A stretch of 38,046 nt of DNA from Acholeplasmatales bacterium (lineage in GTDB: Bacteria; Bacillota_I; Bacilli_A; Acholeplasmatales; Acholeplasmataceae), in contig QKIB01000114.1 in NCBI GenBank assembly GCA_003249785.1, forward strand, positions 1 to 38,046, in the 5' to 3' direction. The notes under the pieces are model-generated. The model did not search any database. It was given only the letters and a program-made list of their open reading frames with translations, and was not told the origin of the DNA. The translations under genes and the position numbers were made by a program. Numbering within the stretch: position 1 is the stretch's first letter; the number at the start of each line of letters is the position of its first letter. Positions 1 through 38,046 of the stretch are shown here, in pieces.

Positions 1-69
1 AAAGCCGGAAAAGAAGATTTGATTCCAGAAAAATTAAAAGTTCATTTTGAAATATTAAGGAGTTTATAG
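1..69 (+). CDS. 3' end of an unidentified protein (partial)
   Basis: Frame 1 is open from the first base and ends at TAG (67-69), giving 22 residues that finish in KVHFEILRSL. A strong hairpin follows at once, as expected for the end of a real transcription unit. The fragment is too short to assign to a family. It is the only plus-strand gene in the first 4.3 kb and converges on the small membrane protein at 135-503. Confidence 0.45.
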   Translation, partial: KAGKEDLIPEKLKVHFEILRSL

Positions 70-78
70 AAAAACGAA

Positions 79-120
79 AAAACCAAAGATTCATTGTCAT
101 GAATTTCTGGTTTATTTTTT
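79..120. terminator. Bidirectional intrinsic terminator
   Basis: The arms AAACCAAAGATTCAT and ATGAATTTCTGGTTT pair almost completely around a TGTC loop. T-rich sequence follows on the plus strand and an A-rich tract precedes it, which reads as T-rich on the minus strand. It sits between two convergent genes and can serve both. Confidence 0.75.
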
Positions 121-134
121 AATTCTACTAACAA

Positions 135-503
135 CTATACTTCTAGTTTAATAACTTTATAGGTGACAAATAAGGAGATCACAAGCAAGAAGAAAAACAT
201 AACAATCATGCCGTACTGATTCAAATCTCCATAGTACCCACTGGAATTAACCACTGAATAACAAATCATCCCATTTGCGAAAATAACAGCTTCCTTCTGA
301 TACTTGAAATTCTTAAGTAGCAAAACACCAGAAACGATACTCACAACACCCATCAGAACTTCGATGGTGATATGAAATGCAATCGCAATCGGTTCTGTTT
401 CTAATTCGGGAATCTGATCACTAACAAACAACATCGTCCATAATGCAATAATGCCAATGCCTACAACCATCATGTAAATCGAAATCACTTTTTTAATCTT
501 CAT
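135..503 (-). CDS. Small four-helix membrane protein of unknown function
   Basis: The product is a 122-residue, very hydrophobic protein with four likely membrane helices at about residues 7-27, 42-63, 70-88 and 97-117, joined by short loops. The start ATG is preceded by AAGGAG at normal spacing. Its segments rich in Ile, Val and Met and its ends rich in Lys (MKIKK at the start) suggest an inner-membrane protein with both ends in the cytoplasm. No catalytic motif is visible and I do not recognise the family. It lies downstream of ppdK on the same strand but is separated from it by a terminator, so it may have its own weak promoter or depend on read-through. Confidence 0.7.
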   Translation of the reverse strand: MKIKKVISIYMMVVGIGIIALWTMLFVSDQIPELETEPIAIAFHITIEVLMGVVSIVSGVLLLKNFKYQKEAVIFANGMICYSVVNSSGYYGDLNQYGMIVMFFFLLVISLFVTYKVIKLEV

Positions 504-522
504 ACTTTCTCCTTATAATTTA

Positions 523-566
523 AACAAAAAAACATATGAGCATGTGCGCATATGTTTTTGTTTTTT
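523..566 (-). terminator. Terminator after ppdK
   Basis: On the minus strand, directly after the ppdK stop, the arms ACAAAAACATATG and CATATGTTTTTTTGT form a stem around a loop of about 10 bases. The T run lies in the 3' arm and beyond. Confidence 0.7.
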
Positions 567-568
567 AT

Positions 569-3193
569 TTATCTAGGATTCTTGATGTTTGCGTGTGCAG
601 CAGCTAATCTTGCGATTGGAACTCTGAATGGTGAACAAGAAACATAAGATAAACCAATGTTATGACAGAACTCAACAGAGATTGGATCCCCACCATGTTC
701 TCCACAAATACCAAGTTTAATATTTGGTCTAGTCTTCTTGCCGTCTTCAACAGCCATCTTCATCAATTTGCCAACACCAAGTTGGTCAATATGCGCAAAT
801 GGATCATTTGCGAAGATCTTCTTTTCATAATAGTCGCCTAAGAACTTACCAGCATCATCTCTTGAGAAACCAAAAGTCATCTGAGTTAAGTCATTGGTAC
901 CGAAACTGAAGAATTCGGCTTCTTTAGCAATTTCTTCTGCCAAAAGCGCAGCTCTTGGAATTTCAATCATTGTACCAACATAGTACTTAAGATCAACACC
1001 AGCTTCTTTGATGATTCTGTCAGCTGTTTCAACAACGACTTGTTTGACATATTGAAGTTCCTTGACTTCACCAACGAGTGGAATCATGATTTCAGGAACG
1101 ACATGCATGCCTTCTTTATTAACCTGAATTGCAGCTTCGATGACAGCTTGTGTCTGCATCTTAGCAATTTCTGGATAAGTGATACTCAAACGGACACCAC
1201 GGTGACCTAACATTGGGTTGGTTTCATGAAGTTCATCAATAGTGGTTTGTAATTCTTCGTATGATAGACCCATATCTTTAGCTAAAGCTTCGATATCATC
1301 TTTTTCTGTTGGAACGAATTCATGTAGTGGTGGATCCAAATAACGAATGGTTACAGCGTAACCTTTCATTTCTTTGTATAAACCGATGAAGTCTTCTCTT
1401 TGCATTGGTAATAACTTAGCGAGTGCTCTTTCTCTTTCTTGAACAGTCTTGGAGACGATCATTTCGCGAACAGCCATGATACGGTCTGCTTCAAAGAACA
1501 TATGTTCTGTACGGCATAAACCAATCCCTTGAGCACCATAGTTATAAGCAACTTTAGCATCTCTTGGATTATCAGCGTTTGCTCTAACGTCTAATGCTCT
1601 ATACTTGTCAGCCCAAGCCATGAGTTTCGCAAAGTCTCCAGATACAGTCGCATCTTGAGTTTCAACTTTTTGGCCATAAACCTTACCAGTAGAACCATCA
1701 AGTGAAATCCAGTCGCCTTCTTTGAAGATTTCGCCGTTGACTTCAAATTCTTTACTCTTTTCATCAACGTGAACAGCACCAGCACCAGCAACACAGCATC
1801 TGCCCATACCACGAGCAACAACTGCAGCATGGCTTGTCATACCACCACGAGATGTCAGAATACCAGATGCAACGATCATACCTTCAATATCTTCAGGAGA
1901 AGTTTCTTGACGTACTAAAACAACAGGTAGACCATCTTTAGCTTTCATTTCTCTTGCACGGTCAGCAGTGAATGCAACACGACCTGTTGCAGCGCCTGGT
2001 GAAGCGTTTAATCCGGTTGTAATCACTTTAGCGGATTTTAAAGATTCTGGGTTGAACTGAGGATGTAATAAAGAATCAAGTTGTGCAGGTTCTACTTTTA
2101 AAACTGCTTCTTGTTCTGTCAAAACGCCTTCTTCAACAAGATCGATTGCGATCTTCAACGCAGCTTGTGCAGTACGTTTACCATTACGTGTCTGTAACAT
2201 GTAAAGTTTGCCACGTTCAATTGTGAATTCCATATCTTGCATGTCACGATAATGTGCTTCAAGTTTTCCGGAAATGTCAACGAATTGATCATAAAGTTTA
2301 GGATTGTCTGACTTCAATTCAGAAATTGGTTTTGGTGTACGAATACCAGCAACAACGTCTTCACCTTGAGCATTAAATAGGTATTCACCATAAAGTTCTT
2401 TGGTTCCATCAGAAGGGTTACGTGTGAAGGCAACACCTGTGCCTGAATCTTCACCCATGTTACCGAAGACCATGCCTTGGACGTTAACAGCTGTTCCCCA
2501 TTCGTAAGGAATGTTATTCAAACGTCTGTATGTATTCGCACGTGGATTGTCCCATGATCTGAAAACAGCAGTGATTGCTTCGATCAATTGAACTTTTGGA
2601 TCTTGTGGGAATGGTTCTCCTTTGAGTTCTTCATACTTCTTCAAGAATTGTTGAACAAGCACTTCAAGATCATTTGCATCAAGTTCAGTGTCTAATTCAA
2701 CACCTTTCTTGTGCTTCATTGTTTCTAGCAAATGTTCAAAGTTTGCTTTTTCGATTTCCATCACGACGTCAGCAAACATTTGAATGAAACGACGATAAGA
2801 GTCATAAGCAAATCTTGGGTTGTTGGTTAATTTTGCTAAACCTTTGACAGAAACATCATTTAAACCAAGGTTTAAAATGGTATCCATCATACCAGGCATA
2901 GATGCTCTCGCACCTGAACGTACAGAAACCAAGAATGGATCATTAGGATCGCCAAACTTCTTTCCTGCAGCTTTTTCTGTTACAGCCAATGCTTCATCGA
3001 TTTGAGCAATGATTTCAGGTGAGATTACCTTTTTCTTTGCATAATAATCATTACAAGCTTCTGTTGTAACGGTAAATCCTTGTGGTACTGGCATGCCTAG
3101 TGAGGTCATTTCAGCTAAGTTAGCACCTTTACCACCAAGAAGGTTCTTCATTGAAGCTTTTCCTTCTTTGAACAAATAAACGTATTTTGTCAT
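569..3193 (-). CDS. ppdK: Pyruvate, phosphate dikinase
   Basis: The product interconverts PEP + AMP + PPi and pyruvate + ATP + Pi through a swivelling phosphohistidine domain. Reading starts at MTKYVYLF, 874 residues, which is the usual length. A GTG seven codons upstream is open, but AAAGGAAA lies at the right distance from the internal ATG. The N-terminal ATP-grasp domain has the GGKGANLAEM motif. The central domain carries GGMTSHAAVVAR with the phosphorylatable His near residue 452. The C-terminal PEP/pyruvate domain carries GICGEHGGDP with the catalytic Cys near residue 829. It lies 44 bp downstream of pfkA on the same strand, so the two are probably cotranscribed. Next to a PPi-dependent PFK this points to glycolytic use of PPi, where PPDK makes ATP from PEP. 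The direction in vivo is inferred. Confidence 0.97.
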   Translation of the reverse strand: MTKYVYLFKEGKASMKNLLGGKGANLAEMTSLGMPVPQGFTVTTEACNDYYAKKKVISPEIIAQIDEALAVTEKAAGKKFGDPNDPFLVSVRSGARASMPGMMDTILNLGLNDVSVKGLAKLTNNPRFAYDSYRRFIQMFADVVMEIEKANFEHLLETMKHKKGVELDTELDANDLEVLVQQFLKKYEELKGEPFPQDPKVQLIEAITAVFRSWDNPRANTYRRLNNIPYEWGTAVNVQGMVFGNMGEDSGTGVAFTRNPSDGTKELYGEYLFNAQGEDVVAGIRTPKPISELKSDNPKLYDQFVDISGKLEAHYRDMQDMEFTIERGKLYMLQTRNGKRTAQAALKIAIDLVEEGVLTEQEAVLKVEPAQLDSLLHPQFNPESLKSAKVITTGLNASPGAATGRVAFTADRAREMKAKDGLPVVLVRQETSPEDIEGMIVASGILTSRGGMTSHAAVVARGMGRCCVAGAGAVHVDEKSKEFEVNGEIFKEGDWISLDGSTGKVYGQKVETQDATVSGDFAKLMAWADKYRALDVRANADNPRDAKVAYNYGAQGIGLCRTEHMFFEADRIMAVREMIVSKTVQERERALAKLLPMQREDFIGLYKEMKGYAVTIRYLDPPLHEFVPTEKDDIEALAKDMGLSYEELQTTIDELHETNPMLGHRGVRLSITYPEIAKMQTQAVIEAAIQVNKEGMHVVPEIMIPLVGEVKELQYVKQVVVETADRIIKEAGVDLKYYVGTMIEIPRAALLAEEIAKEAEFFSFGTNDLTQMTFGFSRDDAGKFLGDYYEKKIFANDPFAHIDQLGVGKLMKMAVEDGKKTRPNIKLGICGEHGGDPISVEFCHNIGLSYVSCSPFRVPIARLAAAHANIKNPR

Positions 3194-3237
3194 TTGTAAT
3201 TTCCTTTCTTTCACTCTATTTTATTTAAATTATTTCC

Positions 3238-4188
3238 TTAAGAAATTTTCTTAACCAAGCGATACATTTCATTTTTGGGTCTCTTTTGACCAACGACATT
3301 GGCAAATGGAAGATATACCATTCTGGAATCTCTTTCACCAACACAAACTCCGTAGATACCATCATTTAAAAGTTCAACTGCATACGTACCCATTCTAGAG
3401 CCTAAAATACGGTCTGCAGGGACGGGTGAGCCACCGCGTTGAATGTAGCCAAGGACGGTCGCACGAGCAACGAACTCAGCTTTTTCAGTGATTTCTTTTG
3501 CAAGTTCGAAGGGATCAACGATTTTTTCAGTGATGACGACAATGGCGTGTCTTCTACCTTGTTCTTTATGTTCTTTGAGTCTTTTGAACATCAGTTCTTT
3601 ATTGATTGGATTTTCAGGAGTGATGATGAATTCGGCACCACCGCAGATACCAGCAAAGAGTGCGAGATCTCCACAATGTCTGCCCATCGTTTCAACAATA
3701 CTGCATCGTTGATGAGAATTTGATGTGTCTCTTAATTTATCAATAGCATCAACAATCGTTTGGACAGCTGTATGGAATCCGATCGTGAAATCTGTGCCTG
3801 CTATATCATTATCAATGGTTCCTGGTAGACCTATAATCTTAATACCAAGTTTGGCAAGTTCCATTGCACCATGATACGTTCCATCGCCACCAATGACGAT
3901 GAGCGCATCAATCTCTCTGTTTTTTAAGTTTTCAGCAGCGATTTTACGACCTTCTTCAGTCATGAAATCAGCAGATCTGGAAGTTCCTAAAAACGTACCA
4001 CCAAGGGATAACATACCTGAAACGCTATGTGCGTTGAGATGAATAATCTCATCTTTGATCAAGCCTGAATACCCGTCTTTGATTCCAAAAACTTTATGTC
4101 CATAGCCAATACCCGCACGAACAACCGCACGGATGGTAGCATTCATGCCTGGTGCGTCTCCGCCAGATGTTAAGACACCAATATTCAT
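3238..4188 (-). CDS. pfkA: ATP-dependent 6-phosphofructokinase
   Basis: The product phosphorylates fructose 6-phosphate to fructose 1,6-bisphosphate. Its 316 residues match the short bacterial PfkA length. Visible motifs are GVLTSGGDAPGMNA at the N-terminus, GGDGT at 100-104 (a Gly at the position that in PPi enzymes is Asp), PGTIDND at 122-128 with the catalytic Asp at 126, and ETMGRHCGDLA further on. The Gly residues at both donor-site positions indicate ATP use. GGAG precedes the ATG, and an extended -10 TGATATAAT lies about 40 bp upstream. It is first in an operon with ppdK and is divergent from the PPi-type PFK gene at 4380. Confidence 0.96.
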   Translation of the reverse strand: MNIGVLTSGGDAPGMNATIRAVVRAGIGYGHKVFGIKDGYSGLIKDEIIHLNAHSVSGMLSLGGTFLGTSRSADFMTEEGRKIAAENLKNREIDALIVIGGDGTYHGAMELAKLGIKIIGLPGTIDNDIAGTDFTIGFHTAVQTIVDAIDKLRDTSNSHQRCSIVETMGRHCGDLALFAGICGGAEFIITPENPINKELMFKRLKEHKEQGRRHAIVVITEKIVDPFELAKEITEKAEFVARATVLGYIQRGGSPVPADRILGSRMGTYAVELLNDGIYGVCVGERDSRMVYLPFANVVGQKRPKNEMYRLVKKIS

Positions 4189-4230
4189 ATTTTTTAACGC
4201 TCCTTACATAAAAAACGTACTTCCTGATAT

Positions 4231-4239
4231 ATTATATCA
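4231..4239 (-). promoter_or_regulatory. Extended -10 promoter of pfkA-ppdK
   Basis: The minus strand reads TGATATAAT, a perfect -10 with the TGn extension, about 43 bp before the pfkA ATG. No good -35 is visible at 17 bp. The same TGATATAAT element precedes dnaE and plsX. Confidence 0.6.
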
Positions 4240-4332
4240 CAACCATAGATTGAATTACACTCGATGTGATAAGATTTTTAGGCTTATGAAAACGATTTTA
4301 TACGTTATTCTTCTTTTTATCTTGTGGTTTTA

Positions 4333-4356
4333 TGGTAAAATAACAAATGGTAAAAT
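4333..4356 (+). promoter_or_regulatory. Tandem extended -10 elements before the PPi-PFK gene
   Basis: TGGTAAAAT occurs twice, at 4333-4341 and 4348-4356, 15 bp apart. Each is a TGn-TAAAAT extended -10. No clear -35 was found for either. The second would give a leader of only about 17 bases before the ATG at 4380. Confidence 0.45.
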
Positions 4357-4379
4357 ATTACGAAAAGAATGGTGATTAC

Positions 4380-5624
4380 ATGAAAAATTTAGTAGGAGCA
4401 GCACTTTTGGGACAATCAGGTGGACCAACCAGTGTCATTAATGCAAGTGCGGCAGGTGTCTTTATTGAGGCACTCAAACAAGAAAACATTACAGAAGTCT
4501 ATGGAGCAGTGCACGGAATTAAGGGTGTCCTTCATGAAGACTTTTACGATATGGGTAAAGAAGATCCAGAACAATTGTTGTTACTCAAGAATACACCTTC
4601 ATCAGCTATCGGTAGTGTACGTTATAAGTTAAAGAATCCAAAAGTGGATGATAGTGAATACCAAAGACTCTTGGAAGTCTTTAAGAAATACAACATCCGT
4701 TACTTCTTCTATAATGGCGGAAACGACTCCATGGATACTTGCAACAAGATTAGTAAGTTCTTTAAGAAATCCGGTTACGATTGCAATGTCATCGGTGTTC
4801 CAAAGACTATTGATAATGATTTGAATGGTACAGATCATTCTCCAGGTTATGCAAGTGCTGCAAAGTATGTTGCTACCACACTCATGGAACTTTACCATGA
4901 TGCGACTGTTTATGATGCACCACAGGTGACCATCGTTGAAATCATGGGTAGAAATGCTGGATGGCTCACTGCCGCTGCTGCATTAGCACAAGCAAAAGGA
5001 CAGGGTCCAGATCTCATTTATCTACCAGAACTTCCATTTGATTTTGATGATTTCTTTGTTCACGTTCAACGCGTTTTAGCTGAAAAGGGTAAATGTATCG
5101 TTGCTGTAAGTGAAGGTGTTAAAACCAAAGATGGCAAATACATTCCAGAATTATTTGCTGATTTAAAAACTGATGCATTCGGTCATGCACAACTTGGTGG
5201 AACTGCACAAGTACTAGCTGAAGAAGTTGGCAAGAGAACCAAAGTCAAAGTCAGAGCGATTGAGTTCAGTTTATTACAACGTTCTTCTGCGCATCTTGCA
5301 TCAAAGATTGACGTTGAAGAAGCCTTCAAATCTGGTAGAAAAGCTGTTCAAGCTGCTGTCAGAGGTACAACAGATAAGATGGTTGGTTTTAAGCGTGTAT
5401 CCTCCAATCCTTATAAGATCAAGTATGTACTTCTTCCTCTTAAGTTAGCAGCAAACCATGAACAAAAAGTTCCAGAAGAATGGATTTTACCTGATGGAAA
5501 AGGCATGACTCAAGACTACTTAGATTACGCACTTCCACTCATTCAAGGAGAAAGTAAAGCGAAGCTTGTTGATGGTCTACCTCATTTTGCAAGACTTAAG
5601 AAAATTAGAGTTGAAAAGAAATAA
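4380..5624 (+). CDS. pfp: Pyrophosphate-dependent 6-phosphofructokinase
   Basis: The product is a phosphofructokinase of the longer PPi-using type, 414 residues from MKNLVGAALLGQSGG. GGTGAT just before that ATG can pair with the 16S tail; an upstream in-frame ATG at 4347 has no such site. Two residues mark the donor: GGNDSMDT near 112-119 has Asp where ATP enzymes have Gly, and VPKTIDND near 140-147 has Lys where ATP enzymes have Gly. EIMGRNAGWLTAAAALA contributes the substrate loop. PPi-PFK is reversible and saves ATP, and it pairs naturally with PPDK, which also consumes PPi. The gene is divergent from pfkA and closed by its own terminator. PPi-PFK activity is known from Acholeplasma; donor use here is deduced from residues only. 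Confidence 0.93.
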   Translation: MKNLVGAALLGQSGGPTSVINASAAGVFIEALKQENITEVYGAVHGIKGVLHEDFYDMGKEDPEQLLLLKNTPSSAIGSVRYKLKNPKVDDSEYQRLLEVFKKYNIRYFFYNGGNDSMDTCNKISKFFKKSGYDCNVIGVPKTIDNDLNGTDHSPGYASAAKYVATTLMELYHDATVYDAPQVTIVEIMGRNAGWLTAAAALAQAKGQGPDLIYLPELPFDFDDFFVHVQRVLAEKGKCIVAVSEGVKTKDGKYIPELFADLKTDAFGHAQLGGTAQVLAEEVGKRTKVKVRAIEFSLLQRSSAHLASKIDVEEAFKSGRKAVQAAVRGTTDKMVGFKRVSSNPYKIKYVLLPLKLAANHEQKVPEEWILPDGKGMTQDYLDYALPLIQGESKAKLVDGLPHFARLKKIRVEKK

Positions 5625-5629
5625 TCGAT

Positions 5630-5660
5630 AAGATGTTCGCGAAAGCGAGCATCTTTTTTT
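5630..5660 (+). terminator. Terminator of the PPi-PFK gene
   Basis: AAGATGTTCGC and GCGAGCATCTT form a stem with a GAAA tetraloop and one T-G wobble, followed by a run of T. It begins 5 bp after the stop codon. Confidence 0.9.
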
Positions 5661-5667
5661 ACGCACA

Positions 5668-5700
5668 AAAAAAACCGCTGGGATTGCTCCGAGCGGTTTT
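5668..5700 (-). terminator. Terminator of the giant CvpA-repeat gene
   Basis: On the minus strand AAAACCGCT and AGCGGTTTT pair around CGGAGCAATCCC, followed by more T. It lies 14 bp after the stop codon. It is almost symmetric, so it can also back up the plus-strand terminator beside it. Confidence 0.88.
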
Positions 5701-5713
5701 CTGTGTATGATAT

Positions 5714-8700
5714 CTAGTTGTTATTCTTGAGTAATGTGATGAGCGAAGCTCTTAAAATACGATTGAGTGGGTTACCACCTTCAAAGTCTGATGGTACCAA
5801 CTGTGCCATTAAGATTGGCGTATTATGAACAGTGTCATCAATCAGATAATAAACGATGGTGTTCGTGTTATCTAACAACGTATCAATTTCAGCATCAGTA
5901 AGTGAAGCAAGTGCTGATGCATCAATACTTGATGAGAAGGTTGACAAGTTTGTAATACCAAAGATGTTCATCGCATCAACAATGCCATTCATTTCGTCAA
6001 TCTTGATGTCATATAATACTGGAGTTGGAACGATTAATGGATTATTGAGGTCTGGATCATAGTTTGGATCTCCGATTAATGCATATGCATCTGGATTATC
6101 AAGTGATGCATCATGAATACCCTTGGATATCATTCTGTAGACAATGAGTTTATCCAAAGCAATCAACGAGCTTAACATCGTTGCATCAAATGCATTGGTA
6201 TCGATCGTTACATCAGATAGATAAGTTGTTCCATAATTTGCAGGAGCAACACCGCCGATAGTTGTCATTGCGTCAATCAATCCAACAATTTCTGAATGTA
6301 ATAGATCGTATGTATTTCTGTAAGCTGTTGATGGAATACCATAATCATAACCACTTCTGACATCTGTAACTGCTGAGATCATTGGTGTTGACAAGATGTG
6401 ATCAATAATTGGTGAGTATCCTAATGCATCAGATTCGCCATACGCACTGATTGTGTAGAGATCTGCAAATGTAATAGATGAACCGTTGATTGAACCAGCA
6501 CCGGATGTGCCAATACCTAAGAGGTCAAGTGCATCTAATAAGTAATCAATTTCACTTCTGAGTAGATCTTCAGAGGATGCTGGAACATAACTTTCAGAAG
6601 GAATATTCGAAAGGTTCGTAATAATTGCCGTTGAAATCATTCTGTTGAGAATAATAGATTGATCTGGGAACGACTTCAAAGTTGCTACAGAAAGTGTGCT
6701 TTCGGTAACAGTAATTGCAGAAACCAAAACATTTGAATCATTACCAGCGAGTGGTAATAACGATTGTTGCATATACCCAATTTCAGAATCAGTCAAACGG
6801 TTAGCTGGGTTGCTACTAATGTATGCAGTATCTGGAATTCTACCAGCACCTAACATTGTAACGACGTTATCAGAGATCATCTGCTTGATGATAACGGAAC
6901 CGGTTGCTGTTGTATCCAGAGCTTGGGTTTGACCTACTGTCACATTCGTGCTGATTGTACTGACGGAGTCATTTGGTGAACCTAAAACTGATAGTGCATT
7001 TGCGATTGCAACAATTTCTTCATCGCTCAAGCGATCTGTATAAGTGAGGTGATAAGCATCTGCTGGAATATTGGCTTGACCAAACATCGTGATAACAGCA
7101 TCGGAGATGATGAACTTGATGATAGCTGATCCGTTGGTTGACAAGGACTGTGTTTGAGCAACGGTTACGTTGGTTGTTGTGATGGTTGAAATGACTGTAC
7201 TATCATGATCGCCTGGAACTGTAGATCCAGCAAAGACTTCAAGTGCAAGAATCATATTAGAAACTTCAGTAGACTTGAGGTTGTTACCTGGGGTATCTGA
7301 GATGTATGCATCATCAGGTACATTGGATAATCCAACAGCATCAATGATGGAATCAGAGATCAACTTGGTGATGATGAGTGATGGTGAAGCCTGCAAGGAC
7401 TTAAGCTGACCGATGGTGATGTCTGTACTAATGGTTGAGACTGGATCTGTTGGTCCACCTAATGTGTCTAGGATTGCAAGCATATCTGTGATTTCTTGAT
7501 CACTTAAGCGATCGGTATAAGTTGTGTTATATGCGGATGCAGGTACATTTGCTGAACCTATCATGGTGATGATTGAATCTGAAACAATAAACTTGATGAT
7601 TGATGAGCCGGTGCCTGAAGTATCTAGCGATTGTGCCTGGCCTACAGTCACATTGGTTGAAATAGTGGATACAAGAGCATTCATATCATTATTCGCAAGA
7701 ATATCGATTGCATCAATCATTGCTGATACTTCTGCTGCTGTTAAATAGTTATTGGAATCTTCTCCAACATATGCATCAATTGGAACATTTGCTGAACCTA
7801 CTGCATCAATAATTGAATCATTAATGAGTTTTTCAATAATTAATGATGGAGATGCATGTAAACTGTGAAGCTGTCCAACATTGATATCTGTGCTGATTGA
7901 AGATACCAAATCTGTAGATGCACCTAGTACATCAAGAACACCTAACATATCAGTGATTTCCTGATCACTCAGACGATCTGTATAGGTTGTGTTATATGCA
8001 GTAGCTGGAATCTTAGGTGCGGTGATCATAGTGATGATTGAATCTGAAATCACAAATTTAATGATGGATGATCCTGTACTTGATGTATCTAAGGATTGTG
8101 CTTGACCAATGGTTACATTCGTGCTAACAAGATTAACAGGAACATCATTTACACTAGGATATGTGATAGGATCATCATCAGCATTCTTTTGAGCAAGAAT
8201 ATTGAGTGCAGCAATCATCGCTGTAATTTCTTCTGGTTTCAAGTTATTACCTGGTGTATCAAGGAGATATGCATCGTTGGGAACTTTAGCAACTGTAACA
8301 GCTTCAATCACAGCATCTGAGATTAATTTCACTGTAATCACCGAAGTTAAATTATTGAGTGCATTGACTTGTCCAATATTGACATCCGTTGAAATGTTTG
8401 ATGAGTCAACAACTGTATTTGCATCTCCTCCCGCCAAAATACCGATGGCATCGATCATCGAATCAATTTCTGTATCAGTTAATCTATTGAGTGGGTTTGA
8501 ATCAATATAAGCGTCCGCTGGAATCTTTGCAGCTCCAATGGCATCAATGACTGCATCTGAAACCAATTGCTTGATGATGTAGGATGCAGTACCTTTGAGT
8601 TCTTGGGTTTGACCGACGGTCACAGTTGTTGAAATGGCAGTAACCAAGACGTTATCATCATGACCAGCAAGGACACTCAAAGCACCAGCCATTGCGATGA

Positions 8701-11700
8701 TTTCGGCATCGCTCAGTCTGTTTGTAGAAATGCCACCAACACGAGCTTCATCAGGAATCTTGCCTTCGTTGAGTGGATCGATTTGTTCGATGACTTTATC
8801 AGAAATGACTTGCTTCATGATGATGGAATCTACCAATACAAGAGCATTGACCTGTCCAACATTGATGTTGGTATCAATACTTGCAGCAGGTAATGTCAAA
8901 TCATTATTTGCCAGAATGACCATGGCATCAATCATCGAATCAATTTCCGAATCCAAGAATCGAGTTGTACCAGGAACTAATGCTTCAGTTGGAATAGTTA
9001 CTGTTCCAGTTAATGCATCTGTAACGGTATCCGATACCAATTGCTTGATGATATAAGACTCTGTACCTTTGAGTTGTACGGCTTGACCGACATTCACATC
9101 AGTACCGATTGCTGTTACTGGAACATCATCAACGGTTGGATATGTGATTGGATCATTGGTGACATTGCTTTGTGCTAAGATGAGCAATGCAGCAATCATC
9201 GCTTGTAATTCGGTATCTGTCAAACGGTTGTTTGTTGTAGGAACTGCGAGTTGATATGAAGCACCTAATAGAACAACATTACTTGATGATGAAAGTCCGT
9301 AAGCTGCATCTGGAATACTTGTTGTTGTACCTAAAGCATCAACAACAGCATCGGAGATGAGTTGTTTAATAATCACTGATGTCGTACCAGAAAGATTATC
9401 AACATCACCTACGGTGATTGTATTCATGTCAATACTGTCAATGGTCGCATTCGCATCATTGCCACTTAAAATATAGAGTGCATCAACGAGTGCATCGATT
9501 TCAGTTTGAGTCAACAAATTATCTGCTGGATCTCCTTCAAATGCATCAGCTGGAATGACTCCGGTTGCTGATGGATCTAGTGCATCAATGATAGCTTGTG
9601 ATAATAAAGATTGAACGATCGCTGAATCGGTTTGAGTTAGAACATCCGTGATATCGCCTATTGTAATTGTTGATGGATCAGGTGGGTTAGAAAGATCTGT
9701 GACACCTAAAATACTCATCGCGGTAAATGCATCTTCAACTTCGGTCTTCTTAATCATTGTGTCATAATCACCTGATGTTTCAAATGCTGTATCAGGTAAT
9801 GTCATTGTACTTTGATTTTTAATCATTAAATCAACAACCGTGTAAAGATATGTCGAATCTAAGACAATGCCAATATCTGTACTGGTTAAAGAAGTCACTG
9901 TATCCATGATATTCCCAGTATTATCAAAATTATCAATGCCCATGATGGTTAATCCATTGAACAAATTGTAGATTTCTTGTTCGGTCAATCGTGGTTCTGC
10001 ACTGCTCGTTAGAGCGATAGTTGGTATGCTAAAATCTGCAGATGTGAATTGTCCAGAACCAATTGTATCGATTACCTGAGGTGCAAGTAACAACTGAGAT
10101 ATTTTATCGTCCAAATAGATTGATGCTAAGAATCGATGCATGTCATCTTGTCCAGATAAATCCTCATTAGCGCCAACCATATTTACAAGCGTCGTAAATG
10201 GATCTGCTGAGGTATCGGTCAAATTAAGCATTGCAAATGAAATCATGAGATTATGTAATTCATCTTTGGTCATCAAACCATTTTCGACACCTGTTGTGCC
10301 TTGCGCATCAAGAGGAACACTCATATCAAGCGTGATTGGGTTATCACCAAACGCTCCTGAAAGTTGACTACCAACATAATTACCAAGTCCTTCATTTTCA
10401 AACATGCGACCTAAAATGATGTAGACATAATTTGATTCTATGAACTTTGTAAATTTATCATTGGCAGGATCTTGAGGATCAACCATGCCTGAAAAAGTAT
10501 CCATACTGATTGTGGATGGATTACCTAGAACAGCAAAAGATTTTAATAAACTGCTAACTTCTTCTGCTTTGACAGCACCTTCATTATCTAGTAACAATGG
10601 ATCGACTGCGAAGAAATTGTCATCAGCAACAAATAAATCCTGTGCACCATTGATTTTAGATACGAGTGATGCTTGCATATCAGGATTTAGTAGCGCATCA
10701 CTAACCATACCTCTGATAATTGTGATATTGCCGAGTGCATCCAAACTACTATCATCAAGTTGACTGTATGCATCGAGATATGCACTGGTTCCACCTGCAT
10801 TCTTCACATCACCTAGAGTAGTTGCATTCATGGAATCAAATGCATCAGTAGCAACAATTGCCAAACCATTGATAAGTTCAACAATCATGCCTTGAGCGAG
10901 CATATCACCATCCATGGCAATCGCTGGTGTGGTCAGGGCATAACCTAAAGATGTTTCTGTTGAAGCACCTAAGGTATTGATAATATTGACCAGACTGGTT
11001 CTTAGGATTTGTGATGAATCCAGACTGTCAAATGCTGCATGTGCCTTGACGGGATCTGCGTATTGTGTAAATATGGAGACCGGTGCTGTTGACGTATCTG
11101 CCATCATAGCTTGTACATCATGTACAGATAAGGTTAAAGCACTAGACCCTTCAAACGATGCTCCCAAATCAAGGATGGCACCTAAAAAGGCGTTGACTTC
11201 TGTCTTCCATGTCGCACTTTCTGGACTTAGGTCTGCAAGGGTTGATGGAATCGCGATGTATTTCGACATGTTCGCATCTTGTGAGAACAAATCAATGTTA
11301 TAAGCAATATTCGTAAAGAGCAAGTTGGAATGGTTGTTCAAGTCTGTAGACATCAGATAGGACCTAAAGGTCTCATCTGCCAATAAAGGCGCAAAGTCAA
11401 TGTCTTCGAAACTTGCATAATCGCCAGCGTTATCATATGTATATTTTGCAGCATAATAAGCAAGACCTAAAATGGATGCGACATCATGACCGAGATCAAC
11501 GGTTGTTGGAACATACAGTTGGTCAATCGAGCTTGAGTCTTTTGCATATTGCAACGCAGTGACACCCATACGATCCAAAAGCTGCAAGCTATTGAATGAA
11601 TCTTCTAATGCTGAAAATTGTGTATCGTTTAATGATCCAAATTGTGAGAATAATTGAACCTTTTCATCCAAAGTCATCGTTGAAAAACTTTTAATTTCGG

Positions 11701-13486
11701 ACATACTGGTGAAATCATAAACAGATTCAACGATGGTTAGTAAATTATTAACTTCCTGTCCAAAATTGAAATCGACGACACCTGATGTTGGATCACTCAT
11801 CAATGCTTCATTGACCAAATCCTTAAGTTGTTGATCAGTAACAAATCGATCAACCAATGCTGGACTTGCGATTTCTAAAGCGATGTTCACGATTTGACTA
11901 TCTTCAAATACATGACTAACAATCGTTCTGACTGAATCCATATGATCAGTGATTGCACTATCGATAAAGCCCATTGTATCCGCTGAAGCTCCGAGTAAAT
12001 CGGATAAACCTAATTTGAATGCTTCAGTATAAATATCAGCAACATTAACGAATTCATCGTTCCAGTTAATATCAGCAACTGCAGTTTGGATATCATCTGC
12101 GAGTTCTGCACCAACATTATCACCAAATTGAGTATAAAGTCCATAATCAATACCAGCACTGAGCAAAATCAAAGACTGAAGTTGACCAACCGCCGCAATG
12201 ATATTACCGAATGCGGTCGCTTGATCTTGCGTCATGTTGGCAAGTGAATCAGGATTTTCCATATAACTCATCAGTTCATCGACTGATCCAAATTGAAGAA
12301 TCGCATCGACGATGCCATAGATATTCATGAATTCGACTGACCAGTCGATATTTGTGAATTCATTAAGTGCTGCTGCTGTTGCAGGGTCATCATAAGGATT
12401 GCTATATTGACTTGGCAAGAAATTCTTGAGTCCATATTCTGTAGCAAATGGAATCAGATAACTGAGTAAATCCGATTGACTGATATAAGTGAAGATTTGT
12501 TCGATATCTCCAAGGTTTGCACTAGATATGGTTGTATAGTCAAAATTACTATCTAAATACCCACCATCAATCAAGATACCGGCAATACCGACGATACCTT
12601 CAAGTTCTTCACCAAAATTCAGTTGGGCAACAGCCACACCTGCATCTTTAACTTGTGTAGTAAACACGCGATTGAAAATATATTGCTCAATAGGCTTTCC
12701 GCCAATTGTGATATCTTTCGTTATGGATGACAAACCACCTTGATTCATCTCGGAGATATTATTCAAAATATCTTGAATCTGAGAAGGTATGGCGATCAGA
12801 TTCTGATTACCGTCTGTACTTAAGGTCTGTACATTTTCATTCTCGACGGTGATGGCATCAGAGACACTTGCCACATACGAAGACAAGACCAAAATAGGGA
12901 TTAAAAAAATAAAAGCGACGACAAAGCCTCTGACGGCTCCCATCGCCCCTCCGAAAAAGCGTCCCAAAAGACTCTTCTTGAGTTTCTTGCTTGGAACAAA
13001 TTTCTTTGAATTGTTTTCGTTTTCCTGATATTCGATTTCTGCTTTTGCATTTTGTGATTTAAGGAAAGCTTTTTTGATCCCGTGTTTCCAAATTGGCTTG
13101 AAAATCGCGAGTGTCAGGAAAAACTTAATGACTGGGTAAAGCAGGATGTATGCAATGATTCTTAAAACTAGATCGGCAATTGCTACTGCAAATCCAACAA
13201 TCGCTGGATCTTCAGCGTACGATGCAAACTCGGTTGGAATCTGGAACCCTGTGTAATTCTGAACCATTTGTAAAACGGTTGGTATAGAGAGAACATTGTC
13301 AAAAACCCAATTGAATGAGATGTTTGCAACAATTAGAAGTGTAACCACCGTCATGATGAGACTGACCACCGTGTAATAGGTTGATTTCTTAGATCCTCTG
13401 GAAAATCCAATTAAAAAATGAATCCCTACAAAAAAGCCAATAATCCCCCATTGAATCATCACAAATGATGGTATACCTGATGGCAT
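5714..13486 (-). CDS. Giant CvpA-like membrane protein with a very long repeat ectodomain
   Basis: One uninterrupted frame of 2590 residues. The N-terminus is hydrophobic, with likely helices at 8-28, 37-57, 94-129 (one or two passes) and 177-204. A Lys-rich loop (about 130-176) precedes the last helix, and LGRFFGGAMGAVRGFVVAF resembles the CvpA (colicin V production) family signature. CvpA proteins are normally only about 160-190 residues. By the positive-inside rule the remaining roughly 2380 residues lie outside the cell. They consist of divergent helical repeats, are rich in Asp, Ser, Thr, Ile and Ala, and I saw no Cys. The last repeat is cut short and the protein ends in KNNN with no anchor. 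AAGGGTGAA lies 7 bases before the ATG. The gene has its own promoter and terminator, so it is a single-gene unit. Function unknown; adhesion, surface layer or envelope organisation are guesses. Confidence 0.9.
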   Translation of the reverse strand: MPSGIPSFVMIQWGIIGFFVGIHFLIGFSRGSKKSTYYTVVSLIMTVVTLLIVANISFNWVFDNVLSIPTVLQMVQNYTGFQIPTEFASYAEDPAIVGFAVAIADLVLRIIAYILLYPVIKFFLTLAIFKPIWKHGIKKAFLKSQNAKAEIEYQENENNSKKFVPSKKLKKSLLGRFFGGAMGAVRGFVVAFIFLIPILVLSSYVASVSDAITVENENVQTLSTDGNQNLIAIPSQIQDILNNISEMNQGGLSSITKDITIGGKPIEQYIFNRVFTTQVKDAGVAVAQLNFGEELEGIVGIAGILIDGGYLDSNFDYTTISSANLGDIEQIFTYISQSDLLSYLIPFATEYGLKNFLPSQYSNPYDDPATAAALNEFTNIDWSVEFMNIYGIVDAILQFGSVDELMSYMENPDSLANMTQDQATAFGNIIAAVGQLQSLILLSAGIDYGLYTQFGDNVGAELADDIQTAVADINWNDEFVNVADIYTEAFKLGLSDLLGASADTMGFIDSAITDHMDSVRTIVSHVFEDSQIVNIALEIASPALVDRFVTDQQLKDLVNEALMSDPTSGVVDFNFGQEVNNLLTIVESVYDFTSMSEIKSFSTMTLDEKVQLFSQFGSLNDTQFSALEDSFNSLQLLDRMGVTALQYAKDSSSIDQLYVPTTVDLGHDVASILGLAYYAAKYTYDNAGDYASFEDIDFAPLLADETFRSYLMSTDLNNHSNLLFTNIAYNIDLFSQDANMSKYIAIPSTLADLSPESATWKTEVNAFLGAILDLGASFEGSSALTLSVHDVQAMMADTSTAPVSIFTQYADPVKAHAAFDSLDSSQILRTSLVNIINTLGASTETSLGYALTTPAIAMDGDMLAQGMIVELINGLAIVATDAFDSMNATTLGDVKNAGGTSAYLDAYSQLDDSSLDALGNITIIRGMVSDALLNPDMQASLVSKINGAQDLFVADDNFFAVDPLLLDNEGAVKAEEVSSLLKSFAVLGNPSTISMDTFSGMVDPQDPANDKFTKFIESNYVYIILGRMFENEGLGNYVGSQLSGAFGDNPITLDMSVPLDAQGTTGVENGLMTKDELHNLMISFAMLNLTDTSADPFTTLVNMVGANEDLSGQDDMHRFLASIYLDDKISQLLLAPQVIDTIGSGQFTSADFSIPTIALTSSAEPRLTEQEIYNLFNGLTIMGIDNFDNTGNIMDTVTSLTSTDIGIVLDSTYLYTVVDLMIKNQSTMTLPDTAFETSGDYDTMIKKTEVEDAFTAMSILGVTDLSNPPDPSTITIGDITDVLTQTDSAIVQSLLSQAIIDALDPSATGVIPADAFEGDPADNLLTQTEIDALVDALYILSGNDANATIDSIDMNTITVGDVDNLSGTTSVIIKQLISDAVVDALGTTTSIPDAAYGLSSSSNVVLLGASYQLAVPTTNNRLTDTELQAMIAALLILAQSNVTNDPITYPTVDDVPVTAIGTDVNVGQAVQLKGTESYIIKQLVSDTVTDALTGTVTIPTEALVPGTTRFLDSEIDSMIDAMVILANNDLTLPAASIDTNINVGQVNALVLVDSIIMKQVISDKVIEQIDPLNEGKIPDEARVGGISTNRLSDAEIIAMAGALSVLAGHDDNVLVTAISTTVTVGQTQELKGTASYIIKQLVSDAVIDAIGAAKIPADAYIDSNPLNRLTDTEIDSMIDAIGILAGGDANTVVDSSNISTDVNIGQVNALNNLTSVITVKLISDAVIEAVTVAKVPNDAYLLDTPGNNLKPEEITAMIAALNILAQKNADDDPITYPSVNDVPVNLVSTNVTIGQAQSLDTSSTGSSIIKFVISDSIITMITAPKIPATAYNTTYTDRLSDQEITDMLGVLDVLGASTDLVSSISTDINVGQLHSLHASPSLIIEKLINDSIIDAVGSANVPIDAYVGEDSNNYLTAAEVSAMIDAIDILANNDMNALVSTISTNVTVGQAQSLDTSGTGSSIIKFIVSDSIITMIGSANVPASAYNTTYTDRLSDQEITDMLAILDTLGGPTDPVSTISTDITIGQLKSLQASPSLIITKLISDSIIDAVGLSNVPDDAYISDTPGNNLKSTEVSNMILALEVFAGSTVPGDHDSTVISTITTTNVTVAQTQSLSTNGSAIIKFIISDAVITMFGQANIPADAYHLTYTDRLSDEEIVAIANALSVLGSPNDSVSTISTNVTVGQTQALDTTATGSVIIKQMISDNVVTMLGAGRIPDTAYISSNPANRLTDSEIGYMQQSLLPLAGNDSNVLVSAITVTESTLSVATLKSFPDQSIILNRMISTAIITNLSNIPSESYVPASSEDLLRSEIDYLLDALDLLGIGTSGAGSINGSSITFADLYTISAYGESDALGYSPIIDHILSTPMISAVTDVRSGYDYGIPSTAYRNTYDLLHSEIVGLIDAMTTIGGVAPANYGTTYLSDVTIDTNAFDATMLSSLIALDKLIVYRMISKGIHDASLDNPDAYALIGDPNYDPDLNNPLIVPTPVLYDIKIDEMNGIVDAMNIFGITNLSTFSSSIDASALASLTDAEIDTLLDNTNTIVYYLIDDTVHNTPILMAQLVPSDFEGGNPLNRILRASLITLLKNNN
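5717..10800 (-). repeat. C-terminal (class B) protein repeat array of the giant gene
   Basis: About 16 clear and four more divergent units of roughly 78-115 residues. The core reads S-x-I-I-K-x-L-I-S-D-x-V-I, then I-P-x-D-A-Y, then N-R-L-T-D-x-E-I-x-x-M-I-x-A-L-x-I-L-A, then V-S-x-I-S-T-x-V-T-V-G-Q. Conservation is highest at about 6620-9740. Between 7000 and 8000 two subtypes alternate, giving a higher-order period of about 470 bp: the TTYTDRLSD subtype recurs near 7030, 7505 and 7975. Copies differ at many bases, so the duplications are not recent. Confidence 0.85.
11090..12625 (-). repeat. N-terminal (class A) protein repeat array of the giant gene
   Basis: Weaker repeats with a period near 95 residues. 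A recurring segment has an aromatic or Asn-Phe start, an acidic-hydrophobic pair and a helix: LNFGEELEGIVGIAG (about 289), IDWSVEFMNIYGIVD (about 380), INWNDEFVNVADIYT (about 473), FNFGQEVNNLLTIVE (about 573), VDLGHDVASILGLAY and TWKTEVNAFLGAILD. The pattern resembles the E-I-x-x-M-x-x-A-L helix of class B, so both classes may share an ancestor. Confidence 0.6.
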
Positions 13487-13522
13487 ATACGTTCACCCTT
13501 CTCTCCCTTTAGGTTTGTGTAT

Positions 13523-13551
13523 ATTTTATCAAATTACATTGATAAAGACAA
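13523..13551 (-). promoter_or_regulatory. Promoter of the giant gene
   Basis: On the minus strand TTGTCT (-35), exactly 17 bases, then TAAAAT (-10) preceded by TGA as an extended -10. It ends 37 bp before the ATG and lies between the cation efflux stop and the giant gene. Confidence 0.75.
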
Positions 13552-13600
13552 TGAGAAGTGCCTAAAGACACGAATTCTTAAGACATTCTTAACCGATTTC

Positions 13601-14491
13601 TTACTTTTTAGGGTACGGATTGACATGAACCATGCAATGAATCACTTCTGGAAAAGCTTCTTCCACTTTATGATGAACATGTTCTGCAATCTCATGTGCT
13701 TTCTCTAATGACAGTGTGGGTTCAACACCAATTTCTACATCCACATATTTTTGAACCATGTGTTTTCTTACTTTGAGATCATCAACTGATAAAACGCCAG
13801 AAACATTTAAAATAACGGATGATATGGCATCAATCTTCGCATCACTTGGAGCTTGATCAACAAGGTATGTGATTGCTTCTTTTAAGATTTGCAAAGCCAA
13901 TCTTAAAATAAAGAGACCAATAATCAATGAAGCAATATAGTCAAAAATAACCATATCAAGTTGAGATAACCCAATCCCAATCACTGAAAATAGTGTCGCC
14001 CATACGTCAATTAAATGGTTCTTCGCATCAGCCTTAAGTGCTGGACTTCCAGTTTTTCGACTGACAATCATGTAAAATCTAAACAATACAAATTTGATAA
14101 GAAGCGACAAAATGGAGACAATCAAAGTTATGAATGCTGGCGATGAATATCCACTTGGATTTTGGATGTAATCTACAATCGATTGAATGGATGTGTATCC
14201 AATAAAAAGTGATGTAAAGAAAAAGATAAACCCTAGTGCAAAATAACCGATTCCTTCAAATTTCTCATGCCCATAAGGATGGTTGTGATCGGGTTTCTTG
14301 GTTGCAATTTTCATAATAACCAAAAGCATGATACTAATAAAAACGTCCGAAGATGAATTTAAACCATCACTGGTTAATGCTTCAGAATGTCCAATGATAC
14401 CTGTGATTACTTTGAGTAATGCGAGGATGATATTGACAATGAGACCGATCGTAATTGCTCGAACGATCAACGCGTTATTTTTTTCTTTCAT
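13601..14491 (-). CDS. Cation diffusion facilitator family metal efflux protein
   Basis: A 296-residue CDF transporter, expected to export divalent metal ions (Zn, Fe, Mn or Co) in exchange for protons. About six membrane helices fill residues 10-210. TM2 carries SDGLNSSSDV, the D-x(6)-D form that supplies metal ligands, HPYGHEKFE follows in the cytoplasmic loop, and TM5 carries NHLIDVW with the HxxxD pair. The cytoplasmic C-terminal domain (about 210-296) has YVDVEIGVEP and several His (HEIAEHVHH). It overlaps the end of dnaE by 17 bp with AGAAGG at good spacing, so it is cotranscribed with dnaE. The metal cannot be told from the sequence. No convincing terminator is visible after it. Confidence 0.93.
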   Translation of the reverse strand: MKEKNNALIVRAITIGLIVNIILALLKVITGIIGHSEALTSDGLNSSSDVFISIMLLVIMKIATKKPDHNHPYGHEKFEGIGYFALGFIFFFTSLFIGYTSIQSIVDYIQNPSGYSSPAFITLIVSILSLLIKFVLFRFYMIVSRKTGSPALKADAKNHLIDVWATLFSVIGIGLSQLDMVIFDYIASLIIGLFILRLALQILKEAITYLVDQAPSDAKIDAISSVILNVSGVLSVDDLKVRKHMVQKYVDVEIGVEPTLSLEKAHEIAEHVHHKVEEAFPEVIHCMVHVNPYPKK

Positions 14492-17462
14492 CTTGAGTAC
14501 CTTCTGGAATAGATTTTATGGATTCAACAACATAAGTGATTTGGTTTCTGTATTGATTTTCTCTGAGTTTAAATATCCTAACATCATTTGTTAAAACATC
14601 AAGATACTTGGAATAAACTTCAGAAAATATGGTCGCTTCTATTTGAAGTTCCCCATCATCCAACTCGACAAACGCCATGGGTTTACCTTGTTTGGTCTTG
14701 ATCGTTCTCATTTTCTTGATATATGCCAACGTTTCAATGGCGTGCTTTACTTTCAAACTAGATAATGGCAACAAATTAAATGTTTCCATTAACTGTTCAT
14801 AAGCTTTCATAGGACTATAAGTCAAATTAAAACCTAATGCTTCTTTTTCAAATGCTGCTTTTTCAGCAAATGTATAATCTTTTGAAATCTGCATCTTGAA
14901 GTCAGTGACATAGAGTTCATACCCCGCATCTTCAAGTTGACGATGATCCATCATGGTCTGATGATTGAGTCCAAAAATATCCAAAGTTCCGCTATGGATC
15001 AACATTTCGATATTTCGATCATTGAGATCTTTTTTCATTCTGAGTTTGAAGTTTTGATAATCAGTAAATGCACCGTTTTTTCTTTCATCTAGAATTTTCT
15101 GAACAGAAAGTTTACCTAAACTCTTGATTGCGAGTAATGGCATATAGATCTTATTGTCATGCATGATGTATTGATCGGTTGATAAGTCAATCGATGGTGG
15201 CATCATTTCAATCTGGTGTTTCTTGACTTCATTGATATAATCCAAGGTCAAGGTATCATTGCCGATGACATTTGACATGAGAACTGTCATAAAATAAGAG
15301 AAATAATTGGCTTTGAGATAAGCCATTTGATACGCAACAATCGCATATGCGACACTATGGCTTCGATTGAATCCATAATCAGCAAATTTAACAATATAAT
15401 CATAGATTTGTTCACCGATTTTTGCATCATAAGCTTTCATCGAACATTTTTCAATGAATCGTTTACGCTCAAATTCCAGGATTTCCTTGTTTTTCTTGGA
15501 AATACCACGTCTGAGTAAATCTGCTTCTGCTAAGGAATAACCCGCAAATTCAGATGCGATGCGCATGATTTGTTCCTGATAAACAATGATGCCATAAGTA
15601 GGTTTTAGTATAGATTCAAGTTTAGGATGAATGTATTCAAATGGTTTTCCGTTTCTTCTTTCGATGTATTCATCGATATTATCCATAGGGCCTGGACGGT
15701 ATAGAGCTAAGATTGCGACCAAATCTTCAAATGTATTGGGTTTGAGTTTTCGAAGAACAGCACGCATGCCAGAAGATTCCAACTGGAATAAGCCGCTGGT
15801 TTCAGCACTTTCCAAAAGTCGATATGTCGTTTGATCATTGAAATCAAGATCCATCAAATTGATGGTTGTTCCTTCAATTTTAATCATAGATAAAACTTCA
15901 TCAATCACAGCAAGATTACGGATACCTAAAAAGTCGATCTTCAACAAGCCTAAAGCTTCCAAATCTTTTTGTTCCCATTGACTTTGATAGAAATCATAGA
16001 GCCCTTTTTGCATAGGAATATGATTTAAAAGGTCTTCTTCAGAGAGAATCATGCCTGCGGCATGTGTTCCTGTATGTCTAGGCAGACCTTCAATTTTTTT
16101 AGAAACGTTAAGCAATCGCATCATTTCATCATCTGTCTCATCAATATCATCATTGATGACACGAGAAATGATACCTTTGATTCGTGAAGGATCGATTTTC
16201 ATGACCCGAGCGATATCCCGAATTGATGATCTTAATGCGAAGGTACCAAATGTCACGATGGAAGCGATATGATGATCCCCGTATTTTTCTTTGACATACT
16301 GCAAAACTTCATCTCGTTTGTTATCTGGAAAATCCATATCGATATCCGGCATACTGATACGTTCAGGATTTAAGAATCTTTCAAACAATAAATCATATTG
16401 AATAGGATCGACATCTGTGATACCCAAACAATAGGCAACCAAAGATCCCGCTGATGATCCACGCCCAGGACCAACCAAGATGCCATGCGTTTTAGCATAT
16501 TTAACAAAATCGTAGACAATCAGAAAATAGTTGTCAAAACCCATTTTATGAATCACAGAGAGTTCATATAATAAGCGTTTTTGATAAACCTTTTCATCAG
16601 CATTTTGAATTTTAGATAGTCGTTTTTTGAGTCCCACTTTGGCAAGTGAACTTAAAAATTGACTTGGTGTCCCCTGCTCGACAGGATAGATAGGCATCTG
16701 AAACACAGGTGGTTCCCATGTATAGGTGATGGTTTCAATCACATCAGAAAGACTATCAAAAACAAATAAATAATCAGAAAACATCTCCTTGAGTTCGTTT
16801 TGATCAAGCAGTTGATAATTCGCATCTTTGGGCATTTCATTTTTTTCATCATCAATCTTGATGAGTGCCTCATAGACATCACGATCTTCTTTTTCAAGAT
16901 ATGAAGTCTGATGAATAGGTAGCATTTTGATGCCAACCTGTTCGGAAAGTTGATAAAGTGTTGGAGCAACTTTCATTTCAGCATCAAAGGTATCGAGTGA
17001 TAACCCAAGGTAGAAATCATCAAACATGTTATTGAAATGCAATGTCCAATGTTTGGCTTGATCCAAATCACCTTTTTCAATCGATCGATCAATAATAGAA
17101 TCTGCACCAGAAGAAACAAAGATCAATCCTTCTTGATAAGTCTTCAGTTGTTCAAGATTGAATGTAGGTTCTGATTTTTCAAGTGATATTTTCAATAAAT
17201 GCTCGTAGCCAATTTGATTTTTGACATAGACTAAAAAACCCGTTTGATCCAGATCGGTCTCTACCGTCAGTTTCAGACCCAAAACAGGTTTGATGTTTTC
17301 GTTTTTAGCTTCTTTGTAGAGGGAGAGCATACCATGCATGTTCTCATCAGAAAGTGCGATAAACTGATATCCCTTCTTCTTTCCTTCCTTAATCAAGGAA
17401 GAAATGGGAATCGTGTTTTTCAGCATGCTATATGAACTTTGAAGATAGAGGATGCCAAACAT
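14475..17462 (-). CDS. dnaE: DNA polymerase III alpha subunit, DnaE type
   Basis: A C-family replicative polymerase of 995 residues. The ATG at 17462 is chosen because AGGTGAT lies 7 bases before it; the GTG four codons upstream is part of that site. GPGRGSSAGSLVAYCLG and PDIDMDFPD (near 373, with catalytic Asp residues) mark the palm. PRHTGTHAAGMI and YRPGPMDNI follow. A C-terminal OB-fold-like segment lies at about 880-970. The N-terminal PHP domain is degenerate: LYLQSSYSML and ALSDENMHG replace the His-bearing forms, so metal-dependent proofreading by PHP is unlikely. It is somewhat shorter than typical Firmicute DnaE (about 1100). It heads an operon with the cation efflux gene. Confidence 0.95.
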   Translation of the reverse strand: MFGILYLQSSYSMLKNTIPISSLIKEGKKKGYQFIALSDENMHGMLSLYKEAKNENIKPVLGLKLTVETDLDQTGFLVYVKNQIGYEHLLKISLEKSEPTFNLEQLKTYQEGLIFVSSGADSIIDRSIEKGDLDQAKHWTLHFNNMFDDFYLGLSLDTFDAEMKVAPTLYQLSEQVGIKMLPIHQTSYLEKEDRDVYEALIKIDDEKNEMPKDANYQLLDQNELKEMFSDYLFVFDSLSDVIETITYTWEPPVFQMPIYPVEQGTPSQFLSSLAKVGLKKRLSKIQNADEKVYQKRLLYELSVIHKMGFDNYFLIVYDFVKYAKTHGILVGPGRGSSAGSLVAYCLGITDVDPIQYDLLFERFLNPERISMPDIDMDFPDNKRDEVLQYVKEKYGDHHIASIVTFGTFALRSSIRDIARVMKIDPSRIKGIISRVINDDIDETDDEMMRLLNVSKKIEGLPRHTGTHAAGMILSEEDLLNHIPMQKGLYDFYQSQWEQKDLEALGLLKIDFLGIRNLAVIDEVLSMIKIEGTTINLMDLDFNDQTTYRLLESAETSGLFQLESSGMRAVLRKLKPNTFEDLVAILALYRPGPMDNIDEYIERRNGKPFEYIHPKLESILKPTYGIIVYQEQIMRIASEFAGYSLAEADLLRRGISKKNKEILEFERKRFIEKCSMKAYDAKIGEQIYDYIVKFADYGFNRSHSVAYAIVAYQMAYLKANYFSYFMTVLMSNVIGNDTLTLDYINEVKKHQIEMMPPSIDLSTDQYIMHDNKIYMPLLAIKSLGKLSVQKILDERKNGAFTDYQNFKLRMKKDLNDRNIEMLIHSGTLDIFGLNHQTMMDHRQLEDAGYELYVTDFKMQISKDYTFAEKAAFEKEALGFNLTYSPMKAYEQLMETFNLLPLSSLKVKHAIETLAYIKKMRTIKTKQGKPMAFVELDDGELQIEATIFSEVYSKYLDVLTNDVRIFKLRENQYRNQITYVVESIKSIPEGTQDERKK

Positions 17463-17482
17463 GAATTTTATCACCTAGTTCT

Positions 17483-17491
17483 ATTATATCA
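17483..17491 (-). promoter_or_regulatory. Extended -10 promoter of dnaE
   Basis: The minus strand reads TGATATAAT 20 bp before the dnaE ATG, giving a leader of roughly 14 bases. No clear -35 was found at 16-18 bp. The upstream flavodoxin terminator separates the units. Confidence 0.6.
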
Positions 17492-17513
17492 AAGGAATCT
17501 CATCTGTTTTATA

Positions 17514-17538
17514 AAAAAATGCCGAGTTGGCATTTTTC
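17514..17538 (-). terminator. Terminator of the flavodoxin gene
   Basis: AAAAATGCC and GGCATTTTT pair around AACTC on the minus strand, followed by T residues, 8 bp after the flavodoxin stop. Confidence 0.88.
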
Positions 17539-17546
17539 TATACAGA

Positions 17547-17975
17547 TTAAAATATTGCGAATGATGCTCCAAAGGCCATACATGTGAGGTCTTCTTCGGT
17601 GCTTGGTGATAAATTGATGATCAGCTGTTCATCAAACAAGACAGCTTCGGTCTGATTAACAACCTTTACCCAATAATCCATCCACTGTCCATCTCCCCAT
17701 CCATAAGAACCGAATAATGCGACTTTTTTACCATTCAACAAAGGTAGAACACTGTTGAAAAATGGTTCGAATTCATCTTCTTCTAGATGATCATCGCCCA
17801 TTGATGGGCTACCAAAACATATTTTGTCAAAGTTTGAAATTTCAGATGGATCAATCTCATCAATTTTACGCATGTCGACTTCAACACCGGCACTCAGCAT
17901 GCCTTCTTTAATTTTTTCGGCAATCATTTCTGTATTTCCTGTGCCAGACCAGTATGCAAGTAAGATATCTGCCAT
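17547..17975 (-). CDS. Flavodoxin
   Basis: A 142-residue flavodoxin-type FMN carrier for low-potential electron transfer. The phosphate-binding loop is WSGTGNTEMIA near residues 9-19, right after the first strand. GSPSMGDDHLEEDEFEPF and GSYGWGDGQWMDYW supply the typical FMN-flanking loops with aromatic residues. The length and acidic character fit a short-chain flavodoxin. The ATG at 17975 is preferred over a TTG two codons upstream because AAGGAGGA ends 6 bases before it. It is a single-gene unit with a strong promoter and terminator. The electron partners are not encoded nearby; pyruvate:flavodoxin oxidoreductase or ferredoxin replacement would be guesses. Confidence 0.93.
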   Translation of the reverse strand: MADILLAYWSGTGNTEMIAEKIKEGMLSAGVEVDMRKIDEIDPSEISNFDKICFGSPSMGDDHLEEDEFEPFFNSVLPLLNGKKVALFGSYGWGDGQWMDYWVKVVNQTEAVLFDEQLIINLSPSTEEDLTCMAFGASFAIF

Positions 17976-17999
17976 ATACAATCCTCCTTATGAATAAGT

Positions 18000-18036
18000 A
18001 CAGTCTTATCATAAAAGACTGTTGAGTATTTGTCAA
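18000..18036 (-). promoter_or_regulatory. Flavodoxin promoter with a palindrome flanking the -10
   Basis: TTGACA (consensus -35), exactly 17 bases, then TATGAT (-10) on the minus strand. A perfect inverted repeat ACAGTCTT-N7-AAGACTGT (18000-18022) has its seven-base spacer on the -10. This looks like a repressor operator. Its owner is not evident in the window. Confidence 0.75.
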
Positions 18037-18046
18037 AGATTTGGAC

Positions 18047-20119
18047 TTATCCGAACTTTTTATAGATATAGATGGCTGAAACCAACCCAATCACAGTCAC
18101 AACCATCACCGGTAGATAGTCTTCAATCGGTGGTGTTTCATTAGACTCTAAGACTGTAATCTGTCTAATCTGTTGTGTGAAATTCCCACGCATGTCATAG
18201 ACAATATATGTGACTTCTTTGATTCCTGGTGTACTCGTGTCTAAAACTTCAGGAAAGACGACTATTTTGATATCACTGACATCATCACTTGCTGTCACAC
18301 CTTGTAGTAAATCAAAATGTTCTCCAACGGATAATGTGACAGATGAACATGAGACGGTTGGCGGTATTCTGTCATCAATATAGACGAAGACCGTTTGCTG
18401 TGTTTGATTCAATGATGTATCTGTTAAGGTATAGATGATCTCGTAGCGTCCAATTGATTCATAGGTAATCTCACCGGTGATGATAACATCATCAGCAGTC
18501 AAGAGATCATAATTATCATAAGCTTCTATAATCAGTGTTTTAAAATCGAGTGGAGATTCACCGATATCCATCGTGATGATCTCATCGCTTAAGATCAAAA
18601 TAGGTTCAATAATGTCTGCAATCACGATCTCAGAGGTCAAAATGCTTTCATTTTCGCTTTTATCTATGACGTGAACAAGAAACGGATAAGTGCCGATGGT
18701 TTCATAGGATACTGCGGTATCATCGATCCAAAAAACAAGATCTTCTAGATCGTCATAGTTATCGGTAGCTGAAAAATAGAAGGTAACGTCTTTGGAATGA
18801 AAATCGGTAATCAAAATATCATTTAATTGCATGATTTTTGGTGCTGTCTCATCAACAATTTCAACATAGGTATTGAGCATAGCTAAATTTCCGAATGTAT
18901 CTTCTACTTTGATGGTTATTGGGTATTTTCCAATGACATTCATCTTGACGGATTCTTCAATCTTAATGACTAATTGATCAGGATCAGAATAGTTGTCAAA
19001 AATCGTCAAATAGTCCAAATAAAAAGGTTCCGGATCAAAAACAGGAAAAACTAGAGAAACGTCAATCTCTATGGTCGGTTTGATTGAATCAACGACATCA
19101 AGTTTCATCGTCACTTCACATTGATTTTGTGAATGATCAGAAACCAAATAATGAACTTCATACGTTCCGGGAACATCCCATTCAAGATCTGACCAATAAT
19201 TGACATCTTGAATGGTCAACTTATCATAATTATCATCAACTTCAATGATATAGGATAAGAAATCAATGGTTGAGGGATCAGCATAAACTTCAATCGGTAC
19301 AGGCTGACTTCTAACCAGCAGGGTCGGTGCTATACGATCAATAATAGCAAGTTCAAACGATGTGATTGCCACCATTCCATTGACATCAGTGGCTGAAATC
19401 GTGAACTCATAGTTTCCTATTTGTGTGAAATCAACTTTTGAAAGATTCAAAAGAACTTTAGGAAAAGGATCTGCATTATCGGTTACCTTGAAATAATCAG
19501 ACCAAAAAAAGTCATCGTAGACATCAAGAATCAAATCTTTGATTTGCGTAATTAATGGGGGCTCGGAATCATAGATCTCAATGATTGATGTGCTTGTTCT
19601 GATGTTGCCTGATCGATCTGAGATCTGATAGAAAATCTGATAGCTTCCCACACGATCTTCGATCACATCATAACTCACAATACCTAAACTAAGATCTCCG
19701 ATCGGGTCATAGTCATCATGATAGACTAGACCTGTGGAAAAATCGGGTAACTTTTCACCCAATGGTATGCGAAATTGAGGAATAGCATCAAAGACTGGCG
19801 CATTCACATCCACAATATTGAACACAATATCCTTGGTTTCAGTAACTGCATAATTGGGAAAAGTGACACGATATCTGATGGTATAAGCTTTCACATAACT
19901 CGTCGTAATGACTGAAAAAAAGGTATGGTCCACACCATCGCGTTCATACGTCATGTCAGGATCAATGACATATACACCATCGATATAGAGCTTAGCCTCT
20001 GGTAACATCTTATAATTCTCGATGTTGTCATGTAATGGAATATCCATCCAATCCTTGATCCAGTCAATTCTTACAGTCAGAACGGACAAAAATCCGAAAA
20101 AAGATAATAAAAAGGACAT
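18047..20119 (-). CDS. Membrane-anchored protein with about eight Ig-like repeats
   Basis: A 690-residue probable surface protein. A hydrophobic N-terminus (FLLSFFGFLSVLTV) may be a signal anchor, and a C-terminal helix (LPVMVVTVIGLVSAIYIY) is followed by KKFG. Between them are about eight units of 70-85 residues. Each has a D-N-Y-D/D-D-Y-D turn, a G-x-Y-x-I/V-x-Y-x-V-x-D-x-S-x-N strand pair and a closing V-D-x-x-x-P, as in DUF5011/HYR-type bacterial Ig-like domains. The closing motifs are VDVNAP, YDSEPP, IDRIAP, VDSIKP, VDETAP, ADIIEP and IDDRIP. GAGGTGA lies 5 bases before the ATG. It starts 49 bp after the ABC exporter pair on the same strand with no terminator between, so cotranscription is likely. 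The ligand is unknown. Confidence 0.85.
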   Translation of the reverse strand: MSFLLSFFGFLSVLTVRIDWIKDWMDIPLHDNIENYKMLPEAKLYIDGVYVIDPDMTYERDGVDHTFFSVITTSYVKAYTIRYRVTFPNYAVTETKDIVFNIVDVNAPVFDAIPQFRIPLGEKLPDFSTGLVYHDDYDPIGDLSLGIVSYDVIEDRVGSYQIFYQISDRSGNIRTSTSIIEIYDSEPPLITQIKDLILDVYDDFFWSDYFKVTDNADPFPKVLLNLSKVDFTQIGNYEFTISATDVNGMVAITSFELAIIDRIAPTLLVRSQPVPIEVYADPSTIDFLSYIIEVDDNYDKLTIQDVNYWSDLEWDVPGTYEVHYLVSDHSQNQCEVTMKLDVVDSIKPTIEIDVSLVFPVFDPEPFYLDYLTIFDNYSDPDQLVIKIEESVKMNVIGKYPITIKVEDTFGNLAMLNTYVEIVDETAPKIMQLNDILITDFHSKDVTFYFSATDNYDDLEDLVFWIDDTAVSYETIGTYPFLVHVIDKSENESILTSEIVIADIIEPILILSDEIITMDIGESPLDFKTLIIEAYDNYDLLTADDVIITGEITYESIGRYEIIYTLTDTSLNQTQQTVFVYIDDRIPPTVSCSSVTLSVGEHFDLLQGVTASDDVSDIKIVVFPEVLDTSTPGIKEVTYIVYDMRGNFTQQIRQITVLESNETPPIEDYLPVMVVTVIGLVSAIYIYKKFG

Positions 20120-20168
20120 TTCTTCACCTCTACCTTATGATAGAAATTGAAATGCCCTTTTACTTGAA

Positions 20169-21998
20169 TTATAATTGATCTTCGTATTCTTTGCCTTTTT
20201 CTTTGATGAATTGATTACGATAAAGATCGAAATATGCACCTTTATGTGCTAAGAGTTCTGCATGAGTTCCCATCTCAACGATTTCACCCATTTCAAGCAT
20301 GATGATTAAATCCGAATTGACAATCGTTGATAAACGATGGGCAACAATGAAACTTGTACGATCGCTTAAAAGCATATCGGTCGCCTTTTGAATCACCATT
20401 TCTGATTCTGAGTCAATCGATGAAGTTGCTTCATCTAGAATCAGGATTCTAGGATCAGCAAGCACTGCTCGTGCAAATGAAATAAGCTGTTTTTGTCCAA
20501 CCGACAAGAGATTGCCGCCTTCACCAACTGAGGTTTCATATTTGTTATCCATCTTTTGAACGAATGCATCCACGCCAACCATTTTCGCTGCATAGATGAC
20601 TTCTTCATCGGTTGCATCCAATTTACCGTATCTAATGTTTTCCATAACGGTTGTACTGAATAGATGCGGAGATTGAAGCACATAGCCTAGTTTGCTATGC
20701 AACCAGTGTATGCTTCTTTCCCGGTAATCCTTACCATCAATCAAGATCGATCCTGATTTGGGTTCATAGAATCTGGAAAGTAAATTGACAATCGTCGTTT
20801 TACCAGATCCAGTATGTCCGACCAAGGCAACACTTTGTCCAGCTTTAACCTTAAGGTTAAAATTCGTCAGGATGTTTTCGTTTTCCTTATAGTAGAACGT
20901 GACATCCTTGAATTCAATGTCACCGTGAAGTGGTTCCCAGTTGTCCTTCTTATCTTCAAATAACGATCCATAGATTTCTTCAACTTCAGGTGTATCAACT
21001 AAATCGGATTCCGTTTCAATCAAACTCACAATACGTTCTGCAGATGCTTGAGCATTCTGCAAATCGGAAACGATTCTGGATAATGCCATGACAGGTTCGA
21101 AGAAATTGATGGTATAAGCAATAAACATTTGTAAGGTACCGATTGTGATGATGGATCCTAAGACAAAGACAGATCCTCTAACCATGGTTGCTGATACAGC
21201 AAGATAAGCGAGAACCAAGATAATGGATGAGAATAACGCTGATGATATGACTGCTTTAATACTTGCTTGTTTCAAGCGGTGCGCGGTATCTGAAAATTCC
21301 ATATGATTGGCATCTTCGATGGAAAGACTCTTTGTTGTTTTCGCGCCAAGGAAACCTTCATTATACTGTGCAGTAAGTTGTGAGTTGTATCTTCTTGCAA
21401 TTCGGTGCTGTTTTAAAATGACTTTTCTGAAGAAGAATGCCACAGCAAGCATCACCGGTAAGATGATCGTGATGATGAGGGCTAATTTGATGAAGGTTAG
21501 ATACAAGACAATAAGAATCATGATCATCGAGAACAGAGCCCAAACAAAATCGATGATGCCCCATGAAATGATGAGGGATAATCGTCTTGCATCGGATGTC
21601 ATTCTCGCCATGATCCACCCTTGAGGTGTTTTATCAAAATAACTATGAGATAACTTTTGAAGGTTTCTAAATGCTTGTCTTCTTAATTCATAACTGACTT
21701 CTGCTTCAATGATACCAGCTTGGTAAATAAATCCCCAAACCCCGATACCAAAACCAACAGCGACCAAAACATTGACTGCAATAAAATATGGCCATGTCGA
21801 ATAATCACCATTAACAAAAAAGTTGTCAATCGCATAGCGATTGATCAGTGGGAAGAAACTATCAAGACCAGCAACCCAGACTGAAAAGAGGATCAATAAG
21901 AAAATCCGTTTTTTCGATTTAAAGACGATAGTTATAATTTTCTTCCAAGTGCCTAACTGAACTTTATAGAGGATATCCTGATCATCTTCATGATGCAT
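20169..21998 (-). CDS. ABC exporter half-transporter, catalytic-site subunit
   Basis: A 609-residue type IV ABC exporter (about six N-terminal helices, then a nucleotide-binding domain). Walker A is GHTGSGKTT (near 393), the signature is LSVGQKQLISFARAV (near 497), Walker B is ILILDEATSSID with the catalytic Glu, and the switch is VAHRLST. The signature has Val in place of the second Gly, a form common in asymmetric exporters. GGGGTGA precedes the ATG at 21998; an upstream start at 22040 is possible but has a weaker site. It overlaps the end of the partner gene by 11 bp. The pair resembles BmrCD, LmrCD or TM287/288. Substrate (drug, peptide or lipid) unknown. Confidence 0.92.
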   Translation of the reverse strand: MHHEDDQDILYKVQLGTWKKIITIVFKSKKRIFLLILFSVWVAGLDSFFPLINRYAIDNFFVNGDYSTWPYFIAVNVLVAVGFGIGVWGFIYQAGIIEAEVSYELRRQAFRNLQKLSHSYFDKTPQGWIMARMTSDARRLSLIISWGIIDFVWALFSMIMILIVLYLTFIKLALIITIILPVMLAVAFFFRKVILKQHRIARRYNSQLTAQYNEGFLGAKTTKSLSIEDANHMEFSDTAHRLKQASIKAVISSALFSSIILVLAYLAVSATMVRGSVFVLGSIITIGTLQMFIAYTINFFEPVMALSRIVSDLQNAQASAERIVSLIETESDLVDTPEVEEIYGSLFEDKKDNWEPLHGDIEFKDVTFYYKENENILTNFNLKVKAGQSVALVGHTGSGKTTIVNLLSRFYEPKSGSILIDGKDYRERSIHWLHSKLGYVLQSPHLFSTTVMENIRYGKLDATDEEVIYAAKMVGVDAFVQKMDNKYETSVGEGGNLLSVGQKQLISFARAVLADPRILILDEATSSIDSESEMVIQKATDMLLSDRTSFIVAHRLSTIVNSDLIIMLEMGEIVEMGTHAELLAHKGAYFDLYRNQFIKEKGKEYEDQL

Positions 21999-23832
21999 GT
22001 TCTTCACCCCTTTCCACAAGTTCTTTAAATTCCGCTTCAAGTTTGCCTTGAATGCTCCAGAGTTTCTGATACAATCCAGGTGCTTGACTCAAGGTTTCAT
22101 GTGTGCCGATAGCTTCAATCTTGCCTTGTTCTAAGACAATGATGACATCAGCTTCTTTAGCTGTTGTAATACGATGTGTGATGATGATGGTAGTGTGTTT
22201 ATAGTTTTTGTTCTTGAGTGCTTCTCTGATCATTGTGTCAGTCTTGGTGTCTACAGCAGATAATGCATCATCAAAAATCAAGATGGGCTTATCAGAGACA
22301 AGTACTCTAGCAATTGCCACACGTTGTTTCTGTCCACCTGATAAAGTAGTTCCTTTTTCACCAACAACGGTTTCATACCCTTGTTTGAATGTTTTGATAT
22401 CTTTTTCCAAAGCTGCTGCTTCTGCAGCCATATAAACACGATCTTTAGCCGCATTCTTATGGGCGATCGCGATGTTTTCAAAGACGGTCTTCGAATACAA
22501 GAATGGATCTTGTAGAACGACACCGATCTGATTTCTGATATGTTTCTTCTTAATGTCCTTGAGTGGTAGTCCATCAATCAGGATTTCGCCATCCTGATAA
22601 TCATACATACGGAGTAGCAGGTTGATGATGGTTGACTTCCCGCTACCGGTTCTGCCGATGATTGCAACTGTTTGTCCAGCTTTTATCTTGAAATCGACAT
22701 GTTTGAGTAAATGTTCATTGGTGTCATCGAACTTGAAGGACACGTCCTTAAATTCAATTGCGCCATCAATGTCTGGAGTTTGTGTGCCATCGTTATCGTA
22801 TTCGCTAGGTTTGCTTAATATTTCATTGATACGATCAGATGCAACGAGTGCCTTACCGAAATCATTGATCATACGGCCAAGTCCACGAACTGGCCAGATC
22901 AACATACCGACAAGTGATAGGGATGCAACAACACCTGCAGCGTCCATTTGTCCTCTTTGAACATAATAGACACCAATGGCTGTAATCACCAAATACTGCG
23001 TGATACCGATGAAATCCATGATACCCCAATACACAGCAACAATCTTGTTGGCGCGAATGAGCGCATCCGCGTATTCTCTGTTCTTGTTGGTCATCTTTTC
23101 GATTTCATAAACTTCATTGGCAAATGCCTTGACGACACGTGAACCAGAAAGGTTTTCCTGAATGACGGTCATCATGTGTGATTCCGTATGTTCAATATTC
23201 ATAAAGATCTTGTCGATCTTAAAAAAGTAAATAATCGATGATATAGCGATAAATGGAATGATTGCCAGTGATACGAAGACCATCGTCTTGTTGATCAAGA
23301 TCATTTGGTATGCGCCAAAGAACAACGTAGCAAGCAAATTCACTGCATCAAGCATTCTGCCTGATAAGAATCCTGTGGTTGATTCGATATCGGTGGTACA
23401 CCGTTGAATCAAGTCACCTGTGTCAGCATTGTTATGGAACTGATAATTCAGATCCTGAATATGCCCATAAAGACGAATACGAAGTTTCTCTGCCATTCTT
23501 TCTTGCAGATATCCTCTAGTCCACATTTCAACAAATCTTAAAGTAAATCTGAAGACTTGAAGAATCATGAGCGCGATAGCGATTCTCATGATAATTTCCA
23601 TGACTGCTGTTGTTTGATTGAAGTAGTTCAGCAAAAAAACAGGTAGATGAACAACACCTACACTGACATCTCCTGGAGCGATTCCAGGTTGCGCCATCAG
23701 CGTCTTGATTAGAAATTGTGTGAACAAAGGAACATTCGAGTACGTCCATTGATGGAATGCTGTGAGTAATGCACCAATCAAGAACACTACGAAGAAGCCC
23801 TTTGCTAGGCGAAATAATTTTATTATACGCAT
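21988..23832 (-). CDS. ABC exporter half-transporter, degenerate-site subunit
   Basis: A 614-residue ABC exporter with membrane helices in residues about 10-330 and a nucleotide-binding domain after that. Walker A is GRTGSGKST (near 395), the signature LSGGQKQRVAIARVL is canonical (near 496), and the switch has ITHR. Walker B reads ILIFDDALSAVD, so the catalytic Glu is Asp. Combined with the LSVGQ signature of its partner this makes one degenerate and one active ATP site in the heterodimer, as in BmrCD-type exporters. An extended loop between TM1 and TM2 (about 45-75) is outside the membrane. AAGGAG precedes the ATG. It is first in the operon, behind a strong promoter that contains a palindrome. 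Confidence 0.93.
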   Translation of the reverse strand: MRIIKLFRLAKGFFVVFLIGALLTAFHQWTYSNVPLFTQFLIKTLMAQPGIAPGDVSVGVVHLPVFLLNYFNQTTAVMEIIMRIAIALMILQVFRFTLRFVEMWTRGYLQERMAEKLRIRLYGHIQDLNYQFHNNADTGDLIQRCTTDIESTTGFLSGRMLDAVNLLATLFFGAYQMILINKTMVFVSLAIIPFIAISSIIYFFKIDKIFMNIEHTESHMMTVIQENLSGSRVVKAFANEVYEIEKMTNKNREYADALIRANKIVAVYWGIMDFIGITQYLVITAIGVYYVQRGQMDAAGVVASLSLVGMLIWPVRGLGRMINDFGKALVASDRINEILSKPSEYDNDGTQTPDIDGAIEFKDVSFKFDDTNEHLLKHVDFKIKAGQTVAIIGRTGSGKSTIINLLLRMYDYQDGEILIDGLPLKDIKKKHIRNQIGVVLQDPFLYSKTVFENIAIAHKNAAKDRVYMAAEAAALEKDIKTFKQGYETVVGEKGTTLSGGQKQRVAIARVLVSDKPILIFDDALSAVDTKTDTMIREALKNKNYKHTTIIITHRITTAKEADVIIVLEQGKIEAIGTHETLSQAPGLYQKLWSIQGKLEAEFKELVERGEEHAS

Positions 23833-23847
23833 GGTTCTTCTCCTTAG

Positions 23848-23884
23848 CCTATATAAGTATATAGGAAATTCTTTTATTAGTCAA
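23848..23884 (-). promoter_or_regulatory. Promoter and palindromic operator of the ABC exporter operon
   Basis: On the minus strand TTGACT (-35), exactly 17 bases, then TATACT (-10). The -10 sits inside CCTATATACTTATATAGG (23848-23865), two perfect 8-bp arms around CT. A dimeric repressor bound here would block RNA polymerase. The regulator is not identified. Confidence 0.8.
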
Positions 23885-23925
23885 TTGAAGGGTTACTTAT
23901 CTTGCTTTTTTAAGTTCTTTTTATG

Positions 23926-23950
23926 AAAAAAAGATGATTTCTCAATCACC
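23926..23950 (-). terminator. Terminator of the HTH regulator gene
   Basis: GGTGATT and AATCATC pair on the minus strand across the stop codon, followed by seven T. The last codons and the TGA lie within the hairpin. Confidence 0.65.
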
Positions 23951-25213
23951 TTTTGGTTCTAATCCGAGTTCATCTGATATATTTAGATCTTTGAGCCTCA
24001 TCCAATATTTGGAAAAAACAAGAGAAGCCTCTTTGTAAAATTGATGACCAGAAAACAATTTCAAGCTATCAACCATGAGATAGTCCAATAGATAATATTC
24101 GTCCGTCAGATGCTTGACACCAAGAATTTCTCTTCTGAGATAGCTGAGGAGCATCTTCTTATCGCCTTGATATTTATACTTCAAATGGTTCAATAAAATA
24201 TTGGCTGAATCACAGTTGATGCTAAGTGTTTGTCTGTTGTTTAAAATGGCATTAATCTCATCGGTTTTATGTTCGTAATCAAGTGCCAACATATGAATCG
24301 TCAACCACTCACAGTTTTCCCGGTAATATTTTTCTGAAATGCGAGCTGATTCATGATATCTCTGATGAAAGAAGAAAGATTTCGCCAAAGCATAGTCTCG
24401 TTCGTTTGTCTTGAGTCCATTCATTTTATCCAAATGCTTTTGTATTTCACTCGGTTGTTTGAAGTACGCTTCAAATTGAACATAAGCACTTCTGATTTCG
24501 TGTAATAGATGATAATATCCCAAGTCAATTAATTTGTTTAAATAAACTGGATACATCGACATGACTTCTGACATGCGTTGCATCTTGAATGCATTCATGA
24601 GTCTCCATTTAAGAATGATCAAGTTAAGATCTTCGGAAAGATCCTTATAGTTCGGTGTTAACATCAATAAGTCGAAGGCTAATCGATGTTTGCTTTTCGA
24701 GAATAAGTGGATGCTGATACAAATCATAAACATTGAAAACTCAATATCCGATAAATTGGGAATATAGATTTTTAAATTCTGATACTGTGCCATGGACTGA
24801 TCGACATTGCCATGCAATGTATGATAAATCATATGGATGAGTATAGATTGATAATCCAAGCGATTTTGATATCGAGTTAAAATTTCATCTTTAGGTTTGT
24901 TTTGGTCGATGAAATGCCTCGCGAGGTTTTGTAAGTCTTTATCATAGTCGTTATCGATTTGTTCATCGTAATAATGCTCCAAACCAAATCTTTCTAATAA
25001 TGGTTTGGTGAATTGTTCACTTAATTCGATTTGACTGTTTTCAAGCTTTGACAAGTAAGAAACACTACAAATGGATTCTGATCCCTCCTCCAATGTCATA
25101 TGCATTGCTGTTCTTTTGAACTTGATAGCAGATCCAATGGGTTGTGCTTCAATTCTTTTTTGATTGTGCCTTTCTCTTGAAAGCTTTTTGATTTGCATAA
25201 AATTAATATTCAT
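23942..25213 (-). CDS. HTH (XRE-type) regulator with long helical, TPR-like C-terminus
   Basis: A 423-residue likely transcription regulator. The ATG at 25213 follows GGGAGGG at good spacing. Residues about 28-75 look like an XRE-type helix-turn-helix: IGSAIKFKRTAMHMTLEE, then ICSVSYLSKLENSQIELSEQ. The rest (about 85-420) is all-helical with many aromatic and leucine heptads, as in TPR-containing regulators of the Rgg/PlcR/MutR kind that respond to small peptides. I saw no peptide gene next to it. It has its own promoter and a terminator at its stop codon, so it is not cotranscribed with the ABC exporter that follows, although it could control it. The target and inducer are unknown. Confidence 0.75.
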   Translation of the reverse strand: MNINFMQIKKLSRERHNQKRIEAQPIGSAIKFKRTAMHMTLEEGSESICSVSYLSKLENSQIELSEQFTKPLLERFGLEHYYDEQIDNDYDKDLQNLARHFIDQNKPKDEILTRYQNRLDYQSILIHMIYHTLHGNVDQSMAQYQNLKIYIPNLSDIEFSMFMICISIHLFSKSKHRLAFDLLMLTPNYKDLSEDLNLIILKWRLMNAFKMQRMSEVMSMYPVYLNKLIDLGYYHLLHEIRSAYVQFEAYFKQPSEIQKHLDKMNGLKTNERDYALAKSFFFHQRYHESARISEKYYRENCEWLTIHMLALDYEHKTDEINAILNNRQTLSINCDSANILLNHLKYKYQGDKKMLLSYLRREILGVKHLTDEYYLLDYLMVDSLKLFSGHQFYKEASLVFSKYWMRLKDLNISDELGLEPKGD

Positions 25214-25240
25214 ATGTCCCTCCCGGAAATTTTCGGAGTG

Positions 25241-25270
25241 ATTATAGAAACCTTGAATTTGGAAAATCAA
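25241..25270 (-). promoter_or_regulatory. Promoter of the HTH regulator gene
   Basis: TTGATT (-35), 18 bases, then TATAAT (-10) on the minus strand, ending 27 bp before the ATG. The upstream terminator of nth lies directly behind it. Confidence 0.65.
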
Positions 25271-25282
25271 AAAGTTAGTGCA

Positions 25283-25305
25283 TAAAAAAACAACCTACTG
25301 GTTGT
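25283..25305 (-). terminator. Terminator of the recG-nth cluster
   Basis: ACAACC and GGTTGT pair around AGTA on the minus strand, followed by seven T, directly after the nth stop codon. Confidence 0.88.
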
Positions 25306-25306
25306 C

Positions 25307-25945
25307 TTATTTTTTATAGTTTGATTTATCTTCATACTTACATAAATCATAAAGTGGACATTGATCACATTTAGGCGATCTTGCCAAACAGTGATATCTA
25401 CCGAAAAAGATGAGTTGATGATGAACTTTTTGCCATCTTTCTTTTGGTATTTTCTTCATCAGCTTGTGCTCGATTTCCAAAACTGAATCTGTTTTTGATG
25501 CCAATCCGAGTCTCGCGGATACTCTAGCCACATGGGTATCAACAGCGAGTGCAGGTATGCCAAATGCATTACTTAATACCACATTCGCGGTTTTTCTACC
25601 AACACCAGGTAGACTTTCAAGAGCATCTCGATTGCTAGGCACTTCACTATGATATTTGGTTACTAGTTCATGAGCAAGCATCTTAATGTTTTTTGCTTTA
25701 TTACGATAAAGACCTATGGACTGGATCAAAGATTCAATCTCTTTGACATCTGCTTGATCCATTTTTTCAGGGGTTCCAAATCTTTTAAAGAGTTCTGGTG
25801 AAACTTTGTTGACACTGACATCCGTCGTTTGTGCACTGAGGACAACTGCAATCAAGAGTTCAAAATGATTGGTATGATTGAGTTCGACATTGGCATTTGG
25901 AAACATCTCATCCAGCGTACGAAGTACTTCTTCAATTCTCGTCAT
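25307..25945 (-). CDS. nth: Endonuclease III (DNA glycosylase/AP lyase)
   Basis: A 212-residue base-excision repair enzyme that removes oxidised pyrimidines and cuts at abasic sites. The helix-hairpin-helix reads LPGVGRKTANVVL with the catalytic Lys, and AVDTHVARVSARLG holds the catalytic Asp. The C-terminal [4Fe-4S] cluster has the full C-x6-C-x2-C-x5-C set (CLARSPKCDQCPLYDLC). Length is standard. Its ATG overlaps the dnaD TGA as ATGA, so translation is coupled. The dnaD-nth pairing is common in Firmicutes. It is the last gene of the recG-plsX-rnc-dnaD-nth run and is followed by a terminator. Confidence 0.97.
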   Translation of the reverse strand: MTRIEEVLRTLDEMFPNANVELNHTNHFELLIAVVLSAQTTDVSVNKVSPELFKRFGTPEKMDQADVKEIESLIQSIGLYRNKAKNIKMLAHELVTKYHSEVPSNRDALESLPGVGRKTANVVLSNAFGIPALAVDTHVARVSARLGLASKTDSVLEIEHKLMKKIPKERWQKVHHQLIFFGRYHCLARSPKCDQCPLYDLCKYEDKSNYKK

Positions 25946-26556
25946 TTGATCTTCTTGTAAATCTCATCCAATGCATTTTCCACATCTTGATCGATTTCAA
26001 TCTTCTTAGGAAGTACTTGGGACAAGATTCTTTCTATATATTTGATGCTGACACGATCTTTGGCAACGACGATGGCTTCTTGAATCTGGTCATGGGTATA
26101 TTCTTTATCATCATACCATCTTCTGACATTTTCGAGCTCGTGACCCATGAGTGAACGGCCTAAGCCTTGTTCTAAGGCTCTGATGGTTTCACTGATTTCA
26201 TTTTCATGAACTGTCTTTTGTTTTTCAACTTCATCTTGTTGATAAAGTTCTTCGATCTTAGCAAAGGTTGGATCTAGATTGAAGATTTCACGTTCTTTAT
26301 CATCTTTTTTCTCGAGTTGAATCATCATGAAATTCATATTTAATAAAGATTCAACACAATTTCCGATTTCATTATTGTTCAATTCAACTCTTCTGGAAAT
26401 GGCAGCAATCGAAAAAGTCTTTCTTCTTTTATAGATGGAAAAAAGAGCAAGCAGTACCTGCATTTCTTGCATGGAAAGCTTCAAGCGTTTGTATTCTTTG
26501 ATTAAAATACGTTCGATCGCTAAATCATAATCCTCATACAGTTTCTTTAGAATCAT
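25942..26556 (-). CDS. dnaD: DnaD-like replication initiation protein
   Basis: A 204-residue protein related to DnaD, which helps open the origin and load the helicase in Firmicutes. The N-terminal part (about 1-100) has a winged-helix appearance (FSIAAISRRVELNNNEIG). The C-terminal DnaD/DnaB2 domain lies at about 125-180: LGRSLMGHELENVRRWYDD, then YTHDQIQEAIVVAKDR and IKYIERILSQ. The motif usually ending in YIxxIL is present. It overlaps the end of rnc by 23 bp; GAAGGGG lies before the ATG. A replication role is assumed from the family; no other primosome gene is nearby. Confidence 0.88.
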   Translation of the reverse strand: MILKKLYEDYDLAIERILIKEYKRLKLSMQEMQVLLALFSIYKRRKTFSIAAISRRVELNNNEIGNCVESLLNMNFMMIQLEKKDDKEREIFNLDPTFAKIEELYQQDEVEKQKTVHENEISETIRALEQGLGRSLMGHELENVRRWYDDKEYTHDQIQEAIVVAKDRVSIKYIERILSQVLPKKIEIDQDVENALDEIYKKIK

Positions 26557-27208
26557 AATTCCCCTTCTTCAGTGCGTCATGCGCCGCATTTTGTTCGGCT
26601 TCTTTTTTCGTTCTGCCTTTGCCGATGCCAAGTGTGATGATATTATCCAATCTCACTGCTGCTTCAAACTCTTTGTTATGGGATGGACCTTTTTCTTTGA
26701 TGATGTGATAACTGATGGTTCTTCGGTCTCCACTTTGAATGAGTTCTTGTAGAGATGATTTATAGTCTTTGATGTCCCAAACCATGTTGAAATTGGGAAC
26801 AACTATCTTGTTGAATACTTTTTGGGCTTGAAAAAATCCCAGATCTAGATAAATCGCACCAAACAATGCCTCAAAGGCATCTGCGATCATGGAATTGTTT
26901 GCACCTTTAAGAGTTTCTCCCTTACCTAACTTGATATAGTCGGCAAGCTTGATTTTTGAGGCATACTTAACAAGAGCTTCTTCACATACAGCTTGAGCTC
27001 TTTTTTTCGTCATGGTGCCTTCGTTCTCTAAATCTTCGTTATAAAGATAATCGCTCATGAGTAATTCAATCACAGCATCACCTAAAAATTCGAGTTTCTC
27101 GTTTTTTTCGGTATTGTTTTCGTAAGCATAAGATGCATGTGTGAGTGCCATCTCATAAAGTGATTCATCCTTATAAGAAAGATTTAGCTTTTTGAGTAAA
27201 GCTTTCAT
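26534..27208 (-). CDS. rnc: Ribonuclease III
   Basis: A 224-residue dsRNA endonuclease used in rRNA and mRNA processing. The signature NEKLEFLGDAVIELLMSDYL holds the acidic metal ligands, and DAFEALFGAIYLDLG supplies the second set. The dsRNA-binding domain occupies about 150-220 (SLQELIQ at its start, GKGRTKKEAEQNAAHDAL at its end). Its ATG overlaps the plsX TGA. In many Firmicutes rnc follows plsX with fab and acpP genes between; here it follows plsX directly. Confidence 0.97.
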   Translation of the reverse strand: MKALLKKLNLSYKDESLYEMALTHASYAYENNTEKNEKLEFLGDAVIELLMSDYLYNEDLENEGTMTKKRAQAVCEEALVKYASKIKLADYIKLGKGETLKGANNSMIADAFEALFGAIYLDLGFFQAQKVFNKIVVPNFNMVWDIKDYKSSLQELIQSGDRRTISYHIIKEKGPSHNKEFEAAVRLDNIITLGIGKGRTKKEAEQNAAHDALKKGNYDSKETV

Positions 27209-28212
27209 CCTTCCACCGCTTCTTTCTTTGATAAAACTTCTGATACGATGTCTATCACATTGGCTTCAACCATTTCTTTAGCTTGGCGAATGCCATTATA
27301 AAATCCGTTTTCCTTTGAGGAACCCTGTGCTTTGATGACAACTTGATTAAATCCCATGAGGAGTGCTCCGCCAATTTCAGAGGCATCTAATGATCCTTTG
27401 AATTTCTTCAGTGCTTTTCTCATGAACAGTGCACCAATGGTTGCAAATAGTGAAGCTTTGATTTCTCTTTTTAGGACTTGTCCTAAACCTTTCGCGGTAC
27501 CTTCCATGGTTTTCATGACGATATTGGCAGTAAATCCATCGGATAATAGGATATCTGCATCTGTCAAGAAAATTTCTTTGGGTTCAAGATTGCCTACAAA
27601 GTTAATGTCTTTGCTTGCTTTGAGCAAAGCGAATGTTTCTTTGTCAAATTCACGACCCTTACCATCTTCGGTTCCAATATTAATTAAAGCAACCGTTGGG
27701 TTAGGTCTCTTTAATACTTTTTCAGCCATCGTTGATGCGTAAACGGCAAATTCAACGAGATGCTCAGGTTTGAAATCTACGTTCGCTCCAGAATCCAAAA
27801 GGATGCGACCACGTCCATCATAAGATGGAATGATTGGTGCTATCGCAACCCTGTGCATGCTGGGCATTCTACGAATAATGAAATGACCACCAACCACAAG
27901 TGCTTGTGTTGGTCCAGCACTAACGATGGCATCTGCTTTACCGTCTTTGACATGCTGCATTGCCATGAACATCGATAGTTCTTTATTGGTTCTGTATTGT
28001 TTGATAGGATCTTTTTCACCCATTGATAAATAATGAGGTGTATGGATCACATGGAGTCTTGGATGTTGTTTAAGAAAAGGTGCCATCTTCGTTTCATCAC
28101 CAAAAAGTGTAATCTCGATATTATCAAACTTTTCAAGTGCACGAAGTGTGCCTTTAACGATTGGCTCTGGTGCGTAATCTCCACCCATGCCATCAACTGC
28201 TAATCGTATCAT
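27205..28212 (-). CDS. plsX: Phosphate acyltransferase PlsX
   Basis: A 335-residue enzyme that converts acyl-ACP to acyl-phosphate, the first step towards phosphatidic acid with PlsY. The N-terminus RLAVDGMGGDYAPEPIVKG is diagnostic, and LLDSGANVDFKPEHLVEFA and GFTANIVMKTMEGTAKGLG are typical PlsX segments. The ATG at 28212 has AAGGGATGAT before it; an upstream start nine codons earlier lacks a site. An extended -10 overlaps the recG stop codon, so plsX can be transcribed separately from recG. ACP and FabD/FabG genes are not next to it. Confidence 0.96.
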   Translation of the reverse strand: MIRLAVDGMGGDYAPEPIVKGTLRALEKFDNIEITLFGDETKMAPFLKQHPRLHVIHTPHYLSMGEKDPIKQYRTNKELSMFMAMQHVKDGKADAIVSAGPTQALVVGGHFIIRRMPSMHRVAIAPIIPSYDGRGRILLDSGANVDFKPEHLVEFAVYASTMAEKVLKRPNPTVALINIGTEDGKGREFDKETFALLKASKDINFVGNLEPKEIFLTDADILLSDGFTANIVMKTMEGTAKGLGQVLKREIKASLFATIGALFMRKALKKFKGSLDASEIGGALLMGFNQVVIKAQGSSKENGFYNGIRQAKEMVEANVIDIVSEVLSKKEAVEG

Positions 28213-28237
28213 ATCATCCCTTCTTTCGTTATAAATC

Positions 28238-28246
28238 ATTATATCA
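28238..28246 (-). promoter_or_regulatory. Internal extended -10 promoter before plsX
   Basis: TGATATAAT on the minus strand, overlapping the TGA of recG. The -35 at 17 bp (TTACAG) is poor. Confidence 0.45.
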
Positions 28247-30208
28247 TATCTTATTTAAGTCTGTAATGGTCTTATACAAATATTTATATTTGGGATTCGT
28301 CTTGAAATCTGGTTGTTCCAAGAGTTCCAAAACATTGTGTTCTGCTTCTTTGAGAATAACTTGATCATGATTGAGATCCAGAAAATCAAACTTGAAAAAT
28401 CCACTTTGTTCAGTTCCTAAGAAATCACCAGGACCTCGTGCTTGAAGATCGTATTCTGATAAAACGAATCCATCGTTGGTTTTCGATAGAGTTTCCAATC
28501 GTTCGACATCACTCTTCTCAGAAATCAAGTAACAGGTACTCTTGAGTGTGCCCCTACCGACACGACCTCTCAGCTGATGGAGTTGGCTCAGTCCAAAGTG
28601 CTCAGCTGAATAAATCCCGATGAGGGTCGCCGTTGGAATATCAATACCAACTTCAATCATTGTTGTAGCGAGTAAAATACTTCCTGGTGTATAAATGAAG
28701 TTTTCCATCATTCGTTCTTTTTCATCATTAGGCAATCTACCATGAAGAACAAATATCGGACAATTGAATTCTTTACTGATCTCTTCATAAACCGTATCGA
28801 TGTTATCAGATACTTTCTTTGAATCGATGGCAGGAACAACTAAGAAAATATGCTCTTTTCTTTGAATGGCTGTGGCTATCGATTGATAGAGTTCATTGAT
28901 TTTTTCTTTGGTAATGTATTGTGATTCTACAGGCAATCTGTCCTGTGGTTTTTCTTTGATAAATGTCACATGCGCATCACCGAAAGCGAGCATAGCAAGC
29001 GTTCTTGGAATCGGTGTTGCAGTCAAATAGATGACATCTTTGGCATGTGCTTTGTTCATGAGTTCTTCTCTGGTATTGACACCAAATTTGTGTTGTTCAT
29101 CGATGATGACAAGTCCCAAATTTGCAAAGTTTACATCATTTTCAATCAAGGCATGTGTACCAATGATCAGGTCAAAGTAGTGATTTTGAATCATTTCTTT
29201 CATCTGATCCTTACCTTTTGTCTTTCCGCTCAATAAAGCGATTTTCAATGACTTGAGCATGGTGGTGAAATATTGATAGTGCTGATTTGCTAGTAATTCT
29301 GTTGGTGCCATGAATGCCACTTGCTCACCAGCAGTGATCGCAGCATATATAGCTAAAAGTACGACAACGGTTTTGCCTGATCCGACATCACCTTGAATCA
29401 ATCGATAACTGGCATATGACTTTTTGAAATCTCTGAAAATATCATTGACAGCACCCTTCTGATCTTTGGTGAGTTCATAAGGTAATTCAGAAATGAGCGT
29501 CTTCACTTTGTCAAGATCATATCCCTTAGGTGGTCTTTCTTGTTTACCGATCTGTTTGGCATTGAGTTTCAGATGAAGCTGAAAAGCCTCTTCGTATTTG
29601 AATCTTCTTTCAGCGGTTTTGATGTCTTCCATCGTTCTGGGAAAGTGAAGATAATATAACGCCTTTTCTCTACTGAGTAAATGGTATTTTTCTAAGTATT
29701 GTTCAGGTATGGTTTCATAGATTGAGACCTTCCGCTCATGAAAAACTGAGTGAATGATCGAGGATAGATTTCTGTCATGAATACCTTCAATATGATAAAC
29801 CGGTTTAATCGGTTGCGTCTTATCTAAACTTGTGATGGAGGCAGCAACCATTTGTTTCTTATACAGATGATAGACACCTTTCATGACAATATCATCTTTG
29901 ACTTTCAGTTGTTTCAAGAGATATCCTCTACCGAATACAACAACATCAATCTTATGTTCAAAGACTTGTGCTTTGAAGGTGATGCGTTCACCTTTGGAAT
30001 ATCTAAACATCTGGGGTTCAGTCAGGACAACGGCCTGAACTGTCAAGGTTTCCTTATCTTTTGCTTTATCAAGTGTGGTGATTGAAAAGGATTCATAAGC
30101 TCTTGGATAATTCAAAACAAGGTCATAGGTTGACCAGATATGATGGTTTCTTAAGATGCGTAGAGTATTGGGGCCAATCCCCCTGATTTGATCTAACTTG
30201 ATATCCAA
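28244..30208 (-). CDS. recG: ATP-dependent DNA helicase RecG
   Basis: A branch-migrating helicase that rescues stalled forks. About 654 residues. The N-terminal wedge domain starts with the helix-hairpin element IRGIGPNTLRIL and includes the OB fold up to about 250. The helicase core has IQGDVGSGKTVVVLLA (motif I), VIIDEQHKFGV (DEQH box), TATPIPRTLA (motif III) and QLRGRVGRG (motif VI). The C-terminal YDLQARGPGDFLGTEQSG is a RecG hallmark. The reading frame has no ATG near the start: a GTG at 30217 lies inside AGGTGAT, and the TTG at 30208 lies 4 bases after it. I choose the TTG, with the GTG possible. Confidence 0.95.
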   Translation of the reverse strand: MDIKLDQIRGIGPNTLRILRNHHIWSTYDLVLNYPRAYESFSITTLDKAKDKETLTVQAVVLTEPQMFRYSKGERITFKAQVFEHKIDVVVFGRGYLLKQLKVKDDIVMKGVYHLYKKQMVAASITSLDKTQPIKPVYHIEGIHDRNLSSIIHSVFHERKVSIYETIPEQYLEKYHLLSREKALYYLHFPRTMEDIKTAERRFKYEEAFQLHLKLNAKQIGKQERPPKGYDLDKVKTLISELPYELTKDQKGAVNDIFRDFKKSYASYRLIQGDVGSGKTVVVLLAIYAAITAGEQVAFMAPTELLANQHYQYFTTMLKSLKIALLSGKTKGKDQMKEMIQNHYFDLIIGTHALIENDVNFANLGLVIIDEQHKFGVNTREELMNKAHAKDVIYLTATPIPRTLAMLAFGDAHVTFIKEKPQDRLPVESQYITKEKINELYQSIATAIQRKEHIFLVVPAIDSKKVSDNIDTVYEEISKEFNCPIFVLHGRLPNDEKERMMENFIYTPGSILLATTMIEVGIDIPTATLIGIYSAEHFGLSQLHQLRGRVGRGTLKSTCYLISEKSDVERLETLSKTNDGFVLSEYDLQARGPGDFLGTEQSGFFKFDFLDLNHDQVILKEAEHNVLELLEQPDFKTNPKYKYLYKTITDLNKI

Positions 30209-30225
30209 TAAAATCACCTAATCTT

Positions 30226-30254
30226 ATTATACTTGAAATCAGGGTCTGATTAAA
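30226..30254 (-). promoter_or_regulatory. Promoter of recG
   Basis: TTTAAT, exactly 17 bases, then TATAAT on the minus strand, ending 17 bp before the chosen start. The -35 is weak and the -10 perfect. Confidence 0.6.
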
Positions 30255-30266
30255 ATCCAATGAAGA

Positions 30267-30314
30267 TAAAAAAACACTTCAAAACCCAAGTTAGAGTTTG
30301 AAGTGCTTTTTTTC
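30267..30314 (-). terminator. Terminator of the FMN reductase gene
   Basis: AGCACTTCAAA-like and TTTGAAGTGTTTTTTT arms pair around about 13 bases on the minus strand, beginning 8 bp after the stop codon. Confidence 0.85.
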
Positions 30315-30321
30315 GTCTATT

Positions 30322-30861
30322 TTATTTTCTTAAGACTTTGAGTGCATTGGTCCAATCATTGACTTGATTGAACAAGACTTTAAGATTATTCAAGTGAATA
30401 CTTCTTGGTTTGAAGACACTGAAGTTTTCGAAATCATCGAAAAGTGTGAGTAAGATGTGCGTTCTAACACTAGCAACTTGTAATTCTGCTAAAACACCTC
30501 TTAAATGTTCTGCTGCTCTTGCACCACCTGCGCTACCATAGCTGACAATCCCAGCAGCTTTATTATGCCAAGCATCTTTTGCACTGTCTAGTGCATTTTT
30601 AAGTGCTGCAGTCATTCCATGATTGTATTCTGCAACAACGAAGATGAATCCATCCAATTGACTTAATTTGTCATTCCATTTCTGTACGCCAGATAAATCT
30701 TCAGATGTTCCTAAAAATGGTAAATTGTAATCTCTAATATCTACGATTTCAAAATCGATGTTATTAATGTCTTTGGATTGTTCCAATACCCATTGTCCTA
30801 CCGATTCACTCACGCGTCCTTCTCTTGTACTTCCTAAAATAATACCTATCTTGTTTCTCAT
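30322..30861 (-). CDS. NADPH-dependent FMN reductase / quinone-azo reductase family
   Basis: A 179-residue flavodoxin-fold reductase. IGIILGSTREGRVSESVGQW near the start is the FMN-phosphate loop, and AEYNHGMTAALKNALD near 95 is the family's FMN-ring motif. GIVSYGSAGGARAAEHLR completes the site. Members reduce flavins, quinones, azo dyes or chromate with NAD(P)H. The ATG at 30861 has AAAGGAGTGGTGATC before it; an open frame extends 20 codons further without a site. It is divergent from an HxlR-family regulator with shared TTACTTAC motifs between them, like quinone-responsive regulator-reductase pairs in Bacillus. The substrate is not known. Confidence 0.9.
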   Translation of the reverse strand: MRNKIGIILGSTREGRVSESVGQWVLEQSKDINNIDFEIVDIRDYNLPFLGTSEDLSGVQKWNDKLSQLDGFIFVVAEYNHGMTAALKNALDSAKDAWHNKAAGIVSYGSAGGARAAEHLRGVLAELQVASVRTHILLTLFDDFENFSVFKPRSIHLNNLKVLFNQVNDWTNALKVLRK

Positions 30862-30892
30862 GATCACCACTCCTTTGGTTATTTTTAGTAAT

Positions 30893-30998
30893 TTACTTAC
30901 TTTACATAACCATATTAACACACAATCATTTATACTTCAAAAGTAATGCACTATAAAAATGTAAGTTACTTACTTTTTGTAAAACTATGTGATATACT
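30893..30998. promoter_or_regulatory. Divergent promoter region with repeated TTACTTACTTT motifs
   Basis: TTACTTACTTT occurs at 30893-30903 and again at 30966-30976. The second belongs to GTAAG-TTA-CTTAC (30961-30973), a palindrome. The regulator gene has an extended -10 TGATATACT (30990-30998), and the palindrome lies over its -35. AGTAATTTACT (30888-30898) near the reductase start is also palindromic. These look like binding sites for the adjacent HxlR protein; binding is inferred. Confidence 0.6.
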
Positions 30999-31017
30999 AA
31001 AAATAGGAGATGATACT

Positions 31018-31326
31018 ATGGATGAGAATCTATGCCCAAAAATGGAAGCAACTTTAAAGTTATTGGGTAAAAAATGGGTTGGCTTAATTTTATTCACCTT
31101 GTTAACTGGTCCAAAAAAGTTTACAGATATTGAAAAATACATTCCAGGTATATCAGCAAGAATGCTAACAGAAAGATTAAGAGAACTTGATGATGAGGGT
31201 GTCATTTTGAAAAATGTCACTCATGATAAACATGTGCACATATCCTATGAACTCACACAAAAAGGTGTTGAGCTCAGTCACACATTTGATGCGATGAATC
31301 AATGGGCACAAAAATGGTACCAATAA
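31018..31326 (+). CDS. HxlR-family winged-helix transcription regulator
   Basis: A 102-residue regulator. The ATG at 31018 follows AGGAGATGATACT; upstream in-frame codons belong to the promoter region. The N-terminal LCPKMEATLKLLGKKW is typical, with Cys6 at the position of the redox-sensing Cys in several HxlR members. The winged helix includes GPKKFTDIEKYIPGISARML and TERLRELDDEGVI, then the wing and a C-terminal dimer helix. It is divergent from the FMN reductase. It probably represses both genes until the Cys is oxidised or modified by quinones; that is an analogy with YodB/HypR, not shown here. Confidence 0.92.
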   Translation: MDENLCPKMEATLKLLGKKWVGLILFTLLTGPKKFTDIEKYIPGISARMLTERLRELDDEGVILKNVTHDKHVHISYELTQKGVELSHTFDAMNQWAQKWYQ

Positions 31327-31354
31327 AAAAGACTAGTGCGCTAGTCTTTTTTTT
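31325..31354. terminator. Bidirectional terminator overlapping the aroC stop
   Basis: AAAAAGACTAG-TGCG-CTAGTCTTTTT followed by T on both strands. It closes the HxlR gene (plus) and the aromatic operon (minus). The aroC stop codon TAG is part of the stem. Confidence 0.92.
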
Positions 31355-32345
31355 GCATTTGATAAGCTTGATTTAAGAGATAAAGATCCGCTAAGACGAT
31401 TGCGATTGCATTTTCTAAGACAATCCCTGCACGTCTTGCGATACAGACATCATGCCTGCCACCTATCTCAAGTTTTTCAACATCTTTGTTTTCAAAATTG
31501 AAGGTTTCTTGAGGTTTTTGAATACTCGATGTAGGTTTGATGAAGACTTTGACTACGAGATCATTTCCGTTAGAAATACCTCCGGAGATTCCTCCGCTAT
31601 GATTGGTCTTCGTCTTTCCTTTTTCATTTAAGATTTCATCATTAAACTCAGATCCTTTGAGCTCAATACCAGAAAATCCTGATCCGATTTCAACACCTTT
31701 GACAGCTGGAATAGAAAACATCATCTTACCGATTTCTGCATCCAATTTATTAAAGAAGGGTTCGCCTAATCCAATTGTCATGTTTTTAACTGTGATTTCG
31801 ATGATACCACCAACAGAGTCCCCTTGTTTCTGAATATCCGAAAGATATGCATCCAATTTGCTCATATCACGTAGTAAACCGACTTGAACGAGTTCATGAT
31901 GAAACGCAAATGGCAATATCATCTTAGCAATCGCTCCAGCAGCAACAATCGGTGCGGTGAGTCGGCCAGAAAATCTGCCTCCCCCTCGATAATCCTGAAA
32001 ACCTTGATATTTGATTTTAGAGACTAAATCCGCATGACCAGGTCTAGGTTGCTTGATCAAATGTTCATAATCACTGGATTTGACATCCTTGTTTTCAATC
32101 ATCAAGTGAATCGGAGACCCAGTTGAAAATCCGTTGAAAACACCAGAAGTGATTTCAAATACATCGGTTTCTTTTCTTGGTGTTGTTCCGATAGCTCCTG
32201 ATTGTCGTAATTTGAGATCATTAGTTATCTTTGTTTCATCGATCTTGATGCCTGCAGGCATCCCATCGATGACAACACCAATTGCTTTTTGGTGAGATTC
32301 TCCATATAAAGTTATTTTGAATAGATTACCGTAACTATTCATCAT
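31341..32345 (-). CDS. aroC: Chorismate synthase
   Basis: Catalyses EPSP to chorismate with reduced FMN. 334 residues, a little shorter than most (about 360). SYGNLFKITLYGESHQKAIG holds the N-terminal active-site His, RPGHADLVSKIKY and RGGGRFSGRLTAPIVAAG are core motifs, and GRHDVCIARRAGIVLENAIA is the C-terminal signature. Two adjacent ATG codons (32345 and 32342) follow AAAGGAAGTGAT; either may be used. It overlaps aroE by 11 bp and is the last gene of the operon. Reduced FMN could come from flavodoxin or a flavin reductase, both present elsewhere in the window, but this link is speculative. Confidence 0.97.
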   Translation of the reverse strand: MMNSYGNLFKITLYGESHQKAIGVVIDGMPAGIKIDETKITNDLKLRQSGAIGTTPRKETDVFEITSGVFNGFSTGSPIHLMIENKDVKSSDYEHLIKQPRPGHADLVSKIKYQGFQDYRGGGRFSGRLTAPIVAAGAIAKMILPFAFHHELVQVGLLRDMSKLDAYLSDIQKQGDSVGGIIEITVKNMTIGLGEPFFNKLDAEIGKMMFSIPAVKGVEIGSGFSGIELKGSEFNDEILNEKGKTKTNHSGGISGGISNGNDLVVKVFIKPTSSIQKPQETFNFENKDVEKLEIGGRHDVCIARRAGIVLENAIAIVLADLYLLNQAYQMQKKD

Positions 32346-33120
32346 AAATCACTTCCTTTAACAGTTTCAAGAGACTTGGTGTTCGTTCAATGATTTCGTC
32401 CAACCAGATTTCTTCACTCTTGATAGCCTGAATCATGAGCATATCCAATCCATTGTATCCTTTTTTTGCGTCCTTCATAATTTGTGTCATTGGTGGGTTA
32501 TAAACAAGATCAATCACGATCTTACCCATGACTTCCTCTTTAGTAAGTACAGAGACATGCTCGTTGGGATAGGTTCCAATCGGCGTCGCTTGAACATAAA
32601 AATCAACATCATCGGGATTAATATCTTTATACTCTATGACATGTTCAAAGGGATATGCACTGTCCCTTAAGATACGCGTAACGACCGTGACGCGTGCACC
32701 TGAATCTATCAGTGCATAATATGCAGCTTTGGCTGCACCACCGGTACCTAAAATATAGACATGCTTGTTTTCAACATCAATATGATGTGTTTCCAATAAA
32801 CCTAAGAAACCATCATAGTCCGTATTGTCACCGACAACTTGTCCATTTCTCAAAGAAATGGTGTTGACTGCACCAATACGTTTCGCCTTATGTGTCAATT
32901 CATCAAGCATAGGCAAGATGCGTTCCTTATAGGGAATCGTGACATTAAATCCTTGATAATACCCATCTCTGAGCAAATCCAAGAGTTTAGGTATCTCATC
33001 AGCATCTACATCAATCAGTTCATACGCACTTTCCAGTTTCAATCTGCGTGTAATGGCTTGATGAATCAATGGGGATTTGCTGTAGCCAATTTTATAACCG
33101 ATAAGTCCAAATCTAATCAT
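32335..33120 (-). CDS. aroE: Shikimate dehydrogenase
   Basis: Reduces 3-dehydroshikimate with NADPH. 261 residues, near normal length. The substrate domain has IGYSKSPLIHQA, FNVTIPYKERI with the catalytic Lys, and VGDNTDYDGF with the catalytic Asp. The Rossmann part has ILGTGGAAKAAYYAL and VTVVTR, the NADP-type end of the second strand. Its ATG overlaps the chorismate mutase TGA as ATGA. ATPIGTYPN is the usual later motif. Confidence 0.97.
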   Translation of the reverse strand: MIRFGLIGYKIGYSKSPLIHQAITRRLKLESAYELIDVDADEIPKLLDLLRDGYYQGFNVTIPYKERILPMLDELTHKAKRIGAVNTISLRNGQVVGDNTDYDGFLGLLETHHIDVENKHVYILGTGGAAKAAYYALIDSGARVTVVTRILRDSAYPFEHVIEYKDINPDDVDFYVQATPIGTYPNEHVSVLTKEEVMGKIVIDLVYNPPMTQIMKDAKKGYNGLDMLMIQAIKSEEIWLDEIIERTPSLLKLLKEVIYDE

Positions 33121-33371
33121 TTCTGATATGCCTTGGAAAGATGCATTAAATGCGTTAGAAAAGATTCATAATAAGGCCATGTTTTTTCATCGCCATATAA
33201 AACTCTTCTTTTTTCAAGAAGTTCTCTTTCTCTCTTTTCATCGTAAATTGATAAGTTATTTTCTTTTTTATAATTGCCTATCTTTAAAGAAACATCCATT
33301 CTTTGTTTGAATAGATCCATCATTTTCTGATCGATTGCATCAATTTCTTTTCTTAATTCATCAAGATTCAT
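33117..33371 (-). CDS. Chorismate mutase, AroQ type (stand-alone)
   Basis: An 84-residue all-helical enzyme that converts chorismate to prephenate. The ATG at 33371 follows a full AGGAGGTGA site; a GTG three codons upstream overlaps that site. LDELRKEIDAIDQKMMDLF, RMDVSLKIGNYK and DEKRERELLEKR carry the three-helix pattern with the conserved Arg, Arg, Lys and Glu/Arg positions. It is not fused to prephenate dehydrogenase, dehydratase or DAHP synthase. It overlaps the end of aroA by 11 bp. Its product feeds TyrA, encoded four genes upstream in the same operon. Confidence 0.93.
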   Translation of the reverse strand: MNLDELRKEIDAIDQKMMDLFKQRMDVSLKIGNYKKENNLSIYDEKRERELLEKRRVLYGDEKTWPYYESFLTHLMHLSKAYQK

Positions 33372-34620
33372 GAATGTCACCTCCTAAAGCTTCGTAGACT
33401 TTAAAAAAGTCTGGATATGATTTATTGACTGATTCTGCACCGATGATGGTCACTGGACCATCTGCACGGATGGCAGCTATCGCAATCGCCATTGCGATTC
33501 TGTGATCGTTATAGGCATCAAATGTCTGATTACCTTTGAGTGTTTGTTGGCCGATGATTGTGACTGTATCATCTTCTACTGTGATTTGAACGCCAAATTT
33601 CGTCAAGGTTTGAACCATAGCTTCCAATCGGTCAGATTCTTTGATTCTTAAGCGAGAAGCATTTAGAAACGTTGTTTTGTATTCGCTTAAAGCAGCAAGA
33701 ACCATCAAGATGGGACCTAAATCAGGAATTTGACTTAAATCAATGGTTGTTCCATACGTCTTACCGGGCGTGATCTGATACATCTTTTCCATTTCATCAT
33801 AGAGAATCTCACCTTCCATCTCTTTGATGATATCAAGGATTTTTGCATCCCCTTGCTTGCTGATTGGATTGAGATTGAAAAGATTGATTTGCTTTCCAAT
33901 CAAGCTTGCAACCATCCAAAATGCAGCTTGAGAATAATCCGCTTCAACGATTAAGTTTTGAGGATTGTATGATTGCCCACCACGAATGTAATAAAATTGA
34001 TCAGCTTCAATCACGTGGATGCCAAATTGTTTTAACACTCCAAGTGTTAAGCCAACATACCCTTTGGATTCCAAAGGTGTCAAGACTTCAATCACTGAAT
34101 CTTTAGCAACAAGTGGTAAAGCGAAAAGAAACCCTGAAAGAAATTGTGAACTGATATCACCTCTTAAGAAATAATACCCTCCACGCAATGGTCCTTGAAC
34201 TTCTAATGGCAGATTGTGTTCACCGAAACGCTTGTAATGTAGTTGTTTATGATCCATCATATTGAAATAAACTTCGAGTGTACGCTCAGGGAGTCGTCCT
34301 TTTCCATCAAATGTGACTTTTTCATTTGATAATAAAGCTAAGGGAATCATGAATCTTAGGGTTGATCCGGATTCATCACAATCAATCACCTTTCCATCGT
34401 ATGCCCACTTTCCACCAATCACTTGATTTTGATCAAATGCGATACCAAAAGATTTCAATGCTTTCTGGGTTGCACTGATGTCTAGGGAGTCCAAGACATT
34501 ATCGATTGTAGATGTACCTTTTGCCAAAGCAGCAGCAATCAAATAACGATGGGAGAGGGATTTTGATGAAACCACTGAGACTGAGCCTGTAAGTGGTTTA
34601 GGATGGATGGTGATGTTCAT
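33361..34620 (-). CDS. aroA: 3-phosphoshikimate 1-carboxyvinyltransferase (EPSP synthase)
   Basis: Joins shikimate 3-phosphate and PEP. 419 residues in two similar domains. SSKSLSHRYLIAAALA near 18-33 carries the catalytic Lys and SHR. ESGSTLRFMIPLALL stands where other forms have NAGT. SSQFLSGFLFALPL, RIKESDRLEAM, YNDHRIAMAIAIAA and SVNKSYPDFF are typical. Its ATG directly follows the aroB stop (TAAATG), with GGTGAG inside aroB as the binding site. Confidence 0.97.
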   Translation of the reverse strand: MNITIHPKPLTGSVSVVSSKSLSHRYLIAAALAKGTSTIDNVLDSLDISATQKALKSFGIAFDQNQVIGGKWAYDGKVIDCDESGSTLRFMIPLALLSNEKVTFDGKGRLPERTLEVYFNMMDHKQLHYKRFGEHNLPLEVQGPLRGGYYFLRGDISSQFLSGFLFALPLVAKDSVIEVLTPLESKGYVGLTLGVLKQFGIHVIEADQFYYIRGGQSYNPQNLIVEADYSQAAFWMVASLIGKQINLFNLNPISKQGDAKILDIIKEMEGEILYDEMEKMYQITPGKTYGTTIDLSQIPDLGPILMVLAALSEYKTTFLNASRLRIKESDRLEAMVQTLTKFGVQITVEDDTVTIIGQQTLKGNQTFDAYNDHRIAMAIAIAAIRADGPVTIIGAESVNKSYPDFFKVYEALGGDIHES

Positions 34621-35628
34621 TTAGAGCTCACCAACCTTAAGAATGTGTATGTTCGCTTCTCCTGGTTTGGAAACCAAGATAAAATGTAATCCATCTTTTA
34701 AATTTTTCTTATCGTTCATGATGAAATCACGGAAATCTTCAGCCTTCAGTAAAGGTTCCTTGACCAAGTTTCTTTTGATTAATAGTTCTTTGACTTCATT
34801 ATAGAGTGCTTGATGCGTCTCACCGAGTTTGACGCCAAGTTCTAAAGCTAAAAGCATGCCATAACTGACTGCTTCGCCATGCAAATAGGTTTCATAATTG
34901 AATTTCTTTTCAATGGCATGTCCATAGGTATGCCCAAAATTGAGATACATGCGTTCCTTATGATCATAGGGGTCTAAAAGTACAACAGATCGTTTGACCT
35001 GAATGGCCATGATGATTTCATCTTCACTCACTTTTTCATGATCTAAAAGATCATGATAAAGTTTTTTATCACCAATCAACCCCGCCTTAATCATTTCAGC
35101 AAGTCCGTTTCTATAGTCTCTTGGTTCCAGCGTATCTAGAAAAGTTGGATCGACATAAACAAATTTTGGATTATAAAATGCTCCAACAAGATTCTTACCT
35201 TCTGGTAAATCAATTCCGACCTTACCGCCAATAGATGAATCGACCATTGCAAGCAATGTCGTTGGAATTTGAATAAACGCGATGCCTCGATATAAAGAAG
35301 CTGAGACAAATCCTGCCAAATCACCGACCACTCCGCCACCTAAGGCAATAATCAAATGATCGCGTTTGATCTTTTTTTCAATGAGTTCATGAATCACTTG
35401 TTGATAGGTTTCAAAAGACTTGGAATGTTCTCCGGGTTTGACGACAACGAAAAATAACTGGAAGTTGGGTAGAGCCTCTTTCAGTTTTCCTGCATAAAGT
35501 TTTTCTACATGTTCATCAGTGATGACATAAATCACGTGTCCATGATAAACCGATTGGATATGTCCCTGTAGATCTTTAAGCCCCTGATTTTCGATGTAAA
35601 TGTCATAATCCGGCATTTTAATGAACAT
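34621..35628 (-). CDS. aroB: 3-dehydroquinate synthase
   Basis: Converts DAHP to 3-dehydroquinate using NAD and a divalent metal. 335 residues from the ATG at 35628, which follows GAGGAAAG; a second Met four codons in is also possible. ALGGGVVGDLAGFVSASLYR, PTTLLAMVDSSIGGKVGID and GKNLVGAFYNPKFVYVD are hallmark motifs. The metal-binding His residues lie in FGHTYGHAIE and LHGEAVSYGM. It overlaps tyrA by 11 bp. The operon lacks the next enzyme, 3-dehydroquinase. Confidence 0.97.
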   Translation of the reverse strand: MFIKMPDYDIYIENQGLKDLQGHIQSVYHGHVIYVITDEHVEKLYAGKLKEALPNFQLFFVVVKPGEHSKSFETYQQVIHELIEKKIKRDHLIIALGGGVVGDLAGFVSASLYRGIAFIQIPTTLLAMVDSSIGGKVGIDLPEGKNLVGAFYNPKFVYVDPTFLDTLEPRDYRNGLAEMIKAGLIGDKKLYHDLLDHEKVSEDEIIMAIQVKRSVVLLDPYDHKERMYLNFGHTYGHAIEKKFNYETYLHGEAVSYGMLLALELGVKLGETHQALYNEVKELLIKRNLVKEPLLKAEDFRDFIMNDKKNLKDGLHFILVSKPGEANIHILKVGEL

Positions 35629-36448
35629 CAAATGCTTTCCTCTTTTCTTTCGCTTCTTTAAGATACTTCATGAGTGTTTCTTTATCTTCATCTAAGATGA
35701 CACCTTTAATGTGTTGGAGTTCTTTGATAAAATCATTGATTTTACCAACAAGAGCTTCTTTGTTTTCCAAAAACAATTCACTCCACATCACTTCATTGAT
35801 CTTGGCAATTCTTGTCAGATCACGAAATGAATCTCCGGTTGCCTCCTTGGTTTCTTTAAAATGATCGGATTGCATGAGCGCGACAGCTAGAACATGCGTG
35901 AGCTGACTGGTGAACGCGATGAGTTCATCATGCGTTTCTCGTCCTACCACTGTTATTTTACCAAACTTAAGATTGTTTGCGATTAAACGAAGGACTTCCT
36001 CATCCTTTTTTGCACTTCTTTTGCTTGAAACAATCAAGAAATTTGCATTTCTGAAGATTTTTGGATCTCTGGAGTCAAAACCAGAGGTTTCTTTACCTGC
36101 CATAGGGTGATGGGAAATATATCTGACATTAATGGGTAAAAGCTGTTCCAATTCGTTCATCATCCACACTTTGGTCCCACTCACATCCGTGACGAGTTGA
36201 CCCGTTCTAAAAAGATTAAGATGATTTTTGACAAATTCAATATTATGTTTTGGATAAAGCGCTAAAATCACTAAATCAGCTTTTGACAATGCATGGATGT
36301 CATTATCTTTTTGAACGAATCCTGACTCTATCGCTTCTCTTAATGGTCTTTCACTTCTGTTGTATGCATAGATTTCATGTCCATTTTGATGGAGTCCTTC
36401 GGCATAAGATGCTCCAATGATGCCTAAACCGACGATGAAAATCTTCAT
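35618..36448 (-). CDS. tyrA: Prephenate dehydrogenase
   Basis: Oxidises prephenate to 4-hydroxyphenylpyruvate, the tyrosine branch. 276 residues with the NAD-binding GLGIIGASYAEGL at the start and SHHPMAGKETSGFDSRD with the catalytic His near 115. The C-terminal helical dimer domain holds FTSQLTHVLAVAL and GDSFRDLTRIAK. It ends without an ACT domain, so feedback control by tyrosine on this enzyme may be missing; control may rest on DAHP synthase and on the leader upstream of the operon. Its ATG overlaps the DAHP synthase TGA by 4 bp. Confidence 0.95.
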   Translation of the reverse strand: MKIFIVGLGIIGASYAEGLHQNGHEIYAYNRSERPLREAIESGFVQKDNDIHALSKADLVILALYPKHNIEFVKNHLNLFRTGQLVTDVSGTKVWMMNELEQLLPINVRYISHHPMAGKETSGFDSRDPKIFRNANFLIVSSKRSAKKDEEVLRLIANNLKFGKITVVGRETHDELIAFTSQLTHVLAVALMQSDHFKETKEATGDSFRDLTRIAKINEVMWSELFLENKEALVGKINDFIKELQHIKGVILDEDKETLMKYLKEAKEKRKAFDVH

Positions 36449-37464
36449 TTCATACTCTTTCCTAGGACTTCAGATACTTTTTCAAGTTCTGTCATCATTT
36501 GACTGAACTTATTCAGTTTCAAGGATTGTGCGCCATCGCTTAATGCGTGTTCTGGATCATGGTGGACTTCAACGATGAGCCCATGTGCGCCGACTGCCAA
36601 ACTAGCAAGTGATAGTTTTTCAATCATATCCCATCTTCCTGCAGCATGCGATGGATCGACAATCACAGGTAGATGTGATAATTCCTTAACTGCTAAAACA
36701 GCACTGATATCCAATGTGTTTCTTGTATATTTTTCATAGGTACGAATGCCGCGTTCGCACAATATGACATTTTCATTACCACCAGCCATAATATATTCGG
36801 CTGACATTAACCACTCTTCGATGGTTGCTGATAGACCGCGTTTCAATAGAATAGGTTTATTGGTTTTTCCAAGTGCTTTGAGCAAATGGAAGTTTTGCAT
36901 GTTTCTTGCACCCACTTGGATGATATCAACATATTCTTCAAACAAAGGAATGAGATCCGGACTTGGAATTTCAGTAACAATCGCTAAATTGGTTTCATCT
37001 CCGATTTTTTTAAGAAGTTTCAACCCTTCAACTTCAAGTCCCTGAAAAGCATAAGGGGATGTTCTGGGCTTATAGGCACCGCCTCTTAAAATATGTGCAC
37101 CAGACTTCTTGACACTTTTAGCAATGATTCTTAGTTGTTCTTCAGATTCCACCGAACAAGGACCAGCCATGATGACAAACTGATCACCACCAATTTCAAT
37201 CCCATTCTTAATCTTGACAATCGTGTCTTTCTTCTTGAAACTTCGACTGGCTTTCTTGAATGGCGTCGAAACGCGAGTGACCTCCTTGACACCATCAAAG
37301 GCATATAAGTCAGAAGGATCAATTGATGACGTATCACCTATAATCCCAAAAACCATGACGTCATCCGTGGATGCATCTTTGATTTCTAAGTGTTTGGCTT
37401 TTAAATACTCGACTAACTTGTCATACTCCTTTTTTGTGGAGTTCTTCTTCATTTGTACAATCAT
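36445..37464 (-). CDS. aroF: 3-deoxy-7-phosphoheptulonate (DAHP) synthase, type I-beta with N-terminal regulatory domain
   Basis: First enzyme of the aromatic pathway: PEP + erythrose 4-phosphate to DAHP. 339 residues. The N-terminal ferredoxin/ACT-like domain (about 1-85) has the form found in Thermotoga-type enzymes that are inhibited by Tyr or Phe. The barrel has MAGPCSVESEEQLR, GGAYKPRTSPYAFQGL, IQVGARNMQNF, LLKRGLS, CERGIRTYEK and VDPSHAAGR. AGGAG lies 12 bases before the ATG at 37464; the ATG at codon 5 is a possible alternative. It is the first structural gene after the tyrosine leader and its attenuator. Confidence 0.96.
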   Translation of the reverse strand: MIVQMKKNSTKKEYDKLVEYLKAKHLEIKDASTDDVMVFGIIGDTSSIDPSDLYAFDGVKEVTRVSTPFKKASRSFKKKDTIVKIKNGIEIGGDQFVIMAGPCSVESEEQLRIIAKSVKKSGAHILRGGAYKPRTSPYAFQGLEVEGLKLLKKIGDETNLAIVTEIPSPDLIPLFEEYVDIIQVGARNMQNFHLLKALGKTNKPILLKRGLSATIEEWLMSAEYIMAGGNENVILCERGIRTYEKYTRNTLDISAVLAVKELSHLPVIVDPSHAAGRWDMIEKLSLASLAVGAHGLIVEVHHDPEHALSDGAQSLKLNKFSQMMTELEKVSEVLGKSMK

Positions 37465-37491
37465 AATTATCCATCGCTCCTATGTTGAAAT

Positions 37492-37521
37492 AAAAAAATC
37501 CCTGAGAGGAACCCCAAGGAT
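37492..37521 (-). terminator. Attenuator terminator in the aromatic operon leader
   Basis: On the minus strand ATCCTTGGGG-TTCC-TCTCAGGGAT folds as a hairpin with G-T wobbles and is followed by seven T. It lies between the leader peptide and aroF, 28 bp before the aroF ATG, so it must be bypassed for the operon to be expressed. Confidence 0.85.
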
Positions 37522-37583
37522 GATAGTTATCATTTTTTGGCTGTTCCTTTATTCGCTCAAAAAGGAATGCCTAGCAATCCTTT
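37507..37583 (-). promoter_or_regulatory. Competing leader hairpins (attenuation control) of the aromatic operon
   Basis: Read on the minus strand. Segment 1 AAAGGATTGC (37574-37583) pairs with segment 2 GCATTCCTTT (37561-37570). Segment 2 can instead pair with segment 3 AAAGGAA (37544-37550). The longer segment 3, AGGAACAGCCAA (37537-37548), pairs with segment 4 TTGGGGTTCCT (37507-37517), enclosing a small TGATA-AC-TATCA hairpin (37521-37532). Segment 4 is also the 5' arm of the terminator. A ribosome at the leader stop codon would cover segment 1, allow 2:3 and so the terminator. A ribosome stalled at Tyr codons leaves 1:2 and 3:4 free, so transcription continues. Confidence 0.75.
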
Positions 37584-37586
37584 GAT

Positions 37587-37631
37587 CTATCGATATGCGT
37601 AATAATAGACAGCTTTCATGATTTTTAACAT
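37587..37631 (-). CDS. Tyrosine-rich leader peptide of the aromatic operon
   Basis: A 14-codon reading frame, MLKIMKAVYYYAYR, ending in TAG, with AAAGGTGAT at good spacing before the ATG. It holds four Tyr codons, three of them consecutive (TAT TAT TAC). It begins about 20 bases after the predicted transcription start, and segment 1 of the attenuator lies 3 bases after its stop codon. Such a short Tyr-rich frame directly before a hairpin set and genes that make tyrosine is best read as a sensor of charged tRNA-Tyr. It is too short for gene finders. No homologue can be claimed. Confidence 0.8.
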   Translation of the reverse strand: MLKIMKAVYYYAYR

Positions 37632-37657
37632 AGAAATCACCTTTCTTTGTTTGTTTT

Positions 37658-37686
37658 ATCGTATCACATTCCTTTTAAAAAGACAA
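37658..37686 (-). promoter_or_regulatory. Promoter of the aromatic operon
   Basis: TTGTCT, exactly 17 bases, then TACGAT preceded by TGA (extended -10) on the minus strand. The predicted start near 37651 leaves about 187 bases of leader before aroF. This -35 is the same as that of the giant CvpA-repeat gene. Confidence 0.7.
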
Positions 37687-37731
37687 TATCGGGGTTCAAA
37701 AATAAATAAATTACTTTTTTTCATTTAGGTA

Positions 37732-37778
37732 TTGTGTTTTGCACAGTAACGATATATAATAGTAGTGTGCAAAACACA
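37732..37778 (+). promoter_or_regulatory. PadR gene promoter with two palindromic operators
   Basis: TTGTGT (37732-37737), exactly 17 bases, TATAAT (37755-37760). The -35 lies in TGTGTTTTGCACA (37733-37745), and its exact inverse TGTGCAAAACACA (37766-37778) follows the -10. Each arm is itself a TGTG-N5-CACA palindrome. The centres are 33 bp apart, about three helical turns. Autorepression by the PadR protein is likely. Confidence 0.85.
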
Positions 37779-37792
37779 GTAAGGAGGTCATC

Positions 37793-38046
37793 ATGAATAC
37801 TCAATTTAAAAAAGGCATCCTGGAAATGTGTATTCTCTCACTCATTGATAAAAGAGACATGTATGGCTTTGAAGTGATTGAAAGACTATCCAGTGCGATT
37901 GAGGTCAACGAAAATACGGTTTACCCGATTCTTCGAAGACTAACAGGTCAGGGACTCTTTGATACCTATATGGAACAAACCAATATTGGTGCACCTAGAA
38001 AGTATTATCAGATCACTGAAGAAGGAAAAGAAAAACTCGATGAATA
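37793..38046 (+). CDS. PadR-family transcription regulator (partial, cut by window end)
   Basis: The first 84 codons of a winged-helix repressor. AAGGAGG lies directly upstream of the ATG. QFKKGILEMCILSLIDKRDM begins the first helix, YGFEVIERLS follows, NENTVYPILRRLTGQGLFD is the recognition segment, and GAPRKYYQITEEGKEKL is the wing and start of the dimer helix; these are standard PadR motifs. The rest lies beyond the window. PadR regulators often control a neighbouring membrane or ABC transport gene in the same operon; that gene would be downstream and is not visible. Confidence 0.95.
   Translation, partial: MNTQFKKGILEMCILSLIDKRDMYGFEVIERLSSAIEVNENTVYPILRRLTGQGLFDTYMEQTNIGAPRKYYQITEEGKEKLDE

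Follow-up and report, generated by a model that had tools for sequence, protein, structure and literature searches.

A tyrosine-codon leader and putative transcription attenuator upstream of aroF in Acholeplasmataceae and related Bacilli

The aromatic amino acid operon of an Acholeplasmatales bacterium is preceded by a short reading frame with clustered tyrosine codons and by an attenuator-like RNA, which probably couple the aro–tyrA operon to charged tRNA-Tyr by ribosome-mediated transcription attenuation (probability roughly 0.87, judged by comparison with the sequences of more than 60 relatives). The presence of a tyrosine leader and an attenuator structure before aroF is confirmed; from them we infer that ribosomes stall, in which order the steps take place, and which amino acid is sensed. 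The window analyzed, i.e., the whole stretch of 38,046 nt, is contig 46 of a draft assembly of 1.47 Mb. On its minus strand, the leader frame is followed by a hairpin, then by an antiterminator strand and by an intrinsic terminator, and finally by aroF, which starts 167 nt from the leader AUG and heads seven aromatic-pathway genes in the order aroF, tyrA, aroB, aroA, chorismate mutase, aroE, and aroC. A domain search matched both prephenate dehydrogenase domains of TyrA and no ACT domain, as anticipated in the original prediction made from the letters of this DNA. Judged by AroF, the closest relatives with a name are uncultured members of the Acholeplasmataceae, and the same genus appears to hold also Peloplasma aerotolerans (L097; AroF 84% identical). 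Elsewhere in the window, two diverging phosphofructokinase-family genes (3238–4188, minus strand; 4347–5624, plus strand) adjoin a pyruvate phosphate dikinase-like gene (569–3214, minus strand), and an open frame of 2590 residues spans positions 5714–13486 (minus strand).

All leader features that had been proposed are present on the minus strand (Table 1), and the predicted distances to segment 1 (24 nt from the first Tyr codon and 4 nt from the stop codon) are correct. The promoter-like hexamers are weak and fall under the threshold of a simple promoter scan; a promoter box, TGTGATAC(T/G)AT, recurs in relatives. The leader ATG at 37631 follows a Shine-Dalgarno sequence (AAAGGTGAT) rated as a strong ribosome site; AAAGGTGATTTCT stands 5' of the frame, and most of the genus has AGGTGAT 4 nt 5' of the ATG. 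The codons of the leader are ATG TTA AAA ATC ATG AAA GCT GTC TAT TAT TAC GCA TAT CGA TAG. The small hairpin between segment 3 and the terminator, which is paired in 97.4% of cells in relatives, would lie within the antiterminator, a role suggested by its position. The terminator proper (ATCCTTGGGGTTCCTCTCAGGGAT, 37521–37498) is followed by a T7 run and has a hairpin energy of −10.9 kcal/mol. Folding of the 181-nt leader RNA, one of the checks originally proposed, yields a z score of −3.8, with none of 200 shuffles equally stable. Hairpin 1:2 (37559–37583, minus strand) is itself followed by a T run in nearly all relatives, giving it the look of a weak terminator or pause site.

Table 1. Features of the aroF leader and the downstream operon, in positions of the window
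Feature	Positions	Strand	Basis
Putative sigma-A promoter, TTGTCT (37686–37681), 17-nt spacer, TACGAT (37663–37658)	37658–37686	minus	inferred by reading
Leader ribosome-binding site (RBS), AAGAAAGGTGATTTCT, before ATG	37632–37646	minus	read from sequence
Leader peptide frame, MLKIMKAVYYYAYR and stop; 14 codons, Tyr at codons 9, 10, 11, 13	37587–37631	minus	
Segment 0, GCTGTCTATTATTA; start of the Tyr run and the codons preceding it, partner of segment 3	37600–37613	minus	own-versus-swapped energies
Segment 1, AAAGGATTGC	37574–37583	minus	1:2 hairpin paired in relatives
Segment 2, GGCATTCCTTT; partner of segment 1 or 3	37561–37571	minus	own-versus-swapped energies
Segment 3, AAAGGAACAGCC; hub, pairs with segment 0 or RBS, segment 2, or terminator loop and 3' side	37539–37550	minus	
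Small hairpin, ATGATAACTATCAT, between segment 3 and terminator	37520–37533	minus	pairing in relatives
GTTCCT, antiterminator partner of segment 3, in terminator loop and 3' arm	37507–37512	minus	
Intrinsic terminator (4:5) with T run	37492–37521	minus	terminator scan
aroF, DAHP synthase, first gene of the operon	36445–37464	minus	TIGR01361 match
tyrA, aroB, aroA, chorismate mutase, aroE, aroC, remainder of the operon	31341–36448	minus	

Evidence for the tyrosine leader comes from the collected regions upstream of aroF; within the order, 95 of the 160 genomes searched have AroF matches. A Tyr-rich frame of 12–16 codons is present about 140–200 nt upstream of aroF in all genera of the family with a typical AroF, including Acholeplasma granularum (L090), and in one sister genus. 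In agreement with the original prediction, the Tyr-rich frame does occur in relatives that share this operon; it is absent before the divergent AroF copies that four genera carry and, among the aroF upstream regions of the order, throughout an Anaeroplasmataceae-like family. In the 53 distinct leaders, Tyr accounts for 225 of 705 codons (TAT 164, TAC 61) and Trp for none, and cluster positions 0, 1, 2, and 4 are occupied by Tyr in 53, 46, 49, and 46 leaders, respectively. The leaders were chosen by Tyr content (L026 by position), so that the fair test is the comparison with shuffled sequences: a clustered-Tyr frame occurs in 49 of the 53 upstream regions versus 0.52 expected (shuffle maximum 4), and in 0.36% of shuffles of the host's own leader. 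The frame, presumably translated, thus clusters codons for the product of the operon, as is typical of attenuators.

The second hallmark, an intrinsic terminator located ahead of the first gene, is present with its T run downstream of all 53 leaders. For each species, the duplex energy of its native segments was compared with that of swapped segments, using one random member for each of 15 genus-level clades in 100 draws. The mean z scores were −4.6 for segment 3 and its upstream partner (p < 0.05 in all draws), −4.1 for 2:3, −4.8 for segment 3 paired to the loop plus 3' arm of the terminator, and −7.2 for 4:5, with the own species better in every draw for all four; no control pair had a median p < 0.05, the nearest being the far-upstream control with segment 2 (p = 0.052). 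Hairpin 1:2 is 100% paired in 31 relatives and so nearly invariant that the swap comparison is uninformative. Among the pairings originally proposed, 2:3, 3:4, and 4:5 are thus kept through replacement between genera, whereas 1:2 is kept in relatives but hardly varies. The five segments hold up as well, but there is a sixth, the upstream partner of segment 3: in most lineages, it is made up of the initial Tyr codons together with the two to three codons that precede them, and in L121, L130, L133, and L136 of the RBS region instead.

In the 31 close relatives, 2:3 is paired in 96.8% of cells and the two conformers in 98% and 97%, with few pairs altered on both sides; 0:3 is paired in only 75% of cells in the close clade. 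The antiterminator conformer (1:2 plus 3:T) has no column covariation beyond shuffles in these barely variable segments, and the counts for 3:T are slightly off because the TTCC columns are broken up for three sequences of the alignment. The informative variation lies between genera, in the form of complementary helix replacement (2:3, 3:terminator, and 4:5). For example, segment 3 has GGAC with GUCC versus GGAAC with GUUCC in the host's genus; other lineages have GGAGAU with AUCUCC (L030), GCCCUC with GAGGGC in segments 0 and 3 (L054), or the RBS GGUCACAUU with segment 3 AAUGUGACC (L130). As far as comparison can tell, segment 3 coevolves with its three partners, and the putative antiterminator, mutually exclusive with the terminator, is kept in evolution.

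In the proposed mechanism, transcription would begin about 20 nt upstream of the leader AUG, with a ribosome trailing the RNA polymerase along the leader. When Tyr-tRNA is scarce, the ribosome would wait at the Tyr codons and cover segment 0, leaving hairpin 1:2 intact, and the free segment 3 would take GUUCCU from the terminator, allowing the polymerase to enter aroF. When Tyr-tRNA is plentiful, the ribosome would pass the Tyr codons and open segment 1, whereupon segment 3 would be sequestered by segment 2 and the terminator would fold. Without translation of the leader, termination is likewise expected, because segment 3 would then be captured by segment 0 or, in other lineages, by the RBS.

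The switch originally envisaged (read-through with 1:2 and 3:4 upon stalling at Tyr, termination with 2:3 upon finishing) gains support not only from the comparison but also from folding of partial transcripts of 24 representatives with a 30-nt ribosome mask, which describes equilibrium on fragments rather than kinetics. The mean number of antiterminator pairs is 3.3 with no ribosome, 9.3 with the A site on the first Tyr codon, and 4.7 with the ribosome at the stop codon; the stalled state exceeds the stop state in 23 of the 24 representatives (Wilcoxon, 6e-7). When the mask is moved codon by codon, the number stays on a plateau that begins about five codons ahead of the first Tyr codon and lasts to the second, and then falls toward the stop, declining past the second to third Tyr codon, which places the Tyr run at the downstream edge of the plateau; in this model, a stall at the codons directly before the Tyr run would antiterminate, too. 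The values for the host leader alone (5.1 with no ribosome, 13.4 stalled, and 12.0 at the stop) make its stop state less clear-cut than the average. Since this stop state is rich in antiterminator pairs and full-length RNA at equilibrium prefers the terminator in nearly every ribosome state, the argument requires co-transcriptional timing.

Ribosomes can also be stalled by the nascent peptide itself, as in TnaC and the Erm leaders. In such a case, the leader peptide together with tyrosine or another small molecule at the exit tunnel would arrest the ribosome, independently of hungry Tyr codons. The position of a short, conserved peptide ahead of a terminator and the preserved YYY.Y spacing are in agreement with this explanation, but the non-Tyr residues vary freely among the 53 leaders, the number of Tyr codons ranges from 2 to 6, and Phe may take the place of Tyr in the run. 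Moreover, low tyrosine would have to switch biosynthesis on, which is the opposite of a ligand-induced arrest on the leader RNA. We consider nascent-peptide arrest improbable, and attenuation at Tyr codons the better explanation.

A different type of frame is found upstream of Clostridia-type aroF (L068–L118; e.g., at −282 in L101), where 36 of 47 regions have a longer, F/Y/W-rich frame, whose core FWGFYFSAGYLF is conserved in Clostridium; a hairpin resembling a terminator (GAGAACTCATT...GAGTTCTC) lies downstream. The conserved residues of the frame might represent an arrest peptide that senses all three aromatic amino acids.

Chorismate-binding enzymes (TrpE, PabB, and MenF) are absent from all 20 genomes of the genus (the controls were found in 14 of 14), and prephenate dehydratase (PheA) is present in only 5 of the 20, which makes tyrosine the main or only aromatic product of the genus. 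The host's sole match to prephenate dehydratase is an incomplete frame where a contig ends (G000:C127:29-280); with the assembly listed as 5.24% contaminated, this fragment may or may not be the host's own. Phenylalanine has been suggested as the effector of a published motif, uORFC-13-1 (PMC8632094, as far as its accessible text goes), and at least one Phe codon occurs in 33 of the 53 leaders; in lineages with PheA, Phe codons lie near the Tyr run, and joint sensing of Tyr and Phe is plausible there. However, the leader of the host and 19 others have no Phe codon, all leaders have Tyr, and among the 22 genomes without PheA, none has Phe in the run. A phenylalanine attenuator is therefore a very unlikely explanation.

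Across the order, Phe codons in the stretch that begins two codons ahead of the cluster and extends to the leader's end occur in 19 of 28 genomes with prephenate dehydratase versus 0 of 22 without it; the numbers are 23 of 28 versus 8 of 22 for any Phe codon in the leader, and 11 versus 0 for Phe at or after the first Tyr codon. Fisher's test gives p = 2e-7 for Phe codons versus PheA, a value inflated by relatedness because it treats relatives as independent. Sounder evidence comes from three genera in which one PheA-less genome (94–99% complete) has no Phe in the cluster and its PheA-bearing relatives do (L031; L133, A. granularum; L027). The link is one-sided, since L137 and PheA-bearing members of two genera (that of the host and g15) have no Phe codons. 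No Phe-rich leaders were obvious upstream of pheA on reading three genomes of the genus. That the codons follow the products of the pathway (Tyr only, or Tyr plus Phe within the same stalling window where phenylalanine is also made, and no Trp) and that segment 3 serves as a three-way hub reading "not translated", "stalled", and "finished" is a combined proposition to which we give even odds. Through the correspondence between Phe codons and PheA, the speed at which regulatory codons change after the loss or gain of a pathway branch becomes a testable question of general scope.

The RNA might instead be a T-box, a riboswitch, or a protein-binding leader in which the short frame is incidental; its strong structure would fit, and the best weak Rfam match is PyrR (19.9 bits versus a threshold of 54). 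However, neither a T-box (RF00230), with its stem I, specifier loop, and T-box sequence, nor any other Rfam family was detected above threshold in the window; a permissive scan of the leader gave nothing credible, and the leader region has no tRNA. Among the Rfam families, no tRNA- or protein-binding structure of the kind named at the outset as a refuting case was found above threshold at the leader. The conserved elements are codons and mutually exclusive hairpins instead of a fixed receptor, and the Tyr frame is far above chance; we consider such a leader very unlikely. The host genome does have 11 T-box matches, all outside the window, and the eight best adjoin what we take, from their sequences, to be the tRNA-synthetase genes valS, metG, pheS, alaS, trpS, asnS, serS, and ileS.

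Least probable of all is control at the promoter, e.g., by the divergent PadR-family gene that starts at 37793, with the terminator only lowering basal expression: there is an inverted repeat in the gap, but it surrounds the −10-like region of the PadR gene rather than the aro promoter, and the leader is conserved out to Izemoplasmatales. Promoter-level control and attenuation can, in any case, coexist. The repeat (TGTGTTTTGCACA...TGTGCAAAACACA, 37725–37786) suggests that the PadR-family regulator (37793–38044, plus strand) is self-regulated, and a similar layout seems to be present in several relatives (L010, L011, and L018).

The reach of the attenuator was explored with a covariance model spanning the hairpin to the terminator, which finds exactly one copy in 44 of the 160 genomes of the order; 43 of them precede aroF, and the weakest is a chance match. 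The model misses Acholeplasma proper, where the leader occurs but the terminators differ. A scan of 395 genomes of the class added three matches with aroF and one chance match; the two weak matches counted here as chance (G151 and G453) were rejected because they have neither aroF nor a Tyr-cluster frame. The three matches were assigned to Izemoplasmatales because Candidatus Izemoplasma acidinucleici (L066) shares the upstream frame with L237. There are twelve such leaders in Izemoplasmatales, three of them already among the 53 (L218 = L052, L222 = L054, L233 = L064). Their Tyr-to-hairpin distance of 19–24 nt is the same as elsewhere, but the stop codon may fall in the loop of hairpin 1:2 or between segments 2 and 3. 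The originally proposed geometry is therefore conserved in its Tyr-to-hairpin spacing but not in the position of the stop codon; judging from these sequences, the fixed point is the putative stall site.

The evidence from the RNA is weaker in Izemoplasmatales than elsewhere: among the twelve leaders, 4:5 and 2:3 are the only expected pairs to reach p < 0.05, as does the unexpected pair 2:4, and the pairing of segment 3 with its upstream partner is not significant; in some of them (e.g., L227), the stop-state model does not favor termination. The frames of L213–L215, L220, L221, L223, and L227 enter or cross hairpin 1:2 and stop either in the loop of that hairpin (...KEC, ...REC) or past segment 2 and ahead of segment 3 (...CYGRPFSS), so that the same bases serve as codons and attenuator stem. 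In two genomes of an Acholeplasmataceae genus (G024:C51 and G069:C51; L146 and L145), the AroF frame contains an in-frame TGA, possibly because TGA is read as Trp or because of a frame error.

The aroF leader is very probably identical with uORFC-13-1, a motif reported in a 2021 survey in RNA Biology (PMC8632094), an identity based on host, gene, and layout rather than on a base-by-base comparison. According to the accessible text of the survey, the motif comprises 24 examples from Acholeplasma and unassigned environmental sequences, occurs exclusively before aroF, consists of a uORF, an intrinsic terminator, and another hairpin, and was proposed to encode a phenylalanine uORF on account of a U run. 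The present element agrees with this description in having a uORF and a terminator, in occurring only before aroF, and in being present in Acholeplasma, but the leader of the host and 19 others lack the Phe codon (at least one) expected in the U run. In comparison with that description, the present set comprises 53 distinct leaders and further ones from Izemoplasmatales, a second order, and has Tyr codons and alternative pairings with their partners in place of a Phe reading. Tyrosine fits such a leader better than phenylalanine, which corrects the amino acid assigned to the published candidate, as given in that text. In full-text searches of a mostly open-access literature, no description of a Tyr-codon leader-peptide attenuator was found, and no paper other than the survey mentions uORFC-13-1.

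The trp, his, and phe attenuators of Escherichia coli combine a leader rich in codons for the product, mutually exclusive hairpins, and a terminator before the first gene. The aroF leader shares these elements and the expected termination in the absence of translation, but differs from them in its Tyr codons, in the extra hairpin 1:2 between the leader and the antiterminator strand, in a hub strand with three alternative partners, and in its host, a member of the Mollicutes-related Bacilli. Leader-peptide attenuation is known also in Firmicutes, with Leu codons in the ilv-leu operon of Staphylococcus aureus (PMC5794164) and with His leaders (PMC2965389, PMC9413887). By their descriptions, these have in common with the aroF leader that leader-peptide attenuation replaces a T-box, but they concern other amino acids and other genes. 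The present findings would extend leader-peptide control of biosynthesis to two orders of Mollicutes-related Bacilli, one of which presumably uses T-boxes for its tRNA synthetases. The aroF tyrosine leader is a new version of a known type of mechanism, previously represented in these bacteria only by a brief and differently read candidate.
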